Below are positions 1 through 44,399 of a DNA stretch of 44,399 nt, piece after piece. The position numbers and the translations under genes were made by a program. The number at the start of each line of letters is the position of its first letter. Positions within the stretch are counted from its first letter, which is position 1. Source of the DNA: a virus; the IMG/VR virus record IMGVR_UViG_3300020312_000161, positions 1 through 44,399 of that record; one strand, written 5' to 3'. The notes beneath the pieces were generated by a model, which saw only the letters and a program-made list of their open reading frames with translations, was not told the origin of the DNA and did no database searches.

Positions 1-275
1 GCTGTCTGAATTCCGAAGCTAGCTAAAACTCCAGTAAAAACCGAAGCTATAAATGTCGGATCTATTTTCTGTTGTTCCAATCCTGGAACTGTCACATAGT
101 TCAAAGTCAATATTCCACCCGACCACACCAACACGCCAATTCTGACCATTGTTGAGATGATCGCTGCTTGTTCTTCAGCGTCTGGAAGTATAGCATCTTT
201 TGCTTTTGCAAGCAATCCCTTTTTTTCTTCTTTGGATTCTTCTGCTACAACTTCTTCTTTAATTTCTTCAGCCAT
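1..275 (-). CDS. Small membrane protein, C-terminus cut off by window edge
   Basis: Reading leftward from the ATG at 273-275 gives at least 91 residues beginning MAEEIKEEVVAEESKEEKKG and running off the window. The first 35 or so residues are highly charged (Glu/Lys). After them come two hydrophobic stretches, around residues 40-62 (IISTMVRIGVLVWSGGILTL) and 73-90 (PTFIASVFTGVLASFGIQ), which look like two transmembrane segments. A small two-span protein with a charged tail, next to packaging genes in a phage, could be a holin or another envelope protein, but I do not recognise a named family. It lies 21 bp after the upstream cupin gene in the same direction and is probably late-transcribed. 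The reading frame is clear; the function is a guess. Confidence 0.75.
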   Translation of the reverse strand, partial: MAEEIKEEVVAEESKEEKKGLLAKAKDAILPDAEEQAAIISTMVRIGVLVWSGGILTLNYVTVPGLEQQKIDPTFIASVFTGVLASFGIQT

Positions 276-296
276 CAATGTAAGAGTAACTAGCTC

Positions 297-779
297 CTAT
301 TTATCCCAAGCAAAACTTAAAGTGACCCTTGGCTCTATAACTATAGGATCATGATAAACACCAGCAGGAATAAACATACCATCTCCAGGTGCTAAACAAT
401 ATTCATCACCTTCTATATCATACATTGTACTACCAATAGATTGAATCAACAAAACATCTATGTCATCATTATGTTTTCCATATGTAGGAGCTGAAAAACC
501 TAATGAAGTATAGACATGCAAATTTCTTATACCTTCTTTCTTTTCAACCTTATTAAATACCTCTCCTATACTATTAGGATAAAAATCATTCATCAATACA
601 AATGTAGGAGCAGGAGATCTCATTAAAGATTCTGCCATATTTAATATTTTAAATGACCCATCTTCAAATTCCTCAGACATCTTAGATATTACATCACCCC
701 ATTCAACATTACAATCTGTAAACTGTTGGGGTAAGTATTCAAATTCTGTTCTGTGAGGACAACATAATTTATTTGGCAT
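297..779 (-). CDS. Cupin/JmjC-like putative metal-dependent oxygenase
   Basis: A 160-aa protein. The C-terminal half has a cupin pattern: H103-N-D105 in GKHNDDIDVLL, then the turn CLAPGDGMFIPAGVYHD with H143. An HxD...H triad is the Fe(II) site of JmjC/2-oxoglutarate hydroxylases, and LAPGDGMFIPAGVYH is typical of the second cupin motif. T4-like cyanophages are known to carry several Fe(II)/2-oxoglutarate oxygenases. The substrate cannot be told from sequence, and it could instead be a non-catalytic cupin. I start at the ATG at 777-779; one codon upstream is only a TTG. The start overlaps the gp16 stop by 11 bp, so the gene is part of the late packaging operon. Position between small terminase and the expected large terminase is unusual for a metabolic-looking gene. 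Confidence 0.7.
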   Translation of the reverse strand: MPNKLCCPHRTEFEYLPQQFTDCNVEWGDVISKMSEEFEDGSFKILNMAESLMRSPAPTFVLMNDFYPNSIGEVFNKVEKKEGIRNLHVYTSLGFSAPTYGKHNDDIDVLLIQSIGSTMYDIEGDEYCLAPGDGMFIPAGVYHDPIVIEPRVTLSFAWDK

Positions 780-1185
780 CAAGAAATCCTTGTTTAATCA
801 TTTTCTGCAATTCAGCAGTACTACCTGTGAATATTGCATTGTTAGTAACATTGTTAGTAGTCTTATTTTTAGTCTCATCAATCTCCTTAACTTTCTTCTG
901 GAGATCCATTAGTTTGTCTGCAATATCAGCAGTTGATTTTAAAACCTGACCTGCTACTTCAAATGCTCTAGGAGATCCAGACTCACCAGCAACCTCCATA
1001 ATACCATTTAAAGTTTCTTGACCCTTTTCTATTAAGGAATATAACTGAGCACGAGAATATTCATAGTCTTTATCTACTTCAGCCTTATGATCTTTTTGTA
1101 CTGGAACATCTTTATGTGCATTAAACTTTTGAACATAAGAATGCTCAGAAGTAGTATTTAATGCATCATCTATTGGTTTGGACAT
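769..1185 (-). CDS. 16: Terminase small subunit, T4 gp16 homologue
   Basis: A 138-aa protein. The middle matches the T4 gp16 core: GSPRAFEVAGQVLKSTADIA, then KLMDLQKKVKEID. The C-terminal TGSTAELQKMI matches the conserved F-x-GS-x-x-EL segment. In T4, gp16 forms a ring that recognises concatemeric DNA and regulates the large terminase gp17 during packaging. The predicted helices at residues 60-105 would form the oligomerisation hairpin. I chose the ATG at 1183-1185 (MSKPIDD) because a strong GGAGG lies 8 bases upstream; an ATG six codons earlier (1201-1203) has no such site. The start lies inside the 3' end of the preceding gene. gp17 is expected beyond the left window edge. Confidence 0.88.
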   Translation of the reverse strand: MSKPIDDALNTTSEHSYVQKFNAHKDVPVQKDHKAEVDKDYEYSRAQLYSLIEKGQETLNGIMEVAGESGSPRAFEVAGQVLKSTADIADKLMDLQKKVKEIDETKNKTTNNVTNNAIFTGSTAELQKMIKQGFLDAK

Positions 1186-1498
1186 TTTCCGATCCTCCAA
1201 CATAGTCTATATCAGCATGAAGATTTTCAGATGCACCAACATGGAAAGGATTGTTTCTTGATGTAGCAATTCTGTACATCTTTTCATGCATGGTTATATT
1301 ATCTGCTATCTCTTCTTCGGGTCTAGGTGGGTTATAAGCATCATCACAATCAGAAGATCCATACATATCGAATCTATCATTAGTTGCTATTGGCATATCA
1401 TCAAGGGGGTTGTGTTTATATTCTGTATATGGTATATATTTCCAATTGGGATCAAACCAAGGATCGTAAGGAACTTTATCTGGTGCAGCGTAGGTCAT
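1166..1498 (-). CDS. Small hypothetical protein between gp15 and gp16
   Basis: A 110-aa protein, MTYAAPDKVPYDPWFDPNW..., rich in Tyr, Pro, Asp and Asn with several Trp, and without membrane segments. I do not recognise a family. Its ATG overlaps the gp15 stop codon (ATGA) and has an AGGAGG 4 bases upstream. Its 3' end overlaps the gp16 start by 20 bp. The tight fit between two essential late genes, plus the strong ribosome site, makes it a real gene. A structural or packaging role is inferred from position only. Confidence 0.8.
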   Translation of the reverse strand: MTYAAPDKVPYDPWFDPNWKYIPYTEYKHNPLDDMPIATNDRFDMYGSSDCDDAYNPPRPEEEIADNITMHEKMYRIATSRNNPFHVGASENLHADIDYVGGSENVQTNR

Positions 1499-2307
1499 AC
1501 ATCCTCCTGTCTAGTTGGGCTATACTTCTTGGAATCGCCAAACATAGTAGTTGTTTCGCTAAATCCAAAGTCATCCTCAGGTCCAGCAGAAACAGGATCT
1601 GGGGTAACAGTATACCTCATCTCACGCTTAGCTGCCTGAGTATCAGTATTTGCATAGTAATCAACTTGAACTTTCTTAATGAGACCGTCTGTAGTATCAG
1701 CAACAGGACCAAAGAGGTAGGTCTTAGCAGTAAACTGGAAGGTATACATTAGTACCCTCCTAGTTGAAAAATCTCCTTCATATTCATCACTAAAAGAAAT
1801 ATTATCTAATACAATAGGAATATCTCTTTTTTCTCCAATAGAATCTACTAGATCTATTGTAACATTAAATGCTGGTTGAAAGAAAGGAAGTATCTGTTCT
1901 ACAATTTGCAATGCATCATCATTCAATTTAGTCATTGAATTTAATTCAAAATTAATATTATAAGGTACTGGTAAATATACTTTTTTTACTTTAGTATTTG
2001 ATGGATCTCTATTATCAACTGCCTTAAATGTTCTTGTTATACTAGACTTTCTACCAGGATCATATGACATACCAGTCATTTCAAATGACAGTCTAGGTAG
2101 AGTAATAGCAGTTGCTTTTGACAACTCTTCCTGCTGTTCAAGTTTAGCTAAGAATTTTTGTTTTGGTCCATATATTAATGGAACTTTAGTTTCACTAAGA
2201 GTGCCACCTTGCCTATCATCATGTCTAATATTAATATCATTAAACAGTGTACCAAAGGCAATAATGGTCTTTCTTAAAATTTCATGGTAGAAATAAGTAC
2301 CTAACAT
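1495..2307 (-). CDS. 15: Tail sheath terminator/stabiliser, T4 gp15 homologue
   Basis: A 270-aa protein, about the size of T4 gp15 (272 aa). The start MLGTYFYHEILRKTIIAFGT matches the T4 N-terminus (M-x-G-Y-F-Y...R). The segment DALQIVEQILPFFQPAFNVT is nearly the same as T4 QIVEQILPYFQPHFN, and the following FSTRRVLMYTFQFTAKTYLFGP and DGLIKKVQVDYYANTD also align. gp15 forms a hexameric ring at the head end of the tail, stabilises the contracted or extended sheath, and joins tail to neck. Its ATG overlaps the gp14 stop (TAATG), and GGAGATGT upstream can serve as ribosome site. Confidence 0.95.
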   Translation of the reverse strand: MLGTYFYHEILRKTIIAFGTLFNDINIRHDDRQGGTLSETKVPLIYGPKQKFLAKLEQQEELSKATAITLPRLSFEMTGMSYDPGRKSSITRTFKAVDNRDPSNTKVKKVYLPVPYNINFELNSMTKLNDDALQIVEQILPFFQPAFNVTIDLVDSIGEKRDIPIVLDNISFSDEYEGDFSTRRVLMYTFQFTAKTYLFGPVADTTDGLIKKVQVDYYANTDTQAAKREMRYTVTPDPVSAGPEDDFGFSETTTMFGDSKKYSPTRQEDV

Positions 2308-3974
2308 TATACATCTCCAAAGGGATTAGATTCAGTAAAATCGAGAAGCTTATCCGCTTCTACTTCAAATTCATCATTCATAAAGTATTCATCACCTGCA
2401 GCTTGATCACTCAAGTCATCATTATAAGAGAAGACTTGATATCTAGCAGATGATGCAGTTCCAGTAATGTACTCACCAGATCTGAAATCACCAGTATTTA
2501 TGGACACTTCTAACTGTCTAGTAGTTGCATTCCAACTCTTAACATATGCTTCAGTACCAGAATCAGATCCAACTACCCTTTCATTTATGTGATATGTTCC
2601 AATACCTGTACTCAATGGAGCACTGATAGAAACTGTAGGAGTTGCTTCATAACCTTCACCAGCATCTGTTAAGTATATTCTAAACATACTAGATCCAGAC
2701 AGAGTTGCAACAGCAGTTGCTTGTACCTGACCTGCCTTAGCACCAACCATAGCACCAGTACCAACAAATGTACCAGGATTAGCAGAACCAATACCACCAA
2801 AGGAAGTACCAATACCAACACTGCTAGTACCAATAGAAGTTACAATAGCACCGCCAATAAGAGTTACTTGTCCAGCACCACTAACAAAATTAATAGTATG
2901 ACCTATAGCAATATTTGCCATAGTATTAATTCCAGTAATCTCCATTGTTCCTGCAGTAGCAACACCAGTAAACTGATATTGTTTATCAACAAACTGAGGG
3001 TGTTGAATAGTAACTATAGGAGGAGAAACATAGTTAGAACCTGGTTGCTGAATTCTAATAGAACAGATACCACTATTTGTTAATGTAGCAGTTGCAGCAG
3101 CACCTACACCTGGAGTACCAAATCCAATAGTAGGTGGTTCCTGATAAGCAAAACCTGGATTAGTTATAGCAAGATAATCTATAGCAGCAAGATTTCCTTT
3201 GGTAGTAGTAATTGCTACAACAGCACCAAGAGATGTTGATACACCAGCAGGAGATGGTGAAACCGTAATATTGGGTACAGATGTATATCCAGAACCATCA
3301 TCATTTAGTGTAACCATTCTCATTGCACCAGATAGTGCAAAAGTATCTACAGATGCTTTAGCAGTAGATCCTATACCAGCAAGAGTAACTGTGGTAATAA
3401 ACCCTTCTTCACTTAATCTCTCATCAATACCAGCAACATTTGTATCGATGATATCGTCTTGAATCTGATATAGCTCACATTGTAATTCATAAGTATAATT
3501 CTTACCTAACTGAAAGAAAGGACTCTCATGTTCTACATGCTTAATCTCAAATAACCTTTCTCCATATGGGAACCATATTAAATCACCTTCCTTAGGTCTA
3601 GTACCAAAATCTATATCTCCATCTAATGCACCAGTTAAGTTTGTAGAATTAAATTGGAAAGGTGCAATAAAATCTTCGTATCTTTCTCTAGATATTGTTA
3701 AAGTAATTTCATTCTGTAGGTTAATACCAAACTTAGTCATCACATCACTACCTTTAGCATACCCCTCATAGTTGTTTAGGTACGCTTCAATAAGATAATT
3801 ATCATTGAATTTTGATGATTGAACTTCTCCCAATACATCATCTGTAACAATTTGTTTTCTAGGGATGTAATAAACATCCATCCCAAACATCTGAAGATGT
3901 TCATCCACTAAAGACTGTACCAGTCTTTGCTCATCAGGTGAACCGTGTTGAAAGAAGGGTGATACAGGTGTCAT
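2307..3974 (-). CDS. 14: Neck protein, T4 gp14 homologue with large insertion
   Basis: A 555-aa protein, about twice T4 gp14 (256 aa). Residues 18-180 carry the gp14 core: DEHLQMFGMDVYYIPRK, AYLNNYEGYAKGSDVMTKFG, RPKEGDLIWFPYGERLFEI and ESPFFQLGKNYTYELQ. The end NPFGDV matches the T4 NPFDNDF tail. Between them, roughly residues 185-515, is a Gly/Thr/Val-rich insertion with repeated GxGY..PxxxxxP units (DGSGYTSVPNITVSPSP, NPGFAYQEPPTIGFGTP, QPGSNYVSPPIVTIQHP, DAGEGYEATPTVSISAP). gp14 with gp13 completes the neck between head and tail. The insertion may be a surface decoration or whisker-like extension (inference). TAATG overlap with gp13. Confidence 0.93.
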   Translation of the reverse strand: MTPVSPFFQHGSPDEQRLVQSLVDEHLQMFGMDVYYIPRKQIVTDDVLGEVQSSKFNDNYLIEAYLNNYEGYAKGSDVMTKFGINLQNEITLTISRERYEDFIAPFQFNSTNLTGALDGDIDFGTRPKEGDLIWFPYGERLFEIKHVEHESPFFQLGKNYTYELQCELYQIQDDIIDTNVAGIDERLSEEGFITTVTLAGIGSTAKASVDTFALSGAMRMVTLNDDGSGYTSVPNITVSPSPAGVSTSLGAVVAITTTKGNLAAIDYLAITNPGFAYQEPPTIGFGTPGVGAAATATLTNSGICSIRIQQPGSNYVSPPIVTIQHPQFVDKQYQFTGVATAGTMEITGINTMANIAIGHTINFVSGAGQVTLIGGAIVTSIGTSSVGIGTSFGGIGSANPGTFVGTGAMVGAKAGQVQATAVATLSGSSMFRIYLTDAGEGYEATPTVSISAPLSTGIGTYHINERVVGSDSGTEAYVKSWNATTRQLEVSINTGDFRSGEYITGTASSARYQVFSYNDDLSDQAAGDEYFMNDEFEVEADKLLDFTESNPFGDV

Positions 3975-4795
3975 TAACCTATCATGTCAAGGACTGGAAT
4001 TTCGTAAGTAGATAGCATTTTTTCTTCTATCTCTCTTAACTCTAGGTCAGCATCTTCATAGATCTGACGACCATTAAGTTCTATACCTCCAGGAAGTTTA
4101 ACTCCTTGGAATTTAATGAGGTTCTGACCCCACTGTTTTTTAATCTTTGATGTCAAATATCTCTTTAAGAAAGAATCATTATAGACACCACTGTAGTTGG
4201 AAGGATCCATTATTCTATAACACTCAATTAATACCCAATGACCAACAGTTGTGGAAGCCCAATCAATATCCATATAAAGTCTATTGTTTCTCTTATTATA
4301 TCTAATTTGAGTAGATGTAGTTAACAAGAAATTAATATCTTCTAGATATGTTTTAGTCATAGAATAATTTAGTAGACCATCATATCCCAAATTAAAAGCA
4401 ATATCATTTAAGAATAATTGATACTTCAAATTAAACATACCATTACTAAGACCACTACTATCAAACTGCATAACTCTTTCAATTCCTAATATAGAATCTG
4501 GAACTGTAAGATAACTTTCATTTTCTTCAAATACACCAGATGCAGTAGATGTACTAGCAATACCTACACTAAATCCACCACCTCTTGCTCTACCCTTCTC
4601 CTTGTCTTCTTCAGTAAGTTGATACTTAAGCAATACCTTTTCGACACCATCAAAATGTCTCTCATAAAAATATTGTAAAGAGTCATCCATTAAGTCATCA
4701 ATTTGCTCATCAGCAACATTAATCTCCAAGATTGGAGCACCTAATTGTCTTAGACAGTAATCAGCTAGTGTTGCTCTACTATTCGGTTTTGCCAT
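3974..4795 (-). CDS. 13: Neck protein, T4 gp13 homologue
   Basis: A 273-aa protein beginning MAKPNSRATLADYCLRQLGA and continuing with PILEINVADEQIDDLMDDSLQYF, the characteristic N-terminal signature of T4-like gp13. The C-terminal half has YNKRNNRLYMDIDW, VLIECYRIMDP and the basic stretch LKRYLTSKIKKQWGQNLIKF, also typical. gp13 binds the portal exit with gp14 and lets the filled head accept a tail. A small GGGFSVGIASTSTASG linker around residue 72 resembles the Gly/Ser-Thr linkers in the other structural proteins here. A GGAGG lies about 9 bases before the ATG, which overlaps the stop of the fibre gene (TAATG). Confidence 0.93.
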   Translation of the reverse strand: MAKPNSRATLADYCLRQLGAPILEINVADEQIDDLMDDSLQYFYERHFDGVEKVLLKYQLTEEDKEKGRARGGGFSVGIASTSTASGVFEENESYLTVPDSILGIERVMQFDSSGLSNGMFNLKYQLFLNDIAFNLGYDGLLNYSMTKTYLEDINFLLTTSTQIRYNKRNNRLYMDIDWASTTVGHWVLIECYRIMDPSNYSGVYNDSFLKRYLTSKIKKQWGQNLIKFQGVKLPGGIELNGRQIYEDADLELREIEEKMLSTYEIPVLDMIG

Positions 4796-7700
4796 TAGAA
4801 GAATCCTCCATCGATGGAGTCAGTCCATTGTGGGACTCCAGAAGCGTTTGTGGTCATTACATAGTTAGAAGTAGTTAGGAATCCAACTGTGCTTGCGGTA
4901 CTCACCAATCTACCATCATCTTCAAAGTAACCCATACCATTTGGACCACTGTATCCAATACCAGTGCTTCCACCCTGATCTGAGCGATAATATAATCCTT
5001 GTTTAAATGTAGCATATCCTACGACATGTACATTATCTTGAATAGTGACTTGTCCTGCAGCAGAATCTAAAACTAATTCCCCACTATTGGTTTCAATTCT
5101 AGTAGAAGAACTACCAGCACCAATCTTAATGTCAGAAACTGTAGTAACACCAGTAATAACAACTTCATTAAATGTACTGATTCCAGTAATCTTAATGTTT
5201 CTACCATTAACCTCATCATATACAACATCACCAATAACATTCAAGTTACCAGCGACATATATGTCGTCTTGGAATGTTGCTATACCAACAAAAGTAGAGA
5301 AACCAGCGAAGGTCATCTCAGTAGCAATACCAGTCTGTATTCTGGCATTTGTTATTGCAAAGTCAGTTGCTAAACCAGCAGTGATCTTAGCATCAAGGAT
5401 ATCTGCATCAGCAAGATCAACAGCATTGGCAGTTACTACACCAGCAGTTGCTGTGATAGAAGAACCAATTGCAACTTCTCCCTTATAGACACCGTTATCT
5501 TTGAAGGTAACGATACCAAGCATTTCTGATCCAGATGCTCTAGCAATGAATCTGTCACCACTACCAGAAGCTGCTGAATCAGCATACATCAACTTAATTG
5601 TCTTATTATCGACAGTTAAGAAGTCACTGCTACCAGCAGCAGTTTGTACACTAAAGTAATCACTTCTTATTTGAAGTCTTGCATATGTTGCATTGCCATT
5701 TGCATGAGAGAAGATTGTATGACCTCTGTTAGCAAATGCATCAGTATCAACATGTTCAACAGTTAAATCGTCATCTGAACCAATTCTTACCTTAACATTG
5801 TCTGGAAGATCTGTATGACTATTAAGACCAACAGGAGCATTAATTGTTAATGATCCATCACCAACAGTTTGACCAACTGTAAACGCTGTAGCAAGACCTG
5901 TAGCGATCTTAGCATCAACTACATCTAGGTTATTAACATCTGCACTACTGCTGACTGTTACAACGCCTGTAGCATTGATTCTCTCGAATCTAGCAGTGTC
6001 TAGAACATCTAACCTATCTCTAACAGTAGCAGTTCCGATACCAATTTTCTGATTGGCATCGATACGCATTGCCTCTTCATTGTCAGTAGAGAGGCGAATA
6101 GTACCATCAGTACCACTATCAGTTAAAGCAATAGATGTATCACCCTTCTGGAAAGAATCCAGTTGAATGGTTGTAGCAGTTAGAATACCTAAAACATGAA
6201 CATCACCAGTAATGTTGACATCACCAGCACCAGAAGGATCAATATTAATATCACCTGTAGTAGATTCAATATTATTACCAGCAATTTGGATATTACCAAA
6301 TGTACCACTGGTAGGTGTTATTTGGCTACTATTACCAGAAGAATCTGAAACAGTTAAATTGGATAATGCTTGAAGACTGGTTACCTGTTGTGAGAATGCA
6401 ACTGTACCGTTTTCTTGGTCAACATAGAATGCTTCACCAACACGGAAGTCTCCTTTCTGGTCAATACTAACAAATGATACATCACCATTATTGGTTTGAG
6501 TAACTTCGTTTGCTTGTATTGCTGTATTAGGATCGTTACTAATATCACCACCAGAACCAACATGGTTAAAGTTAAGTGCAAAACATCTTAGAGTAACACC
6601 ATCACCATCAGCAACAACACCCTTTTGACCATACTCAACTGCACAACCAACTGAACGCATGTCAGCACCAAACTGACTGTAATCAGCAAGGATAATCTTA
6701 GTAGCAGTTCCTACTCCACTGTTAGGTTGAGTTATTCTGATATCCTGAGTAACTATCGTGTCATCAGTAGCAGTTGAAACACCATTAGTTCCGTTGAAGT
6801 CAACTAGTAATGAAGTATTCTTATTACCAGCAGCCTCAGCACTATAACCATAAGTATATGCACCATCTGGTAGTGCATGAGATCCTTTCTGGACAAATAC
6901 ATCATCAATCCAACCTGTAACTGCGTTAGCAGCACCGTCAAAATCAGCACCAATTACAATAGGTTTCTGTGTACCTAGATCAGTAGAATATGATGTTGCT
7001 TCAGCTCTCTTAGCACCATTAGAATATGCTATTAATTTTGTACCTCTCTTGGCAACAGCGATATGATGCCATGCACCAGTTGTAATACCTGCACTAGCAG
7101 CAGATAATGCTGTTGTATGTCCAACACGAACATCGTATTCATTACCTCTGAAGGCAATACTTAAACCACTTGTATCTGTTCCTGACTCTCTAAAGTCAAT
7201 AGCAGTAGCACTAGTTAATCCAGTACTATTCCTATAAACCCAGAAACCAACAGCAAATTCTCCTGTACCAAATCCAAACTCATCATCACTTGATGCACTA
7301 ACAGAATCGTTAGTACCATCTAATTTAAGTGATGCAGTACCAAACTTCTTAACACTAGTATCTAACTGAGCATCACCATTGAAAGTAAGTGTCTTAGCAG
7401 TTCTTGCTTGTAGTAATTCAAATCCAAGCTGCTTACCAGTTACATCAAGATATGTACCATCGTAGTTAGCTACAACAGCAGTACCTAATCCAGTAACACC
7501 ATCAGTGTCATAGTAAGTGATTGTATCACCAATACCAAGTGCTGATGTTGTAGTAATACCAGTTAGTCTTAATCTTGTCTTACCAGCAGATGAAAGACCG
7601 ACTGTACCAGATTCACCTTTAATACCTGTAGAAGCAAAGTATGTGAAACAGTTAAGGAACTCAATACGAGCACCGTTGGTCATCACTAGACCTGGAGCAT

Positions 7701-10700
7701 TAGGTACAATGAAGGTTGCTTCATTGAATAACATTCCTGCTTCAATGGATCCTGCTTGAACCTGAGAACCATCAATATAAGCACCACCACCAGATATGTA
7801 AGAAGATGGAGGTGAGTCAGCAGAACCATAACCATATGGATCAGCAGCAGTTGTATTAGTACCTTTGTTGTATACAGTTACACGCTGAACATAAGGAGAT
7901 CTGGCAGTAATTGCAATACCAGGTGCATACTTAAATGCATATCCTTGATTACCTGCGGTATCAAAGAACATGTCAGCGATAGTTAAGTCTTCAATAACTG
8001 TTTTATCATTCAGTAAGAAGCAGTCTTTTTGCTTCGTAGCACTTGTTGGAACAATCTTAGTAGCACGAAGACCATTACCCTTAACAGTTAATCCAGCAGG
8101 AACATATAATGGGAATGTCTCTTCATAAACACCACCACCAATATTCAATGTCTCATTAACTCCTCTAATATTAGGAGCAACATTAACATTAATTGTAAAT
8201 GATGTTGTACTATTAACTGTAACAGCCGTTGTTACACCAGCAATAGGATCAGTGCCAGAACGAGGATAAGTCTTACTTGCAGTATGACCATCCATCGAAC
8301 AAGTGAATGATAATGAATTATTATCAAGGGTGATAGTATCACCTGTTGTCATACCATGAGCACCAGCAAATGATAGAGTTAATTCTCCAGTATGCTCATT
8401 GTAAGTTGCTCCATTAGGAGACTTCTGGTTACCTGATTCAGCACCACTTTGGACATTAACTGCGTTTGTAGCAGTACCACCGTTATAGGTATGGGCATAC
8501 CTATTAGAAATTCTTGATAGAGCGTATCTAACTGTTTTAAACGGTCTATCCTTAGTGCGACCACGAGAAGCATCGTAAGCATCAAGACCATGAGTATCAA
8601 CATACCATACATCATCAGCAGGGTTGATAGTAGCAATACCAATCTGAGCAGGTTCTTTCCATGAAAGAGTGTTATCAGCATTAGTACTCAACATATGCTG
8701 AGTGTTAATACCAACAACTCCTGTGGAGTCATATAGAGAGGTTACATAACCAGCACCAATCTTAAGGTTTACAATATCTCCATCATTAACATCAATAACA
8801 CCTGTGAAGGTTGCTGCAGTAGCTACAACAACATCAGTAACTGCCAATCCAGTCAAGGATAAACTATCAGCACTTAAGTTGGAAACATGTGCAGTTGTAA
8901 TAGTAGCGTAAGTACCAACCAGTGAAGTTACAACACCAGCAGTGACCTTAGCATTTACTATATCACCTTCGGTTGCATCAATCGTAGTGATTGTAGCAGC
9001 AGTACCAACTATGTCAGTTATAATACCTGAAGTAATCTTAACATCTTTCAGATCAGCAGTCTCAGTATCAAATACTGTTATAGTTGCATAAGTACCAACC
9101 TGAGAAGTAATAATACCTGAGGTGATCTTAACATCGTTTAGATCAGCAGTCTCGGTATCAAAAGTTGTAATAGTCGCATAAGTACCAACTATTGATGTAA
9201 TAACACCAGCAGTGATCTTAGCGTTAACGATATCACCTTCTGTGCTATCGATAGTTGTAATGGTTGCTGCAGTACCAACAACATCAGTAACAGCAATTCC
9301 AGTAAAGCTTAGATTATCAGCACTCAGAGTTGTTATGTGTGCTGTAGTGAATGTTGCATAAGTACCGACTGTAGAATCAACACTTAGGTCATCAACATAA
9401 GCAACACCGTCAATATGGATATCTTTCCATTGTTGAGTAGCACTACCAATATCATAAGTATCGTCATCGTCAGGGATAAAGTTAGAATCAATGTCTGCAT
9501 TGAATACAACATTATCTGTTATAGAATCACCAAGACCGATTGTACCTCCATTGAAGGTTACATTACCAGTAAAGGTAGTTGCACCACCAACTCTAAGGTC
9601 AGCAGTAATATTAACATCAGTAAATGTAGCAGCAACACCGATAATATCAGTTATGATACCAACAGTAATCTTAGCAAATTCAATATCACCATTTTCAGAA
9701 TCAATAGTTGTAATAGTTGCTGCTGTACCAACAATATCAGTAATGATACCAGAAGTTACCTTAACATCTTTAAGGTCAGCAGTTTCTGTATCAAATACAG
9801 TTATAGTTGCATAAGTGCCAACTTGAGATGTAATAATACCAGCAGTAATCTTAACATCTTGTAAGTCTGCAGTTTCAGTATCAAATACTGTTATGGTTGC
9901 ATAAGTACCAACCTGTGATGTAATGATACCAGCAGTAATCTTTGCTTGTTCAATATCTGTGTTGATAAAATCAACATTAGTAATAGTAGCAGCAGTACCA
10001 ACGATATCGGTAATGATACCAGTAGTAATCTTAACACTCTGAAGATCTGCTATCTCTGTGTCAAATGTGGTTATAGTTGCAGCAGTACCAACAATGTCAG
10101 TAATGATACCAGCAGTGATCTGAACATCTCTAAGATCTGCGGTTTCAGTATCAAATACTGTTATTGTCGCATAAGTACCAACTTGAGATGTAATGATACC
10201 AGAAGTAATCTTAACATCGTTTAGATCTGCTGTCTCAGTATCAAATACAGTTATTGTTGAATAAGTACCAACATAAGATGTTTGAACACCAGCAGTAACA
10301 TATAGTGCTTCTATACCAAGACTATTAACATCTAATTGAGGAATAGTAGCAACACCAGTGATGTTGACATCACCATCCACATCGAGGAGTGCTGTTGGTG
10401 TGGTGGTCCCGATTCCAACCCAACCGTCCTTATTACCAGATACCCACTTAACATCACCTGAACCAATTATTAACTGATCGTCTTGATCTGGATATCTAAC
10501 ATCTTGTCCTTTACCAATGATAACATTATTATTACCAGTATTATGAGTACCAGCAGAATTACCAATAGCTACATTATCACTACCCATTACATTGTAAAGG
10601 GCAAATGCACCAATAGCAATGTTATTGCTTTGGTTAGTGGATATACCAGCACCCCATAGTGCTTCTCTACCTATACCAATATTCTGCTCATGATCTTCCT

Positions 10701-12021
10701 TACCACTATTTGTTGTAATACCTGATCTTACAACTAAGAATCCATAAGTATCTGTTAATCCAACAGTACCAGTGGATAAGTAGATAGCATCGTTATTATC
10801 AGTTAATAACGCAAAGTTATCCTGTCCCTTAACTGTAAACTGTTGACCAATTAGCTTTGCTAGATAAGCATTAGTACAAGTACCAATGTTAAATGATAGG
10901 TTACCAGTAACAGCATTGTTAATGATTCCAAGATCACCAAGATTAGCAATAGCAATTGCCCAGTCACCACCCTGTATGTTGGAGAAATTATCTGTAGTAC
11001 CATATACTCTGTAAGCATATGGATCATTGCTTAATTGACTACCATCAGAGAATGAAATAGTACTAGCATCACCAGTCTCACCATAAGTGAGAATAGACTG
11101 AGAACCTAAATCTTGTCCAACCTTGTCACCAATATAGATGTTATGTGAACCTTCTGCTTCTTGTCCTGCAAAATTACCAAAGAATATATTAGACTCTGCT
11201 TTAGTTACACCACCCTTTTGGAAGGCACTTTGACCAATAGCAATGTTTCTCTTAGTTTGAGTTCCTAAACCAGCCTGATTACCAGCCCAGTTACCAATAA
11301 ACATACCCTGACGATCTGTACCGTCAGTCTCTAATTTACCTGCTTCTCTACCAATTCTTATTAATTGCGTTCTGAAATCATAGTTGTTCTCAATCGTTGA
11401 GATACCACTAATAGTTAAGTTCTTAGTCGTTGTAGCATGACTTACATTAACCTGTTCAAACTGTGCAGATGTGGCATTCCAATCATTAAATGTACCACCA
11501 ACACCAGCAATAGCACTAATTAAACCTACTCTGTTTTGTAGATTAGGAGTATCAAATACTCCAGTAACATTAAGAGTTGGTGCAGTTGCAACACCAGTTA
11601 TATTCCAATTTCTTGCATTTACTTCGTCATATGTTAAATCGCCTGTAACATCTAAATTACCAGCAACAGATAGATTACCTGATACAGTGGCTGCAGCACC
11701 TACTAAAAGATCAGTAGCTACACTCCAGGTATCAATTTGCCCTGAGGGGTTAAGAATGACTGCTTTAGATGCAGTTGGTTTACCAAAATCTGCAGGGTTA
11801 TCTGGCAGCATATCGGTGTAATATTCACCACCGATTGCTATAGGAGGATTTGTATTACCGTCTGGATGACCAATATATAATTTCTTATACGACTTACCAG
11901 CACCTACATCCGAAGTATCGTAGGTATATACTAATTCACCAAACGATACACCAGTACCAACTGGTGCTGCGGTTGGAGGAGAGGTTCCTTGCGTCCTCTT
12001 TATCAGAATCGTTGCTGCCAT
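4795..12021 (-). CDS. Giant tail-fibre-like protein with YadA-like, beta-helix and LamG regions
   Basis: A 2408-aa protein. In order: an N-terminal FGELVYTYD region that may anchor it to the virion; a VAGNLDVTGDLTYDEVNARN module (about 115-140); NIAIGxxA left-handed roll repeats like YadA heads (about 215-520); a VGIGTTTPTALLDVDGDVN element near 540; about a dozen 30-aa repeats of the type VGTYATITVFDTETADLxD (about 565-1070); a WYVDTHGLDAYDASRGRTKDRPFKT start of a pectin-lyase-like beta-helix (about 1130-1500); a LamG/concanavalin-like domain (about 1535-1730, GAWHHIAVAKRGTKLIAYSNG); further beta-rich repeats; and a second YDEVNGRN module near the C-terminus, ending PQWTDSIDGGFF. No endosialidase S74 chaperone is seen. 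A long trimeric receptor-binding fibre is the likely role. It is translated with the 71-aa gene before it (TAATG). Confidence 0.85.
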   Translation of the reverse strand: MAATILIKRTQGTSPPTAAPVGTGVSFGELVYTYDTSDVGAGKSYKKLYIGHPDGNTNPPIAIGGEYYTDMLPDNPADFGKPTASKAVILNPSGQIDTWSVATDLLVGAAATVSGNLSVAGNLDVTGDLTYDEVNARNWNITGVATAPTLNVTGVFDTPNLQNRVGLISAIAGVGGTFNDWNATSAQFEQVNVSHATTTKNLTISGISTIENNYDFRTQLIRIGREAGKLETDGTDRQGMFIGNWAGNQAGLGTQTKRNIAIGQSAFQKGGVTKAESNIFFGNFAGQEAEGSHNIYIGDKVGQDLGSQSILTYGETGDASTISFSDGSQLSNDPYAYRVYGTTDNFSNIQGGDWAIAIANLGDLGIINNAVTGNLSFNIGTCTNAYLAKLIGQQFTVKGQDNFALLTDNNDAIYLSTGTVGLTDTYGFLVVRSGITTNSGKEDHEQNIGIGREALWGAGISTNQSNNIAIGAFALYNVMGSDNVAIGNSAGTHNTGNNNVIIGKGQDVRYPDQDDQLIIGSGDVKWVSGNKDGWVGIGTTTPTALLDVDGDVNITGVATIPQLDVNSLGIEALYVTAGVQTSYVGTYSTITVFDTETADLNDVKITSGIITSQVGTYATITVFDTETADLRDVQITAGIITDIVGTAATITTFDTEIADLQSVKITTGIITDIVGTAATITNVDFINTDIEQAKITAGIITSQVGTYATITVFDTETADLQDVKITAGIITSQVGTYATITVFDTETADLKDVKVTSGIITDIVGTAATITTIDSENGDIEFAKITVGIITDIIGVAATFTDVNITADLRVGGATTFTGNVTFNGGTIGLGDSITDNVVFNADIDSNFIPDDDDTYDIGSATQQWKDIHIDGVAYVDDLSVDSTVGTYATFTTAHITTLSADNLSFTGIAVTDVVGTAATITTIDSTEGDIVNAKITAGVITSIVGTYATITTFDTETADLNDVKITSGIITSQVGTYATITVFDTETADLKDVKITSGIITDIVGTAATITTIDATEGDIVNAKVTAGVVTSLVGTYATITTAHVSNLSADSLSLTGLAVTDVVVATAATFTGVIDVNDGDIVNLKIGAGYVTSLYDSTGVVGINTQHMLSTNADNTLSWKEPAQIGIATINPADDVWYVDTHGLDAYDASRGRTKDRPFKTVRYALSRISNRYAHTYNGGTATNAVNVQSGAESGNQKSPNGATYNEHTGELTLSFAGAHGMTTGDTITLDNNSLSFTCSMDGHTASKTYPRSGTDPIAGVTTAVTVNSTTSFTINVNVAPNIRGVNETLNIGGGVYEETFPLYVPAGLTVKGNGLRATKIVPTSATKQKDCFLLNDKTVIEDLTIADMFFDTAGNQGYAFKYAPGIAITARSPYVQRVTVYNKGTNTTAADPYGYGSADSPPSSYISGGGAYIDGSQVQAGSIEAGMLFNEATFIVPNAPGLVMTNGARIEFLNCFTYFASTGIKGESGTVGLSSAGKTRLRLTGITTTSALGIGDTITYYDTDGVTGLGTAVVANYDGTYLDVTGKQLGFELLQARTAKTLTFNGDAQLDTSVKKFGTASLKLDGTNDSVSASSDDEFGFGTGEFAVGFWVYRNSTGLTSATAIDFRESGTDTSGLSIAFRGNEYDVRVGHTTALSAASAGITTGAWHHIAVAKRGTKLIAYSNGAKRAEATSYSTDLGTQKPIVIGADFDGAANAVTGWIDDVFVQKGSHALPDGAYTYGYSAEAAGNKNTSLLVDFNGTNGVSTATDDTIVTQDIRITQPNSGVGTATKIILADYSQFGADMRSVGCAVEYGQKGVVADGDGVTLRCFALNFNHVGSGGDISNDPNTAIQANEVTQTNNGDVSFVSIDQKGDFRVGEAFYVDQENGTVAFSQQVTSLQALSNLTVSDSSGNSSQITPTSGTFGNIQIAGNNIESTTGDINIDPSGAGDVNITGDVHVLGILTATTIQLDSFQKGDTSIALTDSGTDGTIRLSTDNEEAMRIDANQKIGIGTATVRDRLDVLDTARFERINATGVVTVSSSADVNNLDVVDAKIATGLATAFTVGQTVGDGSLTINAPVGLNSHTDLPDNVKVRIGSDDDLTVEHVDTDAFANRGHTIFSHANGNATYARLQIRSDYFSVQTAAGSSDFLTVDNKTIKLMYADSAASGSGDRFIARASGSEMLGIVTFKDNGVYKGEVAIGSSITATAGVVTANAVDLADADILDAKITAGLATDFAITNARIQTGIATEMTFAGFSTFVGIATFQDDIYVAGNLNVIGDVVYDEVNGRNIKITGISTFNEVVITGVTTVSDIKIGAGSSSTRIETNSGELVLDSAAGQVTIQDNVHVVGYATFKQGLYYRSDQGGSTGIGYSGPNGMGYFEDDGRLVSTASTVGFLTTSNYVMTTNASGVPQWTDSIDGGFF
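8815..10320 (-). repeat. 90-bp tandem repeat array coding 30-aa fibre repeats
   Basis: Within the fibre gene, units encoding V-G-T-[YA]-A-T-I-T-x-F/I-D-x-E-x-[AG]-D-[LI]-x-x-[VA]-K-[IV]-T-[AS]-G-[IV]-[IV]-T recur about every 90 bp. The plus-strand phrase gcataagtaccaac recurs at 90-bp steps around 9809-9920 and 10169-10280, and a diverged type (GTAATC or GTAGCAGCAGTACC context) alternates with it. One non-repeat insert (about 9350-9630, DDDDTYDIGSATQQWKDIH) interrupts the array. Such arrays usually lengthen a fibre shaft and change copy number by recombination. Confidence 0.85.
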
Positions 12022-12236
12022 TAGTATTCCCCTCCATCAACTGTTGTGGATGGTAAAGTAGTTTGTGTTATAAATTTAGCGGATGCTGAGTCATAGACCA
12101 GAAAACTGCCATTAGTTAAGTTATTCGCATTAACATCTGAAAGTAAAACTAGTTTACCTCCACCACCACCGCCTCCTAAAGAGCCGCTGGCAATGACTTT
12201 AACTTGGCTACCAGTACCAATTCGTAAAGAAGGCAT
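12021..12236 (-). CDS. Small Gly-linker protein upstream of fibre, probable virion component
   Basis: A 71-aa protein with three parts: an N-terminal SLRIGTGSQVKVIASGSLG, a run of seven glycines (codons at about 12160-12180), and LVLLSDVNANNLTNGSFLVYDSASAKF followed by a TTVDGGEY end. The LSDV...NGSFLVYDSASAKF pattern is a common short beta element in phage fibre and structural proteins. The DGGEY ending resembles the DGGFF end of the large fibre encoded next, so the two may share an assembly or trimerisation tail (inference). TAATG overlaps on both sides place it firmly in the operon. I know no named family. Confidence 0.7.
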   Translation of the reverse strand: MPSLRIGTGSQVKVIASGSLGGGGGGGKLVLLSDVNANNLTNGSFLVYDSASAKFITQTTLPSTTVDGGEY

Positions 12237-12571
12237 TACCTTGTTACCCCTGCTCTAACATTGACCATTCCTTCAACGACTTTTACCGTACTAACGCCGT
12301 CTTGCAAAATAACATCGTAAAGGTAACGACCAGGTTTTATGTCGGTTGTTATAGTGGATGCCATTGAGATCTGGATCTCTCCTTCCAATGGACTAGATAC
12401 AGTCGAAGCAAAGGCAACATAATTGCTGCTACCTGCCCACTTACGCAGTTGTGAGGTTACTGTAAATCCTGCTAGATTTAGGGTAGTGTTATTATCGTTA
12501 TCACCAAGAGAAAATAAATGTTCAAAATCAGTACCCGATTCAATCTGCAAATTAGCGACATATACTGCCAT
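12236..12571 (-). CDS. Small beta-sandwich-like structural protein
   Basis: A 111-aa protein starting MAVYVANLQIESGTDFEHLF. The pattern of an N-terminal I-x-x-GTDF, then LNLAGFTVTSQLRKW, EIQISMASTITTDIKPGRYLYDVIL and VKVVEGMVNVRAGVTR, is that of small Ig-like/BppU-N-like beta-sandwich domains found in phage baseplate and fibre genes. T-x-x-IKPGRYLYDV...V..G.V.V is the most diagnostic part. Probably a virion adaptor for the fibre, judged from fold and position. It is the first gene of the left operon: a GATAAATA late box lies 28 bp upstream, inside the end of the preceding gene. Confidence 0.75.
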   Translation of the reverse strand: MAVYVANLQIESGTDFEHLFSLGDNDNNTTLNLAGFTVTSQLRKWAGSSNYVAFASTVSSPLEGEIQISMASTITTDIKPGRYLYDVILQDGVSTVKVVEGMVNVRAGVTR

Positions 12572-12591
12572 CTTGTATGCTGACTATTATC

Positions 12592-12780
12592 CTATAAGGT
12601 ATTTATCTTCTTAATCTCTGTTAGTACTTCTTGTAAGGCTTGTGTCATTTGACTGACTTTTAAGTCTAATCGATCTATATCATTTCTTATTATTTCAAGG
12701 TCTCCCAATTCTGCCACTTTTGTGGGTACACATTCATCCCCATGTAGGAATCTTAAATGTTCAATATGTGGGTCTCTCAT
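12592..12780 (-). CDS. Small coiled-coil protein
   Basis: A 62-aa protein, MRDPHIEHLRFLHGDECVPTKVAEL..., whose C-terminal two thirds (about 25-60) is a heptad-like amphipathic helix, IIRNDIDRLDLKVSQMTQALQE onward. It overlaps the previous gene by 4 bp (ATGA). I do not recognise it. Its place between two baseplate/fibre genes and the matching coiled coil in the upstream neighbour suggest a partner or chaperone for assembly of a large fibre protein (inference). Confidence 0.7.
   Translation of the reverse strand: MRDPHIEHLRFLHGDECVPTKVAELGDLEIIRNDIDRLDLKVSQMTQALQEVLTEIKKINTL
12600..12607 (-). promoter_or_regulatory. T4-type late promoter box (GATAAATA)
   Basis: The minus strand reads GATAAATA, seven of eight matches to the T4 late box TATAAATA, with 28 bp to the ATG at 12571. 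Spacing agrees with the exact boxes before gp25 and gp8. In T4 these boxes are read by gp55-type late sigma with the gp45 clamp. Confidence 0.6.
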
Positions 12781-12971
12781 AATTTTGATGTAATTTTGGC
12801 AAGCATCTCCTTTATTTCAGAGATCTCTTGTTTCATAGTATCTAGCTCTTTTCTTTCAAGTGCTTTTTTAGATTTTGCATTCATATAAGCAGAATAACCA
12901 GAGCTATCATCATTAATGATAGCCCCAGTTTCATCTCTATAAAGATGTGGTTTACCTTCTACTCGAATCAT
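12777..12971 (-). CDS. Small coiled-coil protein with RDETGAIIN motif
   Basis: A 64-aa protein. The N-terminal half has the motif HLYRDETGAIINDDSSGYSAYM; the C-terminal half (about 35-64) is a charged amphipathic helix rich in Lys/Glu with Leu/Ile at heptad spacing. The ATG overlaps the stop of the 2437-aa gene (ATGA) and the stop overlaps the next ATG, so the pair 12592-12971 is translated with the giant gene upstream. Similar short proteins occur near baseplate genes in cyanophages as far as I remember, without known function. Confidence 0.7.
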   Translation of the reverse strand: MIRVEGKPHLYRDETGAIINDDSSGYSAYMNAKSKKALERKELDTMKQEISEIKEMLAKITSKL

Positions 12972-15900
12972 GCTAATGCAATTGCCCTCATGTTTTTAAT
13001 GATAGGAATTTGTGCCTGATTAGTGCCACTGAAAACAACCTTAATAACAAACCCAGTATAAGGTTCTAAGTCATTTATAGTGTATTGATACTCTTTGAAG
13101 TTTTCTCCAGGAGTAACATACTTATCAGGACGACCATCATTCTTTGCAGGATCAATTACTGTGTCTCCAAATCCATCACCAGTGGTATCAACACTATTCT
13201 TATACCCTGGGAAGAGTATAAACTTTTGATCGATTTCACTGGAATCTGGTCTAAGCAAACTATAGAGAACTCGGAAATCAGAAGACGCAGGTTTAAATGC
13301 ATCAAATATAACCTTTAAGGAACTCGCTGGTTGCTTAATAGTGATTAACTTAGAAACATAGTAAGATGTATGAGGATCCCCAGTAAGTTGATTAGATCTC
13401 TTATCTAGAGGATAACTGTTATCATCGATTGGTTTATTAATCCTATTAGATGAGAACTTCATTGCCATAGTATCTAAGCAAATCATTGGAGAACTTGTTT
13501 CATCTTCCCCATTGCTCAATGTTACTCTAGCAGTTAAAGATCTATTTCTAAAGAGATTGGTCAATCTAGCATCTTCATTTACTTCGGAAGCGACTATTCT
13601 ATTGGTTGGCAACTTAGTTGGTTGATTAACAATAAAATCTTCAAATCCTTGATCAATAAATGATGTTTCATTACCATCTACACTAGTACCACTAACAGTT
13701 CTAAGACTTACAGTCAGAGAATCATTAGGACCAGGTGTTGTTACATCAAATACAGGGGTAACTGTGTCAAACATCATATTCTTAGATGAATGACAATGAC
13801 TACCACCACCATAAGATTCAGCATTAAATGAAAGTTGTGGTTGTGTTAGACCTGAAATGTCAGTTGCTCTACCTTCTCTATCAATCTGAATAATATAATC
13901 ATCCATATTCCTACCTATAGTAGAAACATCATGAGTCTTATTGATCTTACTTAGACCAACTCCAGCAAGTTCATACTTCTGAATAGGAGACCCAGATTCA
14001 TGGTTAATAGGTTGAGTGTTATCAACACCACGAACAATACCACTTAAAGTATTAATACCAACTGAAGTATAAGAAATAACTTCGTTGTTAATAATAGCAT
14101 ATGCAGTATTAGCAGCACTAACAAGTACTCCTTCAAATACATCAAATCCTGTACTATCACCAATAGCAATGGAGCTAGTTGTAGAATTGATAGTAGTTGA
14201 TGTTACAGTAGGTAGAGTATCTGGAGCTGCTCCACTAATAGCAACCTTATTGCCTGGACCATACATTCCATGATTGAAGCAAGATACTCGTGCATATTCA
14301 CCAGTGTAGATACTACCTGTCTCATCATACCTAGTTACATCTAAACCAGAATCAATAACAGTTCCAAGATCATGGAAGTAGTTAACACTAGCAGCATTAG
14401 TAAACTCTTCTGCTTGAATATTAGTCAAGTAAAGAGTATCTATTCCACTGAGAGAATTGATACCAATTCTAACTCCAGAACCTGCACCACTCATTTCAGC
14501 AGTAACGATTCCTACAATGTCACCAACTTTATAACCTTGTCCGTCATCTTGAATGGTAAGAGCAGTAATTCCTGAATTACCAGTACCAACGGTTACACCT
14601 AATTTTAACCCTGCACCTTGTCCAGTAATAGCGTAAGTGCTAACAGAAGATGATGATGGAGTTCCATAACCTTCACCATTGGTTTGAATACCAACAGCAA
14701 GAGTACCACCAGTTTGAACTGGTCCTCCAACATCTTCGATATATCCATATCGATATGTTGCACTAGCATCACCGACCTTTCTTCCAACAGTAAATACGGT
14801 TCCTATTAATCCAGCGTTAGTTGTAGTAGTGATTCCAAGTGCAGCCTTCTTAGGAAGAGTCTGAATTGGATTCAAATTCAATGCTGGTAAGATACCATTA
14901 TTAGCTCTAACTGGAGGATTCTGGAATGTTACTACAGCATCTGATTCTACAAATTTTGCAGAGTAGATCTTGAAGCAAATATCCTCAAATTGGCATGGAG
15001 TCCATGTAGACGCATTTTGCGACTTGAACATAGAACCAACCATAAATTGATTACTATAAACCCTTCCTGCAGCACTAGGCAAGTTCTGTGCGTTAATCGC
15101 AGTTTGCCCCATTTCTGCTGTATAAATTTCCCAAGTATTCAATGGTGATCCTGCAACAAAGCAATACTCTGTTTCTGGTTCCAAATAAATTGGTGATGGG
15201 AATTTAATATTCGTTGCTATTGAAGCATCATTGGAAAGAGTGACATCATTTCCAGTTAAAACAACTCTAGCATCTGGTGTAACCAACTGTTCTGTTGGCT
15301 GCCCCAATTCCATTGTTCTTACTTCAAACCAACAAGGAATAGTTGGATCTGCCATCGTATAGAAGTAAAGATCTATAGAAGTTAGATAACATCCACTGAT
15401 ATCAGTCTTGAATGACTGTGCCAAGGGATCTCCACCTCTCCTTCCTCTTCTTCTACGACTTCTCCTTCGTTGTCTTCTTCTTTGCGGTCCTCTACCACCT
15501 CTACCAGTAACAGTGATGTTATTGGTAACAGTCCTATCAATGAAGGTTGTGTTATTAATAATAACTGGTGGTGGAGGTGGTGGTGGTGGGGGCGGTCTAC
15601 GGTTTGTAAATGTAAGACTTACATCTCTCTGTATCGTCGTAGTCTCTAAAGTTGTAACACTTACATCAGTTTGTACAATTCGTGTTGTACCAATAGCAGT
15701 ATATACAGCAGTTGCTACTGAATTAGCAGTACTACCCTTATGATAAACAACATTATTAGGATCAGATGTTACTTTAACTTCTCTTTCACCAGATCTTACT
15801 CTAGCAAGTGGAGTTGGTGAAGCAAATGGATCTCTAAGCCATATACAAGCAGCAAGATCTCCATACACATCTGACCATAAATTAAGATCTGAGATAGTTG

Positions 15901-18900
15901 CTTGTGCTCCACTAGTTTCTCCAGAAACAACAGCACCTTCTGGAAGATATCCAAAGAAATCTCCTTGTGCAGCAGTTGCAAGAGCAGCAGTATCTATATT
16001 AAGTATAGTAGAACCCTGAGAATACGCTGTAGGTAGTGTCTCATTCCTATCTAAAGGATTAAGTTCAAATGTAGTTGTAGGTGCAGCAATTGGTCCTTTC
16101 TTATGATCAGGTCTACAAAGTCTGAATCTATAAGTTTCTCCATTTACAAGAGAAGTAATAGTCTCACCGACAGTAAATGCACCAATAACATTCGTAATAC
16201 CAATAACTTTTGGAATTACATCAACATTACCAAGAGAATCAAAGTATTGGAAGAATTTAGTTTCGGGTCTTAATCCAGTGCAATTATATTCAATATTTCT
16301 TGACCTACAGAAAGGATCAAAGGTCTCTTGAGCAATATAAGTATTTCTTGATGTGATATCATCTCTTTCTACATTAGAGACAAACTCATTTGTAGATGCA
16401 GATAATTCATCCTGACCAAACCCACCATCAACAGTAGTTGCACTAACTCTAGTATCAAAGACTCTCCTTCTAATAACTTGAGTTGATAAAGTTTGAGTTT
16501 GTTGAGTATTAATCCAATTGTCACTGGATGGATTCAACTTCATCTCACCAGTATAAGCATGAACCAAGAATGGGTTCAAATTCTCTACCCTAGTTGCAAA
16601 GTTCTGATCAACAAAAAGTTCTTCTTCATACTTAAGAGTAACCATTCTACCCGTCTTTACTGCATTCTCATCTAAGAGAGCAAAATCTTGGGTAAAATCT
16701 AATGTTTCAGGAGACTGCTCTGTTCCTGGCAACAATTGCATATCAATAGAACTTAAGTCTGTTAGAGGTTTTAAATGACCTCTATCAACATCAATATCAA
16801 TTGGAGATGATATATCAACTAACTTTTTATTTTTAAATGAATCTGCAAAGAAACCACTCTTAAATCTATCTAAACCATCAGCATCTTTAACTTGTAAATT
16901 TTCAATCTTTTGTTCTAATAAAGATAATGATGTAACCTCTTCAAGATGCTCTAATCTATCTTCAATATCACCAATATCACGCATAGTGTATCGGCGATTA
17001 TCTATTAAGTATACTTGAGCATTACTAGTATCAAATAAGTAAGGTGGCCAAACAATAGTAGCCAATGTCATTGCATCTGGCTGATCAGCAGGTGGTTTGG
17101 GATTTGCTGATGGTATTCCCTTATCAATAACTACATCCCCTACAGTCTTAAGAATGACCTTATCAATTCTTCCTAGGTAATGTTGATACTTAAATTTAGA
17201 TGATTCGTTTGGAGTTACAATTCGTGACCCAGAATCAATTACTCTATTAGATGGGAAGAATGGAGATACAGTTGCGCTATTAGGAACAAATGTTGCAACC
17301 CTAGGTCTAAAGTCAAGAGTATCCGTTGCTCTTATACCACTCTTACCTATTGCAGGAATATCTTTAGCAAATCTTTCTGAATCATAACTATTGACAGTAA
17401 ATACATCTCCAACATCTGAAGATGGAATTTCATATCTGTCAAGGACAACTAAGAGTTGTTTTGTTGGAACATAACTCTCATTGACCCTCAATAATCTTGA
17501 ATAATCATAATACTGTTCTCTTTGACCTTTATCTAAAGTAAATGAATTGGTAACATCTTTATACTTACCAAGAGTTATAGATTGAAGGGTTGCTGATGTA
17601 TTAGATTCTTGGAATAAAAGAGTTTCGAGAAGTCTAAACTTATCTATTGTCTTGTATACAATACTAATACTACTAGAACCAGCATCAATTGCAACTATTC
17701 TTGCAACAGCATTAGTATCTTCTCCTATAATAACCTCACCAACAACCGCATTTTGGAAAATAGGATCAGTTGATGTAAATACTAATTTGTCAAATAATGG
17801 TACATTTGTATCTAATGATTCATAAACAGCAACGATATTAGCAACATCAGGATAGTTCAAACAAATTTCTTCATCCTGAACTCTTACGCCATAAAGACCA
17901 CTTTGAGTTAATCCATCATTATTGCTGCTATTAGCATTAGTTCCAGATATATCTTTAGAAGAATATACAATAGATACTTGCTCACTTCTCTTATATTCTT
18001 TAGTTTTGTTCTTAATATTACTCTTTGCTACTGTTACATTAACTTTAATATTACTCTCAGAGAATGCTAATCCATTAATAGTTAGAGTGCTATTAGTAAC
18101 AACTACTTGATCTTGAGTGATATTAGCTACTGTACCGCTACTATATTGTACTTGATATCTTTCTTGATCAAATGCTACGAAGGTAACATCATCAAGAGTA
18201 AGAGAACTAGTATTAACAACCAAAACACCATTAGCATCGGTTGATTCACCAGTTACTTGATCAGAAAGTAATAATTCTGCTCCAGTAAAATCTATATCAG
18301 AAATATTAGGTGCAGGTAATTTTAAATATAATCCAGCATTATCTTCATTAGTTAATTGCTGTTCTCCTTTATAAATCCTACCTTCAAATGTACTACCTGG
18401 AAGCGTTCCAGTAAACAAGTTAGAATTGGTAGTCAAAGCAGCCAACTTCATACTTGCACCATCAGCAGCAACAGAAGTTACTACATTGTGATTAGGTAGA
18501 GTTTGGTTAGATCTATAGTAAATTACTATATCACCAGGTTTAAATCTATCAAATGTATTACCAGTTGATGTAGTATCACCATTAGTTGCAATACGAACAT
18601 CAGAATCACCAATATTATATGGAGTTGCTAAATTTAATTTCTTCTTAGCATAGAATGTATTTGATTGTTGAACATTCTCAACATCATCCATACTATATGA
18701 AATTACCTTATCAACAACTCTAGATAAATTTTGATTACCTTTAAAGTTTAATCTTTCACCTGATTGGAAATGACCAGATACTTGTGTTAATGTAATTGTA
18801 CTAGAACCAGCACCAGCAGCTACTGCATATCCTGTAGCACCACTCTCTTGTCCTTCGATATAAGCAGACTGTCCAACTTCTGCATTGGATACTGGATCAT

Positions 18901-20281
18901 TAATAAGTAACTTAGTGTATAATTGAACATCATACAAATAAGCATCAAATTCAGTTGAATTATCCTTATACTTAGAATCTACTAAACCAAAATTATAAAC
19001 TTTAGCATCACCAACCTTTTCACTACTAATACCTGTTTGTAAATCAATAGAATTTCTGAATGTTGTAATACCTTGAACACCATTCAATCTAAGTCTATTA
19101 CCTAATCTAAGATTAAATGTTTCTTCTATCTTATCTGATGTAGTTCTTGGTTTGTCTACATCAAGAGTTTCTCCAAATGTCTCATATTGATAACCTTTAA
19201 CATATGCAGTACCAGCAGATAATCTTACACATGCAAGAGACTCATCTGGAGTATTTCCTTCAGGAGTAGTATCAGTGGCATAAAATATACCTTCACTACC
19301 CATTCTATCATTCAAACTATCAAGAATATTGATAAAGAATGGATTTGTTGTATAATCTCCCGACTCATCGTGAGTTCTCTGAGCTAGATAATCTTCAATC
19401 CTATTATAGTCACTATTACCACTAAGTTGCTTTTCAACAATACCAGATCTTACCCTTAAAATCTCAATAAAATCTGTATCATCAAAATCATTAACATCCT
19501 TCTTAGCAAGTTTTAATTCTATTTTTAATCTATCTGCGCCTGGTGCAGCATAGTTTGAAAATCCTTTAGCGTTATCATATAGTCCTGGATCTTCCTTAGC
19601 ATTAATTGCACTTTCTACTACTTGTAAACCAACTCTAAATGATGGTTGATTATCATATTGATCTAATATAACAGTCTGTTGATTGACTCTTACAAAAGCA
19701 CCTCTTACGAAATATACACCACTAGAAATAGAAGCTGCAGATGCAGAACTACAAGAATCCTGTTGTATTGTGTTAGCAATAGATGAACCAGCGTTTATGG
19801 TAGTATTACCATAAGTAAGAGATTCTTCCATCAATAACAATTCAGAATCACGGAAGAAATCAAAAGATCCACTTGGACCTGGAGCCACATATTTTACATA
19901 TATTGTTGCAGTTGAAGTTCTAGACTCACTAGCAGGAATATAATTGATAACCTTTGCTTTAATACCTGATGTTTCTCCTTTTATTCTTTTTCCTACAAGA
20001 TCTTGTATATAAACTTCAACATCAGTTCCTAAATGTGTGGGATCTAACTGAACAGCAAAATAATCCCCATCATAAGTAATACCACCAGGGATCACTACGG
20101 AACCCTCTTTAAACATATGACTACCGAACTGTTCAATCTGATTCTGAAGAATAGACTGTAAGCTCGTTAATTCACGGGCTTGAACAGGTAATCCTGGTTT
20201 AAACAGAACCTTATGGTAATTATCGGACCTGTCAAAATCGTCGTAATAGGGACTTATATTCAGGTTAGTCTGTTGTGGCAT
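12968..20281 (-). CDS. DUF4815-type giant virion structural protein
   Basis: A 2437-aa protein. The N-terminus (MPQQTNLNISPYYDDFDRSD, then VLFKPGLPVQARELTSLQS, and GGITYDGDYFAV) is the DUF4815 signature of cyanophage baseplate/tail proteins. Residues about 1150-1175 form a short coiled coil after YTMRDIGDIEDRLEHLEE. Residues about 1560-1625 hold ten consecutive prolines, then VIINNTTFIDRTVTNNITV, then an Arg-rich patch (RRRQRRRSRRRRGRR). Next comes the conserved DPLAQSFKTDISGCYLTSID beta domain (about 1625-1800), GxGY repeats (about 1865-1950), a NNEVISYTSVG...RGVDNT module (about 2060-2110) and the C-terminal GTNQAQIPIIKNMRAIALA. The position after gp8 suggests a baseplate-periphery/tail-fibre connector such as T4 gp9-gp12 (inference). 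It follows the gp8 stop by 4 bp. Confidence 0.87.
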   Translation of the reverse strand: MPQQTNLNISPYYDDFDRSDNYHKVLFKPGLPVQARELTSLQSILQNQIEQFGSHMFKEGSVVIPGGITYDGDYFAVQLDPTHLGTDVEVYIQDLVGKRIKGETSGIKAKVINYIPASESRTSTATIYVKYVAPGPSGSFDFFRDSELLLMEESLTYGNTTINAGSSIANTIQQDSCSSASAASISSGVYFVRGAFVRVNQQTVILDQYDNQPSFRVGLQVVESAINAKEDPGLYDNAKGFSNYAAPGADRLKIELKLAKKDVNDFDDTDFIEILRVRSGIVEKQLSGNSDYNRIEDYLAQRTHDESGDYTTNPFFINILDSLNDRMGSEGIFYATDTTPEGNTPDESLACVRLSAGTAYVKGYQYETFGETLDVDKPRTTSDKIEETFNLRLGNRLRLNGVQGITTFRNSIDLQTGISSEKVGDAKVYNFGLVDSKYKDNSTEFDAYLYDVQLYTKLLINDPVSNAEVGQSAYIEGQESGATGYAVAAGAGSSTITLTQVSGHFQSGERLNFKGNQNLSRVVDKVISYSMDDVENVQQSNTFYAKKKLNLATPYNIGDSDVRIATNGDTTSTGNTFDRFKPGDIVIYYRSNQTLPNHNVVTSVAADGASMKLAALTTNSNLFTGTLPGSTFEGRIYKGEQQLTNEDNAGLYLKLPAPNISDIDFTGAELLLSDQVTGESTDANGVLVVNTSSLTLDDVTFVAFDQERYQVQYSSGTVANITQDQVVVTNSTLTINGLAFSESNIKVNVTVAKSNIKNKTKEYKRSEQVSIVYSSKDISGTNANSSNNDGLTQSGLYGVRVQDEEICLNYPDVANIVAVYESLDTNVPLFDKLVFTSTDPIFQNAVVGEVIIGEDTNAVARIVAIDAGSSSISIVYKTIDKFRLLETLLFQESNTSATLQSITLGKYKDVTNSFTLDKGQREQYYDYSRLLRVNESYVPTKQLLVVLDRYEIPSSDVGDVFTVNSYDSERFAKDIPAIGKSGIRATDTLDFRPRVATFVPNSATVSPFFPSNRVIDSGSRIVTPNESSKFKYQHYLGRIDKVILKTVGDVVIDKGIPSANPKPPADQPDAMTLATIVWPPYLFDTSNAQVYLIDNRRYTMRDIGDIEDRLEHLEEVTSLSLLEQKIENLQVKDADGLDRFKSGFFADSFKNKKLVDISSPIDIDVDRGHLKPLTDLSSIDMQLLPGTEQSPETLDFTQDFALLDENAVKTGRMVTLKYEEELFVDQNFATRVENLNPFLVHAYTGEMKLNPSSDNWINTQQTQTLSTQVIRRRVFDTRVSATTVDGGFGQDELSASTNEFVSNVERDDITSRNTYIAQETFDPFCRSRNIEYNCTGLRPETKFFQYFDSLGNVDVIPKVIGITNVIGAFTVGETITSLVNGETYRFRLCRPDHKKGPIAAPTTTFELNPLDRNETLPTAYSQGSTILNIDTAALATAAQGDFFGYLPEGAVVSGETSGAQATISDLNLWSDVYGDLAACIWLRDPFASPTPLARVRSGEREVKVTSDPNNVVYHKGSTANSVATAVYTAIGTTRIVQTDVSVTTLETTTIQRDVSLTFTNRRPPPPPPPPPPVIINNTTFIDRTVTNNITVTGRGGRGPQRRRQRRRSRRRRGRRGGDPLAQSFKTDISGCYLTSIDLYFYTMADPTIPCWFEVRTMELGQPTEQLVTPDARVVLTGNDVTLSNDASIATNIKFPSPIYLEPETEYCFVAGSPLNTWEIYTAEMGQTAINAQNLPSAAGRVYSNQFMVGSMFKSQNASTWTPCQFEDICFKIYSAKFVESDAVVTFQNPPVRANNGILPALNLNPIQTLPKKAALGITTTTNAGLIGTVFTVGRKVGDASATYRYGYIEDVGGPVQTGGTLAVGIQTNGEGYGTPSSSSVSTYAITGQGAGLKLGVTVGTGNSGITALTIQDDGQGYKVGDIVGIVTAEMSGAGSGVRIGINSLSGIDTLYLTNIQAEEFTNAASVNYFHDLGTVIDSGLDVTRYDETGSIYTGEYARVSCFNHGMYGPGNKVAISGAAPDTLPTVTSTTINSTTSSIAIGDSTGFDVFEGVLVSAANTAYAIINNEVISYTSVGINTLSGIVRGVDNTQPINHESGSPIQKYELAGVGLSKINKTHDVSTIGRNMDDYIIQIDREGRATDISGLTQPQLSFNAESYGGGSHCHSSKNMMFDTVTPVFDVTTPGPNDSLTVSLRTVSGTSVDGNETSFIDQGFEDFIVNQPTKLPTNRIVASEVNEDARLTNLFRNRSLTARVTLSNGEDETSSPMICLDTMAMKFSSNRINKPIDDNSYPLDKRSNQLTGDPHTSYYVSKLITIKQPASSLKVIFDAFKPASSDFRVLYSLLRPDSSEIDQKFILFPGYKNSVDTTGDGFGDTVIDPAKNDGRPDKYVTPGENFKEYQYTINDLEPYTGFVIKVVFSGTNQAQIPIIKNMRAIALA

Positions 20282-20285
20282 CGGT

Positions 20286-21863
20286 TTAGAATTCTAATAC
20301 GATTTTGATGTCTTCTTTTTGACGAACATTTCTTGAAATAGCAGGTCTATTGTCAAGATATATTATTTCGCCACTCCTCTTATTTATTTCACCGTCAGCA
20401 ACACCATTTGTGAACTGAACGCCTAGATCAACTACCTTACCAGCAGGTGTAGTTGTAGATATACCACTAAATGTAGAATCCACATTAACACTAAATGAAG
20501 TACTAGTTACTGCATTTGCTGAAGCACCAGATTGGAAATCAATAACAGGAGATTGTGTTGCAACATCCAAACTGTCAGTAGCATCAAATAATGACTGGTT
20601 ATAAGCTAAACTTCTATCTTGGAAGTACTTAATAACCTTAGTATCAATGTCGTAAGAAGCAACATATCCTCTAGCAGTACCAACTCCTGTAATATTCTGC
20701 TCAATAGCAGTTCCAATACCTAGAGATTGTGAAGTATCTCCAGTAAACTTAATTGATTTTAATGCTGAAAATTCAGAAGATTGTAAGTAGTTAGTACCAG
20801 CAACACCAACTGCAGTTGGGTTTCTAATCAATCCGACTTGTGCAAATCTAGTATCAGAAGCAAAATCGTAAGAAGATGCGTCAAATCTAGTATAAATTAG
20901 AACCTTATCAGTACCTAATTCTTTGTATGCATTGTATCCATGCCCATTTGAGGGAGGAATAATCGGCGTGAGCTTAGCAAACTTTGTAGCAGAACCGTTG
21001 ATAGAAGAAAGATCAACCCTTCCATAACTATACCCCCTACCACCACTAGTAACTTGAGCTGAGATGATTTGACCTTGAGTATTCGTTAGTATCCTAACTT
21101 TACCTCCAGTTCCATCACCAATAATATCAACTTCAATAGGACTTGATAGGAAATTATATCCTACCCCAGCTTCATCAATTGAAACTACCTTAATCTGATT
21201 ATTATTTGTTTCAGAATCTCCATTTTCTCTAACAACCTTAACATCGGCATCAGTTGTTGTTTCCCATTCATTAGGAACAGCAATATATTCAGTGGAGTCA
21301 AACTTCACGATATCCGCAGGAGGAACCGTGAACATGTATTTCCAAAGATAAGTGTCACCACTTACACCAGCAGCAGATGGTTCAAGGTCAGTAAATGTTG
21401 GTTCATCAAGAGATGCGCTTGCAATAGTACTAATACCAGCAGAACCATTATTGATACAAACATAGACTCTATAGTCTTTGTTCATAACATAGTAGTTTGC
21501 TGAATAAAGTCTACTTGAATTGGAAACTAAAGAACGATTAGTCGTACTATAGTCATGACGGTACATATCATATGATGTACCTTTAGTCCAAGTAACCTTT
21601 CTAATTAATCTTCTAACATCACCAGGAAAAACTTTCCTACCAAATAACATAGTATCATATACATGGTTATTGTAATTGATACTATCAACAGGTGATGGTG
21701 GTTGAATAGTGGTACTATTCCAAGTATCTGTTCTTCCGAATCCCGACACTGTAGGATTTGCTAATCCGAGGAAAGCATAGTAAGAGTTATTTCCACTAGT
21801 AACATCATCCATGAAGTTATTAGCGTTAATAATCCTAAACTGATCGGTTATAATTGCTGCCAT
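20286..21863 (-). CDS. 8: Baseplate wedge protein, T4 gp8 homologue, enlarged
   Basis: A 525-aa protein; T4 gp8 has 334. The start IITDQFRIINANNF matches T4 IVTSKFR, and YAFLGLANP...GRTDTWNSTT matches ITFGRSEPWS. YLWKYMFTVPPADIVKF...YIAVPNEWE matches YVWEYLFEIPPD...YIVVPWPEE. The C-terminus RSGEIIYLDNRPAISRNVRQ with KIVLEF corresponds to T4 HSGEMIYMENRPPII...INILFTF. gp8 is a dimeric component of each baseplate wedge and binds gp7, gp6 and gp10. Extra length comes from a GxGY module at about residues 225-275 (DEAGVGYNFLSSPIEVDI, SGGRGYSYGRVDLS) and a beta-rich segment about 300-470. It has its own late promoter. Confidence 0.93.
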   Translation of the reverse strand: MAAIITDQFRIINANNFMDDVTSGNNSYYAFLGLANPTVSGFGRTDTWNSTTIQPPSPVDSINYNNHVYDTMLFGRKVFPGDVRRLIRKVTWTKGTSYDMYRHDYSTTNRSLVSNSSRLYSANYYVMNKDYRVYVCINNGSAGISTIASASLDEPTFTDLEPSAAGVSGDTYLWKYMFTVPPADIVKFDSTEYIAVPNEWETTTDADVKVVRENGDSETNNNQIKVVSIDEAGVGYNFLSSPIEVDIIGDGTGGKVRILTNTQGQIISAQVTSGGRGYSYGRVDLSSINGSATKFAKLTPIIPPSNGHGYNAYKELGTDKVLIYTRFDASSYDFASDTRFAQVGLIRNPTAVGVAGTNYLQSSEFSALKSIKFTGDTSQSLGIGTAIEQNITGVGTARGYVASYDIDTKVIKYFQDRSLAYNQSLFDATDSLDVATQSPVIDFQSGASANAVTSTSFSVNVDSTFSGISTTTPAGKVVDLGVQFTNGVADGEINKRSGEIIYLDNRPAISRNVRQKEDIKIVLEF

Positions 21864-21897
21864 TGCAATGTTCTAGTGTGAGGTCTTACTATTTTGG

Positions 21898-21905
21898 TAT
21901 TTATA
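21898..21905 (-). promoter_or_regulatory. T4-type late promoter box (TATAAATA) before gp8
   Basis: An exact TATAAATA on the minus strand, in the 50-bp gap between the giant gp7-like stop and the gp8 ATG at 21863, 34 bp upstream of the start. Exact match and position support a late promoter for gp8 and the DUF4815 gene. Confidence 0.8.
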
Positions 21906-21913
21906 ATGAAAAA

Positions 21914-24900
21914 TTAAAGTTTCTTGCCAAGAGCACCAGTATTACGCAAACCAATATTCCTTCTTTGGACAATTGGCCACTTATCTAGGTCTGGATTATA
22001 GTCAAGTCCCTTAACAGTTAAACTTAGAGGATACTTGACATCTCTTATTGCTGAAGAGAAGCGTCCCCATGTAATTCTTCCTGCAGGATGTAAGGTTGAT
22101 CCAACACCAACCAATCCGCTAACATCAGTTCCAGAATGGATATTACATGTGATAACACCTGTTCTAGCACTTCCGTCCCATGATAATGCTGATGCATAAT
22201 ATATATTATCCACTTCATATGTACTAATACCAATAACATCAGAATCATGTGTATCAGTACTTGTAATAACTCCAGCAGCAGGTGTTATACCTGTACCATA
22301 GAGTTTAAATGGATACCCTTCTTTAAAGTCTTGGACAAAGGAAGAGTTTTCTGAATTAACTAAATTGTTAGTATCAAGTTGAATAACAAGTCCAAGATCA
22401 GTACCAATACCAGTAGAAGTAGTAATACCAGTAACTAAACCAATATAACCCTTAACATCGGTATTTAAAGGATCAATATCATTCCAGTATTCCCAGTTAA
22501 CACCTGCTTGTGCAGTTGTACCAATACCAACACCATAAACATAAAGTCCAAAATCATCATCTAACAATCCATCAATATCTCTAAAGTTTGCTACATGATC
22601 AACAAACAGTGAAGTATCAGTTGATGCATAAGAAGCAATAACATTAGCATTTGGATAGAATTGTGCTTCCATAGAATCTCTTGCTTTGGAAACTAATCCA
22701 CCAGCAAATACTCTATCGACTTTCTGCTTATTCCATCTCATTGGTTTGTAGTTGTCGTTATTGACTCCTCCTCCTTGATAGAATGGAGTTTCAACAACAG
22801 ACGCTGTTGCTATTCTAACAACAATTCTTGGATCTCTTTGAGCTAAGTTAGTGTTGTCTTTTGCAACTTGGTTTAATTCAAGATCGGCACTCTTGAATAG
22901 TTCTACAGAATCACCTTCCTTAATAATCTCATTAACATCAAAGAATATACTATCAGTACCAACAGTTCCTCTATAGAAGAATATGAACACATCATCTTCT
23001 ATAGTAGGCGCAGTCTCAAACGAAACTGATGTTCCACCTCTAAATGTATAATGTTTGTTTGGTTCCTGAAGAACACCATTGACAAATATTAGTAGAACTG
23101 GTCCAAGATCTATTTGTCTAGAATCTGCATCATTGTTATCAATCTCAAAACTAATTAATTGATTCTGATAATACAATGGATACCTTAATCTTTCACCGTC
23201 TTGGAATGGTCTAATATTATCAATATAATCTAAATTACCAAACTGCCATGAAGCAATATCATCATTGAATATATTAGTTACTTCAATCTCAAATGGTTTG
23301 AATAAATCACCAGCATCAGGGTCAGTTGATAATCCAACCAATCCAAATTTATCACCTACTCTAAATCCATATCCAGGTTTTGATAAAGTCCACGCAGAAA
23401 TTTCATTTAACAAGAACTCTGGTCCAGTTGAATATCCAACATATTGAGTAGATAGACCAACAACATCTACAGTAATAGAAGCACCAACACCTGTTACTGT
23501 AGTGTTACCAAGACCAACTCTATAATTACCTTCAATACTTAGATATTCTCCGCTTGGTGCAGGTGAATTAATAACTGTATTCTTAGAATATCCAGATCCA
23601 CCATTATCAATACTGTATATCAAACTACCACCAGCACCAACAATTGCTGTAATTGTTGCACCAATACCATAAGGTGAGTTACCTGGATCAGTTACACCAA
23701 TAGCAGTTATTGTACCAAGATCTGTAGTATAACCAGATCCATATGTTAATTCGCAATAGTAGATAGAAGCAGTACCACCGCTATGATAAGAGTGTGGGAT
23801 TGTGCTTATACCAGCATTAACTCTGAATGTTCTAGTAGAAACAATACCAGTTACATCTAGCTGTTGATCATAATCAGGGTAAATGTTAGTTGTTAAACCA
23901 ACTCTTACTGTACCACCACCTGTATAAGGATGCGCTAATGTAGATATACCAACGAATGTTGTAAAGGATGTAGTAGTTCCTACAGACCTTACAGTGTAAT
24001 AATATCCTTGAACACCGCTAGGATAAGTCTTAGCACCATATGTACAAGTAACGCCAATACCTGCTAACTTAAAGTTCTCAGGTTTTACTAATCCATGATT
24101 AGCAGCAGTAAATTGAAGAATACCAGTTGCAGGATTATAAGTTGCATTTGTTGGTGTTAATGCTGCACCAGTCCAAGAATCAATATAAAGTGCGCTAGAA
24201 GCAGCACTAACAAATTGATGTGTATATCCACCACCATACTGAACTGCTCCAGTTGTAGCACCTTGGAAGGTATGAGCGTAATTTCCACCAGAAACTACAG
24301 CGTTAGTTGCTTCATGTCCTGCACCAATATCATAATGATGGTTGCTAGTATCAGTTGAAACACCAACTTGAAGTGTAATATATCCAGTTTGTTTCTTAAT
24401 ACCACCTGTAGTTGCACTATCAAATGTATGTGCAAATTGATGAGCAGGACCAGATTTACCAACATCAACCGCAAATGTATCTACAGTTGTGCTCGCAATA
24501 GAAACCCACTTACCACTAATAGGATCGGAAGATCTTGGATATGTATGAGGAATTCTGTAATGATCCTTAGCGCACTTAAGTGATATTGAATTATCATCAA
24601 ATTTAACTCTGTCGTTGTTCATAAATCCATGACCAGCGACTGTTACAGTCATAATACCAGCATTAGGATCATATACTGCATTAGTTGCTGTATGAGAACT
24701 GGATCCAACAGAATGAATACCAATTGGTTGATCAAATGCTCTATCACGCTTCTGATCCATGCTACCAACACCAGCAGCTTGGAAGGTGTGACCATAAGCA
24801 CCACCACCATGAACTTGTGCTCTCTTAATAGCACCAGTTACACCAGATGAGAATATATGATCTGACTGTCCATCCAGACCAGACTTCATACCATTCACTC

Positions 24901-27900
24901 TGAATGTATTGGTAGTTACATTAGATACCTTAATCCACTTACCGCTATAAGGATCTGTTTCTCTAGGATATGCATGTACAGTACTGTAATCATCCATCTC
25001 ACAAGTGAATGAAACTGCACCAGTTTCAAACATAACATAATCACCATTACTTAATCCATGATTAGCAGAGGTAACAGTCATGATACCTACACCACCATCA
25101 TACTGCGTACCAGATTCAGCAGTTAGTCCTTCATGCGGTACATAATGATGAGTTGAAATATTTGTGGATGGTTGTGACGCTAAAACTTGGAAAGAAATCG
25201 TATTTGCGCTAGTAGAAGCAATAGAAACCGCAGTGGTGAATCCAGGATCACTCGATCTTGGATATTTGTGAACACTTTGATATGTGTCTAATCCACACCT
25301 AAATGACATCGATTCAGGTGAAATTTGGATAGATTGACCAGTCATGAAACTATGGTCACCAATAGTAGCTGTTACGATGCCAGCAGTGGGGTCGTAGATC
25401 GCCGAGGAGATGCTATAAGGTGCTATAGGTGACTTACCTACCTCTACACTAAATGAAGTGGTTCCTATGCCTGTTATTGGCAACCACTTACCACTAACAG
25501 GATCAGATGATCTTGGATAAGTCTTCGTAGAAGTACCGCCATCCATGTCGCACTTGAAGGAAATAGAGTCATTATCGAATCTAATCCAATCGCCATCATG
25601 AATAAGTCTGCCGCCAGGTACAACTGTAACAGTCATAATGCCAGCATTTGCATCATAAACTGCGCCATTTACAGTTTGAGTATCAATTGTATTTCGTGGA
25701 TATGCGTGAGAAGAAATATAGCTATCATTAGCACAACGGAAGATAAGTGATCCAGTCGCTAACTTAATTGCAGTTTGTTCTGCTAATCCATGTTGACCAA
25801 TATTAAGATCAAGGAATCCCGTTGTAGGTGTGTAAGTTGCAGTAGTGACACTATAATTGACAGTAGGTGATGTACCAACAGTAATAGCAATACCAGTTGC
25901 AGTAGTAGATGCAACGGAAATTGCGGTATCGAAGTATGGATCAGATGGTCTAGGATAAGACTTAGTTTGACTATTTCCATCCATAGCACACTTGAAGTCA
26001 AGTGAACTACCCTTAATCTTGATAGTTTTACCTGCCATAATATTATGGTTAGGTATAGTCATTGTCATAATACCAGCTACAGGATCGTAGATAGCATTAG
26101 TAGGTGTCCAACCAACATTAGTAGTAATACCAACAAATACATCAAAAGTATTAGCAGTGACATTCCTTACTTCGAGGAACTTGTCATTTACAGGATCAGA
26201 TGCTCTTGGATATGTGTGATTTGTTGCATATCCATCTTGATCACATGTAAATGTCAAAGCATCTGTAGCAATACCAATCAAATTAGGATCAGTAAAGTTA
26301 TGATTACCATCAGCAATAATTGTTGCAATACCACTAACATGATCATATACAAAGGAAGTTATTCCAATAGTAGTTCCATATCCAAGACCAGACTTACCAA
26401 CATTGATAGTAATACTATCTGCAGTAGTTGTGGCAGAACCAATCTTATTATGGAAAGGATCAGTTATTCTAGGATATGCATGATTTGTTGCGTATCCATC
26501 CTTATCACAACTCATTGTGATTGATCCTGTAGCAAGTCCTACAAGATTGTTATTAGCATATACCAGACCCACAGCAGTAGATCCGATAGATAATGTCATC
26601 GCACCTGTTAATGCGTTATACCTAACATCAGATACATCTGCATAAACTAGAGTTGAAATACCAACATTTAAACTAAATGAAGTAGTTGAAGTAGTTGTTA
26701 TACCAGTTGTTACACCGCTAATTGGATCAGTACTACGAGGATAAGTATGCTGAGTAGCATGATTATCTCTAGAGCAAGTATATGTTAATGAATTATTATC
26801 AAGAGTAATAGTATCACCTGTCATCATGCCATGACCAGAAGCAAATGATAGTGTTAGTACACCAGTACTTGCGTCATAAGTAGATCCATTTGGACTCTTC
26901 TGATTACCTGATTCTGCACCACTTTGAACATTAACCGCATTAGTAGCAGTACCACCAGCCCAAGTATGTACATAATCACCACCCATTATTAGAGCATTGG
27001 ATGTAGCACTTCTAAAGACATGCTTATAACCAATACACTCCATTTGGAGTCCATTGAGGTAAACAGTTTCAGCTACATCAAGATTATGAGGTCCAACTGT
27101 ACTGACCTCCATAATTCCAGATACATTATCATAGTATGCAGTTTCAATAGCAACACGCCTTCCTTCTGTAGGGAAACCAACAACATCTACAATTACACCA
27201 TCTTCAATTACTGGTCTTACATTAGCACCTACAAATGGAGCATATCCTCTACCTGGAGTAGAAGCAACAGAAACAATAATACCACCTCTAGGTAACTGGT
27301 TTTCATTTACATCTCCTATGTCTATTATAGGCGTTTCATATCCAATAGAACTAATACCTGTAAACACTACACTAGCAATTCCTGCGCTAGGGTTGTCTAG
27401 AATCTTGAAGTTGGAATTAGTATTATTTTCACTATAAGGTGCTTGGAAGATATTATTAATGAATAATACACCATTACCACCAGTTGAACCAATACCAGTA
27501 ACAGCAACACCAATAGATGTTAATGGATAAGTAGTTTCTAACCCATCAAAATTATTAGAAATATCATCAAATACTTGGTTCTTACTATAATCTTGTCTTA
27601 AGAAGGTTCTTCCACCAAAACTTGCTCTAGCATATGGTAAGTTAGACGCATTAATAATACCTAAGTCACCACCAAGAGGTGCTTGTGTGAAATGAACCTG
27701 ACTATCTAAGATCTGGAATGATCCTCTAAAGAGTCTAACATCTTGACCAGCAGCATGTGGAGTAGCTGCAGTACCTACAGCACCTCTTTCAATTTCTACA
27801 AGAGTCCAAGTACCAATACCAACTACAGGACCAATCTTATTAGTACCAAATCCAACTGTTCTTACAATAGAGTATTCATCTTCAATCTTAAGTAAATCTC

Positions 27901-30900
27901 CAGATCTAATAGAACCAATACCACTCAAAACAAATGCAGTTACAAATCCTGCAACAGGTTCTTCTAATGTATAGTTAATTGCGGTATAAGATAATGGTTT
28001 CTGTACAAGACCACTAATAGAGATCATAGACTTAGAATCTCTCTTTCTCATAGAGAATCTATGCTGATTACCAGCACCAGTATTTTCGATAAAGGTTACC
28101 GCAGCACCTGCTATAGCATCATTTTCTGTTAATGCAATTCTGTACTGTTGATTATTATCTTTGATGCAATAGACAGTTTCTGGCAAATATCCAGTTACAC
28201 CAGCACCAGTACTGTAGATAAGAGCAGATCCACCAATACCAATAAGGTTAGAATCTGGTTTATAGGTTAATTGCTCATAATTAGAGAAGAAGTGCTTTTG
28301 ACTAAAGATACCAGAGTTATAAGATATTGCTGAAGGATCCGCAATATTTGTTTCACGAGCATAGATAGGTATTCCTTGATAAGTCAAATCAAATGATTTG
28401 ATGTTTCTATTGTTAATACCAAGGTAAAGTGATTGGTTAGCATTTTCATATACTTGACCATAATTAATTTCACCAATACCACCAATACTACCATTAGGGT
28501 CTAATACTTTGTATAATACTTCATTGTAAGCAGTAACACTAACAATACCAGCAACTGATGGGTGGAATTCTAATCCATAAGTACCATCAGATCTATAAGT
28601 AGTTCCAAATGTTCCTATACCAGTTGTAGAACCAACAGATGCGAGTGGGGTTTCGGTAAGGAATGTTTGACTCTTCTCAGGATCAGATAACATATAAATC
28701 TGATGTAATGATTGAGTTGCGCCATAAGAAACATGAATTGTAGACTTAACAGATAAATCTGTAAGACTTGTTATACCAACAATTGTAGAAATGCCAGCTT
28801 TTGATTGACTGGTAACTTCAAATCTTCCTGTCCTTTCTGTACCATCTGGAGTAAATGGAATCTTAAATCTATAATTATTTGCACCAACAGTAGATGGATC
28901 AACTATAATAGACTTATATTTTACAGATACTGTATTTGTACGACCATTTTCAAAATCAAACTTAACTAAACCACCTTCAATCTTAGATGTTACTGTACCA
29001 ATAAAGTTTGGACCAGAAAGACCACTTAGATTTTGTTTTGAGTTAAATGATGCTAATTCGGTCAAATATGTGTCAACACCATTATGCATAATTGCATATT
29101 CTAAGTAATCAACTTGTTTTGGTGAATTTGGACCAGGATTATCAATAACTAGTACTTGTACAACACCAGCTTGTGAAGAAGTAGTAGATATTCCAAAAAT
29201 ATTACCTGTAACCGAAACTCCAAGAGTACTTGCTGCACCAATTTGTGCTACACCACCTTCTAGTCTAATATGACCAAATGCTGTATTTCCAGTACCTATA
29301 GAATCTGAAAAATATGTTTGTAATGACTTAACTTCATAATCTGTGTCAAATGGCTCATTTGGACGGACAATTAACTGTGTTTCTGATTTCGCAGGAGAAT
29401 ACTCAGTATCAAATGTGACATATCCAGTAGAAAGACCAACTTGATCATAATTCTTCATTTCATTCTTCTGAAGAAGATAAGTATCTTCATCAACAGTTAC
29501 TGAAATAAATTCATTAAACTGATACTGGTTTTTAGTAGGATCTTCTGCTTGATGAACAGTTTGTGTTAAGAATCTTTGGAAGAACCTTCCTGCAGGATAA
29601 GTAGCAACAATTCTATAATCACTCAAATCATTAGACTCATTAGACACAAATTTAGGACTAATATCGTCAATATTAAGAACTCTATTTGTTTTGTTTAAAA
29701 TAAAGTCAGAAAGTCGAGTATTTCTTAATTCTACAAATTTAGAGATATTACCTTGAGATTCAAAATCTCTTGCCATATCAAATGGGTATATTGAGTCAAC
29801 TCTAAGAGGATCTCCAATAAAGTCAAGAACTAATCCACCAGCGTCTTCTGCTGGAATATTTGTTTCACCTGGATCACCCAATGCCATAACTTCAGTATTG
29901 GCAAAGTTTTTAAGTCCAGATGGATGAACTATATCATTAACAAAGGTAATTAAATCTTCATATGTCTTAGGACTGTCAATTGCATAAGACATATTTTGAT
30001 AATAATCATTATCTGGCAATACTTGATTACCATCATTAATAATTCCAACATTATCCCTCCAACCAACTAATGTCTTAACAGAAGACGCTATATTAAAACT
30101 TCCTGCAAATTCCTTAATACCAACAATCCTACACTGAGAACCACTTAATTTACCTATCAATATATCATCAATTTCTAAAGGCTCAGCACCACTAACTATA
30201 ATTTTAGCAGCATTAGAGTCAATAAAATCCAAAGCAACATCTGCGATAGGATTGTTATTTCGTTTAAATGGTTCATTTTCAATAAATCTTGATGATCCCT
30301 TAATAACTTCAAATTTAGCAATATAATCTTCTTGAGTCAATTGACCAAATCCATAAGCAACTGTTGCACCAGTACCAGGATTAGTACTGATTCCATTTAA
30401 ATCAAAAGTAACTTCTCTTGGGTTAACAGCATCATTGTAATCAGTAACTTCAATTGAAGCAAATTTATAATCTCCAGAGTTATATCCAGTACCACTTCCA
30501 GCATCTATTGCAACACCTTCAATTTGCATTTTATCACCAATCTTTATTGGTTCTTTAACATAACCTAAAACAGGAGTAGTAATTGTACAGGTTAATATTC
30601 CTGCAGCTGCTTGTACATTAAGGATACTAAGACCATTACTATTTCTAACAGGAGCAATACCGTAATCATTACCAGACAATCCAATTGGAGGTACTGAAAT
30701 GGTTGCGCTAGTGACAGCAGAATCGCTTAATTCACAAGTAATAAGTCCATTATCTAAAATATCACCAGTTCCTTTATCAAATAAAACTAAAGCTGGTGCA
30801 GTGATGTAGAATTTACCACCATAAACAACATTAACTTCTTCAAGAGTCCCAAAATTATCAATATTGATAACTCTAGGAACAAAAGCATCTGGTTTAAGAG

Positions 30901-33900
30901 TGTTATCAGAAGGATATCCATAAACATCTTCTGGAACTGTCAAAGAGTCTAATTTATTAATTTTTAGTGATTCGGCAATTATTACACCATTCTCACCAGC
31001 ATCTCCTATACTGGAAATACCAGGAAGTCTAGAATAGTTAAATCCAGGACTAGTTATTCTTGTTGATGCAATTCCACCAGTAGCATTGGCAGAACTTGTA
31101 GTATAACTAATATCCGCAATACCAGAATCATAATATAAAGATTCAGGTTTATCTTGTAGATTAAGATTGAAGGTAGTATCCCCAATACTAATAATTGAAT
31201 AATTATCAGTATATAAACTATCAATATATTTTATTTCAGATCCATTAAATACAGTACCGTCAGCAGTAGATATACCAGAAGGAGTAAATAAACTATAATA
31301 TATGATCTTAGGCGCAGTTTCAGAATATTTAACTTTTATTGTAGGATGGTATTCATTTGTATAAACTGGTAATGTTGATGCAACACCAACTGTTGACACA
31401 GTACTAACACCAACTATTTCAAATCCAAGACTTGTACCAGAACCAACAAATTCATTAAAGAAATTCTTGTCATAATAGAATTTTAAGTCACTTCCAACTA
31501 AAGTTGGGTCACTCATATCAAATATAAGATCATTATTTCTAAATGGTCTTAATTGTGGATTAATTGGATTAATAGTTTGTCCAGATCCACCTTGAGATGT
31601 TATATTAACAACATTTGGAGTTCCTGAAGTCTCTTTAAATGTATTTGCTAATTGAAGGGTATTTTCATCAATTGCAACAACATAATACTCTCTTTGAGTA
31701 ATTCCATCTGGAAGATTTGTACCATAATATAAAATTTTATCACCTGTTACCAAATTATGCTGATATGAGGTAATTCTATTAGTTGTAGTGTTTATTCCAG
31801 TTTGATCAATACTAATTGGGTTAACAATTAGGTAATTATCAATAATTTTAACAGTTGCAAAGGTTGTTGTGCCAATACCAGTTGAAAGACCAGGTTTAAC
31901 AATTAAATCGATCCTATCATCAGTTTTTAACTCATGATTTTCTGCAGTTTGAACTGTAGCAGTAATTTTTTGTACAGATCCAGTAACTTGCTTATCTGGG
32001 GTATATGTAAGTAAATAATCATAAGCATCTGTACCACCACTAACAAAATAGACATCATTAGATGTTTTTGTTGTTTTTATACCAATAGTATTTTCTGTTT
32101 TTCTTACAGCATAACATGGATCTGGTATATTAAAGGTATTTCCAATTCCGTCAGTTTTTAGACCTAAAGTAGCTCCACCAGCAGGAATAGTCAAACTTAA
32201 AGTATCATTAGTTCGTAAACCATGATTTTCTAAGTAAATACTTTGAGTTTTGATAGATCTAGTTTTAGTTTCCCCAAGATAATCATAATTCCTAGTTATA
32301 GTCTGTCCTGATGTAGTACCAAATCCTACTGTTTCTGTGGGGTTAAAATAAATCTTTTTAGATGGAGTAGACTCGAATTTATCAGTAATAATTGGTATTT
32401 CTATTTCATCAGCAAAAAATGTAACTCCCAATCCAGTTAAAGTAGTAGTTCCAGTTGCAACTGATCTACGAATCCTTAAAACATTATCATCTCCAAAAAT
32501 ATTCAATATACGAGCAGTTTCTGTTCCAATTCCAACGGTTGTTCCTATACCAGTTGTAGATGGAGTCATTGTAGCGAATCCAATCGTAGCACCTGCAGAA
32601 ACTGTAGATGGAACAAATTGAACTTTAATATCGGTAACTAATCCAACAACAGTACTATCTAAAAGTTGAGTTGAGTAATTTAAACTACTAATAACATGAG
32701 AATCTGTTAATTTAGATACACTTGTGGACAATCCAGCAACTTGTACATAATCATCAAACTCTAATCCGTGTGATGGATCAAAATGACCAATAACACTTTG
32801 ATTCTTCCATTCAAACACTACATCTTCATATAATTTGAATGTAGTGTCAATTTTATTAACTGTTTTGCCTTCTAAAAGACTTACAGAAGCATTTACACCA
32901 GTTCCACCAGTACCAGAGTTATCAAATCTAATAATTGAACCAGTAGTATATCCTGTACCTGGAGAAGCTATAATAAGATTTTCTACACCACCAATTTCAA
33001 TACGATCAGGTAATGCTACATTAGGGATCTGTTTATATGGTTGATATACAAAATCATACGCAACACCATCACCAAACATATTGTAAGGGAAGGTATTTCT
33101 GATTAATTTGGAACTTTCAAAGCTAAAGTTGCTTTGTTTAATCTTTTTACCAGAAACTGTATTAACATCTATTGGGAATCCTCTATAAGTATTACCAATA
33201 TAATATGGGAAAATTGGAGTATTTGTATTATCTACAGTAGCAAAATAAGCATATATTCCTTCTTCAAATTCAGGGGTTTTGCTAAATCTTCCATTATGCT
33301 CATCTAAATCTCCACTGGCATTATAAACATAATCCTCTATAAAGAAACCAGCTTCATAATCAGAAAGAGATGGTCTATTTTCGACTTGAGTTGTATCAAG
33401 AACATATGAAGACTTTAATCTTGTAGATCCTGACTGAATATTATCTGGATCTGATAAACCATAAGGACCATAGATTGGTATACCATCATATGCCCATCCA
33501 ATTATAGGAGAATGTCCACTACCATCATCACCAAGATAATTTCTAATAGTTTCTCCATAACCAACAGATTCAATTGCTAATCCACCTTCAACTGGAGTAA
33601 GATAGTCTCCATTTACAGTACCAGTAGTATTAAACTTATTAGCAACTAATGATCTTACCCTAGTAGAGAATGTTGCAGCATCACCTGGTGCTTTAACAGA
33701 AACAACTGTAGTAGTTGCAGCATATCCAACACCTTGAGATAATACAATAACATCGGAAATAGCACCACCATTCATAACAGCACGAATTTTAGCACCAAAG
33801 GCACTACCAACACCAGTAACTGTTATATCTGGAGGTCCATCATAATTTGATCCACTACTCTGTACAAAAGCATCAATAATTCTACCATTAACAATAGTTA

Positions 33901-36900
33901 TTCCTATTTGACCAAAATCGCCATAATTGATATCAACTGCAGGTGCTTTTTCAAAGTTTATAATATTTGATCCATAATCTTTACCCTTATCATACAAAAT
34001 AGCTTCTGTAACTTCACCACGAACAACTGGAGTAGCATTTAAAGTAACTGGTGTATCTGAATCTGTAATAACATTAACATCAACAGTTACAGGTGGATAG
34101 AAGAAATCTTGATATCCAACTCCATGTGAAGTAAATCTCACATATTCTTTATTATTATAATTTGTCTTATCTGGAGTTCTAGTAGTAGCAATACCAGAAT
34201 AGCAGAGTCTGAATTTATCCTCATCAAGATTTAATACCTGATACTGACTATTAGTGCTTAAACCAGTAATAGCAGTAGCTCCTGGAGTAGTTGATATGCC
34301 GTAATGAACTACTTCACCATCTTTAAATCCATGATTAGGAAATTCAACAAAATCTCTAAAAGTACTAACACCAGTTGGTGCTATAGAAAGTCTCTTATTT
34401 GTATATCCACTTCCACCATCAAGTATACTAACTCTCGAAATTCTTCTCTTAGTATTATAATCTCTGAATTGATGGATACCAGTATTTAAATTTGCTGCTG
34501 TTGTACCGAATCCAACAGTATTAACTCCAGCAATAGCATCAGCTTTTGACCTATAAAGTTTAAATATGGTTGCGCTACTAACTCCAACATAATAAGATTG
34601 CCCCTCAACTAAACTAGTATCAATACCAACTGGTGCAATAGTTGTAAGTCCAACAACAGGATTATTATTGGAAGAATAAATTACCCTATCCCCATCTTTA
34701 TAATAATGGGGTTTATTCATTATAAATCGACCATTGCCTTCATCAGCATGTTCGATATTACCACCATTATAGAAAGATTTTGCATTAAATGTAAACTGTC
34801 TATATGCTAACTCTGTTACACCTTGCGCTTTTGCTCCATAACCATTTCCACCATGTACATCAACAGAAACTACTTTTTTAATTTCAAAATCAACAGGATC
34901 AATTAAAACCCCAGTAACAGTACCACCAATTGCTAATCTACCATAAGCAGTATTAATTCCAGTAGAACTATTTTCTATGCTGATTGAAGGTGGGTTAAGA
35001 ACATCATATCCAGTACCAGCATTAACAAGATCAAGTGCTTTTAAAGGTCCATAGTAAATATATCTGTCAGACTTATAATTGGTGATTTCTACACCATTTA
35101 TAAGCATACCAGTATTACCATCCAGTGTTACTTCAGAAGTTGTCTGTTGCGCCTTTCCTCTAGTTAAATCCTGACTTAAAATGAATCTTTTAAGTGTTCT
35201 ACCTGGGAAAATGGATTTTCTTGCTTGTTCTACTTTAACAAAATCATGAATTCCAGTTGTTAAGTCTGGAGGTGCAAATTTTATAGAAATTCCTGATGGA
35301 ATAAAGGATCTGGAAGGATATAACTTAATTTTGTTCTTTTGAGATAATACTTCAACAAAATAAGAGGCTGCATCTAATCCACCAATAGCAACAGTGTTTC
35401 CAACAGGCACATAAGCAATTTGCTCACCAGTTCTGAAAGGAACATCTTGTGGGAACGAAATTATGGTATATTTGTTAGATAAAGTATCATATCCACCCCA
35501 TGATCCACCAGATACAGTAGGATTGACTAAAGTAGCATGAATTTTATCAGTATCGATAGGATATGTGGGAATAGAGTTAGAAGCTACAAATCCTTCTTGC
35601 TCATTACTTTCTGAGTTCTTTTTATCTAAAACATAGGTATTAGAAACATCACCTAAGAGTTGATTTTGTCCACCTATGATTGGAACAATTGTACTTGTTG
35701 CTTTTACCTGAATTCTTCTTACATCATACTCATATCCAGGAGTAGTTGTGAAAACACCAGATATACTAATCGAATTATTAGTTTTATTGACATAAGTTAC
35801 TGTTAATGGTGATGCAGCGACTGTTTCAGTGTTTCTAACAAGCAAATCAATCTTATCACCCACCCTTAGACTAGCTTTATCAATATTACCTGCTAAAGTA
35901 AATGTAGATCCTGTTAAATCTGCAATTCGGTATCTAGCACTAGTATTGTAAATCCAAGAATTGAAGAAAATCTGTTCAAATGTCTTGGATGTCAATGGAT
36001 TGGTTACAAATCTTCCAAGGTTCTTAACATTAACCCTTGAAGACATTGATAATCCATATAAATCCTGAAGAGTATCAAATTCACTCAAAACACCAGTTAT
36101 TTTCATATTAACTGGTTTTTCTAAATTATTTTCCTCATATCCATAAACAAAAGTTGGTGTAAAGATATTTTTAGTGGATGCAATATCTTTTGTTGTCGTA
36201 GTTACACCAATAAACTGGTTTATAGTCTTTTCAGTGTAATCCAAACGCATATAATCATCATCTGTATCTACTCCAACCTCAATAACACCAGTTTGACCGA
36301 ATCCAACAGTAGAGTCAACTGTAATAACTGTTGCACCAAGACCAACCTTACCAACTGCTTGAGTTCTTCCTGGAACAACAAATGTACCCTGTATTAAGTC
36401 TCTATCATCATATCCAATAAAGACAGAAATACGATAATAGTCATCTCTAATCTGAACAACTTCAGAAATAGGTCCACTAGCAGCATTTACTAAAGGATTA
36501 CCTTCTTCATTGTCTTGAAACAGAGTTTGACCAACTAATTTATTAGCATCACCAGAAATTACCTGTACTGCAAAAGACTCTCTTCTCAAATAGTTGGCAT
36601 AAGAGGGTTTTATGAGGTATTTTTCAAGATCATTGATTTTTGGTTCTAAACCAAACAGTGCTTTAAATAAAATCTTGAAAGATTCGTCAGTACCCTTAGA
36701 TTCGTATAAACTTCTTGCTTCTTTTACGAAATTATTAACATCTAACTCAGGACTTAATTGTACACCCTCTAAACCAGGTGTATACTGCGCTTTTAACTTA
36801 TCATAAAACTCATGAAGGAATAATGCACTTAAATTTTGTACCGCAGACCCTGTAAGATGGGAAGAAGCTGCAGTTTGTGTCCATTGCAAATTCTCAGTAT

Positions 36901-37315
36901 CATTAAGTGCATGATATGTCTCAATTCCACAAAAACCCCTTACACACCCAGTAAAGCTATTGGTTGTTACTCCCGTATAGGTAATAATTTCACTATCAAT
37001 CTTTAAAAGACCCCATTCTTGTGGAAATCCCTTAGTAGTACCATCAACTACAATTTCATCATCAGTAATACCAATGCTAGAAGCAATTGCTACTGATCCA
37101 GATATAACATCCTTAGTTAAATTGTCAATTCTAATATATTTGTCAATATTTTCAGCAAGATCTACAGGACCACCTTGATATTCTTGCGAAACATAATATT
37201 GCTTCAAAAAATCCTCAAAAAGAGGGTTTTCTGCAAGAGTAAACTCTGGAGCCTGCTCACCAACAATTTGGTATGTCTTAACTCTGGAGGATAAGGGGCT
37301 ATAGGTTTCTATCAT
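21914..37315 (-). CDS. 7: Giant baseplate wedge protein, T4 gp7 homologue with YHYH domain and repeats
   Basis: A 5133-aa protein; T4 gp7 has 1032. The first 300 residues carry the gp7 core: NPLFEDFLKQYYVSQEYQG (30-48), EARSLYESKGTDESFKILFK (199-218) and NKLVGQTLFQDNEEG. They align with the C-terminal third of T4 gp7 (FYSTKGIEASYKFLFK, DLVGQTIY). A DSEIITYTG...RG...H module (about 106-137) is inserted in this core. Then come long beta-rich regions with GxGY units; a YHYH domain at about 1260-1380 (GWAYDGIPIYGPYG, LDEHNGRFSKTPEFEEGIYA, PYYIGNTYRG); and a ten-unit CxxD...YPR repeat array (about 3450-4465). The C-terminus is LDYNPDLDKWPIVQRRN. Order gp6-gp7-gp8 agrees. gp7 organises each wedge; the extra 4000 residues probably project outward (inference). 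The reading frame is unbroken over 15.4 kb. Confidence 0.9.
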   Translation of the reverse strand: MIETYSPLSSRVKTYQIVGEQAPEFTLAENPLFEDFLKQYYVSQEYQGGPVDLAENIDKYIRIDNLTKDVISGSVAIASSIGITDDEIVVDGTTKGFPQEWGLLKIDSEIITYTGVTTNSFTGCVRGFCGIETYHALNDTENLQWTQTAASSHLTGSAVQNLSALFLHEFYDKLKAQYTPGLEGVQLSPELDVNNFVKEARSLYESKGTDESFKILFKALFGLEPKINDLEKYLIKPSYANYLRRESFAVQVISGDANKLVGQTLFQDNEEGNPLVNAASGPISEVVQIRDDYYRISVFIGYDDRDLIQGTFVVPGRTQAVGKVGLGATVITVDSTVGFGQTGVIEVGVDTDDDYMRLDYTEKTINQFIGVTTTTKDIASTKNIFTPTFVYGYEENNLEKPVNMKITGVLSEFDTLQDLYGLSMSSRVNVKNLGRFVTNPLTSKTFEQIFFNSWIYNTSARYRIADLTGSTFTLAGNIDKASLRVGDKIDLLVRNTETVAASPLTVTYVNKTNNSISISGVFTTTPGYEYDVRRIQVKATSTIVPIIGGQNQLLGDVSNTYVLDKKNSESNEQEGFVASNSIPTYPIDTDKIHATLVNPTVSGGSWGGYDTLSNKYTIISFPQDVPFRTGEQIAYVPVGNTVAIGGLDAASYFVEVLSQKNKIKLYPSRSFIPSGISIKFAPPDLTTGIHDFVKVEQARKSIFPGRTLKRFILSQDLTRGKAQQTTSEVTLDGNTGMLINGVEITNYKSDRYIYYGPLKALDLVNAGTGYDVLNPPSISIENSSTGINTAYGRLAIGGTVTGVLIDPVDFEIKKVVSVDVHGGNGYGAKAQGVTELAYRQFTFNAKSFYNGGNIEHADEGNGRFIMNKPHYYKDGDRVIYSSNNNPVVGLTTIAPVGIDTSLVEGQSYYVGVSSATIFKLYRSKADAIAGVNTVGFGTTAANLNTGIHQFRDYNTKRRISRVSILDGGSGYTNKRLSIAPTGVSTFRDFVEFPNHGFKDGEVVHYGISTTPGATAITGLSTNSQYQVLNLDEDKFRLCYSGIATTRTPDKTNYNNKEYVRFTSHGVGYQDFFYPPVTVDVNVITDSDTPVTLNATPVVRGEVTEAILYDKGKDYGSNIINFEKAPAVDINYGDFGQIGITIVNGRIIDAFVQSSGSNYDGPPDITVTGVGSAFGAKIRAVMNGGAISDVIVLSQGVGYAATTTVVSVKAPGDAATFSTRVRSLVANKFNTTGTVNGDYLTPVEGGLAIESVGYGETIRNYLGDDGSGHSPIIGWAYDGIPIYGPYGLSDPDNIQSGSTRLKSSYVLDTTQVENRPSLSDYEAGFFIEDYVYNASGDLDEHNGRFSKTPEFEEGIYAYFATVDNTNTPIFPYYIGNTYRGFPIDVNTVSGKKIKQSNFSFESSKLIRNTFPYNMFGDGVAYDFVYQPYKQIPNVALPDRIEIGGVENLIIASPGTGYTTGSIIRFDNSGTGGTGVNASVSLLEGKTVNKIDTTFKLYEDVVFEWKNQSVIGHFDPSHGLEFDDYVQVAGLSTSVSKLTDSHVISSLNYSTQLLDSTVVGLVTDIKVQFVPSTVSAGATIGFATMTPSTTGIGTTVGIGTETARILNIFGDDNVLRIRRSVATGTTTLTGLGVTFFADEIEIPIITDKFESTPSKKIYFNPTETVGFGTTSGQTITRNYDYLGETKTRSIKTQSIYLENHGLRTNDTLSLTIPAGGATLGLKTDGIGNTFNIPDPCYAVRKTENTIGIKTTKTSNDVYFVSGGTDAYDYLLTYTPDKQVTGSVQKITATVQTAENHELKTDDRIDLIVKPGLSTGIGTTTFATVKIIDNYLIVNPISIDQTGINTTTNRITSYQHNLVTGDKILYYGTNLPDGITQREYYVVAIDENTLQLANTFKETSGTPNVVNITSQGGSGQTINPINPQLRPFRNNDLIFDMSDPTLVGSDLKFYYDKNFFNEFVGSGTSLGFEIVGVSTVSTVGVASTLPVYTNEYHPTIKVKYSETAPKIIYYSLFTPSGISTADGTVFNGSEIKYIDSLYTDNYSIISIGDTTFNLNLQDKPESLYYDSGIADISYTTSSANATGGIASTRITSPGFNYSRLPGISSIGDAGENGVIIAESLKINKLDSLTVPEDVYGYPSDNTLKPDAFVPRVINIDNFGTLEEVNVVYGGKFYITAPALVLFDKGTGDILDNGLITCELSDSAVTSATISVPPIGLSGNDYGIAPVRNSNGLSILNVQAAAGILTCTITTPVLGYVKEPIKIGDKMQIEGVAIDAGSGTGYNSGDYKFASIEVTDYNDAVNPREVTFDLNGISTNPGTGATVAYGFGQLTQEDYIAKFEVIKGSSRFIENEPFKRNNNPIADVALDFIDSNAAKIIVSGAEPLEIDDILIGKLSGSQCRIVGIKEFAGSFNIASSVKTLVGWRDNVGIINDGNQVLPDNDYYQNMSYAIDSPKTYEDLITFVNDIVHPSGLKNFANTEVMALGDPGETNIPAEDAGGLVLDFIGDPLRVDSIYPFDMARDFESQGNISKFVELRNTRLSDFILNKTNRVLNIDDISPKFVSNESNDLSDYRIVATYPAGRFFQRFLTQTVHQAEDPTKNQYQFNEFISVTVDEDTYLLQKNEMKNYDQVGLSTGYVTFDTEYSPAKSETQLIVRPNEPFDTDYEVKSLQTYFSDSIGTGNTAFGHIRLEGGVAQIGAASTLGVSVTGNIFGISTTSSQAGVVQVLVIDNPGPNSPKQVDYLEYAIMHNGVDTYLTELASFNSKQNLSGLSGPNFIGTVTSKIEGGLVKFDFENGRTNTVSVKYKSIIVDPSTVGANNYRFKIPFTPDGTERTGRFEVTSQSKAGISTIVGITSLTDLSVKSTIHVSYGATQSLHQIYMLSDPEKSQTFLTETPLASVGSTTGIGTFGTTYRSDGTYGLEFHPSVAGIVSVTAYNEVLYKVLDPNGSIGGIGEINYGQVYENANQSLYLGINNRNIKSFDLTYQGIPIYARETNIADPSAISYNSGIFSQKHFFSNYEQLTYKPDSNLIGIGGSALIYSTGAGVTGYLPETVYCIKDNNQQYRIALTENDAIAGAAVTFIENTGAGNQHRFSMRKRDSKSMISISGLVQKPLSYTAINYTLEEPVAGFVTAFVLSGIGSIRSGDLLKIEDEYSIVRTVGFGTNKIGPVVGIGTWTLVEIERGAVGTAATPHAAGQDVRLFRGSFQILDSQVHFTQAPLGGDLGIINASNLPYARASFGGRTFLRQDYSKNQVFDDISNNFDGLETTYPLTSIGVAVTGIGSTGGNGVLFINNIFQAPYSENNTNSNFKILDNPSAGIASVVFTGISSIGYETPIIDIGDVNENQLPRGGIIVSVASTPGRGYAPFVGANVRPVIEDGVIVDVVGFPTEGRRVAIETAYYDNVSGIMEVSTVGPHNLDVAETVYLNGLQMECIGYKHVFRSATSNALIMGGDYVHTWAGGTATNAVNVQSGAESGNQKSPNGSTYDASTGVLTLSFASGHGMMTGDTITLDNNSLTYTCSRDNHATQHTYPRSTDPISGVTTGITTTSTTSFSLNVGISTLVYADVSDVRYNALTGAMTLSIGSTAVGLVYANNNLVGLATGSITMSCDKDGYATNHAYPRITDPFHNKIGSATTTADSITINVGKSGLGYGTTIGITSFVYDHVSGIATIIADGNHNFTDPNLIGIATDALTFTCDQDGYATNHTYPRASDPVNDKFLEVRNVTANTFDVFVGITTNVGWTPTNAIYDPVAGIMTMTIPNHNIMAGKTIKIKGSSLDFKCAMDGNSQTKSYPRPSDPYFDTAISVASTTATGIAITVGTSPTVNYSVTTATYTPTTGFLDLNIGQHGLAEQTAIKLATGSLIFRCANDSYISSHAYPRNTIDTQTVNGAVYDANAGIMTVTVVPGGRLIHDGDWIRFDNDSISFKCDMDGGTSTKTYPRSSDPVSGKWLPITGIGTTSFSVEVGKSPIAPYSISSAIYDPTAGIVTATIGDHSFMTGQSIQISPESMSFRCGLDTYQSVHKYPRSSDPGFTTAVSIASTSANTISFQVLASQPSTNISTHHYVPHEGLTAESGTQYDGGVGIMTVTSANHGLSNGDYVMFETGAVSFTCEMDDYSTVHAYPRETDPYSGKWIKVSNVTTNTFRVNGMKSGLDGQSDHIFSSGVTGAIKRAQVHGGGAYGHTFQAAGVGSMDQKRDRAFDQPIGIHSVGSSSHTATNAVYDPNAGIMTVTVAGHGFMNNDRVKFDDNSISLKCAKDHYRIPHTYPRSSDPISGKWVSIASTTVDTFAVDVGKSGPAHQFAHTFDSATTGGIKKQTGYITLQVGVSTDTSNHHYDIGAGHEATNAVVSGGNYAHTFQGATTGAVQYGGGYTHQFVSAASSALYIDSWTGAALTPTNATYNPATGILQFTAANHGLVKPENFKLAGIGVTCTYGAKTYPSGVQGYYYTVRSVGTTTSFTTFVGISTLAHPYTGGGTVRVGLTTNIYPDYDQQLDVTGIVSTRTFRVNAGISTIPHSYHSGGTASIYYCELTYGSGYTTDLGTITAIGVTDPGNSPYGIGATITAIVGAGGSLIYSIDNGGSGYSKNTVINSPAPSGEYLSIEGNYRVGLGNTTVTGVGASITVDVVGLSTQYVGYSTGPEFLLNEISAWTLSKPGYGFRVGDKFGLVGLSTDPDAGDLFKPFEIEVTNIFNDDIASWQFGNLDYIDNIRPFQDGERLRYPLYYQNQLISFEIDNNDADSRQIDLGPVLLIFVNGVLQEPNKHYTFRGGTSVSFETAPTIEDDVFIFFYRGTVGTDSIFFDVNEIIKEGDSVELFKSADLELNQVAKDNTNLAQRDPRIVVRIATASVVETPFYQGGGVNNDNYKPMRWNKQKVDRVFAGGLVSKARDSMEAQFYPNANVIASYASTDTSLFVDHVANFRDIDGLLDDDFGLYVYGVGIGTTAQAGVNWEYWNDIDPLNTDVKGYIGLVTGITTSTGIGTDLGLVIQLDTNNLVNSENSSFVQDFKEGYPFKLYGTGITPAAGVITSTDTHDSDVIGISTYEVDNIYYASALSWDGSARTGVITCNIHSGTDVSGLVGVGSTLHPAGRITWGRFSSAIRDVKYPLSLTVKGLDYNPDLDKWPIVQRRNIGLRNTGALGKKL
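23920..26965 (-). repeat. Ten-copy C-x-x-D...YPR domain repeat in the gp7-like gene
   Basis: Nine full copies and one decayed copy follow one another. Each reads roughly A-x-Y-D-P-x-x-G-I-M-T-V-T, H-G-x-x-x-G-D, S-[IL]-x-F-x-C-x-x-D, 6-8 residues, [HT]-x-YPR-x-[ST]-D-P, then S-x-x-T-T-x-[ST]-F-x-V-x-V-G-x-S. Units of about 75-100 residues are sometimes separated by His/Gly-rich inserts (YAHTFQGATTGAV, YTHQFVSAAS). The last unit (about 23920-24190) lacks the Cys-Asp pair. Conserved Cys and YPR suggest a small beta domain whose fold I cannot name. Confidence 0.85.
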
Positions 37316-37321
37316 CCTTTT

Positions 37322-39241
37322 TTATGACCTAATGATGGTTCCGTTAGAGTAACTAGAGGTGACTTTATATCCAATTCCAGATATTTGTTGTCCAGAAGAT
37401 ATTGTGTCTCTCACGATATTTATCTTAGTATTTGACATGTCTAATTGGAGGTAAATATCCTTCAATCCTATAATATCATTGGATTCTGGATATGCTTGAA
37501 TTTCAACAACACCTGATGCACGAGAAGTACCCGTTATATTGATGGTATTGATCATAATTTCACCTTTTACATAATCCACAGTTCCTGCAGAAGGTAAAAC
37601 AACAGGTGGAGCATCATCAGAGAGTTCAGTTAATTGAACTACAGCAATATCACCCGTTTTTAAGTCGTCATGTGGCAAATCAGTGAAATATAAAGTATTT
37701 GGATTACCAGCAATGGTAAATCCAGTACTTTTTATGTTTTTGCCTTTAGGATTGGCATGAAATGCATTACCAAAGCATAATTCGTACTGAGTAAAGGCAT
37801 TAAAAACTGGTTTTAAGTCTCTTCTTATTGTCAACCTAGTAATATTCGATGTAATTGCATTATTTGTGCCATCAATTGCTTTTAAAGCATCAGAATACTT
37901 AAATCTACCACCAAATGCGTTTAAATTAGTGGATTTTCCGTAATCTGTTAGTGAATTGGTAACTTGAGTCTTAAGACCATCAATATCACTGTAAATATTG
38001 GAATTAAAATAGACAGAAGTGTCTAATTCTACGAAAAGTATCTTTAAATCGACTATTCTTTGGTTAATTCCAGCAATAGAATACCTTTTTAATCTATCTA
38101 AGATCTGTACTTTAGTAAAGTCGGACAAATAAGTGGAATTTCGAGGTTTTACACTTAATACAACAGTACCATATTCAGGTGGATCCAATTCTTCACCACC
38201 AATTACCGAAACTGACTCTGCATCAGGGAAAACACTCTGTATAATCCCCTCATAATCCTTTGCTGTAACCGCCCTGTACTGCGATGAATAGACTCTAGGT
38301 GCAATATACTTAATAGAGTCTATTTCTTCGATATCACCGCCTCCTTTAGCGGTTTGAATCGTTGTTAGAACAGGAGTTGCTGCTGCTGAAAGAGGATTTC
38401 CAGCATCATCTACTGCATCTGCACTAAATGAGAACTTTTTACCATCATTTCCTGCTTTTCCATCAGTAATAATATAGCTAACTTCAACAACATCTCCATT
38501 TTCTAATTTTTTACCAAATAATCCATCCCCAAATAGCAATTCATACTTCTCATCTTTGATTTCTTGGATAAGATAGATGTTTGACTTCTCATTTATACCT
38601 GTAATATTATCAACTACAGAATATTCAAGTCCAGAAGACGCTCCAGACTTCCTAACAAACACTCTAATTGATGCAGTATCGATAAATGAGTTGTCTAATA
38701 TAAATCTTTGGTCTAAACTAGCATTTACAATGAAATTTTTCTTTAAAAGTGTACCCTGATATATCGTAAGATTCCTAAATTGAGCAGTTCTTGGTGGATT
38801 TACGGTAATATTACTTCCAGCATCTACTGGACTGCTAACAGTTATGTCTTCTGGGATAGAAAATGTGAAAGAAGTGTTATTTTGAACTCCAACTGCGACT
38901 AATCCTTTCTTTAATGTGACGCTATTACTGTTTCCGTTGAATTTATAGTCAAAATTTATGATTGCTTCCGAAGATTTACGAGATCTAGGTACATATCCGA
39001 TGTTTCTTGCCAATGAAACCACATTTTCTCTCAAAGTTGCCGAATCCAAGAAGGATTCATTAACAACCATGTTGCTATTAAATGCCGAAATATAGGTATT
39101 ATACGCTAAAATATCGATTAAAATCGACATATTTGATCCTTCAAAGTCAAAATCAGTAAAATTACTGTTTGCTCTGAGGTAAGACTTGATTTGACCCTTA
39201 ATTTGATCAAAATCTAAGTTTGTAAACTTGGTTACTGGCAT
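37322..39241 (-). CDS. 6: Baseplate wedge protein, T4 gp6 homologue
   Basis: A 639-aa protein, close to T4 gp6 (660). The N-terminus FTNLDFDQIKGQIKSYLRAN, then FTDFDFEGSNMSILIDILAY, NTYISAFNSNMVVNESFLDS and ATLRENVVSLARNIGYVPRS is the highly conserved gp6/baseplate J signature. PRVYSSQYRAVTAKDYEGII at about 320-345 is the baseplate J-like core. gp6 forms the ring joining the six wedges and drives the change from hexagonal to star shape. It begins 4 bp after the gp25 stop and ends 6 bp before the gp7-like start, in one late operon. Confidence 0.96.
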   Translation of the reverse strand: MPVTKFTNLDFDQIKGQIKSYLRANSNFTDFDFEGSNMSILIDILAYNTYISAFNSNMVVNESFLDSATLRENVVSLARNIGYVPRSRKSSEAIINFDYKFNGNSNSVTLKKGLVAVGVQNNTSFTFSIPEDITVSSPVDAGSNITVNPPRTAQFRNLTIYQGTLLKKNFIVNASLDQRFILDNSFIDTASIRVFVRKSGASSGLEYSVVDNITGINEKSNIYLIQEIKDEKYELLFGDGLFGKKLENGDVVEVSYIITDGKAGNDGKKFSFSADAVDDAGNPLSAAATPVLTTIQTAKGGGDIEEIDSIKYIAPRVYSSQYRAVTAKDYEGIIQSVFPDAESVSVIGGEELDPPEYGTVVLSVKPRNSTYLSDFTKVQILDRLKRYSIAGINQRIVDLKILFVELDTSVYFNSNIYSDIDGLKTQVTNSLTDYGKSTNLNAFGGRFKYSDALKAIDGTNNAITSNITRLTIRRDLKPVFNAFTQYELCFGNAFHANPKGKNIKSTGFTIAGNPNTLYFTDLPHDDLKTGDIAVVQLTELSDDAPPVVLPSAGTVDYVKGEIMINTINITGTSRASGVVEIQAYPESNDIIGLKDIYLQLDMSNTKINIVRDTISSGQQISGIGYKVTSSYSNGTIIRS

Positions 39242-39245
39242 TTTT

Positions 39246-39641
39246 TTACCTAGTTCCTTCTAAAAGAAATGCAAAATTTTGTACAGGGAGGTCTTCACCT
39301 ACAATTTTATAAGAAATATTCATTTCAAAGGAGTTATTTAAGTCTGGTCTAGGGTTTGCAGTAATTTCAGTTTCAGTTACCCTAGGTTCATACATCTCTA
39401 TAACACTTTTAACCTTCCTTGCAAGCACTCCACCTGTGACTTCATCACAGAAATCGAATAATAAATCACCTACATCCGACCCTATGTCACTATAAAACCT
39501 TTCCTGATTTCCAGTTTGGACTAAATTCCTAATAGAACGCATAATAGCCCTCTCATTTTTCAACACATTTAGATCTCCTGTGACAGGATTTGGTTGAAAA
39601 TCAAGGGTTATGTCTTTATATGCTCTAGATTTAGTCGCCAT
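39246..39641 (-). CDS. 25: Baseplate wedge protein, T4 gp25 homologue (lysozyme-like fold family)
   Basis: A 131-aa protein, T4 gp25 size (132). SRAYKDITLDFQPNPVTGDL, LKNERAIMRSIRNLVQTGNQ and ERFYSDIGSDVGDLLFDFCD, followed by YEPRVTETEI, match the gp25/phage GPW family (R-x-I-x-N-L...G-x-R-x-F-x-P-x-x-G-x-x-L...E-x-R). gp25 clamps the gp6 heterodimer and starts sheath polymerisation. An exact late box lies 26 bp before the ATG, so it heads the large late operon gp25-gp6-gp7. Confidence 0.95.
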   Translation of the reverse strand: MATKSRAYKDITLDFQPNPVTGDLNVLKNERAIMRSIRNLVQTGNQERFYSDIGSDVGDLLFDFCDEVTGGVLARKVKSVIEMYEPRVTETEITANPRPDLNNSFEMNISYKIVGEDLPVQNFAFLLEGTR

Positions 39642-39667
39642 TGGCGAATTATAATAGATGTCAGGGT

Positions 39668-39675
39668 TATTTATA
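39668..39675 (-). promoter_or_regulatory. T4-type late promoter box (TATAAATA) before gp25
   Basis: An exact TATAAATA on the minus strand in the 44-bp gap between the DUF1257 stop and the gp25 ATG at 39641, 26 bp from the start. The flanking bases read GGGTATAAATAACC. Confidence 0.82.
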
Positions 39676-39685
39676 CCCTATTTTC

Positions 39686-40063
39686 TCAATTCCAGCGTGT
39701 AACTGTTAATTCTATACTATTATCATCCATTTCCCACTCTTCTGCGACCTGCCAACCCTCTTCTTTTACTGTATTATGGATGGTCATTCTTGCATATTGT
39801 TGTCTAACTTTCTCAATAAACCTCTCTGGAGGGAATGGTTGACTCCAAGTCTGTAAATCAGCAACCAGTTCATATTCCTTTCCATTCCAACGGAAGCCAA
39901 TTTCATTATCAATAGAAATATCCACTTGCCATTTTTTATGTTCATGGTCAAGTGGATTTTCTAACTCGACATCTTCTACTACATTATACTGTAGTAACTC
40001 TAATGCTTCGAGTAAAGCAGGTTTTTTTGTAATCTTAGTCTTTATCGTACTGAAATGTGACAT
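39686..40063 (-). CDS. DUF1257 / Ycf35-like protein
   Basis: A 125-aa protein starting MSHFSTIKTKITKKPALLEA and followed by LELLQYNVVEDVELENPL, the typical N-terminus of DUF1257 (Ycf35) proteins of cyanobacteria and plastids. RFIEKVRQQYARMTI near residue 85 and the end GWQVAEEWEMDDNSIELTVT also fit. The biochemical function is unknown. The gene is known from cyanobacteria and cyanophages, so it was probably taken from a host. I start at the ATG at 40061-40063, which overlaps the DUF2997 stop (TAATG); in-frame codons further upstream would give only an MLM extension inside the neighbour. Confidence 0.88.
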   Translation of the reverse strand: MSHFSTIKTKITKKPALLEALELLQYNVVEDVELENPLDHEHKKWQVDISIDNEIGFRWNGKEYELVADLQTWSQPFPPERFIEKVRQQYARMTIHNTVKEEGWQVAEEWEMDDNSIELTVTRWN

Positions 40064-40281
40064 TAACAACCTTCTGAATCGTGCGTAAATTCCTCAACAT
40101 ATTCTTGAAAATCTAACTCCTGATAAAAAGAAGGAAGAAAATCTCTATTCACAACATTACCAAGCTGCTCTTCTACTCCCTCAGTTGCCTTTAAACATTG
40201 CTTACCAGTTGCACCGATAACCTCTTCGGTTACAGTACCATCTTGTTTAATAGTGTACTTAACCGTTTCCTGTTTTGACAT
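40063..40281 (-). CDS. DUF2997 protein
   Basis: A 72-aa protein, MSKQETVKYTIKQDGTVTEE, then VIGATGKQCLKATEGVEEQL. The pattern I-x-x-D-G-x-V-x-E-x-V-x-G-x-x-G-x-x-C is characteristic of DUF2997, which in cyanobacteria is commonly found beside DUF1257. Function is unknown; the single conserved Cys in GKQC may bind something. It is first in a two-gene unit with the DUF1257 gene (overlap TAATG) and has a TCTAAATA late-type box 22 bp upstream. Confidence 0.87.
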   Translation of the reverse strand: MSKQETVKYTIKQDGTVTEEVIGATGKQCLKATEGVEEQLGNVVNRDFLPSFYQELDFQEYVEEFTHDSEGC

Positions 40282-40303
40282 AACTAAAAAAGCGAGTGTG
40301 TGT

Positions 40304-40311
40304 TATTTAGA
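40304..40311 (-). promoter_or_regulatory. Late-type promoter box (TCTAAATA) before DUF2997
   Basis: The minus strand reads TCTAAATA, seven of eight to TATAAATA, 22 bp before the DUF2997 ATG at 40281. The 101-bp gap between 40282 and 40382 has no gene of its own; a plus-strand reading there is not supported. Confidence 0.5.
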
Positions 40312-40382
40312 AGGTTTTTTTCTATGATAGATTTCAACAATCATTACAAAGACTATTATAATGAATACGATGATATCATCAA

Positions 40383-40601
40383 TCACGGTTTACCAGTTCT
40401 TACTTGTGTCTCTAGTATAGCCTCTTTAATAACAGTTTTCAACTGTCTTAACTTCTTCTTACCAATACCTGCCCTAGTATCAATCTTTACCTTTAACCAG
40501 TATAAGAATGTAAGTACAAGTATAAATTGAATCCCTTCTGCCCAAGACATATTCCATGCCTCATTGAGATCGAGACTCGCCGCCGCCAGGAGATTAATCA
40601 T
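40383..40601 (-). CDS. Small single-span membrane protein
   Basis: A 72-aa protein. Residues 1-18 (MINLLAAASLDLNEAWNM) are followed by one hydrophobic segment at about 20-37 (AEGIQFILVLTFLYWLKV) and a basic tail KIDTRAGIGKKKLRQLKTVI with KEAILETQ. This suggests one transmembrane helix with a positive cytoplasmic tail. The start overlaps the previous stop by 4 bp (ATGA). I do not recognise a family. A plus-strand reading over 40300-40530 competes with it, but every neighbour and the ATGA overlap favour this strand. Confidence 0.72.
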   Translation of the reverse strand: MINLLAAASLDLNEAWNMSWAEGIQFILVLTFLYWLKVKIDTRAGIGKKKLRQLKTVIKEAILETQVRTGKP

Positions 40602-40744
40602 TTTCTTCCTTGTCCTCTATAAGGTTTACGAGCCGAGTTACGGGCGGTAGCAGCATGTTTAGTATGCTTACTGTTACCTTGCCTAGTCTTCTTTGGTCTC
40701 GTTTGAATGTTCGTCCCCGTGGGACTCGTGTACATTTTCGCCAT
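40598..40744 (-). CDS. Very basic 48-aa protein
   Basis: MAKMYTSPTGTNIQTRPKKT continues with RQGNSKHTKHAATARNSARK and ends PYRGQGRK. About a third of residues are Lys, Arg or His, so it probably binds nucleic acid or an acidic partner (inference). I recall near-identical short proteins in other T4-like cyanophages, without function. I use the ATG at 40742-40744 because the matching family proteins begin MAKMYTSP; a longer upstream reading starting at 40792 has no support. It overlaps the preceding gene by 62 bp in another frame. Confidence 0.75.
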   Translation of the reverse strand: MAKMYTSPTGTNIQTRPKKTRQGNSKHTKHAATARNSARKPYRGQGRK

Positions 40745-40901
40745 TGTAAGTTGAATGTGTAATAAGATCAGGTGATGGATATCCAGTATCATAATAACAC
40801 TGAGATAATTCCATCATTTTCTCTAGGAAAGCCTCCTCAGAGAGACCTGTATAGATCTCTCCTCCTTCGATGGTTATATTATATAACTCGTTGCTTTTCA
40901 T
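40683..40901 (-). CDS. Small hypothetical protein (MKSNELYNI type)
   Basis: A 72-aa acidic protein, MKSNELYNITIEGGEIYTGL, SEEAFLEKMMELSQCYYDTG, YPSPDLITHSTY, ending GDEHSNETKED. The N-terminal ELYNITIEG and central YYDTGYPSPDLI fit a small conserved cyanophage protein I remember only as hypothetical. I start at the ATG at 40899-40901, inside the last 23 bp of the glycosyltransferase-like gene. The C-terminal 20 codons are also read in another frame as the start of the basic 48-aa protein. Confidence 0.72.
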   Translation of the reverse strand: MKSNELYNITIEGGEIYTGLSEEAFLEKMMELSQCYYDTGYPSPDLITHSTYNGENVHESHGDEHSNETKED

Positions 40902-41634
40902 GCCCCACACGGATACGAGGGTCACACCAGATCTCAAATCCAGCATCGAGAGCATCTAGACAGAATGAGACATCCTCTCCACACATGTCTTGTACCTCTC
41001 CAGATTCAAAGACTTGCATCTTAGGTGCGAACCAAGGATACTTCATCTTATCATGTTCCCATACACCATGCTTGATAAGAACCCATCCAAATCCTGTGTA
41101 ATCGACAGTAAATGGTTTCTTACGCTTAGACATAGTTTCACCAGTCTCATGATTCATAACCCCTCCGTTATTACGGAAGTTATCTTCATCAAGCCAGTGA
41201 GCAACAGAAGTAGTTTGACCATCTTCCGTCATATACCAACCTGCAGCAATGTTCTTCTCCATAAGAACAAGTTGTAGGAACTTAGGTGTGTTGAATACAA
41301 TATCACTATCAATCCATAACTGATAGTCATACTTAAGTTTGCCATCCCAAGGAATCTGGTCTGGACCTCTTAAGACATTAGCACCAAGACACTTACATCT
41401 GGCAAAGTTTACCATAGATGAATAGTCTTGACTAATCTGTATACTTACTCCATGCTGCACTAAGTCAAATGCAAGTTGCACGAAGTTCTTCAAGAAGACA
41501 TATGAACAACCACGACCAGGCATACAGAAGACAACGGACTTGCCCTTTAGTAATTCCCATGCCCTATCATAATCCCATTCTTCCTCTTGCTTCTTAGGCG
41601 GGTTTTTCGCCTTAACAGTAAATCCTTTAGCCAT
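40879..41634 (-). CDS. GT-A-type glycosyltransferase-like protein
   Basis: A 251-aa soluble protein. SVVFCMPGRGCSYVFLKNFV (33-52) is an N-terminal nucleotide-sugar-type strand and helix. YDYQLWIDSDIVFNTP (102-117) holds the DxD motif (D109-S-D111) that binds metal and UDP/GDP sugar in GT-A enzymes. GFGWVLIKHGVWE (181-193) and CGEDVSFCLDALDAGFEIWC (218-237) resemble the acceptor/catalytic region with a Glu-Asp pair, and VGHEK (243-247) has the usual late His. The sugar and acceptor are unknown; virion or host glycan modification is possible. It has its own strong sigma70 promoter just upstream, so it is probably transcribed early. Confidence 0.8.
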   Translation of the reverse strand: MAKGFTVKAKNPPKKQEEEWDYDRAWELLKGKSVVFCMPGRGCSYVFLKNFVQLAFDLVQHGVSIQISQDYSSMVNFARCKCLGANVLRGPDQIPWDGKLKYDYQLWIDSDIVFNTPKFLQLVLMEKNIAAGWYMTEDGQTTSVAHWLDEDNFRNNGGVMNHETGETMSKRKKPFTVDYTGFGWVLIKHGVWEHDKMKYPWFAPKMQVFESGEVQDMCGEDVSFCLDALDAGFEIWCDPRIRVGHEKQRVI

Positions 41635-41655
41635 AATGTTTTAAAACACTTCGTT

Positions 41656-41684
41656 ATTATAACAGATTATATATGCACAGTCAA
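41656..41684 (-). promoter_or_regulatory. Sigma70 promoter TTGACT-17-TATAAT
   Basis: On the minus strand the -35 TTGACT lies at 41679-41684 and the -10 TATAAT at 41656-41661, with an exact 17-bp spacer. Transcription would begin near 41649, about 15 bases before the ATG of the glycosyltransferase-like gene at 41634. The -35 includes the TGA stop of the upstream 55-aa gene. Host RNA polymerase should read this without phage factors. Confidence 0.75.
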
Positions 41685-41848
41685 TATGAAGCATCTGCCA
41701 TATCATCTTGTTCTACTTTAACTATAGTGAGTTCATCATAATTATTAACCCTCTCTCTAATCTTTTTGATCAATTGCTCTTCATCCAGATTAATTAAATC
41801 CCCTACAGGTGTATTATGGTTGTCGTATACATGGAAAGTTGTGTTCAT
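41681..41848 (-). CDS. Small acidic hypothetical protein, 55 aa
   Basis: The reading MNTTFHVYDNHNTPVGDLIN, LDEEQLIKKIRERVNNYDEL, TIVKVEQDDMADASY ends at TGA 41681-41683. The ATG overlaps the stop of the upstream gene by ATGA. It is acidic with a predicted central helix (about 22-36). No family is recognised. The overlap on one side and the promoter in its stop on the other make it a plausible real gene. Confidence 0.65.
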   Translation of the reverse strand: MNTTFHVYDNHNTPVGDLINLDEEQLIKKIRERVNNYDELTIVKVEQDDMADASY

Positions 41849-42009
41849 TCTTCTTCAATGTAAAGTCCGTCATCTGTGAGGTTTATAGTAACCTCGGTGT
41901 CCTCATACCAATCGAGTTCATTGACAAATCTTTCTGGAACTGCTATAATGTACTCATCAGTTACATTATCGACCCTTATGGGAGTTTTGAATTTATTAAA
42001 TTTTTTCAC
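41845..42009 (-). CDS. Small AbrB/SpoVT-like protein, 54 aa, GTG start
   Basis: The reading from GTG 42007-42009 gives VKKFNKFKTPIRVDNVTDEY, IIAVPERFVNELDWYEDTEV, TINLTDDGLYIEEE. The pattern Y-I-I-x-V-P-E-x-F-V-N-E-L-x-W-Y-x-D-T-E-V-x-I-x-L resembles one swapped-hairpin AbrB/MazE-type unit (YxxxIPxxhhxxLxhxxGdxh). If so, it may be a small DNA-binding regulator, but this short similarity is also consistent with an uncharacterised cyanophage protein. No in-frame ATG exists upstream before a stop, so GTG is the likely start; no clear ribosome site is seen. It heads a two-gene unit with the 55-aa gene (ATGA). Confidence 0.55.
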   Translation of the reverse strand: MKKFNKFKTPIRVDNVTDEYIIAVPERFVNELDWYEDTEVTINLTDDGLYIEEE

Positions 42010-42281
42010 ATTATTGTGGACTGACCTATGATTTTATATATCAGAAATTTTTTTTCTAGACAGATATCGAAAGGTCGAATTGGGTCGTTTATAGCTTACA
42101 AAGGTTCCTTCGTTTTAAACACCGCATCGCAACACCCCACGATAACACATAAGAACAAAAACACTGCCGAATTGTTGACACTTACTGTGTGTTACAGTTA
42201 GTATAACATAAGACTGCCAATTACATAATGCTCAGTGATACTCAGAGTGTCATGATTACCTCATAGTTGTGTATACATTGT

Positions 42282-42310
42282 ATTATAACATGATACTCAC
42301 AGACTGTCAA
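42282..42310 (-). promoter_or_regulatory. Perfect consensus sigma70 promoter TTGACA-17-TATAAT
   Basis: On the minus strand TTGACA is at 42305-42310 and TATAAT at 42282-42287, with exactly 17 bp between. Transcription would start about 42275 and run left into a long untranslated leader before the 54-aa gene. The palindrome TGTATACA (42270-42277) lies at the expected start site and could be an operator. Confidence 0.8.
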
Positions 42311-42535
42311 CAACTGTGCAGGTCTTATGTTATAACAACTGCATGAGGATTTAATGGACTGTGTGTTACAAACTGTGTGTCCCCTACTTGACATTCTGCG
42401 ATCCTCATGTTACGCTCGCTTTACTAACATCATAATCACGCAATTAGACCCCTTAGAGTATCATTTAGTGACCACACAGTTAATGATACATAACACGCAT
42501 ACTTGTTTATTTAAGTATTTAAAAGAAATGCGTAC

Positions 42536-42567
42536 TTTTCCACAAAAGTGTTAATAACTGTGGAAAA
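42536..42567. repeat. Facing pair of TTTTCCACA 9-mers (DnaA-box-like inverted repeat)
   Basis: TTTTCCACA at 42536-42544 and its reverse complement TGTGGAAAA at 42559-42567 are separated by 14 bp. The 9-mer fits the DnaA-box consensus TTWTNCACA and is the form reported for cyanobacterial origins. The same segment can fold as a hairpin, or alternatively pair AAGTGTT (42546-42552) with AACACTT (42566-42572). Confidence 0.6.
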
Positions 42568-42602
42568 CACTTGTTGTTACATAGTGGTGCAATCTCTCAA
42601 AC

Positions 42603-42875
42603 TCATTGTGTATCAAGGGGTCTATACTTTTGCGCCTTATATCCACTTAGTAGAGAATCTTCTGTGGAATTGTTGTTACTAATCAACTCACAATCTTTGA
42701 ACTGGTGAGGATAAACTAGCATAGCAACTTTACAGGTTGGATATAAAGAATGTTTGCAATGTGAGGGTTGTTCACTAACACAAAAGGTGATGTAAGTATC
42801 ACCAACAAATTGTACATCACCCACGATATTATCATACTTAATTGTTACTCCTACTTTGAAGTCTGCTTCCTGCAT
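42603..42875 (-). CDS. Small hypothetical protein, beta-rich, 90 aa
   Basis: MQEADFKVGVTIKYDNIVGD, VQFVGDTYITFCVSEQPSHC, KHSLYPTCKVAMLVYPHQFK, then a polar tail. The pattern KVG-x-x-I-K-Y-D-x-x-x-G-x-V-x-F-x-x-D-x-Y-I-T-x-C followed by V-x-M-L-V-Y resembles a small SH3-like barrel seen in other cyanophage hypothetical proteins (from memory). Four cysteines near residues 31-52 (CVSEQPSHC...C) could bind metal, but the spacing is not a standard motif. Its start overlaps the 3' end of the upstream gene by 25 bp. Confidence 0.72.
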   Translation of the reverse strand: MQEADFKVGVTIKYDNIVGDVQFVGDTYITFCVSEQPSHCKHSLYPTCKVAMLVYPHQFKDCELISNNNSTEDSLLSGYKAQKYRPLDTQ

Positions 42876-43039
42876 GATACTAACTGGTGTAGTGTTGTTT
42901 GTAATAAATCGTCTACATGTTCAGGAAGTTTGTTATCTTTTCCATTCCAAACTTGCTGATAGTTTAATACTAATGCGTGTAAGAATGACAGTTGATTGTG
43001 TGATAAATCCACTGAGTATTGTGTAGGTTTAGTTGTCAT
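42851..43039 (-). CDS. Small hypothetical helical protein, 62 aa
   Basis: MTTKPTQYSVDLSHNQLSFL, HALVLNYQQVWNGKDNKLPE, HVDDLLQTTLHQLVSCRKQT. Two amphipathic helices (about 12-30 and 40-58) are predicted. I do not recognise it. Its ATG follows the stop of the 53-aa gene directly (43039/43040), and its 3' end overlaps the next gene, consistent with one operon 43201 to 42603. Confidence 0.65.
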   Translation of the reverse strand: MTTKPTQYSVDLSHNQLSFLHALVLNYQQVWNGKDNKLPEHVDDLLQTTLHQLVSCRKQTSK

Positions 43040-43201
43040 TTAAGCACCCTTATTGTTATTAGATTGTTTATAATCTAGGGGCGAAATCGGGCGTGACTCG
43101 TTGTTACTCACATTTTGCATTAATTGTTCTGGGAATAACTTAAAATACTCGACAATCGCATCATAGTTAGTGATAACAACTGGTTGAGGATTAGTGTTCA
43201 T
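43040..43201 (-). CDS. Small hypothetical protein, 53 aa
   Basis: From the ATG at 43199-43201: MNTNPQPVVITNYDAIVEYF, KLFPEQLMQNVSNNESRPIS, PLDYKQSNNNKGA, stop TAA at 43040-43042. It is polar, with a short helix at about 12-28. No family is recognised. It directly abuts the next gene and starts the unit after the terminator at 43244-43269, so a promoter should lie in 43202-43243, but I see no clear -35/-10 pair. Confidence 0.6.
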   Translation of the reverse strand: MNTNPQPVVITNYDAIVEYFKLFPEQLMQNVSNNESRPISPLDYKQSNNNKGA

Positions 43202-43243
43202 AGTTGTTAATTAAAAGGGGTGAATAGTGTGTGCTTGAGTAAT

Positions 43244-43269
43244 AACAAAAGGGGGAAAATGATCCCCCT
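43244..43269 (-). terminator. Intrinsic terminator after the 98-aa gene
   Basis: On the minus strand AGGGGGA (43263-43269) pairs perfectly with TCCCCCT (43250-43256) over a six-base loop, and the following bases read TTTGTTATT. It starts 4 bp past the stop codon at 43274-43276. A seven-pair, five-GC stem with a T-rich tail is a good Rho-independent terminator. Confidence 0.75.
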
Positions 43270-43273
43270 ATTA

Positions 43274-43570
43274 TTAACACTCCTCCAGTGAAATTAACTC
43301 AAAGTCAATAACATTTAGATCTTCACCTATAATGTTAATTAGTGAGCGTAATTGCTTTTCTCCATTACTATAAATGTTGAAATGTGCAATGTAGTCATTA
43401 ACACTAACTAGGTCTACGATTACATCATCTTGTTGATATTTAGAGATGAAATCTAAGAGCAATGTGTTACTAACTGATGCAAAAGCTATTTCACATTTAG
43501 CGACATATCCTTCAAAGAAGTTTATATCTTTTGACAGTTTTTCAACTGTTAGAGAAGATTTACGAGGCAT
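43274..43570 (-). CDS. Hypothetical protein, 98 aa
   Basis: MPRKSSLTVEKLSKDINFFE, GYVAKCEIAFASVSNTLLLD, FISKYQQDDVIVDLVSVNDY, then IAHFNIYSNGEKQLRSLINI and an acidic end. The N-terminal basic stretch and mixed alpha/beta pattern suggest a small globular protein. I do not recognise a family. It starts 3 bp after the stop of the 36-aa gene and is followed directly by a terminator. Confidence 0.7.
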   Translation of the reverse strand: MPRKSSLTVEKLSKDINFFEGYVAKCEIAFASVSNTLLLDFISKYQQDDVIVDLVSVNDYIAHFNIYSNGEKQLRSLINIIGEDLNVIDFELISLEEC

Positions 43571-43573
43571 TAA

Positions 43574-43684
43574 TTACTCTCCTACGAGTTCATTAAGACG
43601 GGCAATTACATCATTTCCGTTAACACAATCTTCAAAGAACTCTTCAAGGTCAATGTTAACAAAAGGAACAGATTGTAGAGACAT
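43574..43684 (-). CDS. Very small acidic protein, 36 aa
   Basis: From the ATG at 43682-43684: MSLQSVPFVNIDLEEFFEDC, VNGNDVIARLNELVGE, stop TAA at 43574-43576. It is acidic with two short helices. GTAGGAGAGTAATTAATG at its end provides a Shine-Dalgarno (GGAG) for the next gene, so the two are probably co-translated. No family is recognised. Short, but the spacing and absence of alternatives support it. Confidence 0.6.
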   Translation of the reverse strand: MSLQSVPFVNIDLEEFFEDCVNGNDVIARLNELVGE

Positions 43685-43723
43685 TGTAGTAAAATAAGGT
43701 ACAAAAATACCCCTAGTATGTTT

Positions 43724-43754
43724 ATAGTCCCCTAGAGGTGATTAGAGGGACTAT
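43724..43754 (-). other. Hairpin between the 112-aa and 36-aa genes
   Basis: atagtccc (43724-43731) pairs with gggactat (43747-43754); allowing one bulge, three more pairs form. It lies 12 bp past the stop of the upstream gene. There is no T-run on either side, so it looks more like an RNA stability or processing stem than a standard terminator. A TATAAACA sequence at 43719-43726 (one mismatch to the late box, 34 bp from the next ATG) overlaps its base. Confidence 0.5.
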
Positions 43755-43765
43755 GTTTCAACAAA

Positions 43766-44104
43766 TCAGATGATTTGACCTTGACAAAGTATCATTCCAT
43801 CCCAAAAATCAACGGTTTCGTTAATAGTGGAGAGATACCAATCAAAGTTCTTTTGAAACACTTTGCAACCATATTTGAACTCACTAAGTAATGCATTTAG
43901 TCTTGATTTTGTCGTTACTGTTTGATAACCACAAGATGACAATTTGAGTGCATTAGTGTGATGATCTAGCGTTGCAATGTTATGACCATGTAGTAAGACT
44001 TGTGAGCAATTTGTTAACTCATTATACTGAACTGTGGTGTTGCTACCTGCCCAGTTTGCCTTTCTTAGAAGTGCTGAGTTCATTTGCTTTTCAAGTTTTC
44101 TCAT
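43766..44104 (-). CDS. Conserved-looking hypothetical protein (MRKLEKQMN type), 112 aa
   Basis: MRKLEKQMNSALLRKANWAG, SNTTVQYNELTNCSQVLLHG, HNIATLDHHTNALKLSSCGY, QTVTTKSRLNALLSEFKYGC, then VFQKNFDWYLSTINETVDFW. The pattern W-x-G-x-N-T-x-V...VxLHGxxIA...GYQTxTTKSRLNAxLS is one I remember in many cyanophage genomes, without function. I take the ATG at 44102-44104; an upstream in-frame codon at 44113 is only TTG. A -10/inverted-repeat element lies about 36-64 bp upstream. Confidence 0.78.
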   Translation of the reverse strand: MRKLEKQMNSALLRKANWAGSNTTVQYNELTNCSQVLLHGHNIATLDHHTNALKLSSCGYQTVTTKSRLNALLSEFKYGCKVFQKNFDWYLSTINETVDFWDGMILCQGQII

Positions 44105-44139
44105 AGGGTTCAAAAATGCTTTGTTTGCTTGACTCTTTA

Positions 44140-44168
44140 ATTATACACGATTTAGGGGGCGTGTATAC
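44140..44168 (-). promoter_or_regulatory. Promoter-like element embedded in an inverted repeat
   Basis: On the minus strand a TATAAT (-10) at 44140-44145 is preceded, 16 bp away, by TATACA (four of six to -35) at 44162-44167. A perfect 8-bp inverted repeat, tatacacg (44142-44149) and cgtgtata (44160-44167) with a 10-bp spacer, covers the -10 with one arm and the -35 with the other. That is how a repressor operator is often placed. It would control the 112-aa gene. Confidence 0.55.
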
Positions 44169-44236
44169 CACTTGTGGGACACTTTGTTGACTGGTACACC
44201 TTAAATAACATTTAGTGTGTACACAGTTTATAATAG

Positions 44237-44365
44237 CTATTGGCACATATCTTCAAAGCGTTGATATGCAATAACCTCGCATTGTTCCTCACTAAATTGA
44301 GGATATTCTTCGCATACTTCTTCAAACAAAGTTTCAAGAATTGACTCGTGATGTAATACTGACAT
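44237..44365 (-). CDS. Very small acidic protein, 42 aa
   Basis: From the ATG at 44363-44365: MSVLHHESILETLFEEVCEE, YPQFSEEQCEVIAYQRFEDM, CQ, stop TAG at 44237-44239. It is strongly acidic, helical, with three cysteines. Similar short MSVLHHES-type proteins occur in other cyanophages as I recall. The 132-bp gap to the next gene holds the promoter/inverted-repeat element and a second GTACAC/GTGTAC pair (44194-44199 and 44217-44222). Confidence 0.65.
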   Translation of the reverse strand: MSVLHHESILETLFEEVCEEYPQFSEEQCEVIAYQRFEDMCQ

Positions 44366-44399
44366 AATTAAATTGCCTCAAATTGGTTAACAACAATGT

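Follow-up and report, generated by a model that had tools for sequence, protein, structure and literature searches.

In phage T4, gp7 sits in the baseplate wedge, six copies per tail, and the pins and short fibres are built by gp10, gp11, and gp12. The T4 pins have been described as gp10 and gp11 building together with gp7 and gp8 (PMC3004832). Cyanomyoviruses are reported to be without g10, g11, and g12, whose work is probably done by other proteins (PMC2984593), and cyano- and pelagimyophages are said to lack gp7, with VrlC in its place (PMC7029224). Several GenBank records label the giant proteins as gp7, as a virion structural protein, or as baseplate wedge initiator.

A gp7 of giant size is the norm in cyanomyophages, so the size that the initial annotation presented as unusual is not. 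A tblastn search with aa 1-334 of the protein described here matched 462 phage records, 457 of them with cyanophage names (372 Synechococcus, 61 Cyanophage, 24 Prochlorococcus), and five named "Marine". In twelve isolates, the protein ranges from 1937 to 7312 aa (S-CREM2 1937, MA01 1942, S-PM2d 3048, S-RSM4 3515, S-SRM01 3895, ACG-2014f 4225, S-CAM7 4314, P-HM1 4446, S-SCSM2R 5172, S-SM1 6180, S-SZBM1 6619, and P-SSM4 7312), and one contig reaches 8214 codons. The giant gp7 itself is an already known kind; what is new is its build, that is, a split core and a variable chain of domains. We found no account of the split core or of the array copy number in the open-licence literature, supplementary tables aside, and nothing on gp7 in the excerpts of PMC9602691 and PMC9964418.

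The window, meaning the whole stretch of 44,399 nucleotides that was analysed, is a 44.4-kb virus record in its own right. Its features are collected in Table 1.

Table 1. Features of the giant gp7 and its neighbours in the window
Feature	Residues (aa)	Position	Strand	Remarks
Giant gp7 (baseplate wedge subunit)	1-5133	21914..37315	minus	5133 aa, ~552 kDa
N-terminal helices of wedge core (putative)	1-65	37121..37315	minus	low-confidence model, conservation
Small beta module inserted in helical core	66-161	36833..37120	minus	weakly similar module in VrlC gene
Segment A of gp7 core	162-315	36371..36832	minus	profile match aa 196-313 = T4 gp7 727-821
Inserted beta-barrel domain like those of phage tail proteins	316-387	36155..36370	minus	VIA Z 8.6-9.7, model residues 316-388
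Insertion of ~2,000 residues in gp7 core	419-2400	30116..36061	minus	start 419 from weak structural match
C-terminal half of YHYH domain (PF14240), YHxH motif missing	1256-1373	33197..33550	minus	
Segment B of gp7 core (VHPSG motif)	2388-2507	29795..30154	minus	weaker match, T4 gp7 865-909
C-terminal extension	2508-5133	21917..29794	minus	
Array of nine beta domains in tandem, ~85 aa each, motif "C..D...YPR..DP"	3478-4294	24434..26884	minus	
Conserved C-terminal segment	4526-5133	21917..23740	minus	
gp25		39246..39641	minus	PF04965, phrog_261
gp6		37322..39241	minus	PF21379, phrog_219
gp8		20286..21863	minus	PF09215, phrog_438
VrlC / DUF4815 protein		12968..20281	minus	2437 aa; separate protein, not gp7 counterpart
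2408-aa gene		4795..12021		matches PHROGs named baseplate wedge subunit
Single YPR copy		8152..8424	minus	inside the 2408-aa gene

The ORF lies on the minus strand, a detail missing from the initial annotation. It begins with ATG and runs through its 5133 codons with no internal stop, and the early description of it as a single-frame gp7 homologue five times the size of that of T4 (1032 aa) is borne out, as is the retained gene order gp6-gp7-gp8: by Pfam and PHROGs, gp25 and gp6 lie upstream of the giant gene, and gp8 and the DUF4815/VrlC protein lie downstream. Four overlapping pieces of the ORF match phrog_2885 ("baseplate wedge subunit", 4179 positions) at 7-3887.

By our own arithmetic (3 stops in 64 codons), the chance probability of an open frame of this length is near 10^-107. 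Two observations argue that the giant frame is not an assembly artefact: contig G009 carries a frame of equal length that is 100% identical to the window in both searched end segments, and 23 of 28 chosen contigs have a single frame (3975-5458 codons) reaching from the N-terminal core to the C-terminal segment. The exceptions are G027-G029 and G032, with two separate frames each, and G030, with no C-terminal match. In another set of eight contigs, the C-terminal segment was reached in two, both times in one frame, and was not found in six. Among 80 loci, 45 were examined for the frame; 42 are open to the end of the DNA fetched, and three met a stop (L036 at 660, L073 at 2787, and L083 at 3583). 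Compared with eight relatives, each 500-aa bin that has 60 or more aligned codons gives a dN/dS between 0.145 and 0.435, a sign of purifying selection over the aligned length; silent sites are close to saturated in the most distant relative, the array beyond ~aa 3800 is barely covered, and the C-terminus is covered by one relative.

Identification of the protein as gp7 depends on profiles, since no gp7 came up when aa 1-434 were searched against the PDB as a single sequence. The profile comparison proposed at the outset does give the match: with hhalign, segment A aligns to seven Straboviridae gp7s at a probability of 95.9 (E 6e-9), and a similar alignment scored 80.1 versus at most 24.3 in 40 column shuffles. 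When the segment A profile was run against 177,635 PDB sequences, only two matches reached E<=0.001, and both are gp7s (5.3e-4 and 5.6e-4). In the reverse direction, T4 gp7 matches phrog_2885 (E 1.3e-4) and phrog_26741 (E 1.7e-5), and as a control the cyanophage core against the window's own gp6 gave a probability of 0.06. The T4 gp7 family, phrog_964, is absent among the PHROGs matches of the ORF pieces, and the Pfam family Baseplate_wedge (PF23786) was set aside as evidence because it scored below its cut-off (12.6 vs 27 bits). Of the proposal that the first 300 residues are the C-terminal core of T4 gp7, the homology stands, but the confident span is limited to aa ~196-313.

Structure prediction for aa 1-590 gave an AlphaFold2 model (pLDDT 65, pTM 0.37) of too low quality to fix the core fold, and Foldseek named no gp7 among the best 50 matches listed for it. 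A second look with VIA at this poor model aligned it with 5iv5_BJ (Z 7.8, rmsd 3.5, 86 aligned) and 9f4a_A0 (Z 7.4, rmsd 2.4, 78 aligned), placing model residues 240-418 on gp7-chain residues 762-851; these Z values are in the range that VIA calls common, and the two chains were taken as gp7 by their length and residue numbers. Ahead of segment A, the model has helices at aa 14-64, where confidence is low, and residues P23, F36, E45, D52, N56, and Y60 are invariant in nine aligned sequences. Positions ~2-91 of phrog_26741 are matched in 10 of 11 isolate records at E<=0.1, with no such match reported for the window, and the helices alone gave no match to T4 (hhalign probability 0.2). Taken as a whole, and judged by profile similarity, the gp7 core identity of the ORF is well supported.

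The initial annotation had some 4000 extra residues simply following the core. Instead, ~2,100 lie inside it and ~2,600 after it, since a second piece, segment B, can be placed far downstream of the first. A motif common to seven T4-type gp7s near their C-terminus (VHPvG, T4 residue 883) recurs at aa 2463 of the window protein. A second HP.G motif at aa 5075 was dropped, as the profile finds aa 2388-2507 only. The segment B profile was found in the window, in all 11 isolates in hand, and in the relatives that are long enough (48 segments, E<=1e-6), although 17 of these sequences had been used to build it and match by construction. In the shortest gp7s, segment B falls near the end of the protein (e.g., 1836-1931 of 1937 in S-CREM2). 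Against the seven Straboviridae, this profile gave E 0.012-0.46 only, in a small set; by hhalign, segment B matches T4-type gp7s at E 2e-4 (probability 47), with a score of 34.9 versus at most 27.0 in 60 shuffles. The top two PDB matches are the same two gp7s that segment A had found, at 864-910, with weak E-values of 0.17 and 0.64. The family phrog_26741 (497 positions) matches segment A, and at ~357-468 also segment B, in every one of the 12 cyanophage records, one of which is the window; the middle of the family (~200-355) matches many other tail proteins and was left out. Among the Straboviridae, it matches segment A in seven of seven and segment B in two of seven (RB49, E 0.002; Xman, E 0.008), and segment B of T4 gp7 is not matched by it. 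Profile comparison places the ancestral gp7 core in two pieces, A then B, with B located by weak but agreeing evidence. The spacing from A to B is ~220 positions in compact gp7s, ~45 residues in T4, and ~2,100 in the window protein.

The most conspicuous part of the C-terminal extension is an array of domains with near-invariant C, D, YPR, and D residues. One copy is shortened to ~60 aa, and a tenth, weak copy reaches aa 4462. The domain alignment holds nine window rows, with the shortened copy left out, and 59 locus rows drawn from 83 non-redundant copies out of 319 matches. Copy number varies widely: nine in the window (10 with the weak one), six in G001, one in G005, 19 in G030, 10-11 in P-SSM4, six in P-HM1, two in S-SM1, and 2-3 in S-SCSM2R, with none found by repeat scoring in the gp7s of S-SRM01, ACG-2014f, S-CAM7, S-RSM4, S-CREM2, MA01, and S-SZBM1. 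S-SZBM1, whose gp7 has the best virion evidence (see below), is therefore a phage without the array.

Copy numbers run from 6 to 13 in the window and 12 relatives, and from 0 to 19 over 29 gp7s. Protein length follows copy number with r 0.99 at ~103 aa per copy (n=13 related, non-independent sequences, with the window in and locus L243 out; the counts include the weak tenth copy of the window, and a weak further copy of G001 is uncounted). In the same 13 proteins, the part before the array measures 3421-3508 aa and the part after it 658-671 aa (G001, 874). Array copy number explains nearly all length variation among the window and its 12 relatives. Within the alignable part of the array, dN/dS is 0.15-0.20, which gives no sign of an arms race at single residues.

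A single YPR domain is predicted by AlphaFold2 to be a compact beta fold (pLDDT 88.8, pTM 0.80). A fold search matched, at Z 5-6.2, a phage head-to-tail protein, the phi92 and K1F endosialidases, and domains of ubiquitin E1; we rejected the assignment of a function from these matches, as a best Z of 6.2 is too weak. Among viral models, the fold occurs in the S-SSM7 baseplate wedge initiator, the S-SCSM1 long tail fibre, the Syn30 LamG protein, and gp14 of metaG-MbCM1; of 25 such models at E<=0.001, all named ones belong to Synechococcus phages and the rest are nameless. Within the window itself, 240 bases of the 2408-aa gene are 77% identical to the stretch around the first gp7 YPR copy, so modules appear to have been moved between tail genes.

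We propose, with a probability of about 0.7, that the ORF is the gp7 orthologue of a T4-like cyanomyophage, a wedge core subunit that bears its own long peripheral arms. The wedge core, next to the gp6 dimer, would be made by segments A and B folding onto each other. The insertion of ~2,100 residues would form a closed, multidomain loop that leaves and re-enters this core, and the C-terminal 2,600 residues would leave it as a free arm, both lying at the baseplate periphery. With less certainty, arm length would be tuned as YPR domains are gained or lost and as modules are exchanged with neighbouring tail genes. Least sure is that the built-in domains would form the periphery and touch the host surface, in phages reported to be without gp10, gp11, and gp12. 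The 2408-aa neighbour, with its matches to PHROGs named baseplate wedge subunit, suggests that another protein may stand in for the T4 pin proteins, and it could share or hold the host-contact role.

The boldest form of this reading is tentative and, in our estimate, should be held as rather doubtful: the wedge core subunit itself may have been turned into the host-contact apparatus. A single chain, up to 8,200 residues long, with ~2,000 residues looping out of the core and a C-terminal arm of variable copy number, would then replace gp10, gp11, and gp12. If true, reach or avidity could change quickly with the contraction core undisturbed, by means of a domain shared with neck and fibre genes. 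Giant gp7s are present in hundreds of cyanophage records, and a map of core and add-ons makes their baseplates interpretable; the split core and variable arm also offer a precise target for structure work.

Contact with the host is where the strongest competing explanation departs, and this one is possible but not favoured. Here, the extension would be mainly structural: its inserted and C-terminal domains would make up an outer shell or collar, giving the baseplate stiffness and anchoring other tail proteins, with no host contact. It fits with purifying selection over the aligned length and with a compact array domain of no named function, and the two very large tail genes next door (2408 and 2437 aa) could do the host contact. 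Against it, the freedom in copy number described above is odd for a tightly fitted shell, and the YPR domain also appears in long tail fibre, LamG, and neck protein models of other cyanophages. A third objection comes from S-PM2d, in which gp7 mutated during coevolution with the host. The gene concerned, S-PM2d081 (3048 aa, "hypothetical protein"), acquired an early non-synonymous mutation (day 39) in coevolution chemostats and is also among the ORFs with late ones (PMC9910659). It is gp7 by its position and by the core, YHYH, and segment B profiles. Most early S-PM2d mutations are also found in the older deposited genome (PMC9910659), so that they may be partly re-fixations. A very large hypothetical protein that mutated in coevolution would in this way become a baseplate subunit with a testable role.

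Less probable by a clear step is that the protein is cleaved, so that only the gp7 core joins the baseplate and the rest is released or becomes another tail part. In purified virions, S-SZBM1_208 (6619 aa) was detected with 71 peptides at 13.5% coverage (PMC9146016), S-CREM2 ORF122 with 91 unique peptides at 27.2% coverage (PMC10665884, virion proteome), and T4-GC969, a virion structural protein, in S-SM1 virions (PMC3037559). The first is of the same length and in the same place as the gp7 CDS of S-SZBM1, the second is gp7 (1937 aa) by identical coordinates, and in S-SM1 T4-GC969 is the 6180-aa gene at the gp7 position. The published passages show no full-length gp7, and coverage of 13.5-27% does not prove one chain. 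G027-G029 have, after a gp7 frame of ~3,000 aa, a second frame of ~3,000 aa that resembles the C-terminal part (the frames were read in G027), so the C-terminal part may exist as a protein of its own. The covered residues, however, number ~894 in S-SZBM1 and ~527 in S-CREM2, more than the 320-aa N-terminal piece, whose sole entry into the virion the initial annotation had considered, could give. Moreover, cleavage could not free a complete N-terminal core, since that core is split by ~2,100 residues.

It is very unlikely that the arm, through its YHYH module, acts as an enzyme that degrades the wall. PF14240 is matched at E 1.6e-25 and the module was matched in 463 phage records, but only profile positions 90-185 of 193 are present. 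For the YHYH family, a role as metal-dependent hydrolase has been predicted (PMC7824862). The YHxH motif is found in none of 54 phage gp7s parsed versus 48 of 65 genome_contigs loci (65 of the 80 loci could be parsed), which makes that role unlikely for the phage version; the remaining His was not found in 10 of the 54. The motif is missing from 17 genome_contigs loci, of which 14 stay open for 948 aa or more and resemble phage contigs within MAGs. A conserved YxYF was tried as the site of a lost histidine and dropped, since 58 of the 65 loci read Y[AC]YF too. A PDB search of the region returned nothing beyond one chance-level match (E 0.15). All 29 gp7s in which repeats, the YHYH half, and segment B were scored have the half-domain ahead of segment B (L243 equals the window gp7 in length, and L253 and L254 are alike; presence of the N-terminal core comes from separate searches). 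The half-domain may have a binding or structural role in gp7.

The least probable explanation, that cyanomyophages lack gp7, have VrlC instead, and carry in the giant ORF an unrelated structural protein, has in its favour the statement in PMC7029224 and a T4 gp7 tblastn search with no cyanophage among the organism names listed (27 further names unlisted), but profile methods recover the T4 gp7 core in the giant ORF, the T4-type gp7 profile has no detectable similarity to VrlC (probability 0.9), and VrlC belongs to the DUF4815 proteins and has a relative of known structure, 9euf (E 5e-37). The cyanophage core against VrlC reached a probability of 34, which comes from the small shared beta module (aa ~86-161) and not from segment A; by Pfam, the DUF4815 profile has no match in the giant ORF pieces and is matched by the VrlC ORF. 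Absence of gp7 from cyanomyophages is not supported and the profile results contradict it, and the split core likewise speaks against the published statement.

As a wedge core subunit with its own arms, the window gp7 can be set beside several known systems. With T4 gp7 (phrog_964; PDB 5IV5, 5HX2), it has in common its position between gp6 and gp8 and the segment order A-B. The two differ in where the additions lie: in T4 gp7, ~650 extra residues of its own precede the core, whereas the core of the window gp7 is N-terminal, with ~2,100 residues between its two pieces and another ~2,600 after it, neither of which T4 gp7 has. In the wedge of phage A-1(L), (gp31)2-gp32, the small partner gp32 starts with a helical bundle (residues 1-107), as the window gp7 probably does; the likeness is one of description, and the excerpt mentions no giant extension for gp32 (PMC10966104). 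Bacterial YHYH proteins (PF14240) share the C-terminal half with the window gp7 at about 40-55% identity, and the loci in cellular genomes carry a GHP...YHxH stretch ahead of the shared half, unlike the window gp7, which is without the N-terminal half. The closest relatives are the giant cyanophage gp7s (phrog_2885; phrog_701, 6136 positions), the ORF being a near full-length match to phrog_2885. The YHYH half-domain and segment B are common to it and the 11 isolates scored alongside. The gp7s of S-SRM01, ACG-2014f, and S-CAM7 align with it over most of their length but have no YPR copy, whereas those of P-SSM4 (7312 aa) and P-HM1 (4446 aa) possess the YPR array, as in the window.

A relative of the giant wedge protein gp7 lies on contig G030, where an unbroken frame of 8214 codons runs from 46063 to about 70707 (from base 64 of locus L255 through L256); it exceeds gp7 of P-SSM4 (7312 aa) in length, and 19 YPR domains (~85-aa beta domains) were counted in it. 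A sequence search found no match to the window's C-terminal segment (aa 4526-5133) at the C-terminus of this relative.

In some other relatives, C-terminal-like sequence lies in a separate frame. In the case of contig G027, about 1 kb separates the end of gp7 from a further long frame, and in contig searches G028 and G029 look similar; judged from these sequences, the gp7 extension may be a separate gene in some phages. On contig G032 (locus L073), the C-terminal segment sits in a different frame, of 810 aa, from the gp7 frame, which stops at ~2,790 aa; the gene could be truly split here, or a frameshift or an error in sequencing could account for this layout.

Silent divergence between the window gp7 and locus L025 falls near the start of the YPR array (pS 0.17 over 62 codons at about 26630-26815, in the bin starting at aa 3501), compared with 0.38-0.53 elsewhere, which hints at a recent exchange.

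Shared modules are not confined to gp7. The gp14-like neck protein possesses GxGY-type modules and stretches common to baseplate families, and the spread of modules therefore extends to the neck. The 2408-aa gene and the edges of the tail cluster hold the further features listed below.

Coordinates of features in the window and in related phages
Feature	Location	Remarks
gp7 frame, G027	L257 94-9093	Ends at 3000 aa
Second frame, G027	L257 10157-19144	~3,000 aa, separate; C-terminal-like sequence at 27% identity
Accessory gene, tail-cluster edge	window 297-782	161-aa protein, family unknown (phrog_4992)
Accessory gene, tail-cluster edge	window 40879-41634	251-aa protein, weak likeness to glycosyltransferase
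90-base tandem repeats (30-aa units)	window 8893-10298	Two blocks inside 2408-aa gene
gp14-like neck protein	window 2307-3974	555 aa
gp9-annotated and ~1,400-aa wedge genes	P-SSM4 79112-84676 (L009)	gp7-gp8 interval
gp9-annotated and ~1,400-aa wedge genes	S-SM1 74390-79780 (L011)	gp7-gp8 interval

The phage-type YHYH half-domain also occurs on long open frames in records whose titles name MAGs of bacteria or archaea, including Euryarchaeota, Flavobacteriales, Woesearchaeota, and others (loci L107-L110, L113, L116, L121, L122, L125, L129, L141, L142, L144, and L177); these are probably phage contigs that were binned into MAGs.

In a table of PMC3686209, Red Sea over-representation is listed for a gene cluster named "baseplate wedge initiator," which occurs in P-HM1 and P-HM2 only. 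In some cyanophages, P-SSM4 and S-SM1 among them, gp7 and gp8 are separated by two genes that the window does not have, one annotated as gp9 and the other a wedge gene of ~1,400 aa.
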